Origin: Caloramator sp. E03
GTDB lineage: Bacteria; Bacillota; Clostridia; Clostridiales; Caloramatoraceae
Reading direction: 5' to 3'
NCBI RefSeq assembly: GCF_006016075.1
Contig: NZ_CP040093.1
Span: 2,025,501-2,089,500, forward strand
DNA: 64,000 nucleotides
Positions 1-64,000 of the stretch are shown in pieces. Numbering within the stretch: position 1 is the first letter of the stretch; each line of letters begins with the position of its first letter. The position numbers were made by a program, and so were the translations under genes. Under the pieces are notes generated by a model that saw nothing but the letters and a program-made list of their open reading frames with translations, made no database searches and had not been told where the DNA came from.

Positions 1-1
1 A

Positions 2-217
2 AGTACTGAAGATGCTGTTACATCAGATAAGCCAAAGTATTTCTTCCTTGAAAGATATATGGACTCCTTTGCTGATGAAATGAAAGAATTCTTTGATGCA
101 ATATTAAATGATACTCCAACACCTGTATCGGCAATTGATGGGTTAAAGCCAGTTTTAATTGGACTTGCTGCGAAAAAATCCTTTGATGAAGGGAAACCAA
201 TTTCTATTGAAGAATAA
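2..217 (+). CDS. Gfo/Idh/MocA-family dehydrogenase, C-terminal end (partial)
   Basis: The window opens inside a reading frame giving 71 residues before TAA. The end resembles the C-terminus of myo-inositol 2-dehydrogenase and other Gfo/Idh/MocA NAD(P)-dependent sugar dehydrogenases: an FLERY segment, a helix with EMKEFFDAI, then the family ending with DGLKPVLIGLAAKKSFDEG. In this family the last helix and strand belong to the substrate/dimer domain; the Rossmann fold and catalytic lysine lie upstream, outside the window. The substrate cannot be told from this fragment. A hairpin terminator follows, before larA. Confidence 0.7.
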   Translation, partial: STEDAVTSDKPKYFFLERYMDSFADEMKEFFDAILNDTPTPVSAIDGLKPVLIGLAAKKSFDEGKPISIEE

Positions 218-224
218 TCAAAAG

Positions 225-257
225 TGGATGGCAGATTTAGTCTGCTGTCCATTTTTC
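225..257 (+). terminator. Rho-independent terminator after the dehydrogenase gene
   Basis: Arms 226-235 and 241-250 pair over 10 bp (two G-U wobbles) around a TTTAG loop, and a T-run follows (252-256). It lies 8 nt after the stop codon and ends just before the larA ribosome binding site, so larA is either read through or has a promoter inside this short gap. Confidence 0.65.
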
Positions 258-273
258 ATAAGGAGGAGATAAA

Positions 274-1518
274 ATGGAATTTAATCTTGGTTTTGCAAAA
301 ACTACGATGAAGGTTAATGTTGATGAAAAAAATCTTTTGGATGTTCTTCATGCAAATGAAGTTGAGATCGGATTAACAGGTACTGATGAGGTGAAAAGGT
401 CGATAGAAAATCCGATAAATTCAAAAAGGCTTTGCGAAATTATAAAAAAAGGTGAAAAGGTTGTAATAATCACAAGCGATATTACGAGACCTATGCCAAG
501 TAAGGTTGTTCTTCCTTTTGTTATTGAAGAGCTTAAAAGGGGAGGAGTAGAGGATGATGATATTACGATTGTGTTTGCCCTTGGAAGCCATAGAAAGCAT
601 ACAGAAGAGGAGAAAAAATATCTTGTTGGAGAGGAAATATACAAAAGAATAAAATGTGTTGATAGCGATGCAAATGACTATGTTCATTTTGGATATACAA
701 AAAACAATACTCCAATAAATATTTTTAGGATAGTTGCAGAAGCAGATAGAAGGATATGTCTTGGCAATATAGAATATCACTATTTTGCAGGATATAGTGG
801 GGGAGCTAAGGCTATAATGCCTGGTGTATCTACAAGAGAGGCGATTCAGGCAAATCACAGCAGGATGGTTGATGAGAATGCTTATGCAGGAAATATTGAG
901 ACAAATCCTGTAAGACAGGATATAGAAGAAACAGTAAAATTTGTACCTATTGACTTTATAGTAAATGTTGTTCTTGATGAAAAAAAGAATATTATAAAAT
1001 GTGTATCAGGACATTATATTGATGCTCACAGAGAAGGATGCCGTTTTCTTGATAGCTTCTATAAAATTAAAATAAAGGAAAAGGCTGATATTGTAATTAC
1101 ATCTGCAGGTGGATTCCCAAAGGATATTAATCTTTATCAGGCACAAAAAGCTCTTGATAATGCAAAACATGCTGTTAAAAGGAATGGTATAATTATACTT
1201 GTAGCATCATGCAGGGAAGGACTTGGGGAACATACATTTGAGGAATGGCTTTTAAATGCAAAAAAAAGTGAGGAGCTTATTGAAAGAGTTAAAAAGGATT
1301 TTAAGCTTGGCGGACATAAAGCAGCAGCGATTGCAATGGTACTTCAAAATGCAAAAGTATTTCTTGTTTCAGAACTTGAGCCTGATTTTGTAAGAAGTAT
1401 ATTCCTTGAACCTTATTTTGATGTACAGTCTGCTTATGAAAATGCATTAAAGGAAATTGGAAATGATGCAAAAGTATTGATAATTCCACATGGAGGATCA
1501 ATTTTGCCATGTTTGTAA
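274..1518 (+). CDS. larA: Nickel-dependent lactate racemase family protein (LarA)
   Basis: 414 residues of the LarA/DUF2088 family, which interconverts the enantiomers of lactate (or related 2-hydroxyacids) using a covalently bound nickel-pincer nucleotide. Visible signatures are SDITRP (residues 68-73), GSHR with His106, YHYFAGYSGGAKAIMPG with His169 and Lys179, and His195 in ANHSRM. His169, Lys179 and His195 sit at the spacing of the catalytic His, the cofactor-linked Lys and the nickel-ligand His of Lactobacillus plantarum LarA. Length is normal for the family. ATG is preceded by AAGGAGGAG. The cofactor is made by LarB, LarE and LarC; a larC gene is found at 57018, larB and larE are not in the window. 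Many LarA homologues act on other 2-hydroxyacids, so the substrate is uncertain. Confidence 0.88.
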   Translation: MEFNLGFAKTTMKVNVDEKNLLDVLHANEVEIGLTGTDEVKRSIENPINSKRLCEIIKKGEKVVIITSDITRPMPSKVVLPFVIEELKRGGVEDDDITIVFALGSHRKHTEEEKKYLVGEEIYKRIKCVDSDANDYVHFGYTKNNTPINIFRIVAEADRRICLGNIEYHYFAGYSGGAKAIMPGVSTREAIQANHSRMVDENAYAGNIETNPVRQDIEETVKFVPIDFIVNVVLDEKKNIIKCVSGHYIDAHREGCRFLDSFYKIKIKEKADIVITSAGGFPKDINLYQAQKALDNAKHAVKRNGIIILVASCREGLGEHTFEEWLLNAKKSEELIERVKKDFKLGGHKAAAIAMVLQNAKVFLVSELEPDFVRSIFLEPYFDVQSAYENALKEIGNDAKVLIIPHGGSILPCL

Positions 1519-1642
1519 AGGAATTATTATATAGAATTAAAATAAATAATTATGCAAACTATATTTAAACTTGTAAATATTTTAGATATTTCGGGAACTG
1601 AGAGTAAAAATTTAATCAAAAGTATAAGGGAGGAAAATAATA

Positions 1643-2200
1643 ATGAATGATGAAAATAAAAAATATGAAGTTGCTATCTTTGCAGGAGGATGCTTTTGGT
1701 GTATGGTATCTCCCTTTGACATACTCGATGGTGTTATAAAAGTTGAATCAGGGTATACAGGAGGGCATCTTGAAAATCCTACCTATAAAGATGTTAAATC
1801 TCAAACTTCTGGGCACTATGAAGCAATAAGGATTATATATGATCCTGAGATAATAACATATAAGAAACTACTTGATGTTTATTGGAGGCAGATTGATCCA
1901 ACAGATGATGGAGGACAATTTCATGACAGAGGGCCTTCCTATAGAACAGCAATATTTTATACCACTGAATCTCAAAGGGTTGAAGCAGAAGAATCTAAAA
2001 AGGAGCTTGAAAACTCTAAAAGGTTCGAAAAGCCAATAGTTACACAGATACTTCCTGCAAAAACCTTTTACCTTGCAGAGGAGTATCACCAAGATTTTTA
2101 TAAAAAAAGTCCAGAGGAGTATAAAAAGGATAGAGGAATATCAGGAAGGGATGAGTTTATAAGAAAACATTGGGGTGAAGATTATTATAGTATTTTTTAA
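1643..2200 (+). CDS. msrA: Peptide-methionine (S)-S-oxide reductase
   Basis: 185 residues of MsrA, the cytosolic repair enzyme that reduces methionine-S-sulfoxide in proteins with thioredoxin as electron donor. The GGCFWC motif at residues 15-20 carries the nucleophilic Cys17; Cys20 could be a resolving cysteine. Family blocks SGYTGG, YDP and the YHQ(D) segment near residue 160 are present. There is no fused MsrB domain. The gene stands alone with a GGGAGG ribosome site and its own terminator. The thioredoxin gene at 47366 is a plausible partner in the same genome. Confidence 0.95.
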   Translation: MNDENKKYEVAIFAGGCFWCMVSPFDILDGVIKVESGYTGGHLENPTYKDVKSQTSGHYEAIRIIYDPEIITYKKLLDVYWRQIDPTDDGGQFHDRGPSYRTAIFYTTESQRVEAEESKKELENSKRFEKPIVTQILPAKTFYLAEEYHQDFYKKSPEEYKKDRGISGRDEFIRKHWGEDYYSIF

Positions 2201-2245
2201 CCTAATTAGTGATAGAAGTCACATACTTCAATAAATTAAGGTAGT

Positions 2246-2299
2246 TAACATGCTGGATAGATATAGAAACTGTCTATCCAGCATGTTATATTTATTTTC
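2246..2299 (+). terminator. Strong rho-independent terminator after msrA
   Basis: A perfect 16-bp stem, arms 2246-2261 and 2273-2288, with an 11-nt loop and a T-rich tail (TATTTATTTT). Confidence 0.85.
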
Positions 2300-2465
2300 A
2301 ATTAAATCATGTAGATATATTAATATTAAAAATAAGTTTTTTAATAAACTTATAACTATTTACCTTTTTTATATTATATAATATATGTAATGAAATATTT
2401 ACTAAGAGATGTTTATTATGGAAATAATAAAATTATAAACGTCTTTAAATAGGGAGGTTATATTA

Positions 2466-3545
2466 ATGAAAAAAATCTTAAAAATCCTATCTGCTGTTGT
2501 TTTGTCTGTACTTATTTTAAGTATACCTTGCTATGCTGCAACAGATGAAAAAACTGAACAAAAGGTAGTTAGCAGCTACATATCCCAGGCACAGGATGCA
2601 ATTTTAAAGATTGAGGAGGAAAAAAAGACTGTATCCGAGGTTATAGATACAGTAAATCAGTCGGTTGTTGCAATAATTGGGCAGAATACAAAATATAGAA
2701 ATGATGATCAAGTTTATTCAAAATATCCTCAAAACCTTCAGTTTGGTTCTGGAGTTGTTGTAAGCAGCGACGGAAGAATAATTACTAACAACCATGTAAT
2801 TGACGGCCTTGATGATATTTATGTTGTGACTTATGATGGAAATGCTTATAAAGCAAATCTTTTATATGCAGACAAGGACATAGATTTAGCCCTTATAAAG
2901 ATAAACAGAAGCAATATGAAACCTATTAAATTTGCAAGTGTAGATGATGTTGATGTTGGAGACGATGTTGTAGCAATTGGAACGCCTTTATTTTTTGGAT
3001 ATAGGAATAGTGCAAGCAAAGGGATAATAAGTGGACTTAACAGGCCAGTGGATGGGGTTTATATGTATCTTCAAACAGATGCAGCTGTAAATCCTGGAAA
3101 CAGTGGTGGGCCTCTTGTTAATATGAAGGGTGAACTTGTAGGAATTAATACCCTTGGATATACATTTTATCAAGGCATGAATTTTTCTATTCCTGTAGAT
3201 AATGTTACTTATTTTATAGATCAATATAATAAATATGGAAAGATAAAAAGGTGTTATACAGGAATAGAATTTGAGGAAAACTGGGCAGCTCTTCTTGGAA
3301 TACCTACAAATCAAGGCCTCAAAGTTGCTGCTATTAAAGATGATGCAACAGTTTCAAAGAATGAAGTAAAGGAAGGAGACTTTTTGGAGAAAATAGATGA
3401 TATTTCTATAAATTCAATAGCACAGTATAATGAGGCATTAAAGAAACATCTTCCAGGGGATAAGATTAAAATGACCTTTAAAAGAGAGGATAAGACCTTT
3501 GAAATTACTGTAACATTAAAGGAACTTATTAAAAAGGATAATTAA
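2466..3545 (+). CDS. Secreted trypsin-like serine protease with PDZ domain (HtrA/DegP family)
   Basis: 359 residues. Residues 1-25 form a signal peptide (lysines, hydrophobic core, CYAA cleavage region). A trypsin-2 domain follows with a full triad: His110 (TNNHV), Asp140 (DIDLALIKI) and Ser213 in PGNSGGPL. A single PDZ domain occupies about residues 255-352. HtrA proteases degrade or refold damaged exported proteins outside the membrane. Unlike Bacillus HtrA this protein seems to have a cleavable signal rather than a cytoplasmic tail and membrane anchor. It ends 15 nt before the likely start of the next secreted protein, so the two are probably co-transcribed. Confidence 0.92.
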   Translation: MKKILKILSAVVLSVLILSIPCYAATDEKTEQKVVSSYISQAQDAILKIEEEKKTVSEVIDTVNQSVVAIIGQNTKYRNDDQVYSKYPQNLQFGSGVVVSSDGRIITNNHVIDGLDDIYVVTYDGNAYKANLLYADKDIDLALIKINRSNMKPIKFASVDDVDVGDDVVAIGTPLFFGYRNSASKGIISGLNRPVDGVYMYLQTDAAVNPGNSGGPLVNMKGELVGINTLGYTFYQGMNFSIPVDNVTYFIDQYNKYGKIKRCYTGIEFEENWAALLGIPTNQGLKVAAIKDDATVSKNEVKEGDFLEKIDDISINSIAQYNEALKKHLPGDKIKMTFKREDKTFEITVTLKELIKKDN

Positions 3546-3560
3546 AGGAAGGTGAATAAA

Positions 3561-5426
3561 GTGAAAAGAATAAAAAGAATATTTACAATAGCAATTGCTG
3601 CTATTGTAATGGCTACAATAATACCGGTATATTCCTTCGCAAAAGATGATGATGGAAAGATAGACTTATACAAAGTCTTTTCAAACCAAAACGATATAAT
3701 GAAAAATCAAGTAGGAAGCAGAGTATATAAATGGTCAATGTATCTTCCAGATGATGGCATAGTATATAAGTCTGACAGAGCGAACTTTTTTAATATGTCA
3801 ACAAGCAGTTATAGAGCTAATATTCAGTTAATGGTGAGCAAAAACGAGGATGAATTAACATTAGAGGATATATTATATAAGATGCAAAACAGCTCAAGAC
3901 AGCAAAATTACTGGATTTGGGGAGATAAGGAATACAACATGGAAATTGCAACTGATTCCTTTAACCAAAGATATATAAAAGTAGTTAAAACTGAAAAGTA
4001 TTATGATTATTACCTTGTAGACAAAGCTGCAGAGGAATTTAGCGATTATATTGAAAACAGGATATATATTGCAAATAATTATATATACAATTTAACCGTT
4101 CAAATGACAGGAGAATTTTATAGAGGACATCAGGATATGTTTAATAAGCTTGTAAATTCTTTTAAAACATCTTATGACAGCAATAACCCAAATATTAAGG
4201 AACTTTCTGAATCTGTAAGTACAACAAGGGAGTTTAAGAATACAAGCTATGGATGGAAGATAACTTTAAGCCCTTACTGGAAAGTAGATGGAGTACCTAA
4301 TTCAAGAAATCAAAGCTTCAGCCCTGTTTATTCAGATGAAGAGCTTAATATGATGAACTCAAAAAGTGATGAAAATAATGATGTGAAAATTAATGAAGGA
4401 ATAACGGTATCTTTAATAAGCTCCAGTAGCAATAATGAAACAGCTTCAAGTTTTGCACAAAAGGAAATAGATATGGTAAAAAACAACTACAACAGCAGTA
4501 CTTATGAAATACTTAAAAATGAACCTTTCAATAAAAATGGAATGGATGCTCAAAGGGTTGTTATAAGGTTTAAAACAACTACTAAAAATCCTTATGTTGT
4601 AAGCAGCCTTTATGTTGTTGGAAACGGGTACAAATATCTTGTTAATGCTACTATTAAGGATGATAAGTATAAAGATGCAAATAAGAGGAAGGACTTTGAC
4701 AACATGATTGAATCCTTTACTCTTGACAGTTCACTATTAAGTAAATACCTTGGGAAGATAGTTTCAGCCGATGCCCTTATTGATTTTAACGCTACAAAGG
4801 AGCTAAAGACAAAGAAATATGATTTTAAAACAAAACTTACAAAGGGCTGGGATATTTATAATAAAAACAGTGATTATTTTGGTTTTGATTATAAATATAT
4901 GTATATGCCTGAAGAATACTATTATTATGATGATAATGTAAGTAACATTGAATATGTAAGTGCCTTTGAACCTGCAAGTAATATAAGTGTAAACATGACA
5001 GCAGGACTTAATGCAAATCCAATTGATGATATAGTTTCTGATAATGTTAGTGGCTATTTAAGGGACAGCGATATTGCAATAGGAGTTGCAAAAATAAAAA
5101 TACAGTCAGCAGAATACAACGGAGCACAAATATTTAAAATTTCAAAGGAATACGATATTAAGGAAATAAATGATTTTGTAAACAGCGATCCTACAAAGAT
5201 TTATAATCTTGATAGAACAAGTAATATATATCAGTATATAGTAAAAATTGGTAAGGACACATTTACACAGACCGTTAAAATCCCTGTTTCAAGGACTTCA
5301 GATAAAAACATGCAAAAGATAAAAAGTATATGGGAAAGCACAACGATAAACAAGATTAACTATAGTACATTATCCTTAAACTTTATAGACAGAAAACTTT
5401 CAGAGTTTGATAAGATGAATAAATAA
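3561..5426 (+). CDS. Secreted protein of unknown function with repeated domains
   Basis: About 621 residues. GTG at 3561 is preferred over GTG at 3552 because the GGAAGG ribosome site overlaps the latter and is spaced 8 nt from the former. A signal peptide is evident (basic start, hydrophobic core, YSFA). Three stretches of roughly 180 residues have a similar layout: an aromatic-rich beta strand with a W (KWSMYLPDDG, GWKITLSPYWKV, KTKLTKGWDIY), then a helix and a closing segment of the form F..M..SF. This recalls PsbP/MOG1-like folds, but that is inference. No catalytic motif is seen. It follows the HtrA protease closely and may be its substrate, partner or a co-regulated envelope protein. 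Confidence 0.6.
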   Translation: MKRIKRIFTIAIAAIVMATIIPVYSFAKDDDGKIDLYKVFSNQNDIMKNQVGSRVYKWSMYLPDDGIVYKSDRANFFNMSTSSYRANIQLMVSKNEDELTLEDILYKMQNSSRQQNYWIWGDKEYNMEIATDSFNQRYIKVVKTEKYYDYYLVDKAAEEFSDYIENRIYIANNYIYNLTVQMTGEFYRGHQDMFNKLVNSFKTSYDSNNPNIKELSESVSTTREFKNTSYGWKITLSPYWKVDGVPNSRNQSFSPVYSDEELNMMNSKSDENNDVKINEGITVSLISSSSNNETASSFAQKEIDMVKNNYNSSTYEILKNEPFNKNGMDAQRVVIRFKTTTKNPYVVSSLYVVGNGYKYLVNATIKDDKYKDANKRKDFDNMIESFTLDSSLLSKYLGKIVSADALIDFNATKELKTKKYDFKTKLTKGWDIYNKNSDYFGFDYKYMYMPEEYYYYDDNVSNIEYVSAFEPASNISVNMTAGLNANPIDDIVSDNVSGYLRDSDIAIGVAKIKIQSAEYNGAQIFKISKEYDIKEINDFVNSDPTKIYNLDRTSNIYQYIVKIGKDTFTQTVKIPVSRTSDKNMQKIKSIWESTTINKINYSTLSLNFIDRKLSEFDKMNK

Positions 5427-5427
5427 G

Positions 5428-5453
5428 AAAAGGAGCACAAGGGTGCTCCTTTT
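5428..5453 (+). terminator. Terminator after the htrA operon
   Basis: A perfect 11-bp stem, arms 5428-5438 and 5443-5453, with an AAGG loop; the right arm ends in TTTT. It starts 2 nt after the stop codon. Confidence 0.75.
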
Positions 5454-5534
5454 AAAATGCTATTTATGGTGATATAATACGGCTAGATGGGAGATTATAA
5501 AAGTTCTTGCACATTTTTTATTTTGGAGGATATT

Positions 5535-6227
5535 ATGAAAACAGCTTTAATAACAGGAGCATCATCGGGAATAGGTCTTGAAATAAGTAAAACTTTAATT
5601 GAATTAGGTTTTAAAGTTTATGGATTTGGGAGAAATTTTGATGAGAATAAACTAAAGGATGATAATTTTATTCCTGTAATTTGTGATTTGATGAATACTG
5701 ATAATTTGATACGAATTATAAAGGATATAAAAAGCAAGGAAGAGATATATGTTTTAGTAAATAATGCAGGGGTTGGATATTTTGGTCCTCATGAAGAGTT
5801 AAACAGCAGAAAGATACACGAGATGGTTATGGTAAATTTGGAAGTGCCTTTAATATTAACTCAGCAGCTTCTTAGAGATTTAAAGAAGAATGAGGGATAT
5901 ATTATAAATATTTCATCGGTTACAGCAAAAAAGATAAGCATATACGGGTGTGCCTATGCAGCTACCAAGGCAGGGCTTTCTCATTTTGCAGAAAGCTTAT
6001 TTGAAGAAGTTAGAAAATATGGAGTTAAGGTTGTAACTATACATCCTGACATTACTAAAACTAACTTTTATAGGAAAGCAAATTTTAAAGAAGGAGAAAC
6101 TGAAGATACATATATATATCCATCAGAAATTGCTTATGCTGTTAAAATGGTTTTGACTCAAAGGGAAGGCTTAGTATTAAATGATATTACCATAAAACCT
6201 CAAAGACACAGGATAAGCAGAAAATAG
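5535..6227 (+). CDS. Short-chain dehydrogenase/reductase (SDR)
   Basis: 230 residues from ATG 5535, chosen because TTGGAGG lies 7 nt upstream and the Rossmann motif then falls at the usual place; the upstream in-frame ATG at 5487 has no ribosome site. TGASSGIG (residues 8-15) binds NAD(P), NNAG is the structural motif, and the Ser (NISS), Tyr and Lys (YAATK) form the classical SDR active site. The substrate cannot be read from the sequence; the closest types are general cytosolic oxidoreductases. It is monocistronic. Confidence 0.85.
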   Translation: MKTALITGASSGIGLEISKTLIELGFKVYGFGRNFDENKLKDDNFIPVICDLMNTDNLIRIIKDIKSKEEIYVLVNNAGVGYFGPHEELNSRKIHEMVMVNLEVPLILTQQLLRDLKKNEGYIINISSVTAKKISIYGCAYAATKAGLSHFAESLFEEVRKYGVKVVTIHPDITKTNFYRKANFKEGETEDTYIYPSEIAYAVKMVLTQREGLVLNDITIKPQRHRISRK

Positions 6228-6256
6228 GAATCTCCAGCTAAAAAATAGGAGAGAGT

Positions 6257-6510
6257 TTATTTTTGAGGCTGAAGGGATATTGTTATTACGGCCTGGTAGC
6301 CCTTCATTTCGATGGTTTTACCTATATCTGTATGTAAAGCTGCTCTTTGTTCAGAAAGAGGTAAGACTATCTTCTGTTTTAGTATCCATCGGTATCTTTG
6401 CATCCTGTAAAACTCTATTCTAAAATGCTATGACTTTTTTAACTTCATCCTTGCAAAAAGCTGTAAGAACATATCCACAATCAAGTTCAGCTACTATATT
6501 ATAGCTTGTA
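6257..6510 (-). pseudogene. Decayed fragment of an unidentified gene
   Basis: On the minus strand the conceptual reading shows protein-like text (LDCGYVLTAFCKDEVKKV, then DAKIPMDTKTEDS, then ALHTDIGKTIEMKGYQ and a final TAA at 6257-6259). It is broken by an in-frame TAG and by a frame change near 6350, and has no start or ribosome site. Base composition here is less AT-rich than the surrounding spacer, as expected of former coding DNA. I do not recognise the family. Confidence 0.45.
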
Positions 6511-6746
6511 AAAATAGAAGAAAAAAAATAATGGAAATGCTTATGAATTTTTTTACTATAGAAAAACTTTCGTTATATTTATTCCTTTTGATTCAGATTA
6601 TTTTATGACTCAGAGAATGAATATAGATCAATCAAACAAGTTAAATATTTTATAGTTATTTTTTTAAATGTATTATCCACATTTTAACTTAATTACTAAA
6701 AAGTATTATTTTTATCCATTTGTTGTTGAAAATTTATTGAATATTA

Positions 6747-6772
6747 TAAATTTTTCATAATAATTCCGATAA
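6747..6772 (+). promoter_or_regulatory. Sigma-D (FliA-type) promoter of the chemoreceptor gene
   Basis: TAAA at 6747-6750, a 15-nt spacer and CCGATAA at 6766-6772 match the flagellar/chemotaxis sigma factor consensus of Firmicutes. It lies about 65 nt before the start codon, which fits the function of the downstream gene. Confidence 0.75.
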
Positions 6773-6836
6773 TTATATATAAAGAAATTGTTAACGTATT
6801 TGTTAGCGGAATTTTATATAGAATGGGGGATAGGTT

Positions 6837-8585
6837 ATGAAGAAAGATTTATTTTCATCTAAAAAAACTAAATTAACTAGAAAGGAATCATTTAGATTAT
6901 CTGATTTATTTAAAGCTTCTTTAAGGATTAAGCTGATTGCAGGGTTTGTTTCTATTGTTATTTTAATGGGTGCAACTGCAGCAGGTTCTTATTTTACATT
7001 AACAAGTAAGATAAAGGAACTTAACAGAATGATTGAAACTACTGTCTACATTAATCAGCTGTCTGACATATCATCTGTGGTTCCTCAGGTAGTTTATAAC
7101 TACTTTATGGATAGAAAGGTTGAAAATGAGAAAAAAGCCTTTGAAGCAATAGAAAAGCTTAAAAATGAGCTTAAAGTATTAGATGGTTACATAAAAGATG
7201 ATGAAGGTAGGAAGATACTTTATACTTTAGGAAAGATGCTTGAATCTTATGAAGAGCAAGTGAATAAATCCTTCAGTAGTATAAAAGAAAATAAATTCAG
7301 TGAGGCGCTTAAGGCAAATGAAGAAGTAAAAAAGATAGATGGATTTTTAAAAAATCAATTTCAAGTACTTATATCAACGGAGTTAAAAAATCAGCATACT
7401 TTAAAAAAAGAACTTGATAAAACTATTTCCTATACTGGTGGTATACTTATTGGTGCAATAATATTATTTGGTCTTATAAGCATTTTTGTAGCAATTTTTC
7501 TCTCATATAATATTACAAATGCAATTTCAAAGGTTGCAAATTCTGCAAAGAATATAGCAGATGGTAATTTAGGTGTTGAAAAAATTAATGTGAAATCAAA
7601 AGATGAGATATATGTTCTTGCTGAGGCGTTTAATAAAATGAACGAGAATTTAAGGGAACTTATTGGTGAAATAAGTAAAGAGAGTGATGAGCTTACAAGA
7701 TGTGCTGAATTGTTAAAAGGAAATACAAATCAGAGCTCAAAGGTAAATGAACAAATTGCATCTTCTATGCAACAGGTTTCCGATGGTATAGAAAAACTTG
7801 ATAATGAATGCCGTAATGCTGCAGAAGCAATAGAAAGGTTAAGAGATGGAGTTTCCAAGGTATATAAAGATTCAAATGGTGTTTTAAAATCCTCTGAAAA
7901 TGCTTCAAAAGCAGCAAATCTTGGTAACGAAAAAATGAATGGACTTATAAATCAGATAATGGTAATTGAAAATAAAATATCATATACAAAGACAATAACG
8001 GATACTTTAAAACAAAGATCAAGCAATATAGAAAATGTTCTTGGAACCATATCAGAGGTTGCATCTCAGACAAACCTTCTTGCACTTAATGCAGCAATAG
8101 AGGCAGCCCGTGCAGGAGAGGCAGGGCGTGGTTTTGCTGTTGTGGCAGATGAAGTTAGGAAGCTTGCTGAAAGTACATTAGAGGCAGCAAAAGAGATAAC
8201 TTCAATTTTAAAAGAAATTCAAAACGAAGCTGAGCAGGTTGCTGATAATATGGTTTCAGGAGTTAATGAGGTTAAATCAGGAAGGGCTTATGCTGAAGAT
8301 GCTATGAAAGCCTTTGTAGATATTGTTTCAACTAATGATGATGTACATAAAAAGGTTACAGATATTAATGGACAAATGGAGGACATGGCTAAAGCAGTTG
8401 AAAAAGTAAATGAGCTTAGTAACTTAATAATTAAAACTGTAAATATTTCCTTAACTGAAACACAAGAAGTTGCAACTGCAGTGGAAGAACAGACAGCAGG
8501 TCAGGAAGAAATACTATCATCAGCAACAATGCTTTCAAATATGGCGGAAAATCTAAAAAGAATGGTGGACAGGTTTGTATTATAA
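6837..8585 (+). CDS. Methyl-accepting chemotaxis protein
   Basis: 582 residues. Membrane segments lie at about 31-53 and 198-223. The 140-residue extracytoplasmic region between them is helical, with many Lys and Glu, like a four-helix-bundle (4HB_MCP) sensor. A HAMP domain follows (about 224-278), then the cytoplasmic signalling coiled coil with the highly conserved hairpin tip ([33 protein letters not shown]) that contacts CheA and CheW. Glu/Gln pairs suitable for methylation flank the tip. No C-terminal CheR-tethering pentapeptide is seen. Expression from a sigma-D promoter implies a motile cell. The ligand is unknown. Confidence 0.93.
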
Positions 8586-8624
8586 AGTATAAAGGACAAA
8601 ATATTATAGGTTTTAAAATTTAAA

Positions 8625-8655
8625 AAGCTCTGGCTTAAACCAGAGCTTAATTTTA
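8625..8655 (+). terminator. Terminator after the chemoreceptor gene
   Basis: Stem AAGCTCTGG/CCAGAGCTT (8625-8633, 8640-8648) with a 6-nt loop, followed by AATTTTAT. Confidence 0.7.
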
Positions 8656-8686
8656 TCCGTTTTCTGTCCGTTTTAAAAAATAAAAA

Positions 8687-8762
8687 TGGCAGGGGCAGAA
8701 GGAATCGAACCCTCAACCAACGGTTTTGGAGACCGCTACTCTACCAATTGAGCTATACCCCT
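8687..8762 (-). tRNA. tRNA-Trp (anticodon CCA)
   Basis: On the minus strand an acceptor AGGGGTA pairs with TGCCCCT, followed by discriminator G and an encoded CCA end (8687-8689). The D arm (TAGCTCAATTGGTAGAG), anticodon loop CTCCAAA in a GCGGT/ACCGT stem, and T arm with GGTTCGATTC are all present. The gene is 76 nt including CCA. It follows the chemoreceptor gene tail-to-tail. Confidence 0.95.
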
Positions 8763-8820
8763 GCGACAAGGTATATTATATAATATATTTCGAAAAAATG
8801 CAATACCCTTTCGTAAAGAG

Positions 8821-9105
8821 TTAATTGTTTGCTTTATCTATTACTTTCATAGCTTCATCAAAGAGCTCTTGAATTAGAAGTTTAAAAGTGTCTTTAGTAA
8901 TTACTGTTCTTATTATTTTAGGCAGGTTGTCGTATTGGTTTACTACCCATTCAAATTTGTCTTTTCCTTCAGAGATTGCAAGCTCTTCAGCCCTTTTTTC
9001 AATATAGAGCATAAGCTCTAAGGCTATTTTTTTAGCAGCTGATTTGTTTATAAAGTAGTAAACTAATAATATTACAACTACAGATAAAATACCCCAATAT
9101 CCCAT
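8821..9105 (-). CDS. Small membrane-anchored protein resembling phage holin LLH family
   Basis: 94 residues. An N-terminal hydrophobic segment (residues 5-20, GILSVVVILLVYYFI) is followed by a charged helical domain. The layout (one N-terminal membrane span, then a helical region with Glu/Lys heptads) is that of the Phage_holin_6_1 (LL-H holin) family. AGGGAGG precedes the ATG. There are no other phage genes nearby, so it may be a domesticated holin-like gene, a prophage remnant beside tRNA-Trp, or an unrelated single-span protein. Moderate confidence in the gene, low in the name. Confidence 0.55.
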   Translation of the reverse strand: MGYWGILSVVVILLVYYFINKSAAKKIALELMLYIEKRAEELAISEGKDKFEWVVNQYDNLPKIIRTVITKDTFKLLIQELFDEAMKVIDKANN

Positions 9106-9156
9106 ATTATCGCCTCCCTAATAGACATAATATGAGATAAGTTTTTTAAAGGTTAA

Positions 9157-9531
9157 TCATCTTAACTTAGTTCCACAAAATGGACAGTACATGAAATTTA
9201 AATCGACTTCTCTTTTGCAGTTTGGGCAAAGGTTATATGAATATTCATTGTATAAAGGTTTTAAGTCATCATCATTAAGGGGTATATCCATTCCCCTTTC
9301 AAGTTGTTCTCCTTTTTCCGGTAATATTTCAAAGGCTGAATTGCAGCATCTTGATATTAAAAAATATCTTTTACTCCATTTTATAATAGGTATAAAGAAA
9401 AAGTGAAAAAGGTTATATGTTTTTATTAGCCTATAAGAAGTTAAAGAGCCACAGCCTTTACATATAACGTTTTGAACATCTTTTATTTCTTCTTGTTTTG
9501 TTTCTATTCCAAAAATTCCAATAAAAAACAT
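9157..9531 (-). CDS. Zinc-ribbon domain protein
   Basis: 124 residues from ATG 9531; the ATG at 9537 directly abuts the GAAGGAGGG ribosome site and is less likely. Two cysteine pairs are visible: CKGCG near the N-terminus and CPNCKREVDLNFMYCPFCG at the C-terminus, the latter a classic zinc ribbon that binds one zinc ion. A hydrophobic aromatic stretch (FHFFFIPIIKW) lies between them and may associate with the membrane. Similar small proteins are common and uncharacterised in Clostridia. It is divergent from addB. Confidence 0.7.
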   Translation of the reverse strand: MFFIGIFGIETKQEEIKDVQNVICKGCGSLTSYRLIKTYNLFHFFFIPIIKWSKRYFLISRCCNSAFEILPEKGEQLERGMDIPLNDDDLKPLYNEYSYNLCPNCKREVDLNFMYCPFCGTKLR

Positions 9532-9605
9532 ACGCATCCCTCCTTCTAATATTATATCATTTTATATGATAAAATTAAGATAAGTAAAGATTTGGAGGTA
9601 CCGCT

Positions 9606-12600
9606 ATGAAAGAGATATATTTTAATAAATTATTAGAGGAATCAAGGGAATACCTTATAGAAGAATGTATTAAAATATTAAACTCTGGGAAAAAAGTAAT
9701 ATACATTGCTCCTTCAAGGGAAGCTATATTTGATGTTAGAAATAGGCTTATTAAAAAATACGGTGGAATAATGAATACCTTTGTCGGAGGATTTGATGAT
9801 CTTGAATGGGAGATTTCAAAAAATTATATAGATTTTTCAAGGGTTATAGATGAGTCTGCGATATTTATTATATTAGAAAATATTTGTAAAAGGTACCATG
9901 ATTCTTTTATATTTTTCTCAAAGGTTTTAAATAAGGAAGGTTTTATACAGTCTGCTTATAATATTATAAAGCGATTAAAAAGATTCAATATAACTGTAAA
10001 TGGTTTTAAAAATATATTAGATGAAATTAATAATAAGGAAGAAAATAAAATACTTTATAAAAAATGCTATGATATATACACTCTTTATAATTTATATCAG
10101 CAAAGTTTAAAAGAGCTTGATTATTACGATGTAGATGATATTTCTTTTATAGCAGCAGAAAGTGCTTTAAAGTACGAAGGATTTAAAGATGTTGGAATCT
10201 TTATTATAGATGGATATATATATATAGATCCAATAAACATTGAGCTTATAAAAAATATCACTGATAAAAATAATAGTATAAGGTATATCTGCAACATTCC
10301 TTTTAAAACAAAGGCCAATGAAGATTTTATAAAAAGGGAAATTATAAATAATCTTACTAAATTGCAGTTTGAAATTATTGATACAAAATTTAATAAGGTT
10401 TTAATTTCTAAAGGAATAGAAGAAATATCTTTAAACATTTTTAATAATCATAATAAGTTTATAGATAAAATAGATGAAATAAGAATTATTAATGCACCTT
10501 GTATTGAAGATGAAGTTAGACAAGTATCAAGAATAGTCAAAGAATTAGTTGTAAATAATTCTATTCAACCTTCGAATATTGCATTAGTTACAAATTCAAG
10601 GGATGAATATGAAGGTGCTATATTGGATATATTTAACGAAATGGGTATTCCAGTAAACTGTGGATATCATATTAATCTTACTATGCATCCATTTTTTAGA
10701 GAGTTAATTTCTTTACTAAAGCAAAAAAACCAAGAATTAGAAGATATAAATCTTGATAATTTCTATTTTTCAAAGGAAGAGGCAGAAAATATTTTATGTA
10801 GATTAAAATCTGTTCCAAATAATAATAGCATAAGTAATTATTTAGATGTATTAGAAGAAATAATCAAAAGTATAGATTATAAAACAAGGCTTAAAGCATT
10901 TTATGGGGATAGGAAAATAGACTCTGATGTTTATATTAGAGATATAAAGGCTTATGTTTCAATAATAAGCTTCATTAAAAAGATTAAAAATTTATATAAT
11001 ACCTTAAAATTCCAAGATATAATAATCAGCTATGATGATTTTTTAAAATATATTAAGGCCGCCGCAATTAATGAAACCATAACTATTAAAAGACCGGATG
11101 CTATGGGTGTTAAGATATTAGATCCTGATCTTTTAAGGGCTGTAAGGTACGATTTTGTATTTATTTTAGGATTAAACGACGGTATTTATCCAAAGCCTTC
11201 TGCAAAAGGAGGAATATTTACAATTGAAGAGAGGGAGATATTAAAAAAATATGGACTTTATATTAATTGCCACTCATTTGAACTTGAAAGGGAAAAGATA
11301 AGGTTTGTATTAACATGCTCCTGTGCTGAAAAGGGACTGTATTTAAGCTATAGAACGGCAGATGAAGATGGCTCTTATATGATAAAGTCATCTTTTCTTG
11401 AGGAAATAGAAGGAATGCTAACAAAAGAAGCACTTTTAAATATATCTTCAGATAAGAGGTATATGAGAGATAGGTTTAATGTGTCACTTGACAAGATTTA
11501 TAGCAATAAAGAGGCAAAAGCAGCAATTCAAATTCTAAAGTGGCAAAGTATTATTGAAAACGTTCAGGATTTATTTGAAGAATTTAATGAAGAATTATGG
11601 TATAACGATTATAGCACGAGGGTAGAAAGGCAAAGGTATATAGACAGTAATTTAAATATATTCAACGGTACAGTAAAGGTTCCCATTAAACAGAACCATA
11701 AGGACTATCTATTTAGTGCATCTCAGATTAATAATTTTGTAAAATGTCCTTTTAAGTATTTTATAGAAAATGTATTAGGTATTAGAATATCTGATGATGA
11801 ATATAATCCTAAAAGCATTGGCCTTATATATCATAGAATATTAAAAGCCTATTATGAAAGCAGTACAGATATCTACACATTTAACGAAGGGCTTTTAAAG
11901 GATTGCATAGACAAAGTAATAGATAATACATCATATTTAAATATTGAAAAAATTTTAATGGATGCAAAGAAAGAAGAAATAGAAAATGTTTTATGCGATT
12001 TTCTAAAAAAAGATGCTGAGTATCTTAATAACTATAAAAAAGCAACAAATTGTTTTTTAAAGCCTATATATTTTGAAAAAAACTTCAAGGAATATGAGGC
12101 TTTGAAACCATTTAATGTTGTTGCTAATGTAGATAGGGTTGATGTTGAATTTGATAAAGATAAACCGACAGGGAGATTTATAGTATATGATTATAAGAAG
12201 AGTTCTGTACCAGATATTAAAAATATATTATGCGGAGAAGATTTTCAGCTTGGTATATATTATTACTGTGTTTTAAACTTTTTAACTAAAGAATTTGGTA
12301 TTTCTAATCCAGAATGTGTGGGGCTTATATATTATAGTATTGAAGATAAAAAAAGGGATGGATTAATAGTAGAGGAATATAAAAAGGCAATAAATAGCAG
12401 AAAGAAAGATACAGTTTCAAAGGAAAACTTTAAATATATTCTTGATTTCATAAAAGACCAGGCGATTATAATTATTGAAAAAATAACAAAAAAGGAATTT
12501 AAAATGCCAATAGCTTGTCCGGAGAATGCTTATGAATTTAAGTGTGGTTATAAAGGAATTTGTAGGTATGAAAATTTTAAAGATGCTATGATGGAGGTGT

Positions 12601-12608
12601 CAAAATGA
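9606..12608 (+). CDS. addB: ATP-dependent nuclease subunit B (AddB), divergent
   Basis: 1000 residues. AddB works with AddA to process DNA double-strand breaks for RecA loading. The protein has an inactive UvrD-like helicase scaffold and a C-terminal PD-(D/E)XK nuclease (YDYKKS at about 860) with cysteines that usually hold an iron-sulfur cluster: one near 713 (KCPFKYF) and a C-terminal group C971, C980, C986. Compared with Bacillus AddB it is about 160 residues shorter, shows no Walker A motif at the N-terminus (the matching segment reads KKVIYIAPSREAI), and lacks the first Cys of the usual CxxCx5C. Its identity rests mainly on order and on the 4-nt ATGA overlap with addA. Confidence 0.85.
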   Translation: MKEIYFNKLLEESREYLIEECIKILNSGKKVIYIAPSREAIFDVRNRLIKKYGGIMNTFVGGFDDLEWEISKNYIDFSRVIDESAIFIILENICKRYHDSFIFFSKVLNKEGFIQSAYNIIKRLKRFNITVNGFKNILDEINNKEENKILYKKCYDIYTLYNLYQQSLKELDYYDVDDISFIAAESALKYEGFKDVGIFIIDGYIYIDPINIELIKNITDKNNSIRYICNIPFKTKANEDFIKREIINNLTKLQFEIIDTKFNKVLISKGIEEISLNIFNNHNKFIDKIDEIRIINAPCIEDEVRQVSRIVKELVVNNSIQPSNIALVTNSRDEYEGAILDIFNEMGIPVNCGYHINLTMHPFFRELISLLKQKNQELEDINLDNFYFSKEEAENILCRLKSVPNNNSISNYLDVLEEIIKSIDYKTRLKAFYGDRKIDSDVYIRDIKAYVSIISFIKKIKNLYNTLKFQDIIISYDDFLKYIKAAAINETITIKRPDAMGVKILDPDLLRAVRYDFVFILGLNDGIYPKPSAKGGIFTIEEREILKKYGLYINCHSFELEREKIRFVLTCSCAEKGLYLSYRTADEDGSYMIKSSFLEEIEGMLTKEALLNISSDKRYMRDRFNVSLDKIYSNKEAKAAIQILKWQSIIENVQDLFEEFNEELWYNDYSTRVERQRYIDSNLNIFNGTVKVPIKQNHKDYLFSASQINNFVKCPFKYFIENVLGIRISDDEYNPKSIGLIYHRILKAYYESSTDIYTFNEGLLKDCIDKVIDNTSYLNIEKILMDAKKEEIENVLCDFLKKDAEYLNNYKKATNCFLKPIYFEKNFKEYEALKPFNVVANVDRVDVEFDKDKPTGRFIVYDYKKSSVPDIKNILCGEDFQLGIYYYCVLNFLTKEFGISNPECVGLIYYSIEDKKRDGLIVEEYKKAINSRKKDTVSKENFKYILDFIKDQAIIIIEKITKKEFKMPIACPENAYEFKCGYKGICRYENFKDAMMEVSK

Positions 12609-15600
12609 TTGAAAAGGATATTTTAGATCAGTATGAAGTTAATGAAGAACAGTTTTATGCAATAGATATAACAAAAAATATTGCTGTTAATGCAGGAGCT
12701 GGCTCTGGCAAAACAAGAGTTTTAACTGCAAGGTATTTAAGGCTTTTAAAGGAAGGTGCTGCTGATAGTGTTGATAATATTGTTGCAATAACTTTTACAG
12801 AGAAAGCTGCCCTTGAAATGAAAGAGAGGATTAGAAAGCTTATTGATATAGAAATACAAAAAAGCAGCGATATTAATTTAAAAAATAAATGGAAAAAAAT
12901 CAAAGAGGATATGGAAAACTCTCATATAAGCACCATACACAGCTTTTGTGACGGTATAATAAGGGAAAATTACAATTTGTTAGGAATTGATCCTAATTAC
13001 TCGATTATTGAAGATGTGGACAAGGGAACTGTTTTAGATAGGATAACTATAGAAGCTATAAATGATATTATATATGATGAAAATTTTTCTGAGGCTTTAA
13101 AATATCTTATAGAACTTTATGATACAGATTTTATAGTAGCAGGAGGATTAAAAGATTGCCTTTTATCCTGCTATTTTAAGATAAAAGAATGTGGATATGA
13201 TATTGAAAAGGCAAAGGAAATAAGCAAAGATGTTTTAAATGATTTTCCAGGGGTAGATTCTATAAAGGACAAAATAAGTACTCTTCAACAAACTATATTT
13301 GCTATGATACAAAAAATACATGAAAGTTATGAAAAGTTTAAATTGGAGGAAGGCTATCTTGACTTTAATGACCTTGAAATATACGCTTTGAAACTTCTAA
13401 GGAATAAGGAAGTATCCTTATACTATAAAAAAAGGTTTAAGTATTTTCTTGTTGATGAATTTCAAGATATCAATGAAATACAAAAGAATATTATATATAA
13501 CCTTGTATGTGATGATAATAATATCGAAGAAAGGAAAATTTTTATAGTAGGAGATCATAAGCAGTCTATATATGGATTTAGAGGAACAGATTATAAAATA
13601 TTTAAGGAAGTTAGTGAAAAAATAAAAAAGAACGGTGAAGAAAGGTTTCTTTCTACATGCTTTAGAAGTCAGCCTAATATTATAAATGCTGTAAATGAGA
13701 TATTTGTTCATCTATTAACTCCTTATGAAAGCTTAAAACCTTCAGATGAAAACAAAAATATAGAAGGTAAAAAGGTTGAACTTATATCTTACATTAAGCA
13801 GGGCTCAAAATGCGATGATTATTGGAAGGATAACAAGGAACTTTTGAAAAAAGGAAGTAAAGAGCAGGTTTTAGAATTTCTTCAAAATTTAATTGATAAT
13901 ACTAAAGGTGAGCTAAAATTTGATATTGAAGCAAAGATACTTGCAAAAAGGATAAAAAAGCTTACTAAAGAAGGATTTAATTACAAGGATATAGCAGTTC
14001 TTTTAAGAAGTAGAACTAACCTTTCAAATTTTGAAGATGAATTTATAAAAAATGATATACCATACTGCGTTTTAGGTGGATTGGGATTTTTTGAAAAGCA
14101 GGAAATAATAGATATAATGAATCTATATAAAATTCTGTTTGACGAAAAAGATTACTTATCTCTCTTTGCAGTTTTACGTTCACCTATATTTTCAATATCA
14201 GACTCTTTAATAGTTATAATAATTGAAAAGATAATAAATGGTATAGATATATATACTGCTTTATCTTCAATTGATTGTAAAGATGAGGAAAATTGTATTA
14301 AAAGAGCAGCCTTAATAATAAATAAACTTAAAAATGAAAGATATTTTTATAATGCTTATGACTTATTAAAAAGGATAATAAAAGAAACTAATTACGATGA
14401 GATATTATTAAGTCAACCTAATGGATTTCAAAAGTTTAGGAATTTAGAAAAGCTGCTTAACATAGCATTAGAATTTGTTAATAAGGATATATATTCTTCA
14501 AAGGAATTCCCAGCTTATATAAGAGTTCTTGAAAATTATTCAGAGAGCAGTGAAGCTTTGCTTGATACTGAGGATAGTGATGCAGTAAAGATACTTACAA
14601 TACATGCCTCAAAGGGGCTTGAATTTAAAGCTGTTATAGTTCCGTGTATGTCTAAAGACTTAACCTATAATATTATCTATAACAAACCTAAAATATATTT
14701 TGACAATAATTTGGGAATTGTATTTTTAATGAAAAATGATAAAAATGAGTATAAACCGGAGGCAAACCCTATTTATAATGAGTTTTACAAAAAAGCCTGT
14801 GAAAGGGAAATAGAGGATTCAAAGAGGCTGCTTTATGTTGCAGCAACAAGGGCAAAGGAATATCTTGGATTTTTAGGCTATGAGATAGATGTTAAAGATA
14901 ATGATATTCTTAATAGCTTTATGAAACAGATAAAATATGGACTTAAAATGTGTAGTAAAGAAGATTTAATTGAAAAAATAGATGGTAAATTGCTTATTGA
15001 TGAAAAATACGATGATGAATCAGCTTTAAAAGAAAATAAAATTACAGTTTGTGATAGTTATAAAAAAATGCTAAGGTGGAATTATGATATAATTCCCTCA
15101 ATCCAGTCAAGTATAAGTAGATACCTATTATATAAGGAATGTAATAGAAAATATTTTTTTCAATACATAGCAGGTATAAAAGATACGGGGAACATTTTAA
15201 AGGGTTTAGATTTGCATGAAGATATAAATTATAAATTAGATGATAATACTGATATTTCTGCTTCAGTAAAAGGTACTATTATACACAGAATATTGGAAAA
15301 AATGCAAAATAATAAAAGTTGTTTTGATATAGAGCATGAAGCTGAAAAGATAATTAAGGAATTTTTAGATTCCAATGATTTTGGGTTTGAAACAGTAAAA
15401 TTCAATATAAAAAAATATATTGAAGGATATTTTAAAATAGAATCCTCAATAAATAATAGCTTAAAAAAGGTTAAAGTTGAAACAGAGCTTTCTTTTAGAT
15501 ATCCGGTGCTTGAAAATAGTAGCATATACATAAATGGTGTAATTGACAGGATTGACATTTTTAAAGATAAGGATAGTTATAAAGCATATATAATAGATTA

Positions 15601-15922
15601 TAAGAGTAATCGTATAGATAATATAAAAAGACTTAATGAGCTTGCAGAATATTATAAATACCAGCTTATGATATACAAAAGGGCTGTTGAAAGACTATAC
15701 AGGATTGATAATAGAAATGTTGAAGTTATAGGAAATTATTTATATTTTCTTGATTGTGGTGAGTATCGCTTCTTTGATTTTAAAGACGACGAAATTAATT
15801 TGTTTTTAAAAGAATTTAGTGATGCTTTTAGCTATATTGGAACTTATGATAAACTTGAGGATTATAGTTGCAATATGAGTACACATTGTGAAAATTGTGA
15901 TTTTAATTATATATGTATTTAA
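12605..15922 (+). CDS. addA: ATP-dependent helicase/nuclease subunit A (AddA)
   Basis: 1105 residues, overlapping addB by 4 nt. UvrD/Rep helicase motifs are in order: NAGAGSGKT (Walker A), AITFTEKAA, STIHSFC, VDEFQD (Walker B), GDHKQSIYGFRG, LTIHASKGLEF and YVAATRAKE. The C-terminal RecB-like nuclease carries IIDYKSNR near residue 996. Unusually for AddA, a Cys at about 845 (KECNRKYFF) and a terminal CENCDFNYIC (C1095-x2-C1098-x5-C1104) together have the iron-sulfur nuclease pattern normally found in AddB or Cas4. The AddAB complex moves along DNA 3' to 5', degrades both strands and responds to Chi. Confidence 0.93.
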   Translation: MIEKDILDQYEVNEEQFYAIDITKNIAVNAGAGSGKTRVLTARYLRLLKEGAADSVDNIVAITFTEKAALEMKERIRKLIDIEIQKSSDINLKNKWKKIKEDMENSHISTIHSFCDGIIRENYNLLGIDPNYSIIEDVDKGTVLDRITIEAINDIIYDENFSEALKYLIELYDTDFIVAGGLKDCLLSCYFKIKECGYDIEKAKEISKDVLNDFPGVDSIKDKISTLQQTIFAMIQKIHESYEKFKLEEGYLDFNDLEIYALKLLRNKEVSLYYKKRFKYFLVDEFQDINEIQKNIIYNLVCDDNNIEERKIFIVGDHKQSIYGFRGTDYKIFKEVSEKIKKNGEERFLSTCFRSQPNIINAVNEIFVHLLTPYESLKPSDENKNIEGKKVELISYIKQGSKCDDYWKDNKELLKKGSKEQVLEFLQNLIDNTKGELKFDIEAKILAKRIKKLTKEGFNYKDIAVLLRSRTNLSNFEDEFIKNDIPYCVLGGLGFFEKQEIIDIMNLYKILFDEKDYLSLFAVLRSPIFSISDSLIVIIIEKIINGIDIYTALSSIDCKDEENCIKRAALIINKLKNERYFYNAYDLLKRIIKETNYDEILLSQPNGFQKFRNLEKLLNIALEFVNKDIYSSKEFPAYIRVLENYSESSEALLDTEDSDAVKILTIHASKGLEFKAVIVPCMSKDLTYNIIYNKPKIYFDNNLGIVFLMKNDKNEYKPEANPIYNEFYKKACEREIEDSKRLLYVAATRAKEYLGFLGYEIDVKDNDILNSFMKQIKYGLKMCSKEDLIEKIDGKLLIDEKYDDESALKENKITVCDSYKKMLRWNYDIIPSIQSSISRYLLYKECNRKYFFQYIAGIKDTGNILKGLDLHEDINYKLDDNTDISASVKGTIIHRILEKMQNNKSCFDIEHEAEKIIKEFLDSNDFGFETVKFNIKKYIEGYFKIESSINNSLKKVKVETELSFRYPVLENSSIYINGVIDRIDIFKDKDSYKAYIIDYKSNRIDNIKRLNELAEYYKYQLMIYKRAVERLYRIDNRNVEVIGNYLYFLDCGEYRFFDFKDDEINLFLKEFSDAFSYIGTYDKLEDYSCNMSTHCENCDFNYICI

Positions 15923-16009
15923 ACTTATTACTTTTATACTGCTAAAAATGGATTAGTATGTTAAAACAAAAAAATATTGTATAATTAATATAGGAAGGTG
16001 GTGCTTATT

Positions 16010-16570
16010 ATGAGAAATATGATTGAAATAATAGAGGACAATCCTATAATAGCAGCTGTAAGAAACCTAGAGGAACTTGATAAGGCTATAAACAGCAGTG
16101 CGTGTATAATTTTTATGCTCTGTGGAAGTATTTTTAACATAAAGGATATAATTGATAAGATAAAAAAGGAAGGTAAGTATGTGTTTGTTCATATAGATTT
16201 GGTAGAAGGTCTTGGGAAGGATAGTGTAGCAGTTGAATTTTTAAAAGGGGTAGGGACAGATGGGATTATAACTACAAAACCATCCCTTATTAAGGATGCT
16301 AAAGCTTGTGGTATGTATGTTGTACAAAGGCTTTTTATGTTAGATTCCAGATCCCTTGAAACAGGAATAAAAAGTGTTATAGAAGATAAACCAAACGCAA
16401 TAGAAATAATGCCAGCAGCGACAGCAAAGGTTATTAAAAGAATACATGAAAAAATAAAAATACCTGTTATTGCAGGAGGACTTGTTTTAGAAAAAAGTGA
16501 TGTAATATATGCTTTATCCTGTGGAGCAGTTGCAGTATCTACTTCTCAAGCTTCACTTTGGGATGAATAA
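16010..16570 (+). CDS. glpP: GlpP-family glycerol operon antiterminator protein
   Basis: 186 residues from ATG 16010 (AAGGTGG 7 nt upstream; two in-frame GTG codons at 15998 and 16001 overlap the ribosome site). The TIM-barrel-like GlpP fold is recognisable: MIEIIEDNPIIAAVRN, then MLCGSI, FVHIDLVEGLGKD, GIITTKP, QRLFMLDS, IEIMPA and PVIAGGLV. In Bacillus GlpP binds glycerol 3-phosphate and the glp leader mRNA to prevent termination. No glpF, glpK or glpD gene lies in the window, so it would act in trans. The motifs for phosphate binding (AGG) are intact. Confidence 0.85.
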   Translation: MRNMIEIIEDNPIIAAVRNLEELDKAINSSACIIFMLCGSIFNIKDIIDKIKKEGKYVFVHIDLVEGLGKDSVAVEFLKGVGTDGIITTKPSLIKDAKACGMYVVQRLFMLDSRSLETGIKSVIEDKPNAIEIMPAATAKVIKRIHEKIKIPVIAGGLVLEKSDVIYALSCGAVAVSTSQASLWDE

Positions 16571-16575
16571 AAAAA

Positions 16576-16598
16576 TACCTGGAGTTACTCTCCAGGTA
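16576..16598 (+). terminator. Hairpin after glpP
   Basis: Stem TACCTGGAG/CTCCAGGTA with a 5-nt loop, 5 nt after the stop. It lacks an immediate T-run, so it is a weak or partial terminator. Confidence 0.5.
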
Positions 16599-16730
16599 AT
16601 GGGTAAATGGGTTGGGGTTTATTTGTTGCCGCTCTTATAATTTTAGCATATTTTTTTGTTTTGTGTGTTAAAAATTTGTAAAATAATTAATTTAGATGTC
16701 GAATAAAAAATTAGAGTAGGAGATGGACTA

Positions 16731-17753
16731 ATGAATATTAAAGTACTTGGAATTGAAACAAGTTGTGATGAAACTTCAGCAGCAATAATTTTAAATGGAA
16801 GGGAAGTACTTTCAAATGTCATTTCTACACAGATAGATATACATAAAAAGTTTGGAGGGGTTGTACCTGAAATTGCATCAAGAAAGCATGTTGAGGCTAT
16901 ATGTAATGTTGTAAATCAAGCTATGGATGATGCAAACATGTCTTTTGACGATATAGATGTTATTGCAGCAACTTATGGACCAGGGCTTGTTGGAGCACTT
17001 TTGGTTGGACTTTCTTATGCAAAGGGGCTCTCTATATCGTTAAATAAGCCTTTTGTAGGCGTTAATCATATTGAAGGACATATAAACGCAAACTTTATAG
17101 CACATAAAGACTTAATGCCTCCATTTGTTTGCCTTGTAGTATCAGGAGGGCATACTCATCTTGTGCATGTAAAGGATTTTGGTGATTATGAAATAATAGG
17201 GCGTACAAGAGATGATGCTGCAGGAGAGGCTTATGATAAAGTAGCAAGAGCAATAGGACTTGGATACCCTGGAGGTCCTCTTATAGATAAGCTTTCAAAG
17301 GAAGGAGATAAAAATGCGATAGATTTTCCAAGGGCATATCTTGAAGAGGATAGCTTTGATTTTTCTTTTAGTGGGCTTAAATCAGCAGTTTTAAATTATC
17401 TTAACAAGATGAATATGCAGGGAATTGAAATAAATAAGGCGGATGTTGCTGCAAGTTTTCAACAATCAGTAGTTGAAATTCTTGTTGAAAAATCAATAAA
17501 AGCTGTAAAAAATAAAGGATTAGACACTTTATGTATAGCAGGAGGTGTTGCTTCAAACAGCGAATTAAGGCATCAAATGGGAAAAAAGTGCAAAAAAGAG
17601 GGAATAAGACTTTTATACCCACCTTCAATTTTATGCACTGACAATGCTGCTATGATAGCCTGTGCAGGGTACTATGATTATTTAAAATACGGTCCTTCAA
17701 AGCTTTCACTTAATGCAATAGCATCTTTAAAAATAGGAGAAAGATGTGAATAA
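16731..17753 (+). CDS. tsaD: tRNA N6-threonylcarbamoyladenosine transferase TsaD
   Basis: 340 residues. TsaD transfers threonylcarbamoyl from TC-AMP to A37 of ANN-decoding tRNAs, working with TsaB and TsaE. The ASKHA-fold signatures are intact: [13 protein letters not shown] at the N-terminus, metal ligands His113 and His117 in VNHIEGH, SGGHTHL, the Asp in the [11 protein letters not shown] segment, and [10 protein letters not shown] with the late DNAA motif containing the third metal ligand. Length is normal. ATG follows AGGAG. tsaB and tsaE are not adjacent. Confidence 0.96.
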
Positions 17754-17796
17754 ATGAGATTTAATGTTAATAAATGTTTTTATGTTGATAAAATCC

Positions 17797-17879
17797 TGTG
17801 AATAATGTGGAATTAACAAAGAAAATTCTTATTTTAAAGTGGTTGAGGGTGTGGATAAGTCTGTGGATACTGTGGATAT
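17797..17879 (+). other. Cluster of DnaA-box-like 9-mers
   Basis: TGTGGATAA at 17850-17858 is the exact reverse complement of the consensus DnaA box TTATCCACA. TGTGGATAC (17862-17870) and TGTGGATAT (17871-17879) differ at one base, and TGTGAATAA (17797-17805) at one. All point the same way, with starts 12 and 9 bp apart in the tight group. The cluster lies in the 193-bp gap between tsaD and the response regulator gene. Confidence 0.6.
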
Positions 17880-17946
17880 TAACATAATATTTGTAATATA
17901 AGATAAAATACTGAATTTTAAAAAAGATAATCACAGGAGGGAATTT

Positions 17947-19584
17947 ATGTATAAATTATTACTTGTTGATGACGAAGAAGAAGAAAGAAAAGGTATATTA
18001 AACAAAATAGAATGGGGAAAATATGGATTTGAGGTTGTAGGAGAAGCTGAAAATGGTATGGAAGCACTAGAAATGGCTGATAAAGTAGTGATAGATATAG
18101 TTATAACAGATATTAGGATGCCTTTTATGGATGGACTTACACTATGCCAAAAATTAAGAGAAAAATATCCAAATATTAAAGTAATAATTTTAACAGGATA
18201 TGATCAATTTGAATATGCACAAAAAGCTATAAAATTAGATGTTGTAGAATATGTTTTAAAGCCCATATCTTCAAAGGAACTTATTGAAGTTCTTATAAAC
18301 ATAAAAAATAAAATGGATGAAGAAATTGCAAATAGAAAGAACATTGAAATATTAAAAGAATATTATCTAAGGAGCCTTCCGATATTAAGACAGGCATTTT
18401 TAAGCTCTTTAGTTTCAAATAAGATGAGTAATGATGAAATAAAAGAAAAACTTAAAACTTATGATATTAAATTAGAAGGAAAAGTTTTTGGTGTAGCCTT
18501 ATTAAAAATAAAATTTAGTAAAATTGAGGATATATATACTTTTTTAGATAGAAAAGACGAAGATAGGAACAGTGGGACTAAAGATTCAGAACTTATAAAG
18601 CTTGGAATTTTCAATCTTTGTAAAGAGATAGTTGATAAACATGATAAAGGAATAGTATTTATAAATGAAGATTATATAGTGTTTATATTATCTATTGATG
18701 ATGAAGATTGCATATTTATGAACAAAATACTTCCAGTACTTGAAGAAATAAGACAATCTATAAAAAAATTTTATGGAATCTCATGTACTATTGGAATAGG
18801 AAGTTTCTTTAAGGAATTAGATTTAATTAGCAATTCTTATAAAGAGGCTGTTTCAGCAATAAGTTATGCTTCAATACTTGATGATAAGATTATATATATA
18901 CAAGATGTGGAACCTAAAAATATAAAAAAATTAGTTTTTGATCAATTGAAAGAAAGAAGATTATTCAATGCAATAAAGACAGGCACAAAGAGTGAACTAA
19001 TTGAAACTATTGACTGTTTATTTAGGGAGATAATCGAATTAAATATATCATACAAAAACTATTATATATATATTATGGAGATAGTTAACACAATATTAAA
19101 AGCAATTCAAGATCTTAATATAGATATAGATGAGATTATGGATATTAACTATGATATGCTTATTGAAATTTTAAAATTAAAGGACATAAAAGAAGTTAAA
19201 AGATGGATAATCGATATATGTTTAAAAATAAAAAGTTATATAGTTAAGGAAAGGCAAAATTCCTATAAAAAAATTGTACAAGCTGCTATTTCATACATAC
19301 ATGAAAATTATAGAGATAGTGAACTTTCTATTGATAAGCTTTGCAAGGTACTTTATATTAGCCCCGCTTATTTTAGTACTATTTTTAAAAAAGAAACAAA
19401 ACACACCTTTGTAAATTATCTTACTCACGTTAGAATGGAAGCTGCTAAAGAGCTTTTGAGGACAACTAATCTTAAAACTTTAGAAATAGCTAAAATGGTT
19501 GGCTATTCAGAACCTAATTATTTTAGTTATTGTTTCAAAAAGAAATTCAATATATCTCCCTCAGAATATAGAAATAGTTTATAA
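17947..19584 (+). CDS. Response regulator of YesN/AraC type
   Basis: 545 residues: an N-terminal receiver domain (VDDEEEE acidic pocket, phospho-acceptor Asp55 in ITDIRMP, Lys of VLKPISS), a long middle region of about 280 residues typical of YesN regulators, and a C-terminal AraC-type double helix-turn-helix (about 440-545: ISPAYFSTIFKKET, then EIAKMVGYSEPNYFSYCFKKKFNISPSEYR). It should be phosphorylated by the kinase encoded next and activate sugar uptake genes. The three-gene set RR, kinase and binding lipoprotein directly precedes mglBAC, its likely target. Confidence 0.92.
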   Translation: MYKLLLVDDEEEERKGILNKIEWGKYGFEVVGEAENGMEALEMADKVVIDIVITDIRMPFMDGLTLCQKLREKYPNIKVIILTGYDQFEYAQKAIKLDVVEYVLKPISSKELIEVLINIKNKMDEEIANRKNIEILKEYYLRSLPILRQAFLSSLVSNKMSNDEIKEKLKTYDIKLEGKVFGVALLKIKFSKIEDIYTFLDRKDEDRNSGTKDSELIKLGIFNLCKEIVDKHDKGIVFINEDYIVFILSIDDEDCIFMNKILPVLEEIRQSIKKFYGISCTIGIGSFFKELDLISNSYKEAVSAISYASILDDKIIYIQDVEPKNIKKLVFDQLKERRLFNAIKTGTKSELIETIDCLFREIIELNISYKNYYIYIMEIVNTILKAIQDLNIDIDEIMDINYDMLIEILKLKDIKEVKRWIIDICLKIKSYIVKERQNSYKKIVQAAISYIHENYRDSELSIDKLCKVLYISPAYFSTIFKKETKHTFVNYLTHVRMEAAKELLRTTNLKTLEIAKMVGYSEPNYFSYCFKKKFNISPSEYRNSL

Positions 19585-19603
19585 CTGTAAAGGGGATGTT
19601 CCT

Positions 19604-21415
19604 TTGAAGGATAAGATTGTTGAAAAGATAGCAAAATCTATTGAGATTTTTGTAAATTCTATAAAGCTAAAAAGTATTCAATTTATAATTAGCTTTTCCT
19701 TTATTCTAATTACTATTTTGGCTATGCTTTTTGTTGGTATTGCAATTTATAATAAAGTTTCTATTCTATCAGAACAAAATGCAATAATAAATACTCGTCA
19801 AATAATAGATCAGGTTAATACCAATTTAGATTATTATATGAGAAGTATGATAGAAATATCGGACTATTTAGATAACATTATATACTACGATAATGACATA
19901 CAAAATGATAAGCTTAGAGAACAGATGAATGTAATAGTAAGTTCAAGAAAGGATATAGTAACCCTTGCTATATTTTCAGATAATGGTGATCTTATATTGA
20001 GTGTTCCATCAAATAAAATTAAAAGCAGTGCAAATATAAAGCAGCAGGATTGGTTTACAACTCCTTTAAGAGAAATGGGAAATTTGTATTTTTCTTCACC
20101 TCATGTTCAAAACATATTTGAAGGACAGCATAAATGGGTTGTGTCTTTGAGCAGAAAAGTTATTATAAATAGGAACGGGAAGAGAATACCAGGGGTTTTA
20201 CTTGTAGATATGAATTTTAGTGTTATAGATCAAATCTGTACCAAAGTTGCCTTTGGGAAAAAAGGATATATTTATATTATAGATTCTAAAGGAAACATAG
20301 TTTATCATCCACAACTTCCTCTAATCAATGTAGGATTAAAACGTGAAAACATAAAAGAAGTGCAAGAGCATGTATTTGGGAAATTTTTTGATAAAGTAAA
20401 CGGTGAAAGACGTCTTATTACTATTGAAACAGTGAACTTTTGTAGATGGAGAATAGTTGGCATTGCCTATATGGATGAGATATCTACTATAAAGAAAGAT
20501 ATGAGTTTGTATATTCTTTGGGTTTTGTTGATTGGTATACTGTTTTTTATTTCCATTTCCGCATTCATTTCTGCAAAAATTTCAAGACCTATAAAACAGC
20601 TTGAAAAATCAATGATGTTGGTTGAAAAAGGACAATTTGATGTGAATATAGATGTGAAAGGAGAGGCTGAGGTAGCACAGCTTTCACGTACCTTTAATAT
20701 TATGGTTTCAAGGATAAAACAGCTTATGAATCAAATTGTTGAAGAACAAGAGTCTAAAAGGATAAGTGAGCTTAATGCACTTCAAGCACAGATAAACCCA
20801 CATTTTTTATATAATACATTAGATTCTGTTGTTTGGATGGCTGAAAACGGTAAATCTGATGATGTAATATCAATGGTTACAGCCCTTGCAAGGCTTTTTA
20901 GAATAAGTATAAGTAAGGGTAAGAATATAATATCTGTTTCCGAAGAAATAGAGCATGCAAGAAATTATCTTGTTATACAAAGCATAAGATATAGAAATAA
21001 ATTTGAGTATGAATTTGATGTACAGGAAGAGGCACTGAAGTACAAAACTTTAAAATTGGTACTTCAACCTATAATTGAAAATGCAATATATCATGGAATT
21101 GAATATATGGTTGATAAAGGAAAAATTAAAATATCTGTATCTGTTACTAATGGTAAACTTTTATTTGAAGTTAGGGATAACGGAGTTGGAATTGAGGAAG
21201 AAGTTTTAAATAATCTATTGTCTTATGAATCAAGCAAGAAAAAGGGCTCTGGAGTTGGAGTTAAAAATGTACATGAGAGGATAAGGTTATACTTTGGGAA
21301 AGAATATGGGCTTAAAATAGAAAGTGAACTTGATGTTGGTACTAATGTTCAAATATGGCTTCCTTTGATTGAGGAAGAAAAGTTGGAGGCTAAACAAAAT
21401 GAAATACAAAGGTAG
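19604..21415 (+). CDS. Sensor histidine kinase of YesM/LytS type
   Basis: About 603 residues starting at TTG 19604, which has AAGGGGATG at proper spacing; the ATG at 19499 lies inside the regulator gene and has no ribosome site. Order: membrane segment (27-49), an extracytoplasmic Cache-like sensor of about 240 residues, second membrane segment, HAMP, His_kinase domain with phospho-His in INPHFLYNTLDSV, and HATPase with NAIYHG (N box) and DNGVGI and GSGVGVKNV glycine motifs. This architecture autophosphorylates and passes phosphate to YesN-type regulators. The gene probably responds to a sugar through the lipoprotein encoded next, with which it overlaps. Confidence 0.9.
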   Translation: MKDKIVEKIAKSIEIFVNSIKLKSIQFIISFSFILITILAMLFVGIAIYNKVSILSEQNAIINTRQIIDQVNTNLDYYMRSMIEISDYLDNIIYYDNDIQNDKLREQMNVIVSSRKDIVTLAIFSDNGDLILSVPSNKIKSSANIKQQDWFTTPLREMGNLYFSSPHVQNIFEGQHKWVVSLSRKVIINRNGKRIPGVLLVDMNFSVIDQICTKVAFGKKGYIYIIDSKGNIVYHPQLPLINVGLKRENIKEVQEHVFGKFFDKVNGERRLITIETVNFCRWRIVGIAYMDEISTIKKDMSLYILWVLLIGILFFISISAFISAKISRPIKQLEKSMMLVEKGQFDVNIDVKGEAEVAQLSRTFNIMVSRIKQLMNQIVEEQESKRISELNALQAQINPHFLYNTLDSVVWMAENGKSDDVISMVTALARLFRISISKGKNIISVSEEIEHARNYLVIQSIRYRNKFEYEFDVQEEALKYKTLKLVLQPIIENAIYHGIEYMVDKGKIKISVSVTNGKLLFEVRDNGVGIEEEVLNNLLSYESSKKKGSGVGVKNVHERIRLYFGKEYGLKIESELDVGTNVQIWLPLIEEEKLEAKQNEIQR

Positions 21416-22388
21416 TTTATTATTAACATTTTGCTGCTTGATTATTTTGCTTCAAAGCTGTTTCACAGATAAAAATATGAATGTAGATGTTAATAATGCA
21501 CATAAAAAGAATATAGCTTTTATCTCTAAAACAAACTATGGATATCATTGGGCTACTGTAAAACAGGGTGCTAATGTGGCAGCAAGAGAATTTAATGTAG
21601 ATATAGATTTTATGGCTCCAGATGTTGAGGAAGATGCAGATGAACAGATAAACCTTGTTAATAATGCTATAGATAATAAAGATAAAGTGGTTGATGCAAT
21701 AGTGCTTGCAGCAAGTGATTATAATAAATTGGTTGGAGTAATAGAAAAGGCCTATCAAAGGAATATCCCAGTTATAATAATAGATTCTCAGGTAAATACG
21801 AATAAAATAAGCAGTAATATAATAACTGATAATTTTGAAGCAGGAAAAAGCATGGGGAATGTCCTTTTGGATATATGTGGTAAAACAGCCAATATAGTTA
21901 TAATGAGTTTTGTTAAAGGATCAATAAATGCAAAACAAAGAGAAGAAGGACTAAATAGCGTTATTTTAAAGTATCCAGGAATAAAAATAGTATCAAAAGA
22001 ATACTGCTACTCAGATACTAACCTTGCATATAACATTATTAAAAATATCCTTTTGAAAAATAATAATATAGATGCAGTTATTGCTTTAAATGATATAGCC
22101 TCTGAAGGAGTGGCATTAGCTATTGATGAACTGAATTTAGAAGGCAAAGTTAAGGTTATAGCTTTTGGCAGCACAACACAGGAACTTAATTATTTAGAAA
22201 AGAGTGTAATAAATGCAATAGTAATTGAAAATCCATTTAGCATAGGATATCTTGGAGTTAAATTTGCTGTTGATGCTATAGAAAATAAAAAAATACCAAA
22301 CAAATATCTTATAGAAACTAAGGTTATAGATAAAAATAACATGTATCTACCTGAAAATCAGAGAATGCTTTTTCCTTTTGTGTGGTAA
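21399..22388 (+). CDS. Sugar-binding lipoprotein, probable sensor partner of the kinase
   Basis: 329 residues from ATG 21399 (TTGGAGG 9 nt upstream), overlapping the kinase gene by 17 nt. The signal peptide ends in a lipobox-like LLQSC, so it is likely lipid-anchored outside the membrane. The rest is a type I periplasmic binding fold (Peripla_BP_4: IAFISKTNYGYHWATVKQGA, DAIVLAASD, IPVIIIDSQV, AVIALNDIASEGVA). It has no adjacent permease of its own and is tightly coupled to a kinase/regulator pair, the arrangement of the XylFII-LytS-YesN sugar-sensing systems of Clostridia. The ligand may be the MglB sugar, which is inference. Confidence 0.85.
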   Translation: MKYKGSLLLTFCCLIILLQSCFTDKNMNVDVNNAHKKNIAFISKTNYGYHWATVKQGANVAAREFNVDIDFMAPDVEEDADEQINLVNNAIDNKDKVVDAIVLAASDYNKLVGVIEKAYQRNIPVIIIDSQVNTNKISSNIITDNFEAGKSMGNVLLDICGKTANIVIMSFVKGSINAKQREEGLNSVILKYPGIKIVSKEYCYSDTNLAYNIIKNILLKNNNIDAVIALNDIASEGVALAIDELNLEGKVKVIAFGSTTQELNYLEKSVINAIVIENPFSIGYLGVKFAVDAIENKKIPNKYLIETKVIDKNNMYLPENQRMLFPFVW

Positions 22389-22408
22389 AAACACAAAAGG
22401 ATTTTTAT
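22373..22408 (+). terminator. Terminator at the end of the sensor operon
   Basis: An 11-bp perfect stem (22373-22383 with 22391-22401) whose left arm lies inside the last codons and whose loop holds the stop codon, followed by TTTTATAT. It separates the sensor genes from mglB. Confidence 0.75.
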
Positions 22409-22484
22409 ATATTATAAAAAAAAATTATATTTAATATTTCTTGAAATTTTATAATAATTATAATTGAAGATAAAATTCAAAATA

Positions 22485-22520
22485 TTACAAAGAAAGTACG
22501 CCATTTAACTTTCTTTGTAA
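22485..22520 (+). promoter_or_regulatory. Stem-loop in the mglB leader
   Basis: A 13-bp perfect inverted repeat (TTACAAAGAAAGT at 22485-22497 and its complement at 22508-22520) with a 10-nt spacer, 28 nt before mglB. No T-run follows, so it is more likely a regulator binding site or an mRNA-stabilising 5' hairpin than a terminator. Confidence 0.5.
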
Positions 22521-22548
22521 TAAATAAATCTAATGAGGGGGTTTTTTT

Positions 22549-23607
22549 ATGAAAAAAGCAGGTTTGGCGCTGCTTATCACAACTTTATTATTATCAACTG
22601 CTTTTGCAGGATGTGGCAGTAAACAGTCATCAGGAACTTCATCATCAGGTACATCATCAAACAACACTCCAGCAAAACCAACTATTGGAGTTGCAATTTA
22701 TAAGTTTGATGACACATTCATGACTGGAGTTAGGAATAACATATCAAAAGCTGCTGGAGATAGTGCAGTTGTAGATATAGTTGACTGTCAGAACTCACAG
22801 CCAACACAAAATGATAAAGTTGACCTGTTTATTACAAAGAAATACAATGCACTTGCAATTAATCCGGTTGATCGTACTACAGCTGGCGTATTAATTGAAA
22901 AAGCTCAAAAGGCTAACATACCAGTTGTATTTTTCAACCGTGAACCATTACCTGAGGATATGAAAAAATGGGACAAGGTATATTATGTAGGAGCAAAGGC
23001 AGAACAATCAGGAACTCTTCAAGGTGAATTAGTTGTTGATTATTGGAAATCACATCCTGAAGCAGATAAAAACAAAGATGGTAAAATGCAGTATGTTATG
23101 TTAAAAGGTGAGCCAGGACATCAGGATGCAGAACTTCGTACAAAGTATTCAATACAGGCTGTTCAAGACGCAGGAATACAAGTTGAAAAGTTAGCAGAAG
23201 ACACTGGTATGTGGGATCGTGTAAAGGGACAGGAAAAGATGGCTGCATTCCTTGCATCATTAGGAGATAAGATAGAAGTTGTTTTTGCAAATAACGATGA
23301 TATGGCACTTGGAGCTATTGAAGCATTAAAGGCTGCTGGATATTTTAAAAATGGTAAATATATGCCTGTAGTTGGTGTTGATGCAACTGCTCCTGGACTT
23401 GAAGCTTTAAAAGATGGTACAATGCTTGGAACTGTTTTAAACGATGCAAAGAACCAAGGTATAGCTACATTTAAATTAGCCTATGTACTTTCACAGGGAC
23501 AAACTCCAAGTAAAGAAAATACTGGATATGAAATAACTGATGGAAAATATGTATGGATTCCTTATGTAAAGATTACAAAAGACAATATCAGTGATGCACA
23601 GCAATAA
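22549..23607 (+). CDS. mglB: Galactose/glucose ABC transporter substrate-binding lipoprotein (MglB)
   Basis: 352 residues. A lipoprotein signal (LLLSTAFAGC) and a Ser/Thr-rich linker precede a Peripla_BP_4 domain close to MglB: IGVAIYKFDDTFMTGVRNNI, NPVDRTTAGVLIEKAQ, IPVVFFNREP, EDTGMWDRVKGQEKM, VFANNDDMALGAIEAL, VVGVDATAPGLEAL. Asp and Asn residues in NNDDMA and DATA correspond to hexose and calcium sites in enteric MglB. It delivers galactose or glucose to MglC/MglA. A hairpin lies between this gene and mglA, typical where the binding protein is made in excess. Confidence 0.92.
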   Translation: MKKAGLALLITTLLLSTAFAGCGSKQSSGTSSSGTSSNNTPAKPTIGVAIYKFDDTFMTGVRNNISKAAGDSAVVDIVDCQNSQPTQNDKVDLFITKKYNALAINPVDRTTAGVLIEKAQKANIPVVFFNREPLPEDMKKWDKVYYVGAKAEQSGTLQGELVVDYWKSHPEADKNKDGKMQYVMLKGEPGHQDAELRTKYSIQAVQDAGIQVEKLAEDTGMWDRVKGQEKMAAFLASLGDKIEVVFANNDDMALGAIEALKAAGYFKNGKYMPVVGVDATAPGLEALKDGTMLGTVLNDAKNQGIATFKLAYVLSQGQTPSKENTGYEITDGKYVWIPYVKITKDNISDAQQ

Positions 23608-23625
23608 GGTTTAATATGTTTGTTT

Positions 23626-23658
23626 TAAGGGAGTAATGAATTTTCCATTGCTCCCTTA
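23626..23658 (+). terminator. Intercistronic hairpin between mglB and mglA
   Basis: A 13-bp stem (23626-23638 with 23646-23658, one G-U pair) and 7-nt loop, 19 nt after mglB. The tail is only TATTCC, so partial termination or 3'-end protection is likely, giving more MglB than MglA. Confidence 0.6.
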
Positions 23659-23705
23659 TATTCCAAAAATTTTTGGACAGAAAAACACGCAGGGAGGTAG
23701 TAATA

Positions 23706-25223
23706 GTGGAAAACAAAGAATTCATACTTGAAATGAGGAATATTTCTAAAGAATTTCCCGGCGTAAAGGCACTTGATAATGTAACATTGCAAGTACGCCC
23801 TGGCACTGTTCATGCTCTTATGGGTGAAAATGGTGCAGGGAAATCAACGCTAATGAAATGTTTATTTGGAATATATAGACCAGATGCAGGCGAGATAATA
23901 CTTGATGGAAAAAAGGTAGATATTAAGGATTCAAAAACAGCTCTTGATTTAGGTATTTCTATGATACATCAGGAACTTCACCCAGTGCCCTATAGAAATG
24001 TTATGGAAAATATTTGGCTTGGACGTTTCCCCATAAAAAAATATGGGTTTATGAAAATTATTAATAATAAAAAGATGTATCAAGATACAGTTAACCTATT
24101 TAAAAATCTTAATATGAATATAGATCCAAATACAATAGTCGGAACAATGTCGGTTTCAAAGGTACAATCTATGGAAATAGCAAAGGCTGTTTCCTATAGC
24201 TCAAAGATTATAATAATGGATGAGCCTACTTCTTCTTTAACTGAAAATGAGGTTGAAGGTTTATTTGAAATAATAAGGAATCTTAAGAAAAGAGGAGTAT
24301 CTATAATTTATATAACCCATAAGATAGATGAGGTTTTAAAGATAGCTGATGAAGTTACTATAATGAGAGATGGAAAGAAAGTAGGATGCTGGCAGGCTAA
24401 TGAGCTTACAAATGATATGATAATATCTAAGATGGTAGGAAGAGAACTTACAAATATATTCCCAAAAAGAAATAATGTTCCGGGGAATGTAGTTTTAAAG
24501 GTAGAGAATCTTACCTCTCCTTTGCCAAAATCTTTTAAGGATGTTTCCTTTGAACTTAGGGAAGGTGAGATACTTGGTATAGGAGGATTAGTTGGTGCCC
24601 AGCGTACTGAACTTGTAGAAGCTATATTTGGTTTGCGCAGCATTTCGTCAGGGAAAATTTATATAAGAGGCAAGGAGATAGATATAAAATCACCAATTCA
24701 TGCTAAAAAGAACGGAATGGCTCTTTTAACTGAAGAAAGAAGAGTAACTGGAATATTTCCGATGTTAAGTGTTTTGGAGAATACAGTTATAGCTAATTTA
24801 AAGGAATATAGAAATCCTAATTTGTTGTTAAATGAAAAGAAAATAAGAGAGGATGTGGAAAAAAGCATTGAGATGCTTAAAATAAAAACACCTTCCTATA
24901 GAACGTTTATAAAAAATCTATCCGGTGGAAATCAGCAGAAGGTTTTGTTTGCAAGGTGGCTTCTTACAACGCCAGATATATTAATACTCGATGAACCTAC
25001 AAGAGGTATAGATGTTGGAGCTAAATATGAAATATATACTATAATTGCAGAACTTGCAAAACAGGGAAAAAGCATAATAATGATATCTTCCGAAATGCCA
25101 GAGCTTATAGGTATGTCTGATAGAATTATGGTAATGTGCGAAGGGCGATTGTCTGGAATAATTGAAGGTAATGGGGCAACAGAAGAAGAGATAATGCGCC
25201 TTGCTACTAAGTTTATAGCATAG
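23706..25223 (+). CDS. mglA: Galactose/methyl-galactoside ABC transporter ATP-binding protein MglA
   Basis: 505 residues starting at GTG 23706, 6 nt after GGGAGGTAG; the upstream in-frame codon at 23673 lacks a site. Two ABC ATPase domains in tandem: first with GENGAGKSTLMK, SVSKVQSMEIAKA and IIMDEPTSSL; second with a degenerate Walker A (GLVGAQRTEL), LSGGNQQKV and ILDEPTRGIDVG. This asymmetry is normal for CUT2 sugar transporters. It is the energy-coupling subunit on the inner face of the membrane. Tightly followed by mglC. Confidence 0.95.
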   Translation: MENKEFILEMRNISKEFPGVKALDNVTLQVRPGTVHALMGENGAGKSTLMKCLFGIYRPDAGEIILDGKKVDIKDSKTALDLGISMIHQELHPVPYRNVMENIWLGRFPIKKYGFMKIINNKKMYQDTVNLFKNLNMNIDPNTIVGTMSVSKVQSMEIAKAVSYSSKIIIMDEPTSSLTENEVEGLFEIIRNLKKRGVSIIYITHKIDEVLKIADEVTIMRDGKKVGCWQANELTNDMIISKMVGRELTNIFPKRNNVPGNVVLKVENLTSPLPKSFKDVSFELREGEILGIGGLVGAQRTELVEAIFGLRSISSGKIYIRGKEIDIKSPIHAKKNGMALLTEERRVTGIFPMLSVLENTVIANLKEYRNPNLLLNEKKIREDVEKSIEMLKIKTPSYRTFIKNLSGGNQQKVLFARWLLTTPDILILDEPTRGIDVGAKYEIYTIIAELAKQGKSIIMISSEMPELIGMSDRIMVMCEGRLSGIIEGNGATEEEIMRLATKFIA

Positions 25224-25237
25224 GAAGGGGATTGAAA

Positions 25238-26242
25238 ATGGTTAATGAGAAAATGAAAAAATTTATCAATTTTATTTCTCAAAATGTTATATATTTGTTC
25301 TTGTTATTGCTTATAATAGTAATTGCTTTTATAAATCCTGACTTTTTATCACTAACATGTCTAAGAGATATTTTGCTTCAGTGTTCAACAAGGGTTATAA
25401 TTGCAGTAGGTATGTTTTGCATACTTCTTACAGGAGGAGTTGACCTTGGTGCAGGTCGTGTAATAGGTCTTACAGCTGTCCTTTCGGCTTCAATGCTTCA
25501 AAATGCTGACTATGCAAGAAGGTTTTATCCAAATCTTCCACACCTTCCACTTTGGCTTCCTATAATAATTTCTTTAGTTGCAGGAGTTATTGTTGGAATG
25601 CTCAATGGTCTTATTATTTCAAAGTTTAGTGTTCCTCCTTTTATAGCAACCTTAGGAACACAGGTAATTGTATATGGTATTACTTCTATATATTTTGATT
25701 TACCACCTAATAGTTCACAGCCAATAGGTGGATTAAGAAAGGACTTTACATTTTTAGGATCAGGCTCTGTTGGGGCTGTGCCTATAATAGTTATATTGGC
25801 AATAGCTATTGCTGCCTTTGCATGGGTTGTATTTAATAAAACTTGCTTTGGTAAAAATACCTATGCTATAGGTGGAAATAGACAGGCTGCTGAAGTATCT
25901 GGAATAAATGTTAAAAGGACACTTTTTACAATATATACAGTAGCTTCATTATGTTTTGCATTTGCTGGAGTCTTAGAAGCTGCAAGAACAGGTGGTGCAA
26001 CGAATAACTACGGCTTTATGTATGAGTTTGATGCTATTGCAGCATGCTTTGTTGGAGGAGTATCGACAACTGGAGGAATAGGTACTATACCAGGGGTATT
26101 AGCCGGAGTTTTGATATTTGGAGTTATAAACTATGGATTGACCTTTATAGGCATAAATCCATATTGGCAGTATATTTTAAAGGGTATAGTTATAGTTGTT
26201 GCAGTAGCCTTTGACATGAGAAAATATATTGCTAAAAAATAA
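25238..26242 (+). CDS. mglC: Galactose/methyl-galactoside ABC transporter permease MglC
   Basis: 334 residues from ATG 25238 (GGAAGGGG 7 nt upstream). A polytopic membrane protein of the BPD_transp_2 family with 8-10 hydrophobic segments, and the family blocks GVDLGAGRVIGLTAV, LGTQVIVYGI, AIGGNRQAAEVSGINV and FVGGVSTTGGIGTIPGV. It forms the channel with MglA and receives sugar from MglB. Last gene of the mgl operon. Confidence 0.94.
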   Translation: MVNEKMKKFINFISQNVIYLFLLLLIIVIAFINPDFLSLTCLRDILLQCSTRVIIAVGMFCILLTGGVDLGAGRVIGLTAVLSASMLQNADYARRFYPNLPHLPLWLPIIISLVAGVIVGMLNGLIISKFSVPPFIATLGTQVIVYGITSIYFDLPPNSSQPIGGLRKDFTFLGSGSVGAVPIIVILAIAIAAFAWVVFNKTCFGKNTYAIGGNRQAAEVSGINVKRTLFTIYTVASLCFAFAGVLEAARTGGATNNYGFMYEFDAIAACFVGGVSTTGGIGTIPGVLAGVLIFGVINYGLTFIGINPYWQYILKGIVIVVAVAFDMRKYIAKK

Positions 26243-26257
26243 ATGCTTTATTTGATT

Positions 26258-26296
26258 GATAGCCTTTAAGATAATGTCTTAAAGGCTATCTTTATA
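26258..26296 (+). terminator. Terminator after mglC
   Basis: A perfect 14-bp stem (26258-26271 with 26277-26290), TAATG loop, then TTTATAAAA. Confidence 0.8.
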
Positions 26297-26360
26297 AAAT
26301 ATAAAATGGGGAAACTCTTTATGGTTATGTAATTGAAAATTTATAAACAGCAAAGAATAT

Positions 26361-27371
<1,011 letters not shown>

Positions 27372-27394
27372 TTAACCTATTTGATAAATGGTTG

Positions 27395-27431
27395 TAAAAA
27401 AACAGACCTCAATAATGGGGTGAGAGTCTGT
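27395..27431 (-). terminator. Terminator in the ilvC leader, similar to the leu T-box terminator
   Basis: Reading the minus strand, ACAGACTCTC pairs with GAGGTCTGT (9 bp, one bulge) and is followed by a run of seven T. It lies between the likely ilvC promoter and the gene. It matches the terminator of the leu T-box (27890-27927) almost base for base, including the CCCCAT loop segment, which in a T-box is the antiterminator's 3' strand. Confidence 0.75.
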
Positions 27432-27494
27432 AAATACTCTGAATTAATAATTTTGCATTTTATTTAATAAATTTAAATTTATATATTATTTTTT

Positions 27495-27523
27495 ATTCTA
27501 TTAGTACATTTGCGACTTGTCAA
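27495..27523 (-). promoter_or_regulatory. Sigma-A promoter of ilvC
   Basis: On the minus strand TTGACA (27518-27523), 17-nt spacer, TAGAAT (27495-27500). The predicted start near 27488 gives a leader of about 130 nt, too short for a full T-box. Confidence 0.7.
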
Positions 27524-27590
27524 TAATTTTTAATATTTTTTAAAATTGAAATAAACCTATTAAAAAAAATCAATTTTTTAAAAAAGGATA

Positions 27591-27620
27591 TTGACAAAAT
27601 CATTTTGAATAAAGTATATT
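27591..27620 (+). promoter_or_regulatory. Sigma-A promoter of the leu-ilv operon
   Basis: TTGACA (27591-27596), 18-nt spacer, TATATT (27615-27620). It lies about 90 nt before the first conserved T-box element. Confidence 0.75.
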
Positions 27621-27709
27621 ATTAATCAATATATATTTATAAAGCAATTAAATGACGGAACAATAAAATTAAATTTCATATAATGAAATAAAATAAGATA
27701 TTTATATGT

Positions 27710-27928
27710 AAAAGCAATGAGAGGGATAAGTAAACATCATAGTGCTTTACAGAGAGTGGGAGATGGTGAAAACCCATAAGTATTAGATGTTGAAACTCAC
27801 CCTTAAGCTGCAGGCTGAAATCTATATGAAAGTAGGCTGTGCCGGCAAGTGCCGTTATTTGAATGAGAAAAAAATGGGTGGTACCGCGAACAGACTTCTC
27901 GCCCCATGGGAGAGGTCTGTTTTTTTAT
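27710..27928 (+). promoter_or_regulatory. T-box riboswitch, leucine-specific (specifier CTC)
   Basis: A canonical T-box leader. Stem I carries AGTA near 27730, AGAGAG (27751-27756) and GGTG; the specifier context GAAACTCACC places CTC (Leu) at 27796-27798. The T-box sequence TGGGTGGTACCGCG lies at 27875-27888 and would pair with the uncharged tRNA end. The terminator has arms 27890-27900 and 27910-27920 and a T-run; CCCCAT in its loop can pair with ATGGG of the T-box to form the antiterminator. Uncharged tRNA-Leu should therefore switch on the leu genes. Confidence 0.95.
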
Positions 27929-27989
27929 ACTCAAAATAAGAAATTTAAATATTAAAAATTTTAAAATTAATAAAAAGGAGGTGAATTGT

Positions 27990-28160
27990 ATGAATAATTA
28001 TTACAATGAACAGGAAAGGATGTCTTTAAATGAAGTTGCTTTAGATAAGAACAATGTAATAAACGAAATGGAAGGATTATATTTTGAATATCTTTTTGAA
28101 ATTAAAAATAAAGAAAATTGTCAAGACTCTGATTTCTGCGTTGCTTTTATGACAGTATGA
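27990..28160 (+). CDS. Small protein of unknown function in the leu operon
   Basis: 56 residues from ATG 27990 with a strong AAAGGAGGTG ribosome site 7 nt upstream. It is acidic, with no membrane segment and no recognised domain; two cysteines sit near the C-terminus (ENCQDSDFCVAFMTV). It lies between the T-box terminator and a second hairpin before leuA, so it is expressed only when leucyl-tRNA is scarce. It is not a classical leucine attenuator peptide, since it has few Leu codons. It could be a small regulator or a translated leader; function unknown. Confidence 0.6.
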   Translation: MNNYYNEQERMSLNEVALDKNNVINEMEGLYFEYLFEIKNKENCQDSDFCVAFMTV

Positions 28161-28169
28161 TAAGTGGAT

Positions 28170-28205
28170 TATAAGTTTTACAGCCTTTAGGTTGTAAAAC
28201 TTATA
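28170..28205 (+). promoter_or_regulatory. Stem-loop between the small ORF and leuA
   Basis: A 16-bp stem (28170-28185 with 28190-28205, one G-U pair) and TTTA loop. No T-run follows directly, so mRNA processing, stabilisation or partial termination is more likely than full termination. Confidence 0.55.
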
Positions 28206-28232
28206 AATACATACTTTTTAAGGAGGATGTGA

Positions 28233-29747
28233 ATGGCAAGGAATGTGTATATTTTTGATACAACACTAAGAGACGGCGAACAAACTCCTGGAGTCAGTTT
28301 AAATGTTCAAGAGAAACTTGAAATTGCAAAACAACTTCAAAGTTTAGGAGTTGACGTTATAGAAGCTGGTTTCCCATTTGCTTCAAAAGGCGATTTTGAA
28401 GCAGTAAAGGCAATAGCAAAGAATATAAAAGGGCCTGTAATTGCAGCACTTGCAAGGGCAACAAAACAAGACATTGACTGTGCTTGGGATGCGATTAAGT
28501 ATTCAGATAAGCCAAGAATTCATACGTTTATAGCAACATCAGACATACACATGAAATATAAATTAAATATGTCAAAGGAAGAAGTTTTAAGTAGGGCAGT
28601 AGAGATGGTATCCTATGCAAAATCTTTAGGTGCAAGTGTTGAGTTTTCACCAGAGGATGCAACGAGATCACAAAAGGAGTTTTTATATGAGGTTTTAGAG
28701 GTTGTTATTGATGCAGGTGCTGATGTTGTAAACATACCTGATACAGTTGGATATGCTACTCCAATTGAATTTGGCAAGTTTATTATGGGTATAAAGGAAA
28801 ATGTAAAAAACATAGACAAGGCAATAATTAGTGTACACTGCCATAATGATTTGGGACTAGCTGTTGCAAATTCTCTTGCAGCTATTGAAAACGGGGCACA
28901 GCAGATTGAATGTGCAATAAATGGTTTAGGTGAAAGGGCAGGGAATGCTGCACTTGAAGAAATTGTTATGGCACTTAAAACAAGATATAACTATTACAAT
29001 TGTAAAACAAATGTTGTTACAGAACAAATTACAACAGTTAGCAATTTGGTTAGTCATATTACAGGAGTTCATGTACAACCTAATAAGGCCATTGTAGGTG
29101 CCAATGCATTTGCACATGAATCAGGGATACATCAGCATGGTGTTTTAAACAATAGAGAAACTTATGAAATAATGACTCCTGAATCTGTAGGGCTTAAAAA
29201 GAGTTTAATGGTTCTTGGAAAACATTCAGGGCGTCATGCTTTTGAAGAAAGATTAAAGGAGCTTGGTTATACAAACCTATCTGTGGATAGAATAAATGAA
29301 GCCTTCCAAAAGTTTAAGGATTTAGCAGACAAGAAAAAATATGTTTCAGATATGGATATAGAAGCAATAGTAAGGCATGAAGTATACCAAGTTCCAGAGG
29401 TATTTACATTAGAATTATTTCAAATATCCAGTGGAAACAACTTAGAATCTACATCAACAGTAAAAATAAAATATAAAGACGAAAGCATTAAAGAAGCTGC
29501 CTGTGGAGATGGGCCTGTAGATGCAGTATTTAAAGCAATAGAAAAAGCAACAGGAATAGAAGTAAAACTTGAAGATTATTCTTTAAAGGCAATAGGAAGT
29601 GGCAAAGATGCACTAGGTGAAGCCACTGTAAAGATTAAAAAAGATGATAAAGTTTATGTTGGGACAGGAATTAGTACAGACGTTATAGAGGCAAGTGCAA
29701 GAGCATTAATTAATGCTATAAATAAAATTCATTATGAAATAAATTAA
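28233..29747 (+). CDS. leuA: 2-isopropylmalate synthase
   Basis: 504 residues. Condenses 2-ketoisovalerate with acetyl-CoA, the first step of leucine synthesis. The HMGL-like TIM barrel begins with [16 protein letters not shown] (metal-binding Asp and catalytic Arg), with [14 protein letters not shown] (metal His pair) and [10 protein letters not shown]. The linker and the C-terminal LeuA allosteric domain (about 390-500) that binds leucine for feedback inhibition are present. First large gene behind the leucine T-box. Confidence 0.95.
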
Positions 29748-29772
29748 AGGAGTGATGTTAGATGGGAATTTA

Positions 29773-31335
29773 ATGAACAAAGTATTTATTTATGACACCA
29801 CTTTAAGAGATGGGGCACAGGGTGAAGGAATTTCTTTTACTGTGGAAGATAAGCTAAAGATAACTAAAAAACTTGATGATTTTGGAATTAGCTACATTGA
29901 AGCTGGTAACCCAGGTTCAAATCCAAAGGATATGGAGTTTTTCAAAAAGGTTAAGGAATTAAATTTAAAAAATGCAAAGTTAGTTGCCTTTGGAAGTACA
30001 AGAAGAGCCAATATAAATCCAGAGGAAGATCAAAATTTAGCTTCAATTTTAAAAGCTGAAACATCGGCTGTGGCTATATTTGGTAAGAGCTGGGATTTGC
30101 ATGTTACTGAGGTTTTAAGAACAACACTGGAAGAAAACTTGAATATGATTAAGGATACAATAGTTTACATGAAGCAAAAAGGTAAAGAGGTAATATTTGA
30201 TGCAGAGCATTTCTTTGATGGATATAAGAATAATCCAGAATATGCATTTAAGGTTTTAGAGGTTGCACAAGAAGCCGGGGCGGATTGGCTTGTACTTTGT
30301 GATACAAATGGAGGGACACTTCCTTCTAAGATAGGAGAAATAGTGAAAAGGGTTAGTAGGGAATATAATGTTCCTGTGGGGATACACTGCCACAATGATA
30401 CAGGAATGGCAGTTGCAAGTTCAATAGTTGCAGTTGAAAATGGGGCGCTGCAAGTTCAAGGAACTATAAATGGATATGGGGAAAGATGTGGAAATGCAAA
30501 TCTATGTACTGTTATACCTAATATACAGTTTAAATTAGGTATAAAGTGTGTACCAGATGAGAACTTAAAGGAACTAACAGCGATGTCCAGATATATTAGT
30601 GAACTTTCTAATATGTCCCATGATAAGCAATTTCCTTATGTTGGAAGCAGTGCCTTTGCCCATAAGGCAGGCATGCATATAGATGCTGTATTAAAAAATA
30701 CGGTCTCATTTGAACATATATCACCTGAGATAGTTGGAAATCAAAGAAGAGTACTTATGTCTGAAGTGTCAGGAAAAAGTACGATAGTTTCAAAAATACA
30801 AAAGGTTGCACCTTGGATAAATAAGAATTCACAAGAAGTACAAAGGCTTGTTGATGAGCTTAAAAATCTCGAATATCAAGGATACCAATTTGAAGGTGCA
30901 GAAAGTTCTTTTGAGCTTTTAGTAAGAAGAACATTAGGTATGACAACAAACTTTTTTAATATAAAGGATTTTAGAGTGATTTGTGAGGAACCATCAAGTG
31001 AATTAAATAGTGCATTTGCAATAATTAAAGTAGAAGTTGATGGTATAGAAGAAGTTACAGCAGCAGAAGGGGATGGACCTGTAAATGCAATGGATACGGC
31101 ATTAAGAAAGGCATTGACAGTGTTTTATCCCGAACTTTCAAATATGAGGCTTGCTGATTATAAGGTTCGTGTACTTGATACAACTCAAGCAACGGCAGCC
31201 AAAGTTAGGGTTCATATTGAATCTACAGATGGAGAAACTTCATGGGGAACTGTTGGAGTTTCAACAAATATAGTTAAAGCAAGCTGGATAGCATTAATTG
31301 ATTCAATCGAATATTTTTTACACAAACGAAGATAA
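29773..31335 (+). CDS. cimA: (R)-citramalate synthase
   Basis: About 520 residues from ATG 29773, giving the family start [19 protein letters not shown]. In-frame GTG 29752 and ATG 29755 lie on or just after the AAAGGAG site, so the true start is uncertain by seven codons. It belongs to the CimA branch: [61 protein letters not shown] and a C-terminal LeuA-type allosteric domain. CimA condenses pyruvate with acetyl-CoA for threonine-independent isoleucine synthesis; downstream steps can use LeuCD and LeuB, encoded next. The close relatives homocitrate synthase and LeuA are less likely given the FDAEHFFDG signature. Confidence 0.9.
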
Positions 31336-31380
31336 AATTAAATTTACATAAAGAAACTAACGAGAGGAGAGATGAACACC

Positions 31381-32649
31381 ATGGGAATGACCATGACACA
31401 GAAAATATTAGCAGCCCATGCAGGGTTAGATAGTGTAAAGGCTGGCGATTTAATAAAGGTAAAATTAGATTTAGTATTGGGAAATGATGTTACAACACCA
31501 GTTGCAGTAAAGGAGTTTAGGAAAATAGGTATTGATAAGGTATTTGATAAAAAGAAAATAGCAATTGTACCTGATCACTTTACTCCAAATAAGGATATTA
31601 AATCTGCTGAGCAATGTAAATTTATAAGAGAGTTTGCTTATGAAATGGAAATTGAAAATTATTTTGAAATAGGTGAAATGGGAATTGAACATGCACTAAT
31701 TCCTGAAAAGGGACTTGTTGTATGTGGAGATGTTGTAATAGGAGCAGACTCACACACCTGTACTTATGGTGCATTAGGTGCCTTCTCAACGGGGGTTGGA
31801 AGTACTGATATGGCAGCAGGCATGGCTACAGGCGAAGCCTGGATGAAGGTTCCTGAGGCTATAAAGTTTGTACTTAAGGGAAAATTAAATCCATGGGTAA
31901 GTGGTAAAGACGTTATTCTACACATTATAGGTATGATAGGTGTTGATGGAGCACTTTATCAATCTATGGAATTTACAGGAGAAGGGCTTGCAAGCCTTTC
32001 AATGGATGATAGATTTTCAATGGCAAACATGGCTATAGAAGCAGGAGCTAAAAACGGAATATTTGAAGTAGATGAAAAGACAATAGAGTATGTAAAGGAG
32101 CATTCAACAAAACCTTATGCAATTTATAAGGCTGATGAAGATGCTGAATACACAAGGGTTATTGAAATTGATTTATCACAGATTAAATCAACTGTAGCAT
32201 TCCCTCATCTTCCAGAAAATACTCGTACAATAGATGAAGTTGGAGATGTTGCAATTGACCAGGTTGTTATAGGTTCTTGTACAAATGGAAGAATAGAAGA
32301 TTTAAGAATAGCAGCAAAGGTATTAAAGGGTAAAAAGGTTAATAAGAGAGTTAGGGTAATTATCTTCCCTGCAACTCAAAAGATTTATATGCAAGCATTA
32401 AAAGAAGGATTAATTGAAACATTTATAGAAGCAGGTGCAGTTGTAAGTACACCAACTTGCGGACCTTGCCTTGGTGGACACATGGGTATACTTGCAAAGG
32501 GTGAAAGAGCACTTGCAACAACGAATAGAAACTTTGTTGGAAGAATGGGGCATCCAGAAAGTGAAGTTTATTTATGTAGCCCAGCTGTTGCAGCAGCTTC
32601 AGCAATTACAGGTAAAATAACATCACCAGAGGAGGTAGCAACATGGTAA
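31381..32649 (+). CDS. leuC: 3-isopropylmalate dehydratase large subunit
   Basis: About 422 residues from ATG 31381 ([15 protein letters not shown], the usual family start); the ATG at 31372 lies only 2 nt from the AGGAG site. Aconitase-type enzyme with a 4Fe-4S cluster whose ligand cysteines are in the GSCTNGR segment and in [36 protein letters not shown] is the family signature. With LeuD it isomerises 2- to 3-isopropylmalate, and it probably also acts on citramalate. Overlaps leuD by 7 nt. Confidence 0.95.
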
Positions 32650-33134
32650 AGGGTAGAGTCATAAAATACGGAGATAACATAGATACAGACGTAATCATTC
32701 CTGCAAGATACTTAAATACAAGTGACCCAAAGGAGCTTGCTATGCATTGTATGGAGGATTTGGACAAGGATTTTGTTAATAAAGTTAGACAAGGAGATAT
32801 AATGGTTGCAGGTAAAAACTTTGGTTGCGGATCATCAAGAGAACATGCACCACTTTCAATTAAGGCTTCAGGAATTAGCTGTATTATAGCAGAGACCTTT
32901 GCAAGAATTTTCTATAGAAATGCTATAAATATAGGCCTTCCAATTATGGAGTGTCCAGAGGCTGCAAAGGATATAGAAAATGGAGATGAAGTATCAATTG
33001 ATTTTAATACAGGTGTTATTACAAACATTACAAAAAATAAGACATATAAGGCAGTCCCATTCCCAGAATTTATGCAGGGTATTATAAATGCTGGTGGACT
33101 TATAAATTATGTAGCAAAGGAAGTGAGAAAGTAA
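32643..33134 (+). CDS. leuD: 3-isopropylmalate dehydratase small subunit
   Basis: 163 residues, the swivelling domain of the aconitase fold. [15 protein letters not shown] at the N-terminus and [14 protein letters not shown] match the small subunit of the HacB/LeuD type. ATG overlaps the end of leuC and the stop overlaps the leuB start (TAATG), indicating translational coupling for equal amounts of the two subunits. Confidence 0.95.
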
Positions 33135-34201
33135 TGAGAATAGCACTTTTACCTGGTGATGGTATAGGAAAGGATATAGTAAAACAAGCTGTTAAGGTAT
33201 TAGATGCTGTAGGTAAAAAATATAATTGTGTATTTGAATATAAAGAGGCATTAATTGGTGGGGAGGCTATAGATAAGGTAGGTACTCCCCTACCCCAAGA
33301 AACTATAGATATATGTAAAGAAAGTGATGCTGTACTTTTAGGGGCAGTAGGAGGTCCAAAGTGGGATAACCTTGCAGGTAATTTAAGACCTGAGGCAGGG
33401 CTTTTAGGAATTAGAAAGGCACTTGGAGTTTATGCAAATTTAAGACCTGCAATAGTGTTTCCTCAACTTAAAGATGCTTCAACTTTAAAGGAAGAAGTAT
33501 TAAAAGATGGAATAGAAATTATGATAGTAAGGGAATTAACAGGTGGCTTATACTTTGGAGAAAAGAAAAGAGTTCAAACAGAAGAAGGACAAAAAGCATG
33601 GGATACAATGGTATATACAGAAAAGGAAATAGATAGAATATCAAGAATGTCCTTTGAAATTGCAAGAAAAAGAAATAGAAAGCTTACACTTGTTGATAAA
33701 TCAAATGTTCTTGAAAGTTCAAGGCTTTGGAGAGAGGTATTTACAAATATTGCTAAGGATTATACAGATGTTGCTGTTGATTATATGTATGTAGATAATG
33801 CAGCTATGCAGCTTGTTAGAAACCCGAAACAATTTGATGTAATACTTACTGAAAATACATTTGGAGATATTTTAAGTGATGAGGCTGCTATGCTTACAGG
33901 TTCACTTGGAATGCTTCCTTCTGCAAGTTTAGGTGATGGAAAAGTAGGGCTTTATGAGCCTATACACGGTTCAGCACCTGATATTGCAGGACAAAATAAA
34001 GCTAATCCTATAGCTACTATAATGAGTGTTGCTATGATGTTAAGGTATAGCTTTAATATGTTAGATGCAGCGGATGATATAGAAAAGGCTATTGTAACTA
34101 TATTAGATAAAGGATATCGTACCCTTGATATCATGCAAGAGGGCATGACTGCTGTAGGTACAGAAGAAATGGGGGACCTTATAGCAGGTGAAATAAAATA
34201 G
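33134..34201 (+). CDS. leuB: 3-isopropylmalate dehydrogenase
   Basis: 355 residues. Oxidises and decarboxylates 3-isopropylmalate to 2-ketoisocaproate with NAD, and probably 3-methylmalate in the citramalate route. [10 protein letters not shown] at the N-terminus, substrate loop [35 protein letters not shown], and the metal site [26 protein letters not shown] are present. The NAD-type [18 protein letters not shown] ends the family pattern. Directly coupled to leuD. Confidence 0.96.
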
Positions 34202-34221
34202 TTATGATTGGGGGAGAATAA

Positions 34222-35829
34222 ATGAAGGCTGCAGATGCTATTGTGCAGTGCTTTGTAGAGGAAGGTATTAGTGTTATATTTGGTTATCCTGGTGCTTCCG
34301 TAATTCCTTTATATGAGTCCCTAAGAAAATCAAATATAAAGCATATACTTGTTAGACATGAGCAAGCCGCAGGCCATTGTGCCAGCGGTTTTGCAAGAAC
34401 TACAGGCACAGTAGGAGTATGTATAGTAACATCAGGACCTGGTGCAACAAATTTAATTACTGCAATTGCAACTGCATATATGGATTCTATTCCTATTGTA
34501 GCCATTACAGGACAAGTAAAATCAACTCTAATTGGTAAAGATGTATTTCAAGAGGTTGATATAGTAGGTGCAACTGCTCCTTTTGTAAAGCACAATTATC
34601 TTGTTAAAAATGCAAATGATATACCAAGAATTTTTAAAGAAGCATTTTATATAGCAAGAACAGGCAGGCCAGGCCCTGTTTTAATAGATATTCCAATGGA
34701 CATTCAAAATGAAGATATAGATTTTTCATATCCTGAAACTGTAAATATTAGAGGATATAAGCCTAAAACTTTTGGGCATAAGGGACAGATAAAAAGAGCA
34801 CTTGAGAGATTAAAAAATAGCAAAAAGCCTCTTATATGTGCAGGTGGAGGAGTTGTTTCGGCTAAGGCAGAAGAGGAACTTAGAGAATTTGTTAAAAAGT
34901 CAAAAATACCTGTTGTGCATACACTTATGGGTAAAGATGCAATAGAATATGATAATCCATATTATATAGGTCTTATAGGAACACATGGAGAAAAACATGC
35001 AAACAGAGCTGTTACAGGAGCAGATGTTTTAATATTAATAGGAACAAGAGCAGCAGATAGAGCAACATCAGGTTCTAAGTTCTTTGCAAAGGATGCGGAT
35101 ATTATACACATAGATATAGATCCTGCAGAAATAGGGAAAAATTTAGAATCATTAATTCCTGTTGTTGGAGATGCAAAATTTGTAATTAGAGAATTGATAG
35201 AGGGTATAGATGAAATAGATACAAGTGAGTGGTTAAATGAAATAAATAGTTGGAAAGAGGAATTAAGCTGCGAATCTGAAGATATATATGTAAATCCCAA
35301 ATATGCTATAAAACAAATTTCAGATTTGGTAGAAGATGATGCTATATTGGTAGCTGATGTTGGGCAGAATCAATTTTGGGCGGCACATAATTTTAAAATA
35401 AAAGGAAACAGGAGGTTTATTACATCAGGTGGATTAGGCACAATGGGATATTCAATCCCGGCTGCAGTAGGAGCAAAATTTGGTACCCCTCAAAGAAGAG
35501 TTATTGCAGTTATGGGTGATGGTAGCTTTCAAATGAGCTCTAATGAGCTTGGGACAATAGCAGAAAATAATATAAATATAATAATGGTATTGATGAATAA
35601 TTCTGGACTTGGTATGGTAAGAGAAATTCAAAATAAAACTTATAAAGTGAGTTATGGTGTTGAACTTAATGCAAATCCCGATTTTGTTGGAATTGCAAAG
35701 GCTTATGGATTACAAGGCAGGAAAGTCACATCTAATAATCAATTCAAAGAGGCATTTTTGGAGGCTATGAAGTCAGATAAGGCATATTTAATAGAGTGTA
35801 TTGTTAACCCTAAAGAGAGTACGCTTTAA
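34222..35829 (+). CDS. ilvB: Acetolactate synthase, large (catalytic) subunit
   Basis: 535 residues, slightly short for biosynthetic enzymes (about 560). Thiamine-diphosphate enzyme joining two pyruvates, or pyruvate and 2-ketobutyrate. The N-terminal domain has the catalytic Glu in RHEQAAGHCASGFAR; FQEVDIVGAT and the FAD/central domain follow; the ThDP-binding motif runs from GDGSF (about 434) to NNSGLGM. Its regulatory subunit ilvN follows after 12 nt, supporting the anabolic rather than catabolic type. Confidence 0.95.
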   Translation: MKAADAIVQCFVEEGISVIFGYPGASVIPLYESLRKSNIKHILVRHEQAAGHCASGFARTTGTVGVCIVTSGPGATNLITAIATAYMDSIPIVAITGQVKSTLIGKDVFQEVDIVGATAPFVKHNYLVKNANDIPRIFKEAFYIARTGRPGPVLIDIPMDIQNEDIDFSYPETVNIRGYKPKTFGHKGQIKRALERLKNSKKPLICAGGGVVSAKAEEELREFVKKSKIPVVHTLMGKDAIEYDNPYYIGLIGTHGEKHANRAVTGADVLILIGTRAADRATSGSKFFAKDADIIHIDIDPAEIGKNLESLIPVVGDAKFVIRELIEGIDEIDTSEWLNEINSWKEELSCESEDIYVNPKYAIKQISDLVEDDAILVADVGQNQFWAAHNFKIKGNRRFITSGGLGTMGYSIPAAVGAKFGTPQRRVIAVMGDGSFQMSSNELGTIAENNINIIMVLMNNSGLGMVREIQNKTYKVSYGVELNANPDFVGIAKAYGLQGRKVTSNNQFKEAFLEAMKSDKAYLIECIVNPKESTL

Positions 35830-35841
35830 GGGGGGATAAAT

Positions 35842-36330
35842 ATTAGCAGGCATATATTATCAGTATTAGTTGAAAACCATTCAGGAGTATTGAGTAAGAT
35901 AGCAGGACTATTCAGCAGGAGAGGATATAATATAGACAGCTTAACAGTTGGTATTACAGAGGATCCTACAATATCACGAATGACTATTGTTGTAAGAGGA
36001 GACGATTATATATTAGAACAAATCACGAAACAATTAAATAAATTGGTTGATGTTATTAAAATAATAGAACTTGATCCTTCAAAATCAGTATACAGGGAGC
36101 TGGCTTTAGTTAAAGTTTCATGTTTACCTAATAATAGGTCTCTTATTACTGAAACTGTTAACATATTTAGAGGGAATATAGTTGATATTAACAATAAGAG
36201 CATGACTATTGAAGTAACAGGGGATGATGAGAAAATTACAGCATTTATTGAACTTATGAAGCCCTATGGAATTAGGGAGATTATAAGAACAGGGCTTACA
36301 GCATTAGAGAGAGGTAATAAATGTATATAA
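35842..36330 (+). CDS. ilvN: Acetolactate synthase, small (regulatory) subunit, AUU start
   Basis: About 162 residues if translation begins at ATT 35842. This codon sits about 6 nt after AAGGGGGGA and exactly where family members have Met: the text then reads (M)SRHILSVLVENHSGVLSKIAGLFSRRGYNIDSLTVG, the first ACT-domain strand and helix. No ATG, GTG or TTG occurs in frame until TTG 35890, which would cut off the first strand and has no ribosome site. The second domain (VSCLPNNRSLITETVNIFRG) and the ending TGLTALERG are normal. IlvN binds valine for feedback inhibition and stimulates IlvB. A sequencing error turning ATG to ATT is the alternative. Confidence 0.88.
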   Translation: MSRHILSVLVENHSGVLSKIAGLFSRRGYNIDSLTVGITEDPTISRMTIVVRGDDYILEQITKQLNKLVDVIKIIELDPSKSVYRELALVKVSCLPNNRSLITETVNIFRGNIVDINNKSMTIEVTGDDEKITAFIELMKPYGIREIIRTGLTALERGNKCI

Positions 36331-36363
36331 AAAACAAATGCATATTTGATGCATTTGTTTTTT
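36329..36363 (+). terminator. Terminator of the leu-ilv operon
   Basis: A perfect 15-bp stem (36329-36343 with 36349-36363) and ATTTG loop, with the right arm ending in a run of T. The left arm starts at the stop codon of ilvN. Confidence 0.85.
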
Positions 36364-36408
36364 CTGTGATATGGATTATTAAAAATTTTTAAAAACATTC
36401 AAAAAATA

Positions 36409-36462
36409 TTGACAATTAATGCAATTAAAATTATACTATTACTTAAGATAAACGATTAACTT
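36409..36462 (+). promoter_or_regulatory. Promoter and putative operator of the allose regulator gene
   Basis: TTGACA (36409-36414), 17-nt spacer, TATACT (36432-36437). Just downstream, AAGATAAACGATTAACTT (36445-36462) is an imperfect palindrome sharing CGATTAAC with the perfect operator at 37478-37503. Its position after the -10 box suits repression of the regulator's own gene. Confidence 0.65.
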
Positions 36463-36472
36463 GGAGGATGAA

Positions 36473-37468
36473 ATGAAAAATAATATCTCTATAAAAGAAA
36501 TAGCTAAATTATGTAATGTTTCCACTGCAACTGTATCAAAAGTATTGAACAATAAAGGAAGATTTTCTGAAGAAACCAGACAAAAGGTGCTTGAGGTTGT
36601 TAAAAAATATAATTATCAAACTAATATGGTTGCCAAAAGTTTAAGAACAAATAAATCACAAATAATAGGAGTAATTGTTCCTGATATTATTAATGAATTT
36701 TTTGCATGTATTATAAAATCTATTGAAAGCTATTTTTTTCCTCATGGTTATTCAGTTTTTATTTGTAATACTGATGAAGATGTGGATAAAGAAAAAGAAT
36801 ATCTAAGGCAGTTTGAAGCAAAAGGTGTTGATGGCATTATATATATTTCTGGTAAATCGGGAAATATTACCAATACGATTAAAAGAGATATACCAATTGT
36901 ATGTATTGATAGAAAGCCATCTGGTAAAAGTGATATTGTAACTATTGAATCAGATAATCGAATGGGTGGATATCTTGCCACAGAAGAGCTAATTAGAAAG
37001 GGATGTAGAAATATAGCTGTATTGAAAGATTATCGTGATTTGTCTACTACTAAACATCGTTTTAAAGGCTATCAGGATGCTCTTTTAAGATACAATATTA
37101 ATTTTAATGCAAAACTTATTAAAAATATTAAAGTAGATTTTAATTCCGCAAGAATCGCTGTTTTAGAGTTGATTGATAGCGGTATTAATTTTGATGGAAT
37201 TTTTGCATTCACAGATTGGCTGGCGTTAGGAGCATTGACAGCATTAAAAGAAAGAAAAATTAAAGTTCCAGATCAGATTAAAATTGTCGGATTTGATAAT
37301 ATATCAACTTCTCAATATAGTTATCCTTCAATAACAACAATAAATCAAGATAAGGAAATGATAGGTCAAACAGCTGCAAATATACTTCTAAACCTTATAA
37401 ATAAAGAATATAATAAAGTTAGCAATATTGTAATTCCTGTTAGCTTGGTTGTTAGAGAAACGACATAA
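36473..37468 (+). CDS. LacI-family transcriptional regulator of the allose operon
   Basis: 331 residues from ATG 36473 (GGAGG 5 nt upstream). An N-terminal LacI helix-turn-helix (SIKEIAKLCNVSTATVSKVLNN) with the hinge segment, then a periplasmic-binding-protein-like sensor domain (IIGVIVPDIINEFFACI, VDGIIYISG, IPIVCIDRKPSG, FDGIFAFTDWLALGAL, IKIVGFDNISTSQYSYPSITTINQD). In E. coli the allose operon is controlled by an RpiR-type AlsR; here a LacI-type protein takes that place, so I do not use the name alsR. The effector is probably D-allose or a phosphorylated derivative. Confidence 0.9.
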   Translation: MKNNISIKEIAKLCNVSTATVSKVLNNKGRFSEETRQKVLEVVKKYNYQTNMVAKSLRTNKSQIIGVIVPDIINEFFACIIKSIESYFFPHGYSVFICNTDEDVDKEKEYLRQFEAKGVDGIIYISGKSGNITNTIKRDIPIVCIDRKPSGKSDIVTIESDNRMGGYLATEELIRKGCRNIAVLKDYRDLSTTKHRFKGYQDALLRYNINFNAKLIKNIKVDFNSARIAVLELIDSGINFDGIFAFTDWLALGALTALKERKIKVPDQIKIVGFDNISTSQYSYPSITTINQDKEMIGQTAANILLNLINKEYNKVSNIVIPVSLVVRETT

Positions 37469-37477
37469 GTTTTTTTT

Positions 37478-37503
37478 CAAATGGTTAATCGATTAACCAT
37501 TTG
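37478..37503 (+). promoter_or_regulatory. LacI-type operator, perfect 26-bp palindrome
   Basis: The 26 bases are perfectly self-complementary around a central CG between 37490 and 37491; the core is GGTTAATCGATTAACC. A central CG in a symmetrical site is the hallmark of LacI-family operators. It immediately precedes or overlaps the als promoter. Confidence 0.8.
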
Positions 37504-37545
37504 AATGTAATATTTTACCAGTTATTATTTGCTGCATTGCAGCAA
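37501..37545 (+). promoter_or_regulatory. als operon promoter with a second palindrome
   Basis: TTGAAT (37501-37506), 16-nt spacer and TATTAT (37523-37528) form a plausible sigma-A promoter whose -35 box touches the LacI operator. At the start region TTGCTGCATTGCAGCAA (37529-37545) is a second palindrome (8-bp arms, one central base), a possible site for another regulator or a 5' hairpin of the mRNA. Confidence 0.5.
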
Positions 37546-37572
37546 TTAAGATAATAAAAAGGGGGATAAAAA

Positions 37573-38571
37573 ATGAAACATTTCAAAAAACTAACATTAA
37601 TTGCATCAATGATTGTCTTAATTATTTCTTTATTTTCAAGCTGTAGCAAAAAAGAGAGCAGTACTTCAACCCAAAGCACACAGACTCAGCAGCAGACATC
37701 AGATAATGCACAAATTGCTATTGTATTAAAAACACTTTCTAATCCTTTCTGGGTAACAATGAAAGAAGGAATTGAAGCTGAAGCAAAGGCACAAGGCATT
37801 AAAGTTGATATTTTTGCAGCATCATCAGAAGAAGATGTTCAGGAACAGTTAAAACTTGTTGAAAACCTTTTGAACAAAGATTATAAAGCAATAGGAGTTG
37901 CCCCACTATCACCTGTTAATCTTATACCAGCAGTCGTAGAAGCCAACAAAAAAGGTATGTATGTAGTTAACATAGACGAAAAAATTGACATGAATGAATT
38001 AAAGAACGCTGGTGGAAGTGTAATTGCGTTTGTTACTACTGATAACGAAAAAGTTGGTGCAAAGGGTGCACAATATATAGTTGATACATTAGGAGCACAG
38101 GGAGGCGAAGTTGCTATTATTGAAGGAAAAGCAGGCAATGCATCGGGTGAAGCAAGAAAAAAAGGTGCTGCTGGAGTATTTAATTCAAATTCTTTAATAA
38201 AATTAGTTGCAAGTCAGCCAGCTGATTGGGATAGATCAAAAGCATTAGATGTTGCTACTAATATGCTTCAAAGAAATCCGAATATAAAAGCATTCTATTG
38301 CTGTAATGATACAATGGCACTTGGAGTTATGCAAGCTGTCCAAAATGTAGGAAAAGAAGGAAAAATACTTGTTGTAGGAACAGACGGTACACCAGAAGCT
38401 GTACAGGCAGTGAAAGATGGGAAAATGGCAGCAACAGTAGCTCAAGATCCTGCAAAAATTGGTGCTACAAGCTTACAATTATTAATTAAAGCACTCAAAG
38501 ATAAGCCTCAAATATCAGTAGATAAAGAACCCGAATTTATAACAGTAGATTCAAATTTAATTAAGAAATAA
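37573..38571 (+). CDS. alsB: D-allose ABC transporter substrate-binding lipoprotein (AlsB)
   Basis: 332 residues. A lipoprotein signal (ISLFSSC) and Ser/Thr/Gln linker precede a Peripla_BP_4 domain that resembles E. coli AlsB closely: VLKTLSNPFWVTMKEGIE, VDIFAASSEEDVQ, APLSPVNL, VNIDEKIDM, EGKAGNASGEARKKGA, KLVASQPADWDRSKALDVATN, RNPNIKAFYCCNDTMALGV and VGTDG. These blocks contain the allose contacts of the enteric protein. It delivers D-allose (possibly ribose weakly) to AlsC/AlsA. Confidence 0.93.
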   Translation: MKHFKKLTLIASMIVLIISLFSSCSKKESSTSTQSTQTQQQTSDNAQIAIVLKTLSNPFWVTMKEGIEAEAKAQGIKVDIFAASSEEDVQEQLKLVENLLNKDYKAIGVAPLSPVNLIPAVVEANKKGMYVVNIDEKIDMNELKNAGGSVIAFVTTDNEKVGAKGAQYIVDTLGAQGGEVAIIEGKAGNASGEARKKGAAGVFNSNSLIKLVASQPADWDRSKALDVATNMLQRNPNIKAFYCCNDTMALGVMQAVQNVGKEGKILVVGTDGTPEAVQAVKDGKMAATVAQDPAKIGATSLQLLIKALKDKPQISVDKEPEFITVDSNLIKK

Positions 38572-38582
38572 TTATCTTAAAA

Positions 38583-38625
38583 CATGGCCTTGATGTTGCA
38601 TAATGTAGATAATGTCAAGGCCATG
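38583..38625 (+). terminator. Intercistronic hairpin between alsB and alsA
   Basis: Stem CATGGCCTTGA/TCAAGGCCATG (38583-38593, 38615-38625), 11 bp, with a 21-nt loop. No T-run follows. It probably lowers expression of the downstream genes relative to alsB or protects the alsB mRNA. Confidence 0.55.
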
Positions 38626-38666
38626 CTATTAAACCAGAAAACAATTAAATAAAAAGAGGTTATGAT

Positions 38667-40196
38667 ATGAAATATTTAGTAGAAATGAGAGGTATTACAA
38701 AAAAATTCCCAGGAGTAATTGCACTAGATAATATAAATTTTCAGCTTCTTCCAGGAGAGGTACATGTACTGCTTGGAGAAAATGGAGCAGGGAAATCAAC
38801 GTTAATGAAGATATTAAGTGGGGTATATGAACCAACAGAAGGTACTATAATAATCGGTGAAAAAAAGTATACGAAATTGACACCAAAGGATTCAAAAGAA
38901 AATGGTATTGGAATAATATATCAGGAACTAAGCGTAATTAATGAATTATCAATAGAAGAAAATATATTTGTTGGGAAAATACCAACGACTAAAAAATTTG
39001 GCATACCTATTGTTGATTACAGATCAATGAGAAAACAGACTATTAATCTATTATCTAGAATTGGATTGAATAAAAATCCATCTACCCTTTTGAAAGAGTT
39101 GTCAATTTCTGAGAAGCAGCAGGTAGAGATAGCAAAAGCATTATCTTCAAATGCAAAAATACTTATAATGGACGAGCCAACATCTTCACTTACAATTGAG
39201 GAAACAAACAATTTATTTAAAATAATAAGACAACTAAAAGAAGAAGGAGTTGGGATAATATATATATCTCATAAGTTAAAAGAAATAAAAGAAATAGGTG
39301 ATAGAGTTACAATATTGAAAGATGGTACTTATGTAAATACAAAGAATATTAAAGATACCAATGAGGAAGAACTTGTTACCATGATGGTAGGAAGAGAACT
39401 CAAATCAAAGTATCTAAATCCTAAACATAGTTATCACGGAACAGAGGAAATTATATTTGAAGTTAGAAATCTTACAAGGCAGGATAAAAAAGTAAAGAAT
39501 ATAAGCTTTAAACTTCATAGGGGAGAAATATTAGGCTTTGCAGGGTTGATTGGGTCTGGGAGAAGCGAACTAATGAATGCTATATTTAGGGCAGACAATA
39601 TAGAATCTGGGGATATATATTTATTCGGTAAAAAGCTAAAATATAAAAATCCATACGAAGCAATAAAAAACAATATTGGGCTCATTACTGAAAACAGAAG
39701 GGAAACAGGCTTTTTTAATAACTTTAGTATTGCAGAAAATATATCTTTAATACCTTTTATTAAAGAATCAAAGGCAGGAGGCATTTTAGGACTTTTAGAT
39801 AAAAATAAAGAAAAGAAGTATGCAGCAGAACAGAAAGAGTATTTAAAAATAAAGTGCACTTCTATAAGTCAAAATATAACTGAGCTTTCAGGTGGAAATC
39901 AACAGAAAGTTATTATAGGAAAATGGCTTGCTGCAAAATCCGATCTTATAATATTTGATGAACCAACTAAAGGAATCGATGTAGGAGCAAAAAGTGAAAT
40001 ATATGCGATAATGAGGGAGCTTGCAAACAATGGCAAAGGCATAATCATGGTATCCTCTGAGCTTCCTGAATTACTTTCTGTATGTGATAGAATTATTGTA
40101 TTCAAGGATGGAGCAATTAGAGCAGTGTTTTCAAGTGATGAGGCAACTGAAGAAAAAATAATTTTTGCTGCTACATCAGAAAAAATTGAGAATTAG
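38667..40196 (+). CDS. alsA: D-allose ABC transporter ATP-binding protein (AlsA)
   Basis: 509 residues with two ABC domains: GENGAGKSTLMK, LSISEKQQVEIAKAL and LIMDEPTSSL in the first; GLIGSGRSEL (degenerate Walker A), LSGGNQQKVIIGKWLA and IIFDEPTKGIDVG in the second. This is the CUT2 layout (RbsA, MglA, AlsA). Assignment to allose follows from alsB, alsE and alsK in the same operon. Followed by alsC after 12 nt. Confidence 0.93.
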   Translation: MKYLVEMRGITKKFPGVIALDNINFQLLPGEVHVLLGENGAGKSTLMKILSGVYEPTEGTIIIGEKKYTKLTPKDSKENGIGIIYQELSVINELSIEENIFVGKIPTTKKFGIPIVDYRSMRKQTINLLSRIGLNKNPSTLLKELSISEKQQVEIAKALSSNAKILIMDEPTSSLTIEETNNLFKIIRQLKEEGVGIIYISHKLKEIKEIGDRVTILKDGTYVNTKNIKDTNEEELVTMMVGRELKSKYLNPKHSYHGTEEIIFEVRNLTRQDKKVKNISFKLHRGEILGFAGLIGSGRSELMNAIFRADNIESGDIYLFGKKLKYKNPYEAIKNNIGLITENRRETGFFNNFSIAENISLIPFIKESKAGGILGLLDKNKEKKYAAEQKEYLKIKCTSISQNITELSGGNQQKVIIGKWLAAKSDLIIFDEPTKGIDVGAKSEIYAIMRELANNGKGIIMVSSELPELLSVCDRIIVFKDGAIRAVFSSDEATEEKIIFAATSEKIEN

Positions 40197-40208
40197 AGGG
40201 GAATAATA

Positions 40209-41153
40209 ATGAATATGGATTTTAGACGTTTATGGGAAAAATATGGAACTTTAGGTATACTGCTTTTAATTATAATATTATTGGGTATACTTTCACCACA
40301 TTATTTTTTAACAGGTAATAATCTAACTCAAGTTGTACTTCAAAGTTCAATTACAATATTATTAGCATGTGGAGAGTTTTTTGCGATACTAATAGCTGGG
40401 ATTGACCTTTCGATAGGTTCAATTGTTGCTTTAACTGGAATGATAACCTCAAAAATGATGATGAGCGGTTTCCCTGTATTAGTTGCAATAATAATTGGAG
40501 GGATTTTATTTGGCGCACTATTAGGAGCAATCAATGGAAATCTTGTAAATATAACAGGACTTCACCCATTTATAATTACTTTAGGTACACAGGCAATCTA
40601 CAGAGGATTGACCCTTATTATTTCAAATGCACGACCGGTATTTGGTTTCCCCAAAGGATTTATTAAGGGAATTGCGGGCTGGATATGGAAAATTCCAATT
40701 CCAGTAATTATAGCTCTTGTGGTTGCACTTATATTAACATTTATAACAAAAAAGACAAAACTAGGAAGAAATATTTATGCACTTGGCGGCAACAGCCAAG
40801 CAGCATGGTATTCAGGTATTAATATAAAGCTTCATACACTAATAGTATTTATTATATCGGGAATATGTGCAGGAACTGCTGGAGTTGTATTAACTGCAAG
40901 GCTAGGTGCAGCAGAACCTCTTGCAGGTATTGGATTTGAAACTTATGCGATTGCTTCTGCGATAATAGGAGGTACAAGCTTTTTTGGAGGAAAAGGAAAT
41001 ATATTCGGCGTAGTAATGGGAGGACTCATAATAGGAGTAATAAGTAATGGACTTAATATTCTTAATGTTCCTACATATTATCAGCAAATAGTTATGGGTT
41101 CATTAATAATTATCGCTGTTTCAATTGATAAAATATTCAGCAGAAGGAGGTAA
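40209..41153 (+). CDS. alsC: D-allose ABC transporter permease (AlsC)
   Basis: 314 residues, BPD_transp_2 family, with about eight to ten membrane segments. Signature segments are AGIDLSIGSIVALTGMI, GLHPFIITLGTQAIYRGLTLI, LGGNSQAAWYSGINI and IASAIIGGTSFFGGKGNI. It forms the membrane channel with AlsA. The last codons contain the AGAAGGAGG ribosome site of alsE, so the two are translationally linked. Confidence 0.92.
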   Translation: MNMDFRRLWEKYGTLGILLLIIILLGILSPHYFLTGNNLTQVVLQSSITILLACGEFFAILIAGIDLSIGSIVALTGMITSKMMMSGFPVLVAIIIGGILFGALLGAINGNLVNITGLHPFIITLGTQAIYRGLTLIISNARPVFGFPKGFIKGIAGWIWKIPIPVIIALVVALILTFITKKTKLGRNIYALGGNSQAAWYSGINIKLHTLIVFIISGICAGTAGVVLTARLGAAEPLAGIGFETYAIASAIIGGTSFFGGKGNIFGVVMGGLIIGVISNGLNILNVPTYYQQIVMGSLIIIAVSIDKIFSRRR

Positions 41154-41157
41154 AAAT

Positions 41158-41859
41158 ATGGACTGCAAATTTTCACCATCACTTATGTGTATGAATTTGC
41201 TTGAGCTTAAAAATCAAATAGATATATTGAATGAAAGAGCAGATTTTTACCATATTGATATTATGGATGGACATTATGTAAATAATATTACTTTATCACC
41301 CTATTTTATAAAACAAATAAGAAGTATTGCAAAACTTCCTATTGATGCACATCTTATGGTTGAGAAACCAGAGAGTATAATTAATGATGCTGCAAAGGCA
41401 GGAGCTGATTATATAACACCTCACGCTGAGACAATAGACAGGCAGGCATTTAGGATAATAAAAAAGATTAAAGATCTTGGATGCCGAGCAGGTATTGCAT
41501 TAAATCCAGCAACTTCAATTGAAAGTATAAAATATTATCTTCATCTTCTTGATAAAATTACAATAATGACTGTAGATCCTGGATTTGCAGGTCAGCCTTT
41601 TATACCAGAAATGCTTAAAAAAATAGAACAGTTAAAAGAAATAAAGCAAAAAAATGGATATAAATATTTAATTGAAGTAGATGGAGCATGCAATTTTAAA
41701 ACTTTCAGTGAGCTCTTTAAAGCAGGTGCTGAGGTATTCATTTTAGGTACATCAGGTTTATTTGGTTTAGATGATAATCTTGAAAAAGCATGGGATATTA
41801 TGATTGATAATTTTAGTTATCAAATAAAAAATATTCAAAAAATAGAATCTGTTTCATAA
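41158..41859 (+). CDS. alsE: D-allulose-6-phosphate 3-epimerase (AlsE)
   Basis: 233 residues from ATG 41158. A ribulose-phosphate-3-epimerase-type TIM barrel, but with the AlsE features SPSLMCMNLLELKNQI, HIDIMDGHYVNNITLSPYF, DAHLMVEKPE, YITPHAETIDRQAFR, MTVDPGFAGQPFIPEMLKKI and VDGACN...FILGTSGLF. The metal ligands His and Asp of the HIDIMDGH segment, His of DAHLM and Asp of EVDG are present. It converts D-allulose 6-phosphate to fructose 6-phosphate, the last step of allose catabolism. The similarity to E. coli AlsE is clearly higher than to Rpe. Confidence 0.93.
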   Translation: MDCKFSPSLMCMNLLELKNQIDILNERADFYHIDIMDGHYVNNITLSPYFIKQIRSIAKLPIDAHLMVEKPESIINDAAKAGADYITPHAETIDRQAFRIIKKIKDLGCRAGIALNPATSIESIKYYLHLLDKITIMTVDPGFAGQPFIPEMLKKIEQLKEIKQKNGYKYLIEVDGACNFKTFSELFKAGAEVFILGTSGLFGLDDNLEKAWDIMIDNFSYQIKNIQKIESVS

Positions 41860-41885
41860 TAAATTGAAGTATATGGAGGAATAAG

Positions 41886-42455
41886 ATGTATTTAAATAGT
41901 AAAGAGCCATTTTTTACAATGTTTGATAGAGAAAAATTAATTTTATCTAATTTCAGCGATTTTGAAGAAAGAAAAATATCAGATTTAAAGGGATATTTTT
42001 TGAATGAAGCCATCAGACAAAAAATGGAATATGATAACAATACAATTGTATACAAAGTATATAAACAGAATGTACCTCATGAAGAAGGAGAGCTTCTTCA
42101 TTGTATAACAATAATTGAACCTGGAAATGTTGATGGAGAATTTTTTATGACAAAAGGACATTACCATGTAAATGAAAATTGTGCCGAGATATACTATGGA
42201 CAATCAGGAATGGGACTGCTTATAATGCAGAATGGAAATAGGGTAGAAAAAATTGAGATGAATGCTGGTACGATTGCATATATACCTGCAGGATGGGGGC
42301 ATAGAACAGTAAACATAAAAGAAAGTGAACCTTTTGTATTTTTTTCAATATGGCCTGCTCAATCGGGTTATAACTATCAAAAAAGCATTGATGAACCATT
42401 TAAATGCAGAGTTTTTAGGAAAAACAACGGATATGAATTAAAATATTTTATTTAA
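41886..42455 (+). CDS. Cupin-type phosphoglucose-isomerase-like protein, candidate allose-6-phosphate isomerase
   Basis: 189 residues of the cupin phosphoglucose isomerase family (GPI, PF06560; archaeal PgiA). The metal-binding cupin motifs are TKGHYHVNENCAEIYYGQSG (two His and one Glu) and AYIPAGWGHRTVN (third His). Known members interconvert glucose 6-phosphate and fructose 6-phosphate with Fe or Mn. Here it sits between alsE and alsK in place of rpiB, which provides allose-6-phosphate isomerase in E. coli. Either it isomerises allose 6-phosphate to allulose 6-phosphate, or it passes the final fructose 6-phosphate to glucose 6-phosphate. The first is the missing step; this is inference. Confidence 0.85.
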   Translation: MYLNSKEPFFTMFDREKLILSNFSDFEERKISDLKGYFLNEAIRQKMEYDNNTIVYKVYKQNVPHEEGELLHCITIIEPGNVDGEFFMTKGHYHVNENCAEIYYGQSGMGLLIMQNGNRVEKIEMNAGTIAYIPAGWGHRTVNIKESEPFVFFSIWPAQSGYNYQKSIDEPFKCRVFRKNNGYELKYFI

Positions 42456-42464
42456 GGTGATAAG

Positions 42465-43379
42465 ATGGAATATAAAGACTATGTTATAGGTATAGATATT
42501 GGGGGAACGAATATAAGGATTGGCATGGTAGATAAAGAAGGAGAACTTTATAATTTTATAATTCAAAGCAGTAGTTTTTTAAGTAATCCTAATACATCTG
42601 TATCAATGCTAAAAAAGTATATTAATGATTATATAAGTAAATATTCAATAGGAAAGCTTTTGGCAATTGCCATAGGATTTCCATCAACCATAAGCAAAGA
42701 TAAAAAAATAGTTTATTCAACTCCTAATCTTACAGGCTTTAATAATATTAATATAGTAGATAATTTCGAAAATGATTTTAAAGTACCTGTTTTTATAGAT
42801 AAGGATGTTAATTATCTTCTGAAATGGGATATTAGAAATAAAAAAATAAATGATAAAGAAATAATTATTGGATTTTATATAGGTACTGGTTATGGAAATG
42901 CAATTTGCATAAATGGTAATTTTTTATCAGGTAAAAATGGTGTTGCAGGTGAATTAGGGCATATTCCAGTACTCGGCGGTAAGGATATATGTGGATGTGG
43001 AAACGAAGGATGCATGGAGATATATGCGTCAGGAAAGAAATTGAGTCAAATAAAAGATAAGTATTTTCCTAAAACAGAAATATCTAATATATTTTTAGAA
43101 CATGCTGATAGCAAATATATAAAAAAATTTATTGATAATATATCTATACCTGTTGCTACAGAGGTAAACATATTTGATCCTGATGTAATTATAGTAGGAG
43201 GAGGAGTTCTTCAAATGAAAGGATTTCCGTTCGATGAATTCGAAAGGTGTCTTTATAGGCATTTGAGAAAACCTTATCCTGCTGAAAACATAGAGATTTT
43301 ATATTCAGAACAAAATCAAATTAGTGGTATTCTTGGTGCAGCATATTGTGCACATGAAAGTATAGGTAGCATTCTCTAG
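42465..43379 (+). CDS. alsK: D-allose kinase (AlsK), ROK family
   Basis: 304 residues. IGIDIGGTNIRIGMV (phosphate 1 motif), IGFPSTISKDKKIVYSTPNL, FIDKDVNYLLKWD, FYIGTGYGNAICINGN, GVAGELGHIPV and the zinc-binding CGCGNEGCMEIYASG follow the AlsK subgroup of ROK sugar kinases; the VEIFDPD-type and GGGV motifs are at the end. It phosphorylates D-allose at C6. In most ROK kinases the catalytic Asp is in the NDVN-like segment; here it reads DKDVN, as in AlsK. Last gene of the operon. Confidence 0.92.
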   Translation: MEYKDYVIGIDIGGTNIRIGMVDKEGELYNFIIQSSSFLSNPNTSVSMLKKYINDYISKYSIGKLLAIAIGFPSTISKDKKIVYSTPNLTGFNNINIVDNFENDFKVPVFIDKDVNYLLKWDIRNKKINDKEIIIGFYIGTGYGNAICINGNFLSGKNGVAGELGHIPVLGGKDICGCGNEGCMEIYASGKKLSQIKDKYFPKTEISNIFLEHADSKYIKKFIDNISIPVATEVNIFDPDVIIVGGGVLQMKGFPFDEFERCLYRHLRKPYPAENIEILYSEQNQISGILGAAYCAHESIGSIL

Positions 43380-43712
43380 GAATGAAAATCATTTTTTGTA
43401 ATTGAATTGATTTTGAATCCTTCTTGATAAGATAATAGAGCCTTTTAAATTATAACATTCTAATTATAACCATTTTCATAATATTTTATATATGATTTAT
43501 ATGAAATTAGTTAAAATATTTAATTAGAAATAGTATGAGCTTTAATTCAGAACCTTTAAGGTTCTGAATTGAAATTTTTACAATAAAGGAGGTTTTTGAT
43601 TAATTTACACAAAATTATTTACAGTTTCGATTTTCTATTAAAGAAAATACTTTGGCTTTCTAATAAATGTTTAGGATTATTTATAACCTCAACATTTATT
43701 AAAAAGCCGTTT
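43380..43712. other. 333-bp AT-rich gap with two terminators
   Basis: No supported gene. It contains the als terminator and a long bidirectional hairpin before the ABC-F gene. An 83-codon plus-strand ORF starting near 43596 overlaps the ABC-F gene antisense and is not accepted, although AAAGGAGG lies in front of it. Confidence 0.55.
43544..43578 (+). terminator. Terminator after the als operon
   Basis: Perfect stem AATTCAGAACC/GGTTCTGAATT (43544-43554, 43560-43570) and TTTAA loop, followed by GAAATTTTT. Confidence 0.7.
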
Positions 43713-43714
43713 TT
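43654..43714. terminator. Long bidirectional hairpin between als and the ABC-F gene
   Basis: Arms 43654-43671 and 43691-43708 pair at 17 of 18 positions with a 19-nt loop. A T-run follows on the plus strand (43710-43714). On the minus strand it directly follows the ABC-F stop codon, so it probably ends that transcript too. Confidence 0.65.
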
Positions 43715-45632
43715 ATTCCTCCACTTCTATAAGCAACTCTTCCCACCTTTGATAAAGCTCATCAAGAATCTTTTTTGTGTTTTCAAATTCCTTGTTAACT
43801 TTTATTGCCTTTTCTGGATCCTTGTATGTCTCTTCAAGGCACATTAAGCTTTGAAGTTCTTGAATTTTCAAATCTGTTTCCTCAATCATCTTTTCTATTT
43901 TTTTAAGTTCTTCTTTTTGTTGTTTCTTTTTTATTTGTAATTCTCTAAGCTTTCTTTTTTCTTCTCTTATTTCTGTTTTAGTCTTTCCTTCGATGTTTAC
44001 TATTATTTCATCCTGATTTGAGTTTTTCTTTGAAATATAGTATTGGAAATTTCCAAGGTATTCAGTTATATTTCCATCTTCCATTTCAAGTATTTTGTTT
44101 ATTACTTTATTTAAAAAGTATCTATCATGGGAAATAACAAATAGGGTTCCCTCGTATTCTAATAAAGCTTTTTCAAGGGCTTCCCTTGAGAGTATATCAA
44201 GATGGTTTGTAGGCTCATCTAATAGGAGAAAGTTAGCTTTAGATAGCATAAGTTTTAAAAGAGAAAGCCTGCATTTTTCTCCTCCAGATAGGCTTTCAAC
44301 CTTCTTAAACACATCATTCCCTGTAAATAAAAATGCAGCAAGGTAGTTTCTTACCTGAGTTATAGTCAAGTTGGGGTAATCATCCCAAATTTCATCTATT
44401 ATCATTTTGTCAGGTGATAAGTCTTTTTGTTCCTGATCATAATATCCTATATAAACATTTTTACCAAGCCTTATCATTCCATTATCGGGATTTAATTTTC
44501 CACAAATCATCTTGAATAAAGTTGTTTTTCCCCTGCCATTTTCCCCAACGAGTGCTGTTTTTTCTCCTCTTTTTATCATAAAAGATAGGTTGGTAAATAA
44601 AGTTTTATCATTAAAGGATTTTGAAAGGTCTTCAACAATAAGCACATCATTTCCACTTTTGTATTTAACATCGAATTTGATTTTAGCAGTTTTATCTTCA
44701 GTGAGTGGTTTTTCAAGCCTTTGTATTCTTTCTAAAGCCTTTTCCCTGCTTTCAGCCTGCTTTATACTTTTTTCTCTATTGAAAGATCTATATCTTTCTA
44801 TAATCTCCTCAAGTCTTTTTATTTCTTTTTGCTGAAGAGAATATTCTTTCATGCTTTGCTCAAGTCGCTTTTCTCTTTCAGCAATAAAAAAGGAATAATT
44901 GCCATTGTATTCTTCTACAATCCCATTATTAAGCTCAAAAGTTTTATTAGTAATCTCATCAAGAAAATACCTGTCATGGGATATTATTAATACAGTTCCC
45001 TTATATTCCTTAAGAAAGTTTTCAAGGAACTGTATAGCGTCAAGGTCAAGATGATTAGTTGGCTCATCAAGAAGGAGTATGTCAGGATTAGATAGCAAAA
45101 GCTTAGATAATGCTACCCTTGTTTTTTGACCTCCAGAAAGGTTTGCTATTTTCTTTGAAAAATCTTCATTTGATATTCCAAGACCTATCAGCATACCTTT
45201 GGCAAAACTTTCACAACCATAGCCATTATTTCTTTCATATTCTTCCTGAAGGTGACCATATTCATTAAGTAATTTTTTATATTCGTTAGAGTTAAAGTTT
45301 TCTTTTGACATTAGTATTTCAAGTTCTCTTAACCTGTTTTCTATATTTTTTATATTTGAAAAAACGTTCATTGTTTCTTCAAAAACTGTAAGGTTTTCAT
45401 CAAGGTCTAAATTTTGGGATAAATATCCAATTTTCTTGTTTTGACCTATAAAAATATCACCAGAGTCTGGTTTTAGTTCATTACAAATTATTTTAAACAG
45501 GGTAGTTTTACCTGCTCCGTTTGGTCCTACTAATCCAACCTTTTCATATTCATTTATTGCAAATGTAATATCTTTTAATATTACTTCTATACCATAGCTT
45601 TTTTGTATTTTATTTAAAGATAATGCAATCAT
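43713..45632 (-). CDS. ABC-F family ATP-binding protein
   Basis: 639 residues from ATG 45632 (GGGGTG upstream); a 30-codon N-terminal extension in the open frame has no ribosome site and does not look like the family. Two ABC domains without membrane segments: GPNGAGKTTLFK, LSGGQKTRVALSKLLL, LLLDEPTNHLD in the first; GENGRGKTTLFK, LSGGEKCRLSLLKLML, LLLDEPTNHLD in the second. The linker between them is basic and coiled-coil-like, and a C-terminal coiled coil rich in Lys/Glu is present, as in Uup/YdiF-type proteins. ABC-F proteins act on the ribosome; this one looks like a housekeeping type rather than an antibiotic resistance factor. Confidence 0.9.
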   Translation of the reverse strand: MIALSLNKIQKSYGIEVILKDITFAINEYEKVGLVGPNGAGKTTLFKIICNELKPDSGDIFIGQNKKIGYLSQNLDLDENLTVFEETMNVFSNIKNIENRLRELEILMSKENFNSNEYKKLLNEYGHLQEEYERNNGYGCESFAKGMLIGLGISNEDFSKKIANLSGGQKTRVALSKLLLSNPDILLLDEPTNHLDLDAIQFLENFLKEYKGTVLIISHDRYFLDEITNKTFELNNGIVEEYNGNYSFFIAEREKRLEQSMKEYSLQQKEIKRLEEIIERYRSFNREKSIKQAESREKALERIQRLEKPLTEDKTAKIKFDVKYKSGNDVLIVEDLSKSFNDKTLFTNLSFMIKRGEKTALVGENGRGKTTLFKMICGKLNPDNGMIRLGKNVYIGYYDQEQKDLSPDKMIIDEIWDDYPNLTITQVRNYLAAFLFTGNDVFKKVESLSGGEKCRLSLLKLMLSKANFLLLDEPTNHLDILSREALEKALLEYEGTLFVISHDRYFLNKVINKILEMEDGNITEYLGNFQYYISKKNSNQDEIIVNIEGKTKTEIREEKRKLRELQIKKKQQKEELKKIEKMIEETDLKIQELQSLMCLEETYKDPEKAIKVNKEFENTKKILDELYQRWEELLIEVEE

Positions 45633-45727
45633 ATAAACACCCCAAATATATAGTAACAAAAATATTTTACTATAAAAAATTATCAATTGAATATATTTTA
45701 TGAAATTTATTTTGATTGACACATAAA

Positions 45728-45743
45728 TGTTTATATATTAACA
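45728..45743 (+). promoter_or_regulatory. Putative Rex operator
   Basis: TGTTTATATATTAACA fits the Rex half-sites TGTTAA-N4-TTAACA with one mismatch. It lies 93 nt before rex and 96 nt before the divergent ABC-F gene, so it may mediate NADH-dependent autoregulation of rex. Confidence 0.5.
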
Positions 45744-45835
45744 TATTTATATAAAATAATAAAGTAAATATTATGTAAATATTATTTAATATATTTTAAT
45801 TATAAAATTAAAAATTTAGGAGTTGAATTTGTATC

Positions 45836-46483
45836 ATGAACAAGAAAACTATGATTTCAATGGCTGTTATCAGGAGACTCCCTAAATATCTCAGGTATCT
45901 CGGAGAACTTTTAAATAATGACATAACAAGGATATCATCTAAGGAACTTTCAGAAAGGACGGGCTTTACAGCATCTCAAATTAGGCAGGATTTAAACTGT
46001 TTTGGAGATTTTGGACAGCAAGGCTATGGATATAACGTAAGGGAGCTTTATGATCAGATAAGCAAAATATTAGGACTAAACAGGAGTTATACTACAGTTA
46101 TAATCGGAGCAGGAAATATAGGACAGGCTATTGCAAACTATACTAATTTCGAAAAGCTTGGATTTGTATTAAAGGGAATGTTTGATAAAAATCCAAAGCT
46201 AATTGGTATTAAAATAAGAGATCTTGAGGTTAGGGATGTTGAAGAGCTTCCAGATTTTCTCGAAAATAATAAAATTGATATTGGAATTATATGTGTTCCC
46301 AAAAAGCAGGCTCAAGGTATTGCGGATATTTTTGTTAAAAATGGAATTAAGGCAATATGGAATTTTGCTCCAACAGATTTAACTGTTCCAGATGATGTAA
46401 TAGTTGAGAATGTACACTTAAGCGAAAGCCTATTGACTTTAAGCTATAGGCTAAATGAAGATAAACTTTTTAAAGATAAATAA
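45836..46483 (+). CDS. rex: Redox-sensing transcriptional repressor Rex
   Basis: 215 residues. An N-terminal winged helix (RRLPKYLRYL, ELSERTGFTASQIRQDLNCFGDFGQQGYGYNV) and a Rossmann domain (IIGAGNIGQAIANY) that senses the NADH/NAD ratio. Rex represses fermentation and NADH-oxidising genes when NADH is low. The domain-swap C-terminal helix (NVHLSESLLTLSYRL) is present. The AGGAG site lies about 13 nt from ATG, longer than usual. Confidence 0.96.
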   Translation: MNKKTMISMAVIRRLPKYLRYLGELLNNDITRISSKELSERTGFTASQIRQDLNCFGDFGQQGYGYNVRELYDQISKILGLNRSYTTVIIGAGNIGQAIANYTNFEKLGFVLKGMFDKNPKLIGIKIRDLEVRDVEELPDFLENNKIDIGIICVPKKQAQGIADIFVKNGIKAIWNFAPTDLTVPDDVIVENVHLSESLLTLSYRLNEDKLFKDK

Positions 46484-46497
46484 ACCTTATCTATAAG

Positions 46498-46526
46498 AAA
46501 TAGGGCATGTATAACATGCCCTATTT
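46498..46526. terminator. Bidirectional terminator between rex and the thioredoxin reductase-like gene
   Basis: A perfect 13-bp stem (46498-46510 with 46514-46526) with an A-rich left and T-rich right edge. The stop codon of the minus-strand gene lies inside the right arm. Confidence 0.75.
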
Positions 46527-47366
46527 TAGGTTATCTATATAGTCTGCTGCAGAAAGTGCTGCCACTTGCCCCTCACCTAAGGCTTTTGCTATCTGGTAGG
46601 GCTTTCCTGTAACATCCCCTGCTGCAAAAAGACCTTTTATATTAGTTTCCATATTTCTATTAACTTTAACATGAGCACCATCTACATCAAGTCCAGGAAT
46701 TAATGTTTTTAATGGATAACTATCTTTAATCACAAAGAAGCCATCGGCTGAAATTTCATTGTTTTTTAGAATAAGTTTCTTTGCTGATAAATCACCTTCA
46801 AATCTTAAAGGCATATCCTTTACTATTTCTACGTTGTTATTAAAATTAAAATCATCGTTTATTGCTGGTACAAAATAAACTTTGTTACAAACTTCAGATA
46901 AGAATCTTGTTTCCTCAATTGATTCTTTATTATATCCAACAACTGCAACAGTTTTTCCTTTATAAAGGGGTGCATCGCAGGTGGCACAATAACTAACGCC
47001 GGAGCCTAAAAATTTGTCCTCTCCATCGATTGACTTTTTAAAATCAACTCCTACTGCAAGTATTACTGTTTTAGCTTCAAACATATCGGTTTCAGCTTGT
47101 ATGGCAAAGTATTTATCCATAGTATAAACCATATTTACCATCTTTGATGAAAAGGTTATGTTAAGGGATGATAGATGGTCATTTAGCTTTGTAATAAGTT
47201 CGGGACCTTTTATTTCAACAAATCCTGGATAGTTATGGATTGAAGGGGACAGCATAACTTTTTTGCTGTCCCTTCCAAACATTAAAACAGACTTATTTCT
47301 TGCTATTGCGTTTATTGCAGCAGATATTCCAGCAGGACCTTTGCCTATTATTGCAACGTCATACAT
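46521..47366 (-). CDS. Thioredoxin reductase-like flavoprotein with degenerate NADPH site
   Basis: 281 residues, about 30 shorter than NADPH-thioredoxin reductases. The FAD motif IIGKGPAGISAAINA, the redox CATC (Cys127, Cys130) and the FAD-binding GLFAAGDVTGKPYQIAKALGEGQVAALSA are intact. The second nucleotide site is not: where TrxR has a GGGxSAxEEA motif it reads VVGYNKESIEETRFL, and the HRR...R motif for the NADPH phosphate is replaced by VYFVPAINDDF. Clostridial ferredoxin-dependent flavin thioredoxin reductases (FFTR) show this kind of loss. It overlaps trxA by 1 nt (TAATG), so its partner is clear; the electron donor is inferred to be ferredoxin. Confidence 0.87.
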   Translation of the reverse strand: MYDVAIIGKGPAGISAAINAIARNKSVLMFGRDSKKVMLSPSIHNYPGFVEIKGPELITKLNDHLSSLNITFSSKMVNMVYTMDKYFAIQAETDMFEAKTVILAVGVDFKKSIDGEDKFLGSGVSYCATCDAPLYKGKTVAVVGYNKESIEETRFLSEVCNKVYFVPAINDDFNFNNNVEIVKDMPLRFEGDLSAKKLILKNNEISADGFFVIKDSYPLKTLIPGLDVDGAHVKVNRNMETNIKGLFAAGDVTGKPYQIAKALGEGQVAALSAADYIDNLK

Positions 47367-47689
47367 TATAAATCAAGTGCTCCTTTAATAGCATCTTCAA
47401 TTTGGTTTTCTGGTCTAAAACCAACTATTTTTCCTAATGCTTTTCCATCTTTAAAAAGTATTAGGGTTGGAATACTTGAAATCCCGAACATATTAGCGCT
47501 ATTTGGATTTTGATCAACATCCACCTTAACAACTTTAAGCTTACCATCAAATTTAGATGCGATATTATCAATTACAGGTGCAAGCATTCTGCATGGACCG
47601 CACCATGTAGCCCAGAAATCAACAAGTACAGGTTTGTCAGATTCTAAAACTTCTAATTTAAAATTTGCATCGTTTGCATGTACTACCAT
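47366..47689 (-). CDS. trxA: Thioredoxin
   Basis: 107 residues with the active site WCGPC (Cys30, Cys33), the buried Asp24 region VLVDFWATW, cis-Pro in SSIPTLILF, and Gly-rich GKALGKIVGF. A standard cytosolic thioredoxin reducing ribonucleotide reductase, MsrA and other substrates. First gene of a two-gene operon with the reductase. ATTAGGAGG-like site (GGAGGTAATT) precedes ATG. Confidence 0.96.
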   Translation of the reverse strand: MVVHANDANFKLEVLESDKPVLVDFWATWCGPCRMLAPVIDNIASKFDGKLKVVKVDVDQNPNSANMFGISSIPTLILFKDGKALGKIVGFRPENQIEDAIKGALDL

Positions 47690-47708
47690 ATTAATTACCT
47701 CCTATCAA

Positions 47709-47723
47709 TACCCCTAAGGGGTA
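47709..47723 (-). promoter_or_regulatory. Palindrome in the trxA leader, possible CsoR/CstR-type operator
   Basis: TACCCCTAAGGGGTA is a palindrome with 7-bp arms between the -10 box and the ribosome site. Sites of the form TACCCC...GGGGTA are bound by the CsoR/CstR/FrmR (DUF156) repressors that sense copper, persulfide or formaldehyde. Assignment is inference. Confidence 0.4.
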
Positions 47724-47734
47724 ACTATATTATT

Positions 47735-47763
47735 ATGATATTCATTATTTTTGGGTATGTCAA
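47735..47763 (-). promoter_or_regulatory. Promoter of trxA
   Basis: On the minus strand TTGACA (47758-47763), 17-nt spacer, TATCAT (47735-47740). Confidence 0.65.
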
Positions 47764-47865
47764 TAGTTTTTGATATAATTTATTTGTCAAAAAATATTGA
47801 GTGGAACAAAATTAAAATATAAAGTGTCATAATTATACAAGAATAATTTATAAAGAGGTGATTGC

Positions 47866-50037
47866 GTGTCGAAGAAAAAAATAAAGGTAACATTGTTTTT
47901 TATTATGTTTATGTTTATTTTTGCACAGTTTGAAGCATACTATGCAGCAACTTCAAACAATAATTCTTTTATACCCTATAAAGCTATAATTACAGCAACA
48001 AGTCTTACTATAAGGCAAACACCTTCAACAACAGGTAAAGTAGTAGGATATTATAAAAAAGGAACTGTTGTTGATGTAATAGGTCAGTCAGGAAGCTTTT
48101 TAAAGACATCAAAAGGGTATATAGCCTCAGCCTACACTAAAAAATACACATCAGGGGTTTTAAGTAGTTCAACCACTGTATCAAGGGGGACAAGCTTTAC
48201 ACCTTATAAGGTAATTATAACATCAAGTTATCTTAATATAAGACAAGGACCTTCAACAAGCTATAAAATTGTAGGAAAATATTATAAAAATAATATTGTT
48301 GATGTAATAGGTCAGTCGGGAAGCTTTTTAAAGACATCAAAAGGATATATAGCTTCAGCCTACACTAAAAAATACGTAAGCTCAACATCTACTCAAACAA
48401 GCCAAGTAAATAATCCGCCTTTATATAGGGCAAAGGTTATAGCAAGTATTCTTTCAATTAGGCAGCAGCCTTCAGCATCTTCAAAGGAAGTTGGGACTTA
48501 TTACAGAGGAGATGTTGTTGATATATTTGGCAGGGAAGGAGACTTTCTAAAAACAAGCAAGGGATATATTTACGAAGCATATACTCAAAGAATACAGGAA
48601 ACTTCAAGAGGCGATTCAAGCCAGTCTGATAATATAGGTAAATATATAATGGTAAATGAAGATACCCAGCTTCTTTTAAGTACAAGCGGGGTTCATGATG
48701 AAAGATATGCTGTTAAAGGTAAAATATTTAAAATTGTTGATGAAGAAAATGGGTATTTTAAAATTAAAATGGGTGCCATATATGGCTATATAAGCCCAAG
48801 TAATGTAACAATTCTTAATTATCAGCCTAAAGATAAAGTGACGTTAGGATGGAATTACATAAGTGCAAAATCATCAAATTCTGTTTATTATAATGATAGC
48901 AGCGATTATATTAACATCAATTCTGCAACTCTTGGACTTGATATAATATCTCCAACGTGGTTTTATATGACAGGAGATTATAATAACCCTTCATCAATAA
49001 AGGTTGCAGAAAAGGCTGATAGGGAATATGTTATAAGGGCACATAGAAATGGATATGAAGTGCATGGCCTTTTTTCTGAGTTTAGTGCAAATAGGGCTTA
49101 TGCGATGTTTACTAATTCACAGATTCGCCAAAATGTAATTGATAATGTAGTAAAATATGCACTTATCTATAACCTTGATGGTATAAATATTGATTTTGAG
49201 GCCCTTGGAGTAAAAAATAAGGCTTATTTTACAGCCTTTGTAAAGGATTTATCTGAAAGGCTTCACAAGGCAGGTCTTACTGTTTCGGTAGATGTTACAA
49301 AGATTACAACTGACAGCAATATATATTCAGGAGGATATGACAGGCTTGAACTTTCAAAGTATGTTGATTATGTTATACTTATGGCCTATGATGAACATTA
49401 TTCAGGCTCAAAGCAAGCTGGTTCTGTAGGTTCATATCCTTGGGTTGATGCTTCAGTGAAGCAACTCTTAAATATTGGTATACCATCAAATAAGCTAATT
49501 TTAGGAATACCTTTTTATGCAAGAGAATATACTTTATCTGTAAGCCAGGCTTCTCAATTTGTAATTTTTAACACTGATCAAAGTGGTATTTATAGCCAAC
49601 CAACATTAAGTGATGATTATAAACTTGAAAATGCTACTGAAAGTGGAAGCTATAAATACATTTCTAAAGCAGATGGATGGTATACGGTAGAATATAATGG
49701 AGGACAAGCCTTTATACCTGAAAATGATGCTTCCCTTGTACAGATAGGAAATAATAGTGAGACTGTTATTGATTCAAGAGCACTTAAGATGCAGGCAGTA
49801 AGTGATAATAAAGTAAAATATAATGGAAGAGTATATTTTGATAATAATGCAAAACAAAATGTACTTGAATATTATGATTCTAATGGAAATAAACGTTTAA
49901 CGTGGATAGAAGATGCCACCTCAGTATCCTGGAGAATGGATATAGTAAATCAATATAATCTTAAAGGATGTGCAGCTTGGCAGATAGGTCTTGAAACAAG
50001 AGATATTTGGGATATTATTAAACAAAAGCTGAAGTAA
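47866..50037 (+). CDS. Secreted GH18-family glycosidase with N-terminal SH3b repeats
   Basis: 723 residues from GTG 47866 (AAGAGGTG upstream). A signal peptide (residues 1-28) is followed by three bacterial SH3 repeats of about 70 residues (LTIRQTPSTTGKVVGYY, LNIRQGPSTSYKIVGKY, LSIRQQPSASSKEVGTY; each ends with FLKTSKGYI) and a weaker fourth, which should bind the cell wall. The C-terminal half is a GH18 barrel with the catalytic motif LDGINIDFEAL (Glu at its end) and VDYVILMAYDEHY. Similar YaaH/YdhD-type proteins cut peptidoglycan in spores or the cortex. The first two SH3 repeats are nearly identical in part, a sign of recent duplication. No LysM domain. Confidence 0.88.
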   Translation: MSKKKIKVTLFFIMFMFIFAQFEAYYAATSNNNSFIPYKAIITATSLTIRQTPSTTGKVVGYYKKGTVVDVIGQSGSFLKTSKGYIASAYTKKYTSGVLSSSTTVSRGTSFTPYKVIITSSYLNIRQGPSTSYKIVGKYYKNNIVDVIGQSGSFLKTSKGYIASAYTKKYVSSTSTQTSQVNNPPLYRAKVIASILSIRQQPSASSKEVGTYYRGDVVDIFGREGDFLKTSKGYIYEAYTQRIQETSRGDSSQSDNIGKYIMVNEDTQLLLSTSGVHDERYAVKGKIFKIVDEENGYFKIKMGAIYGYISPSNVTILNYQPKDKVTLGWNYISAKSSNSVYYNDSSDYININSATLGLDIISPTWFYMTGDYNNPSSIKVAEKADREYVIRAHRNGYEVHGLFSEFSANRAYAMFTNSQIRQNVIDNVVKYALIYNLDGINIDFEALGVKNKAYFTAFVKDLSERLHKAGLTVSVDVTKITTDSNIYSGGYDRLELSKYVDYVILMAYDEHYSGSKQAGSVGSYPWVDASVKQLLNIGIPSNKLILGIPFYAREYTLSVSQASQFVIFNTDQSGIYSQPTLSDDYKLENATESGSYKYISKADGWYTVEYNGGQAFIPENDASLVQIGNNSETVIDSRALKMQAVSDNKVKYNGRVYFDNNAKQNVLEYYDSNGNKRLTWIEDATSVSWRMDIVNQYNLKGCAAWQIGLETRDIWDIIKQKLK

Positions 50038-50056
50038 CATGCTTCAGCTTTTGCTA
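50024..50056 (+). terminator. Terminator after the GH18 gene
   Basis: Perfect stem AAAAGCTGAAG/CTTCAGCTTTT (50024-50034, 50042-50052), overlapping the last codons of the gene. Confidence 0.75.
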
Positions 50057-50109
50057 TTTTATAAATAATTGATATAATTAGCTTAAATATATCTCTTGGA
50101 GGAATTTTT

Positions 50110-50925
50110 ATGGATATATATGCATTTATAGGTAGGAGTGGAACTGGCAAAAGTTATAAGGCACAATATGTAGCGGGATGTTATGATATAGAGTATATTA
50201 TTGACGATGGATTGTTAATTAAAGGTAATAAGGTAATCGCTGGAGTATCGGCAAAAAAGGAGAGTACCAGGATTGCTGCTGTAAAAAGGGCTGTTTTTAA
50301 AGATGCAGAGCATAGAGAAAAGATAAAAGAAGCAATAAGAGAGCATGCTATTGATAAGCTTCTCATAATTGGTACTTCAGAGCACATGATAAAGAGTATA
50401 ATAGATGCTCTTGAACTTGATAGGGATTATAAGATAATAAGGATTGAAGATGTTTCTGAGCCTGAAGAAATAGAAGAAGCTACAAAATCAAGAAGAGTAA
50501 AAGGAAAGCACGTTATTCCAGTACCTACCTTTGAAATTAAAAAGGATTTTTCAGGTTATTTTCTTGATTCAATAAAAATGCTAACAAATAAAAGTAACAA
50601 GGAGCATGATTTGGAAAAAACAGTTGTAAGGCCAACCTTTAGCTACCTTGGGAAATATAATATAACTAACGGTGCACTAAAAACTATAATATTTGAGTCT
50701 GCAAAGGAAAATGATAGGGTTGCAAGAGTTTTATTCATAGATATTGAAAATAAACCAAACGGTATAATAATAAATCTATCATTATCTCTTTACCTTAAGG
50801 AGCCTTTAAATATTACTGCTAAAAATATTATGGAAAGAGTTAAAGATAACGTTGAATATATGACAGGAATAAATATAATAAGCGTTAATATACTTATAAA
50901 ATCAATAAAGATAGATCAGGAGTGA
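50110..50925 (+). CDS. P-loop ATPase-like protein with C-terminal Asp23-like domain
   Basis: 271 residues. Residues 8-15 (GRSGTGKS) form a Walker A motif at the start of a small nucleotide-binding domain (DDGLLIKG; LLIIGTSEHM). The C-terminal part from about 185 (LGKYNITNGALKTIIFESAKEN..., NLSLSLYLKEPLNITAKNIMERVKDNVEYMTGINIISVNILIKSI) resembles the Asp23/Gls24 (DUF322) envelope stress domain. No membrane segment. The two-domain arrangement is conserved in some Clostridia but its role is not known. It starts a three-gene cluster with the glycosylase (4 nt gap). Confidence 0.75.
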   Translation: MDIYAFIGRSGTGKSYKAQYVAGCYDIEYIIDDGLLIKGNKVIAGVSAKKESTRIAAVKRAVFKDAEHREKIKEAIREHAIDKLLIIGTSEHMIKSIIDALELDRDYKIIRIEDVSEPEEIEEATKSRRVKGKHVIPVPTFEIKKDFSGYFLDSIKMLTNKSNKEHDLEKTVVRPTFSYLGKYNITNGALKTIIFESAKENDRVARVLFIDIENKPNGIIINLSLSLYLKEPLNITAKNIMERVKDNVEYMTGINIISVNILIKSIKIDQE

Positions 50926-50929
50926 TTAT

Positions 50930-51808
50930 ATGGAAAAAGAAACCTTTGATAAAGGTATAGTTTTTAAAAATATTGAGGATTTTGATTTAAAGCACACCTT
51001 TGACTGTGGCCAGTGTTTTAGATGGATTGAAAATAATGATGGCAGTTTTACTGGGGTTGCATTTAAAAAGGCAGTTAGAATATATAAAAAGGATAAAGAT
51101 ATATATATTGAAGGGGCAGAATATAATGATGCTGAATTTTGGAAAAGATATCTTGATTTAAATAGGGATTATAAAGCAATAAAAGATGAGCTCTCAAAGG
51201 ACGAAGTTATGGAAAAGGCAATAAAATACGGATGGGGAATTAGGATTTTAAATCAGGATATGTTTGAAACAGTTATATCATTTATAATATCAGCAAATAA
51301 TAGAATACCTATGATTAAAAGAACTATTGAGAATATATGTAGAGAATATGGGGATGTGATAGAGCTTAGTGGTAAAAAATATTATACTTTTCCAAGCCCA
51401 AAGGAGCTTGCAAAGGCAAATATAAAGGATCTTGAAAATTTAGGCTGTGGCTTTAGAGCAAAGTACATAGTAGATACTACAAAGGATATATTAAATGGTG
51501 CCTGTGATTTAGATAGTATAAGAAAATTAGATACTGATGATGCTCAAAGGGAGCTTATGAAACTAAAAGGAATAGGTCCTAAGGTTGCAGATTGTATACT
51601 TTTGTTTTCCATGGGAAAACATGACGCTTTTCCAGTTGATGTATGGGTTAAAAGGGTAATGCAGTATTTTTATCTTGCTCCAGATGTTAGCCTTAAAAAG
51701 ATAAGAGATTTTGCAAGAAAAAAGTTTGGGAATTATGCTGGGTTTGCACAAGAGTATCTTTTTTATTACGCAAGGGAATTTATGGGAAGAGAAGGACTTT
51801 CAAAATAA
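50930..51808 (+). CDS. 8-oxoguanine DNA glycosylase, OGG1 type
   Basis: 292 residues. The N-terminal OGG domain (FDLKHTFDCGQCFRW) precedes the HhH-GPD fold with MFETVISFIISANN, the helix-hairpin-helix LKGIGPKVADCILLFSMGKHDAFPVDVWVKR, containing the catalytic Lys (GPKVAD) and Asp (PVDVW). It removes 8-oxoguanine and nicks the strand by beta-elimination. No iron-sulfur cysteines, consistent with OGG1 rather than MutY or Nth. Confidence 0.93.
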   Translation: MEKETFDKGIVFKNIEDFDLKHTFDCGQCFRWIENNDGSFTGVAFKKAVRIYKKDKDIYIEGAEYNDAEFWKRYLDLNRDYKAIKDELSKDEVMEKAIKYGWGIRILNQDMFETVISFIISANNRIPMIKRTIENICREYGDVIELSGKKYYTFPSPKELAKANIKDLENLGCGFRAKYIVDTTKDILNGACDLDSIRKLDTDDAQRELMKLKGIGPKVADCILLFSMGKHDAFPVDVWVKRVMQYFYLAPDVSLKKIRDFARKKFGNYAGFAQEYLFYYAREFMGREGLSK

Positions 51809-51878
51809 CATGAATAAATTTTCATTAAATAGAAAATATTAGATTATAATTAAAGAAAGAATTATTAAGGAGGCTCCC

Positions 51879-53495
51879 ATGGCACCTATTCTTAAATATA
51901 AGAAAGTTAAATTAAATAATTCTATTGTACCCCAGGTTTTTATTAAAAAGGATGATGGAATAATTTATTTTGATAGAATAAACCCTGATGAGGCAAGGTT
52001 TTGCATTTTAGATGATAATGGTGAGAAAAACTTTGAAGTTTCAACTGGGCAGGGCATTATAACTTTAAATGGGGATATGTATATTGCAGATATTAAAAAT
52101 GGTACTATACTAAAAAAGTATTTGCCTTCGGGTGAAGTTGAGAGAAGCATTAAAATAGAAGGAATATTTTATGATTTTAAAATTTCTGCTTATGGTGAAC
52201 TTATTTGTCTTGGCAATATTGGCAGTGAGACGGTAATTAAGATATATAGCAATAATTTTAATGAAATGTGTACAATATTTGTTAAAGATATTTTCTTTGG
52301 AAGCTGTATATTCCTAGAGGAAGATAAAATATATGTTGCAGGATTTGATAAAAATATGAACTTTGAAATAGTAAAAATAAATTATATTGGTAGTATGCTT
52401 AATAAATGGCATATTGATTATAAGTATAATAAAAAGATTATTGTTAAGATGGAAAAATATAAAAACTATTTCATTATGCTAACAATAGGTAAAAAAGGAA
52501 ACATGATGCTTTATGATGCTGATAAAAATATCTTAAGGGAAATATACCCTGATGATTTTGAAATAGAAAATTTTTTGGATTTTAATATTTATGGGGATAC
52601 TATATCCATTCTTGGAGAAAGATATATATTGGATGTTCAAATAGAAGATATATTAAACTATAATCACAGAAAAAAAATTAAAAAGTTTATCTTTCAAAGC
52701 CAAATGTTTTATTATACCTATGCAATGTATTATAGCAATCTTTCAACAGAAATACTTTTCTTATGTAAATATACAGTACCGTTTGTTTTTGTTTTTTATA
52801 TAATATCCTTGATTATTAAATTCCCAATAGATATATTAGCCCTGCTTTATTTTTTACCGATTTTAAACTTTACAATAGCTTCAATAAAAAGCTTTATACT
52901 ATTTTTAAAAAAGTCCAAAAGGATTGAACAGCTTCTTTATATAAATCAGTTTGAAGGCTTAAAAGATATAAATATATTGCCTTTTTATATGTCCTTAACT
53001 GTATTTTGCATAGAGGGATTTATAAACTATCCAAACTTTTATATTCTACCTAATGTATTGATTGCAATTTTATTTTATTTTACTTTCTACTATATAAGTA
53101 AATTTGCTATAGAATATATAAAAAATAACAACGACAGCATAGTAATAGAGCTTTTAAAAAGTGATGATCTAATTTTTAAAGAATACATTAATAACATAGT
53201 AAGATGTCTTAAGGAAAAGAAAAGTGAAAAGATTTTAATAGAGATTATAGCTGATGAGGATATAAATTCAATAATACCTTTAAAATGGCAAAGAAGCAGG
53301 AAAAGTATAATAAGAGGTTTTAAATTTGATGTGAATTCAAATTGTTTAAAGACATTATTAGATTTTTCAAAACGCGATATAAAATATTCAAGAATTGGTA
53401 TACTAACTGATTATATAAGCTATATGAAAAATGAAATAAATATTAAAAAGATTAAAATGGATATTGTGGATAAAGATTCTCAATTTGATTTTTAA
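51879..53495 (+). CDS. Unknown protein, beta-rich N-terminal half with four central membrane segments
   Basis: 538 residues with a strong AAGGAGG site. No signal peptide. The first 285 residues consist of short beta-strand repeats ending in acidic turns (FCILDDNGEKNFEVSTGQG, MYIADIKNGTILKKY, ICLGNIGSETVIKIY, IYVAGFDKN), like a small cytosolic NHL/WD-type propeller. Hydrophobic segments lie at about 297-320, 323-348, 372-388 and 393-412. The last 125 residues are charged (Lys/Glu rich) and soluble. I do not recognise a family. It is followed by a long gap before groES, and is probably the last gene of its unit. Confidence 0.6.
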   Translation: MAPILKYKKVKLNNSIVPQVFIKKDDGIIYFDRINPDEARFCILDDNGEKNFEVSTGQGIITLNGDMYIADIKNGTILKKYLPSGEVERSIKIEGIFYDFKISAYGELICLGNIGSETVIKIYSNNFNEMCTIFVKDIFFGSCIFLEEDKIYVAGFDKNMNFEIVKINYIGSMLNKWHIDYKYNKKIIVKMEKYKNYFIMLTIGKKGNMMLYDADKNILREIYPDDFEIENFLDFNIYGDTISILGERYILDVQIEDILNYNHRKKIKKFIFQSQMFYYTYAMYYSNLSTEILFLCKYTVPFVFVFYIISLIIKFPIDILALLYFLPILNFTIASIKSFILFLKKSKRIEQLLYINQFEGLKDINILPFYMSLTVFCIEGFINYPNFYILPNVLIAILFYFTFYYISKFAIEYIKNNNDSIVIELLKSDDLIFKEYINNIVRCLKEKKSEKILIEIIADEDINSIIPLKWQRSRKSIIRGFKFDVNSNCLKTLLDFSKRDIKYSRIGILTDYISYMKNEINIKKIKMDIVDKDSQFDF

Positions 53496-53597
53496 TATAT
53501 TATTGTGAAAAATAAAGTAAAAAAGAGAAAACTGATGATATAATCATTTATTTAAGATTATTCGTATTTTTTAGCTTGTTTAGTTATTTATAACAAT

Positions 53598-53626
53598 TTG
53601 ATAATAAAGTACCATTTATTTAATAT
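53598..53626 (+). promoter_or_regulatory. groESL promoter
   Basis: TTGATA (53598-53603), 17-nt spacer, TAATAT (53621-53626); TATAAT overlaps at 53624-53629. It lies just before the CIRCE element. Confidence 0.6.
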
Positions 53627-53637
53627 AATAATTGTGA

Positions 53638-53664
53638 TTAGCACTCATTTAAAGTGAGTGCTAA
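53638..53664 (+). promoter_or_regulatory. CIRCE element (HrcA operator)
   Basis: TTAGCACTC (53638-53646), 9-nt spacer, GAGTGCTAA (53656-53664), a perfect CIRCE. HrcA bound here represses groESL until heat shock. The hrcA gene is not in the window. Confidence 0.96.
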
Positions 53665-53686
53665 CAAAATGGGATTATAATTATAA

Positions 53687-53998
<312 letters not shown>

Positions 53999-54010
53999 AT
54001 TTTATGTTAG

Positions 54011-55651
<1,641 letters not shown>

Positions 55652-55681
55652 TAAAAAAGCTCCCGATTGGGAGCTTTTTTA
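55652..55681 (+). terminator. Terminator of groESL
   Basis: A 13-bp perfect stem (55652-55664 with 55669-55681), GATT loop, A- and T-rich flanks. Confidence 0.9.
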
Positions 55682-55804
55682 TTTAGCTTTTTCAATTAAA
55701 TTAAAAAATTACATTTAATAAGTAACAGGTCATGACTAATCAATAGCCACAACGACGGAATGAAAAAGTTTGTCACTTGTCAACTGGGTAACACTTTTTT
55801 TCTC

Positions 55805-55845
55805 TTTTCTCCATCTCCGGTGCCAGGCACCAAGGATGGAGAAAA
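55805..55845. repeat. REP-like nested palindrome with GGTGCC-A-GGCACC core
   Basis: Outer arms 55805-55814 and 55836-55845 pair perfectly over 10 bp, two more pairs follow, then a 2x2 internal loop, then GGTGCC (55819-55824) and GGCACC (55826-55831). The GC-rich core is foreign to this AT-rich spacer. It sits between two convergent transcripts (groEL and sdpI). Repeats of this form are often extragenic palindromes moved by Y1 transposases; no such gene is in the window. Confidence 0.55.
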
Positions 55846-55868
55846 CTTTTTCACACTAACCGTCCCTG

Positions 55869-56525
55869 TTATTTCATAATTTTTTTATATAAATTGTATG
55901 AATAAACAATAGGAATTGCTGATATTATTATTGTTATAATTATTATGCCAACAAATGCTATATTGTTGCTGAAAAAGCCTAAAACTGCAATTATAAAGCC
56001 TCCAGCAACCCAAAGAGGTGCTGATAATCTGTGCGTTTTTGTCCAAACCGCTTCATTTGCTAAAGTCCAAGGGGTTCTTATTCCAACAAAGTAGTTGTGC
56101 TTTATTCTTCCCATTTGATTACCAAGGAGCATAAACATTATTCCAACAGATAAAGTAACTATACTTCCTATATTAATCTTATAACCAAGGGAATAAAATA
56201 TAGTTATTAATTGAAGTGTTATGAAGAAAAAATGAAAGGTGTATCTTATAATGTTATATGCAGGTTCAAATTTTTCATAGTTTTCCTTTTTAGGATCAAG
56301 ATTTGGAAGAATTAAAAATAAAAAATAAAAGCCGATGTTCATAAGGTTTAAACTTAAGATTCCAGATAACTTCCCGGAATAGGCATCAACCTCTCCTTTT
56401 ATGTTCCAATGACGTGGAATTCTATCAGGAAGCTTTGGATAAAGTATTATGCTTATTAATAGTGTTAAAGTCATAAGAGAAATTATAGGCCAATCTTTTT
56501 TAAGCTTTTTTATTATTTTCTTCAT
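55869..56525 (-). CDS. sdpI: SdpI-family membrane protein (DUF1648/SdpI)
   Basis: 218 residues from ATG 56525, 8 nt after AAGGAGG. About six membrane segments; an N-terminal DUF1648 unit (YPKLPDRIPRHWNIKGEVDAYSGK) and a SdpI unit (GNQMGRIKHNYFVGIRTPWTLANEAVWTKTHRLSAPLWV) are present. In Bacillus subtilis SdpI is the immunity protein against the SdpC killing toxin and relieves SdpR repression. No sdpC gene is visible here, so this may be a general membrane-protective protein. It overlaps sdpR by 26 nt. Confidence 0.9.
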   Translation of the reverse strand: MKKIIKKLKKDWPIISLMTLTLLISIILYPKLPDRIPRHWNIKGEVDAYSGKLSGILSLNLMNIGFYFLFLILPNLDPKKENYEKFEPAYNIIRYTFHFFFITLQLITIFYSLGYKINIGSIVTLSVGIMFMLLGNQMGRIKHNYFVGIRTPWTLANEAVWTKTHRLSAPLWVAGGFIIAVLGFFSNNIAFVGIIIITIIISAIPIVYSYNLYKKIMK

Positions 56526-56799
56526 TCTCATTACCTCCTTCATTATAGTCTATTATCTCAAAAAACCATCTTATAATTTCTTGAAAAACAGTAGTATTCA
56601 ATGAATAGTGTATGTTTTGCCCTTTTCTTTCATCACTTATAAGACCTGCTTGTTTTAGAATATTTAGATGGTGGGATATGCTGGGCTTTGTTATATTAAA
56701 GTGCTCTGCAATTTCTCCAGCTGTAAGGTCTGAATTTTTAAGAAGCATAACTATTTTTCTTCTTGTTGGGTCTGATAGAGCTTTAAAGGGTAGATTCAA
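56500..56799 (-). CDS. sdpR: ArsR-family transcriptional regulator (SdpR-like)
   Basis: 99 residues starting at TTG 56799, 9 nt after AAGGAG; an ATG at 56808 directly touches the ribosome site, so a three-residue-longer form is possible. A winged helix of the ArsR type (FKALSDPTRRKIVMLL, TAGEIAEHFNITKPSISHHLNILKQAGLI, GQNIHYSL). It lacks the ELCVCDL metal motif. Coupled to sdpI as in Bacillus, where SdpR represses its own operon. A perfect palindrome lies directly upstream. Confidence 0.88.
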   Translation of the reverse strand: MNLPFKALSDPTRRKIVMLLKNSDLTAGEIAEHFNITKPSISHHLNILKQAGLISDERKGQNIHYSLNTTVFQEIIRWFFEIIDYNEGGNENEENNKKA

Positions 56800-56819
56800 T
56801 ATTATCATCTCCTTCCAAT

Positions 56820-56843
56820 ATATTTAGATAATTATCTAAATAT
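56820..56843 (-). promoter_or_regulatory. Palindromic operator upstream of sdpR
   Basis: A perfect 24-bp palindrome with core TTAGATAATTATCTAA, 21 bp upstream of the sdpR start. Its size and position suit binding of an ArsR-type dimer for autorepression. Confidence 0.6.
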
Positions 56844-56916
56844 TTAATAATATTATATCAATATGTTATAATAAATACAATATATGCTAATCAATTTTAT
56901 TGGTATTGGTAAGGGA

Positions 56917-56946
56917 TTGACTTGTAACTCAACCTTACTTTACAAT
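56917..56946 (+). promoter_or_regulatory. Promoter of larC
   Basis: TTGACT (56917-56922), 18-nt spacer, TACAAT (56941-56946), about 70 nt before the start codon. Confidence 0.55.
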
Positions 56947-57017
56947 AATACTTAGTATCTGTCAGAATATAAAATAAATGATTATATGGTAATAAAATAG
57001 ATAGGAGCAGGAAAGAT

Positions 57018-58205
57018 ATGAAGATATTATATTTTGACTGTTTTTCAGGAATAAGTGGAGATATGACAATAGGGGCACTTGTTGATTTAGGAGTACCAAA
57101 GGATTATCTTTTGTCAGAGCTTAATAAGCTTTCGATATCTAATGAGTATGAAATAGAGATAAAAAAGGGATCAAAGTGTGGCATTAGCGGTACGGATTTT
57201 AAAGTTATTTTAAAGCATCATCACCATCATGATCATCATGACCATGATCACCATGGCAGAAACCTTAAGGATATTGAAAAAATTATAGATGAAAGTACTC
57301 TTAATGATAATGTAAAAAGGACTTCAAAGTACATATTCAATATAATAGCAAAGGCTGAAAGTGAGGTTCATGGAAAGGATATAGATGAAGTCCATTTTCA
57401 CGAGGTTGGAGCAGTAGATTCAATAGTTGATATAGTTGGTACTGCAATATGTATAGATTACATTAAGCCTGATAAAGTACTCTCATCCCCTGTAAATACA
57501 GGGAGAGGTTTTGTAGAATGTGAGCATGGGATAATACCAGTTCCAGCACCAGCAACACTAAAGATATTAAAAAATATTCCAATATACAGCGATGAAAGGG
57601 AATTTGAGCTTACAACCCCAACTGGTGCTGCTATTTTAAAGGGACTTACCCATGAATTTGTAAAACTTCCTGAACTTAAGGTAATAAAGGAAGGCTATGG
57701 GCTTGGAAAGAGGGATACTAAAAAGCCAAATCTTTTAAGGATAATATTAGCAGAAAAGGATATTGAAGATGTGTGTATACTTGAGGCTACAATAGATGAT
57801 ATGAACCCTCAGCTTTATGGGCATTTAATGGATAAACTCTTTGAAGCAGGAGTAAGGGATGTTTATTATACCCCGGTTTATATGAAAAAGAATAGGCCAG
57901 GTATAGTAGTTACAATTACAACTCCTGCTTCAATTAAAGATAAAATTCAAGAGATAATGTTTAAAGAAACAACAACAATTGGCATTAGAAAGTACAGCAT
58001 AGATAGGACTGAACTTTCAAGGGAAATTAAAACTTTAGATACAAAGTATGGAAGTATAAGATTTAAAGTATCAAGCTATAAAGGTGAAATTGTGAATATA
58101 TCTCCTGAATACGAGGATTTAAAAAGTGTTTCTGAAAAATACAATGTACCTTTAAAAAAGGTTGCTTATGATGTTGCCCAATTCGCAAGTGAAAAGCTAA
58201 AGTGA
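57018..58205 (+). CDS. larC: Pyridinium-3,5-bisthiocarboxylic acid mononucleotide nickel chelatase (LarC)
   Basis: 395 residues of the LarC/DUF111 family, which inserts nickel into the pincer cofactor of LarA. FDCFSGISGDMTIGALVDLG at the N-terminus is the family start; a His-rich stretch at residues 67-79 (mainly His and Asp) can store or pass on nickel; FHEVGAVDSIVDIVG and YGLGKRDTKKPN, ATIDDMNPQLYGHLM follow. In Lactobacillus plantarum larC is split and needs ribosomal frameshifting; here it is one uninterrupted frame. Monocistronic, 56 kb from larA. Confidence 0.92.
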   Translation: MKILYFDCFSGISGDMTIGALVDLGVPKDYLLSELNKLSISNEYEIEIKKGSKCGISGTDFKVILKHHHHHDHHDHDHHGRNLKDIEKIIDESTLNDNVKRTSKYIFNIIAKAESEVHGKDIDEVHFHEVGAVDSIVDIVGTAICIDYIKPDKVLSSPVNTGRGFVECEHGIIPVPAPATLKILKNIPIYSDEREFELTTPTGAAILKGLTHEFVKLPELKVIKEGYGLGKRDTKKPNLLRIILAEKDIEDVCILEATIDDMNPQLYGHLMDKLFEAGVRDVYYTPVYMKKNRPGIVVTITTPASIKDKIQEIMFKETTTIGIRKYSIDRTELSREIKTLDTKYGSIRFKVSSYKGEIVNISPEYEDLKSVSEKYNVPLKKVAYDVAQFASEKLK

Positions 58206-58295
58206 TAAATTTTTATCTTTCTATTATTTGTAACCTTGACAGGTATACGTAATAAAGTTTATAATAACGAATAAAAACATAAAAAATAACAAATG

Positions 58296-58419
58296 CTTAC
58301 TCATATAATCCTGAAAATATGGTCAGGAGTTTCTACCGGGAGCCGTAAACTTCCGACTATGAGTAAGGCTGCTTTGCATTTTTTGGCTCTGCACCTTACT
58401 CTGCAGAGTTTTATTTTTT
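58296..58419 (+). promoter_or_regulatory. Guanine riboswitch controlling guaB
   Basis: The purine aptamer has P1 CTTACTCAT/ATGAGTAAG (58296-58304, 58359-58367), the TTTCTACC segment, and GACTAT with a C at 58357 that specifies guanine or hypoxanthine rather than adenine. Downstream, CCTTACTC (58394-58401) can pair with GAGTAAGG (58361-58368) as antiterminator. It is also the loop of the terminator (58387-58393 with 58402-58408) before a T-run. Guanine binding should thus stop guaB transcription. Confidence 0.95.
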
Positions 58420-58421
58420 GA

Positions 58422-59897
<1,476 letters not shown>

Positions 59898-59949
59898 ATA
59901 GTTTAATATACATTTATATGCATATAAAAGCAGTAAAATGGAGGTTATT

Positions 59950-61482
59950 ATGAATCAGGAATTGATAATAGTTATTGATTTTGGAGGGCAGTATAATCAG
60001 CTTATTGCAAGAAGGGTTAGAGAGTGCAGAGTTTATTGTGAAATAGTTCCCTACAGTACCCCTATAGATAATATAATTTCTAAAAATCCTAAGGGAATAA
60101 TATTTACTGGAGGTCCTAACAGCGTTTATGATGAAGGAGCCCCAAGAATTGATAAGAGGATATTTGAGCTCAACATACCAATCCTTGGAATATGCTATGG
60201 TGCTCAGTTAATTGCCCATACATTAGGAGGACAGGTTTTAGGAACGGATATTAGGGAATATGGAAATACTAAAGTTAAATTTGATGTTAAGTCTCCTATT
60301 TTTAAAGACTTGCCAGAGGAAAGTGTATGCTGGATGAGCCATACGGATCAGATTATAAATCTACCTGAGGGATTTACTATTACAGCATTCAGTGAAAATT
60401 GTAAAGTTGCAGCTATGGAAAACGATAATTTAAAAATTTATGGTCTTCAATTTCATCCTGAGGTAAAGCACTCTGAATATGGCTTTAATATGATAAAAAA
60501 CTTCTTATATAACGTATGCAAAGTTAGTGGAAGCTGGAGTATGGCTTCATTTATAGATGAAAAAGTCAAAGAAATTAAAAATATAGTTAAAGATAAAAAG
60601 GTTATATGTGCTTTATCAGGAGGGGTTGATTCTTCTGTTGCAGCTGTTCTTGTTCACAAAGCTATTGGAAAGCAGCTTACCTGTATATTTGTTGACCATG
60701 GCCTTTTAAGAAAAAATGAGGCACAGGAAGTATATACTACTTTTAAAAATAAGTTTGATATGGATCTTATTATGGTTGATGCTTCTAAGAGATTTTTAGG
60801 CAAGCTAAGTGGAGTATCTGACCCTGAAAGTAAGAGAAAGATAATAGGGGAAGAATTTATTAGGGTATTTGAAGAGGAAGCAGGAAAGCTTCAGGGAATA
60901 GAATTTTTAGTACAGGGAACAATTTATCCTGATGTTGTTGAAAGTGGCACAGGAACATCAGCTACAATAAAGAGCCATCACAATGTTGGAGGACTTCCAG
61001 AGGACCTTAATTTTAAACTTATAGAGCCATTAAGAGAGCTATTTAAGGATGAGGTTAGGGAAGTTGGAAGAAATCTTGGAATTCCTGAGGATATAGTATC
61101 ACGACAGCCATTTCCAGGTCCTGGTCTTGCAATAAGGGTTTTAGGTGAAGTTACAGAGGAAAAACTTAATTTGGTAAGGGAAACTGACTTTATATTAAGA
61201 GATGAGATTAAAAAGGCAGGACTTGATAAGGAAATATGGCAGTACTTTACCGTTCTTCCCGATATAAGAAGTGTCGGAGTTATGGGTGATGAGAGAACCT
61301 ATTCCCATACTATTGCAATAAGGGCAGTTGAAAGCGTTGATGGAATGACATCAGACTGGTTTAGGATTCCATACAATGTACTTGCAAAAATATCCTCAAG
61401 AATAGTAAATGAAGTTAAAGGAGTAAATAGGGTTGTTTACGATATTACAAGCAAACCACCAGCAACTATAGAGTGGGAATAA
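59950..61482 (+). CDS. guaA: GMP synthase (glutamine-hydrolysing)
   Basis: 510 residues from ATG 59950 (TGGAGGTT upstream). A class I glutamine amidotransferase domain with the nucleophile Cys in [11 protein letters not shown] and His/Glu in FHPEV, an ATP-pyrophosphatase domain with the P-loop SGGVDSS, and the C-terminal dimerisation domain ending [14 protein letters not shown]. Converts XMP to GMP. Gap of 52 nt after guaB without a terminator, so the two form an operon. Confidence 0.97.
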
Positions 61483-61502
61483 AAAAGGATCTTTTTTAAT
61501 AG

Positions 61503-61609
61503 TTGGGGCGGGTATTTATTTAAATGCCTGCCCCAAGATTGTAGACAAAAACAGCTCTCCTTAGAGGAAGAGCTCAGGCTGTTGACAAACATATTTTGTC
61601 AACAGCCTG
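61503..61609. repeat. Three consecutive stem-loops after guaA
   Basis: (1) arms 61503-61517 and 61522-61536, 15 bp with two wobbles; (2) 61553-61574, 9 bp with a bulge; (3) arms 61575-61589 and 61595-61609, 15 bp perfect, loop CATAT. None has a good T-run directly after it. The first may still end the guaBA transcript; the block looks like a structured repeat. Confidence 0.5.
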
Positions 61610-61779
61610 TGGGGCGTAGCAAAAAGGATTTTTAAAATTTATGTAGAATTATTATATATAGAAATAAGATTGTGTTAAGTAAATATGAAAAAATAGCGTA
61701 GCTACACGTATAATTACACAAAATTACACAGTTTTTTATGTAATCTGAATTAATAAAATTTGATAATACTGGATTTATC

Positions 61780-61804
61780 AAAAAAAGGCATGCCGAAGGC
61801 ACCT
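61780..61804 (-). terminator. Possible terminator of the transposase transcript
   Basis: On the minus strand AGG-TGCC-TTC-GGCA-(TG)-CCT folds with a 2-nt bulge and is followed by seven T. It lies about 50 nt past the transposase stop codon. Confidence 0.5.
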
Positions 61805-61855
61805 ACTTAAAACTTAAAATGTAGGTATGTTATGAATATATGGTTTATTTGAGAA

Positions 61856-62557
61856 TTAAGCAGACAGAAGCCAGTTATTAATATTTTTTTCATCAACTAA
61901 AATACCAGCAACTTGTGCAGGAGTTAGATTGTTTAAAGAATAGTGAGGTCTTAAAAAATTATAATGGAAAATAAACATTGCTATTAGAGTGTTTGCACTT
62001 TCAAATGATTTAAAACCTCTTTTACGTTTATACCAGTCTTTAAATGTATCATTAAAAGCTTCTAGCAAGTTGTTGGATATATCATCTTTAAATGATTGAA
62101 CTTTTATGTGTTTTGAAGTGTTAAAAATAGTTTTAGTAGCAAGATTATATGAGCCTAATCTATCGGTCACAATAGCTGATGGACATCCAAACTTACTTGC
62201 AGATTTAAACAAGGAAAAAGCTTGAGAAGCATCTCTTGAAGGAGATAAATTAAAACCAAGAACCATTCTGGTTTCTGAATCGATAATTAACCATAGATAA
62301 TGTTTTTTACCATTAATAAAAACGACAGTTTCGTCGGCATGCCATTCATCAGATGTACTTAAATCAAGATTTTCAGTAAGTCTATTAGCTATACTTAGAA
62401 AAATTGGAGCAAATTTTTTGCACCAAGATGCAATAGTTACATGAGAAACTTTGACATTGTAGGTTAGTTTAAAAAATTGAGATATTCTTCTTGTTGAAGA
62501 ACCATTTAGATAATAGAGGTTAAGTGCAGTAAGAATTAAAAATAATGGAAATCTCAT
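61856..62557 (-). CDS. Transposase, DDE domain (orfB; IS6/IS240-like)
   Basis: 233 residues. The RNase-H-like DDE domain is visible: Asp in WHADETVVFINGKKHYLWLIID, second Asp in AIVTDRLGSY, and Glu in NNLLEAFNDTFKDWYKRKRGF with the family Lys/Arg cluster, then FIFHYNFLRPHYSLNNLTPAQ. A helix-turn-helix (NVKVSHVTIASWCKKF) comes before the first Asp. Its ATG overlaps the orfA stop (ATGA). A T-TTA-AAA slip site just upstream could instead fuse it to orfA by -1 frameshifting. Confidence 0.88.
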   Translation of the reverse strand: MRFPLFLILTALNLYYLNGSSTRRISQFFKLTYNVKVSHVTIASWCKKFAPIFLSIANRLTENLDLSTSDEWHADETVVFINGKKHYLWLIIDSETRMVLGFNLSPSRDASQAFSLFKSASKFGCPSAIVTDRLGSYNLATKTIFNTSKHIKVQSFKDDISNNLLEAFNDTFKDWYKRKRGFKSFESANTLIAMFIFHYNFLRPHYSLNNLTPAQVAGILVDEKNINNWLLSA

Positions 62558-62895
62558 TCTTTTAAAATCTGTTTTCCTTTAATTAATTCACAAGATGCAG
62601 AGGGTATATTAATAGGTTTTGCAACATAAATAGAATGACCACATTTTTTAGAGTTGCAAGTATAATGGGAATAGTACTCATAATCATGGCGCAAATAAGT
62701 ACCACTACCACAAACAGGACAACGAGGGTATCCTCTCAATACACGATTTTTCTTACCTGAACAATCTTCAAGAGTAAACTGACGTTTACAATCTTTACAT
62801 TGATATTTTTGATTACCTGCTTTGTCTTTCCCAAAGCGATAAAGATTAGAACTATGGCATCTTGGACATGAAATTTTATTCAATGACTTGCACAT
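62554..62895 (-). CDS. Transposase N-terminal zinc-ribbon protein (orfA)
   Basis: 113 residues with two zinc-binding units: CPRCHSSNLYRFGKDKAGNQKYQCKDC (two Cys pairs) and CPVCGSGTYLRHD...CNSKKCGHS. The first is the InsA-like zinc ribbon seen at the N-terminus of related one-frame transposases, so orfA and orfB together make one enzyme. GAAGGAG lies in front of ATG but is held in a possible hairpin. The last codons contain T-TTA-AAA at 62560-62566. Confidence 0.8.
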   Translation of the reverse strand: MCKSLNKISCPRCHSSNLYRFGKDKAGNQKYQCKDCKRQFTLEDCSGKKNRVLRGYPRCPVCGSGTYLRHDYEYYSHYTCNSKKCGHSIYVAKPINIPSASCELIKGKQILKE

Positions 62896-62966
62896 AATTT
62901 CATCTCTCCTTCGGAGGTATTTTGTTTTTGGCTATATATAAGATAACTCAAAGGGGAGATGAAATT
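62896..62966 (-). promoter_or_regulatory. Inverted repeat able to hide the orfA ribosome site
   Basis: Arms 62896-62909 and 62953-62966 pair at 13 of 14 positions. On the minus-strand mRNA the downstream arm carries the GGAGAG ribosome site. TTGAAT and TATCTT 18 nt apart around 62935-62970 could be the native promoter, whose transcript would lack the upstream arm. A local CTCC-GAA-GGAG hairpin overlaps the same site. Confidence 0.5.
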
Positions 62967-63016
62967 CAAATATCATATAACTTAACAAAACTAGAAATAA
63001 CTTTTGGAGGTATGTT

Positions 63017-63697
63017 ATGATTAATGAAATTAAATCCAAACAACAAAAATTGGAAATGGTTTACATTGAAAATTTAGTTCCACAAGATCATATATTAAGG
63101 AAAATTGATAAATATATTGATTTCTCTTTTATTAGGGAAATAACTAAAGACTTATATTGCCATGATAATGGTAGACCAGCTGTGGATCCTGTTGTTCTTT
63201 TTAAAATGTTATTTATTGGATATTTATTTGGTATTAGATCAGAGCGGCAGCTCGTTAGAGATATTGAAGTTAATATTGCATATAGATGGTTTTTAGGATT
63301 TTCACTTACTGATAAGATTCCTGATCATTCAACTATTAGTCAAAATAGAAGAAGACGTTTTAAAAATACTGATATATGTCAAAAGATTTTTGATAATATT
63401 GTTTTACAAGCTATATCTCATGGTTTAGTTGAAGGAAAAATTCTTTATACTGACTCAACACATCTTAAGGCTAACGCCAATAAAAGAAAATTTATTGAAA
63501 AAGAAGTTGAAAAATCCGTTAAAGATTATATGTCAGAACTTGACAAAGCAATTGATGAAGATAGGATTGCTCATGGAAAAAAACCTCTAAAAAAAATTAA
63601 AAGAACATCAGAAACTAAAACTATAAGAGCAAGTACTACAGATCCTGAAAGTGGTTATATGATAAGAGATGGAAAGCCTGAAGTTTTTTTTACTTAG
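63017..63697 (+). CDS. IS1182-like transposase, N-terminal part
   Basis: 226 residues after GGAGGT and ATG. The N-terminal domain of IS1182/IS5-like transposases is clear: QQKLEMVYIENLVPQDHILRKID, GRPAVDPVVLFKMLFIGYLFGIRSERQLVRDI, IPDHSTISQNRRRR, and the first catalytic Asp in LYTDSTHLKANANK. The frame ends at TAG right after a run of eight T (63684-63691) at GKPEVFFT*. In the -1 frame the protein continues directly, so this is either a frameshifted gene or one using -1 slippage on T-TTT-TTT. Confidence 0.88.
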   Translation: MINEIKSKQQKLEMVYIENLVPQDHILRKIDKYIDFSFIREITKDLYCHDNGRPAVDPVVLFKMLFIGYLFGIRSERQLVRDIEVNIAYRWFLGFSLTDKIPDHSTISQNRRRRFKNTDICQKIFDNIVLQAISHGLVEGKILYTDSTHLKANANKRKFIEKEVEKSVKDYMSELDKAIDEDRIAHGKKPLKKIKRTSETKTIRASTTDPESGYMIRDGKPEVFFT

Positions 63698-64000
63698 ATC
63701 ATAGAACTGTAGATAGTAAGCATAATATAATTGTAGATGTTTATGTTACTCCTGGAAATGTAAATGATGTAGACCCTTATTTAAGTAGAATTGATAGAAT
63801 CATTAACACATTTGATTTTAAAGTGAAATATGTTGGATTAGATGCTGGGTATTTTACAAACTATATTTGTAAAGGTCTTTCAGATAGAAATATATTATAT
63901 GCGATAGCTACTAAATTAGGTCCTCATGAAAAAGGTAAATATACAAAAAATAAATTTCAGTACATAAGAGAATGGGATGTTTATGCCTGTCCAAATAATT
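63691..64000 (+). pseudogene. IS1182-like transposase, continuation in -1 frame (partial, cut by window end)
   Basis: From TAC at 63691 the -1 frame reads YLDHRTVDSKHNIIVDVYVTP, then VKYVGLDAGYFTN with the second catalytic Asp, to the end of the window without a stop. It completes the family sequence that normally follows GKPE(G)FFY. Slippage by -1 on the T8 run joins it to the first part; otherwise one T has been lost and the gene is inactive. Confidence 0.8.

Follow-up and report, generated by a model that had tools for sequence, protein, structure and literature searches.

How is ilvC expressed in Caloramator sp. E03, where the short leader of the gene carries a terminator of the T-box riboswitch type and no recognisable tRNA sensor? 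In the window, which is the whole stretch of 64,000 nucleotides that was analysed, ilvC lies on the minus strand, divergent from a gene cluster that we take, from the translations, to be leuA-cimA-leuC-leuD-leuB-ilvB. The elements of the locus are as follows.

26361-27356, minus strand: ilvC (ketol-acid reductoisomerase), 331 aa, an intact, stop-free frame
about 27363-27372, minus strand: ilvC ribosome-binding site AGAGGGAGGT, with the ATG at 27356
27396-27431, minus strand: orphan T-box-type intrinsic terminator ACAGACTCTCACCCCATTATTGAGGTCTGTTTTTTT
27415-27420, minus strand: CCCCAT, what is left of the antiterminator 3' strand, which reads CGCCCCA in relatives with an intact T-box
27423-27440, minus strand: weak alternative hairpin AGAGU/ACUCU, overlapping the 5' arm of the terminator
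27432-27494, minus strand: A+T-rich segment, mostly transcribed, with about 57-60 nt from the predicted start to the terminator
27495-27523, minus strand: predicted ilvC promoter TTGACA-17 nt-TAGAAT (11 of 12 consensus matches), with the -35 element TTGACA at 27518-27523 and the -10 element TAGAAT at 27495-27500
27708-27909, plus strand: intact leuA T-box leader (Rfam, 123 bits), with its terminator at about 27890-27924
28233-29747, plus strand: leuA, the first large gene of the divergent cluster

Transcription of ilvC is predicted to start at about 27488, with a leader of some 130 nt. In the region 26200-28300 one other site equals the promoter with 11 of 12 matches, and the number of promoter-like sites is at the level of chance (nine observed, 10.0 expected in shuffled sequences), so that the promoter scan alone is no proof. 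The terminator hairpin, ACAGACTCTCACCCCATTATTGAGGTCTGT followed by a U tract, has 10 base pairs, a single bulged U and a loop of 9 nt (CCCCAUUAU). A simple scan of the same region reported no terminator; it missed that of the leuA T-box and, owing to the 9-nt loop and the bulged stem, that of the ilvC leader.

The initial annotation had likened this terminator to that of the leu T-box, and the comparisons bear this out. The pattern CAGAC..C.CCCC..GAGGTCTG occurs in the genome only in the ilvC leader and in the leuA T-box (reversed control, 0), and a looser pattern adds one further T-box (L276/L021), which precedes a gene presumed from its N-terminus to be ileS. Among the 3' segments of the 26 T-boxes of this genome, that of leuA is most similar to the terminator with its T-tract (score 42), followed by that of L021 (30); the best of 300 shuffles reaches 28 and the best site elsewhere in the window 24. 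The hairpin by itself scores 30, a value equalled by at least one of 300 shuffles (best 30, mean 15.4). This last result, the A+T-richness of the region and the conceivable presence of a hidden promoter within the 39 nt that separate the T-tract from the ATG would suit an unrelated intrinsic terminator resembling a T-box by chance, or an ilvC promoter located downstream of the terminator. Such explanations are, in our judgement, highly improbable. The signature CAGACTN0-3CNCCCCAN2-10GTCTGTTTTT, searched in 225 genomes of the order, gives 25 matches in 17 genomes of six genera (reversed pattern, 0), and a T-box sequence stands directly upstream in 24 of the 25, the ilvC leader of the window being the lone exception; the 24 T-box matches are not independent, as they come from six genera, that of the window among them. 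Together with the pattern search in the genome itself, this makes a chance resemblance very unlikely, and the promoter scan gives no minus-strand site between 27396 and 27357. It had also been claimed that the antiterminator 3' strand is kept, which holds in part: CCCCAT remains, but the conserved CGCCCC has become CACCCC (as in three of the 24 T-box matches), and the terminator has one U fewer in its 5' arm and an altered loop in comparison with those of relatives. The missing U and the CACCCC indicate that the strand is only partly preserved.

The sensing half of a T-box is absent from the leader. No Rfam T-box match at E<=5 is present on either strand of 27340-27700, and the sole Rfam match at cut-off in the window is that on the plus strand before leuA; a minus-strand T-box further upstream of ilvC was likewise sought with Rfam and none was found. 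UGG does not occur in the leader ahead of the 3' arm of the terminator, which leaves no site for binding of NCCA, and no T-box sequence is found within 45 nt upstream of the terminator. Neither stem I nor a specifier codon is found in the approximately 60 nt before the terminator, which give no Rfam match, and the antiterminator 5' strand is missing, AGAGU/ACUCU being the only alternative hairpin. These results agree with the initial annotation, in which no T-box or specifier domain could be fitted into the leader of about 130 nt. The 69-92 nt located 5' of the hairpin show no significant similarity to the T-box leaders of the relatives compared (sets of 2, 18 and 24 leaders): shuffled segments were as good in 175 of 300 and 86 of 300 cases against the two leaders, in 30 of 200 against the 18 and in 10 of 150 against the 24. 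A remnant suggested by eye, GAGTATTT followed by ACAGACT, with the counterpart GAGTAAAAATTT-GGGTGGTACCGCG-ACAGACT in the genome G042, was rejected, since 10 of 150 shuffles and 7 of 83 sliding segments were as good. Because nothing significantly T-box-like is found upstream of the hairpin, an internal deletion, a replacement from the promoter side and copying from leuA are indistinguishable in this segment. Deletion of the sensing half, as proposed earlier, remains the simplest reading, although the upstream segment, with no significant similarity to a T-box, does not demonstrate that one internal deletion took place.

Comparison of the ilvC leaders of related genomes, which had been suggested at the outset, reveals intact T-boxes in the relatives. 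Of the two findings named at the outset as refuting the initial annotation, a minus-strand T-box further upstream and an equally short ancestral leader in related species, neither emerged. Highest in similarity are the ilvC genes of C. caldaquaticum (87% identical; L028, also G138) and its genus mate G042 (85%), two genomes of the same order but of a different family. An intact T-box lies directly 5' of ilvC in both, at L028 2705-2900 with 117.3 bits and, by our reading of the alignment, AUC at the specifier position in C. caldaquaticum, and with 118.7 bits in G042 (L157). In G007, which belongs to the family of the window, ilvC (76%) is preceded by two tandem T-boxes (L112), in the order two T-boxes-ilvC-cimA-leuC-leuD-leuB-ilvB. 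The genes of the window are found on one strand of G042 as Tbox-leuA-Tbox-ilvC-cimA-leuC-leuD, with ilvC placed differently. Two genus mates were searched as well: a single ilvC, of the other type, is present in G001, and G002 is without the gene. When promoter, leader and gene start were compared as DNA with 194 relatives, those of the matches listed that lie outside the own genome covered only the coding part, A+T-rich sequence or the terminator part.

These relatives bear on the possibility that the terminator was copied from the T-box of leuA (or L021) during a rearrangement, in which case no T-box would have been lost from ilvC here. The leuA T-box terminator lies at a distance of about 460 bp and gives the best match in the genome, the segment 5' of the ilvC-leader hairpin holds no significant T-box remnant, and by eye the terminator is about as similar to that of leuA as to the ilvC T-box terminators of relatives. 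The same type of terminator, however, occurs within intact T-boxes at ilvC in the nearest relatives, so that vertical origin is sufficient, and a recent copy would not show the differences from leuA in arms and loop (the missing U, CACCCC and another loop). Copying appears rather unlikely, and vertical descent of the terminator from an ilvC T-box is the origin that we would favour. Some hints of horizontal transfer exist, namely the 87% identity of ilvC across families and the presence of this leuA in only 2 of 17 genomes of the family at E<=1e-120. That the leu cluster was acquired from the group of C. caldaquaticum was considered and is not claimed: leuB is closer to that of G007 (76%, versus 71%), and the ilvC tree, which leaves the branch of the window unplaced, is not decisive.

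A second eroded leader is found in G010, another member of the family of the window. Its ilvC leader (L111/L269) keeps a stem-III-like stretch CGGCAATGCCGTTA, TTTGGG and a terminator and is devoid of the GGTACCGCG core; it gives no Rfam T-box match at E<=10 and is similar to the T-box leader of C. caldaquaticum to a degree reached by none of 200 shuffles. The genes are arranged as ilvC-leuC-leuD-leuB-ilvB, divergent from ilvD (named from its translation) and leuA-cimA, in an assembly that is fragmented (490 contigs, 82% complete, 7% contamination). The G010 leader shares family and gene with that of the window, as well as loss of the core with retention of a terminator; it differs in its recognisable stem-III-like stretch, in UUUGGG, in its terminator sequence and in its place before the ilvC-leuC-leuD-leuB-ilvB genes. 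Core loss with a terminator kept is thus seen in two leaders, with different terminator sequences and through losses that need not be independent. That such decapitated T-boxes represent a recurring evolutionary state, in which the surviving terminator serves as a fixed brake of chosen strength, is a tentative and rather doubtful extension from the window and G010; if true, a gene, or one of two copies, would provide a constant low supply while the others stay under the control of tRNA. Two side observations concern G010: palindromic repeats GGGGCGAACA..TGTTCGCCC lie within its ilvC leader, and its leuA T-box (L269 8344-8754, plus strand) is stretched by insertions and scores only 51.7 bits.

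Across the order, 127 ilvC matches were found in 118 of 184 genomes, nine of which have two; 112 upstream regions were examined together with one from a separate search (113 in total, 13 with starts placed by default position), 15 of lower identity having been left out. By motif and gap, 28 of the 113 regions contain a T-box within the ilvC leader itself. For another 70, an upstream open frame is no more than 130 nt away, with no T-box in between, and these were classed as operon-internal; because any frame of at least 60 codons counts, this class misfiles some, such as L219 (G060), where ilvC is actually divergent, and a T-box is located at a greater distance upstream in some of its members (L109, L110, L113). 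The remaining 15 are free-standing without a T-box, four of them (L199, L206, L207, L210) being probably operon-internal, as they lie 155-161 nt behind a frame. The terminator finder places a terminator within 300 nt in only three of these 15 (the window, G010 and G077), that of G077 (L158) looking unrelated, and a terminator of this kind is absent from some ilvC leaders that have no T-box.

Can the remaining leader still respond to a signal? The initial annotation expected ilvC to be permanently attenuated unless another antiterminator exists, and folding suggests that attenuation would be leaky rather than tight. The terminator has a predicted energy of -10.4 kcal/mol. Hand-bounded terminators of ilvC T-boxes reach -17.3 (C. 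caldaquaticum), -16.0 (G042) and -17.5 kcal/mol (G007), and the leuA T-box terminator of C. caldaquaticum is about as weak as that of the window (-11.1, hand-bounded). With automatic trimming the window hairpin has -9.2, against medians of -16.3 for the 26 T-boxes of the genome and -15.95 for 42 T-box motifs upstream of ilvC, weaker values being found in 3 of the 26 and 4 of the 42; since the trimming shortens some hairpins (L014, L015), the hand-bounded energies are relied on. In the whole leader, the outermost pair of the lower stem has a probability of 0.80 and the other five 0.98-0.995.

A working attenuator of another kind, operated by a leader peptide or by a protein or RNA effector with AGAGU/ACUCU as the antiterminator, has a precedent in the ilvD leader of S. 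aureus, in which the stem I motifs of a T-box are missing and which PMC5794164 interprets as a leader-peptide attenuator rich in Leu and Ile. Minimum free energy folding of the growing transcript does form AGAGU/ACUCU before the terminator; this hairpin is far weaker (-3.9 kcal/mol in a 20-nt fragment) and is displaced once the 3' arm has been made, and the predicted folding of the complete leader is at the level of shuffled sequences (z -0.21). The model thus makes AGAGU/ACUCU a poor candidate antiterminator, and no convincing replacement emerges. The two leaders are alike in belonging to branched-chain amino acid genes, in the lack of stem I motifs and in the presence of a terminator. The S. 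aureus leader has, according to the same paper, a Leu/Ile-rich peptide with a ribosome-binding site, whereas the window leader has neither: no frame there combines a start codon with a Shine-Dalgarno sequence, the only ATG opening MQNY without one, and the leader-peptide candidate was dropped. An attenuator of this other kind is accordingly improbable.

Two further candidates for control were considered. In the folding model, the RNA of the divergent leu T-box is unlikely to act in trans on the leader of ilvC: the co-fold has -39.6 kcal/mol versus -35.2 for the separate RNAs, both terminators are kept, and the intermolecular pairs are A/U runs with no exchange of strands. A CodY gene is present in the genome; the motif AATTTTCWGAAAATT, taken here as the CodY box, occurs with up to three mismatches 14 times in the window against 22.6 expected, and not at all in 22459-41830.

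The reading that we consider probable, on comparison of sequences, is that the ilvC leader is a vestigial T-box that now acts as a constitutive and partly leaky attenuator. An ancestral ilvC leader in the leu/ilv cluster would have possessed a complete T-box reading uncharged tRNA. Stems I-III and the T-box sequence with the antiterminator 5' strand would then have been lost in the lineage in which ilvC is now divergent from leuA, whereas the terminator and the ribosome-binding site would have stayed. As the remnant would neither bind tRNA nor form an antiterminator that matches the terminator in stability, a polymerase that initiates near 27488 should meet the same weakened terminator whatever the supply of leucine or isoleucine, and ilvC would be expressed at a fixed low level through read-through. 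The genome has a second ilvC (69%), located behind a small gene that we take to be ilvN-like and an intact T-box (L025), the specifier position of which we read as AUC (Ile), so that a regulated supply remains and could be provided from this copy; C. caldaquaticum has a single ilvC.

Set beside the T-box riboswitch of the clostridial leu/ile type (RF00230), the window leader shares the terminator, the CCCCA loop, the class of gene and the location found in relatives, and it differs in being without stem I, specifier, stem III, T-box sequence and antiterminator 5' strand. In PMC2494555, T-boxes are described as evolving together with their genes, by duplication and by changes of specificity, and the small number of T-boxes in some streptococci is ascribed to regressive evolution; for histidine genes, PMC9413887 describes how one mode of regulation takes the place of another. 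No report of a T-box reduced to an in-place terminator with its sensor gone was found in searches of open-licence papers. The ilvC leader would be a clear-cut molecular fossil, for which the T-box sequence before 24 of 25 signature matches provides a strong control, and it illustrates a route by which a riboswitch may decay into a constitutive element. For annotators it is a warning not to infer a functioning riboswitch from the presence of an intrinsic terminator between a promoter and its gene.

Several observations were made beside the main question. In the window, the leuA T-box has, by our reading of the alignment, CUC (Leu) at the specifier position, and between this T-box and leuA lie a 56-aa ORF (27990-28160, plus strand) behind AAGGAGGTG and, 3' of the ORF, a 13-bp hairpin at 28173-28202; in C. 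caldaquaticum the gap from T-tract to leuA is only about 30 nt, which leaves no room for such an ORF. The tandem T-boxes of G007 (L271 7929-8461, minus strand) give the specifier readings AUC and then CUA, so that a single leader would respond to the tRNAs of isoleucine and of leucine. G147 has one free-standing ilvC with a T-box-less leader (L159) and a second behind tandem T-boxes (L187). The genus g27 resembles the window in that ilvC is divergent from a T-box-led gene, in all four genomes examined (L263-L266), and has no T-box in its own leader (L225, L227, L250); it differs in that the neighbour is an ilvB-type gene, with two T-box motifs in three of the four genomes, and that the terminator finder gives no terminator in these three ilvC leaders. 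L225, L227 and L250 share TTGACAATT..TTGGTG(T/G)TACGATTTT(T/G)GAAAAGTT, which is possibly an unrecognised regulatory site.
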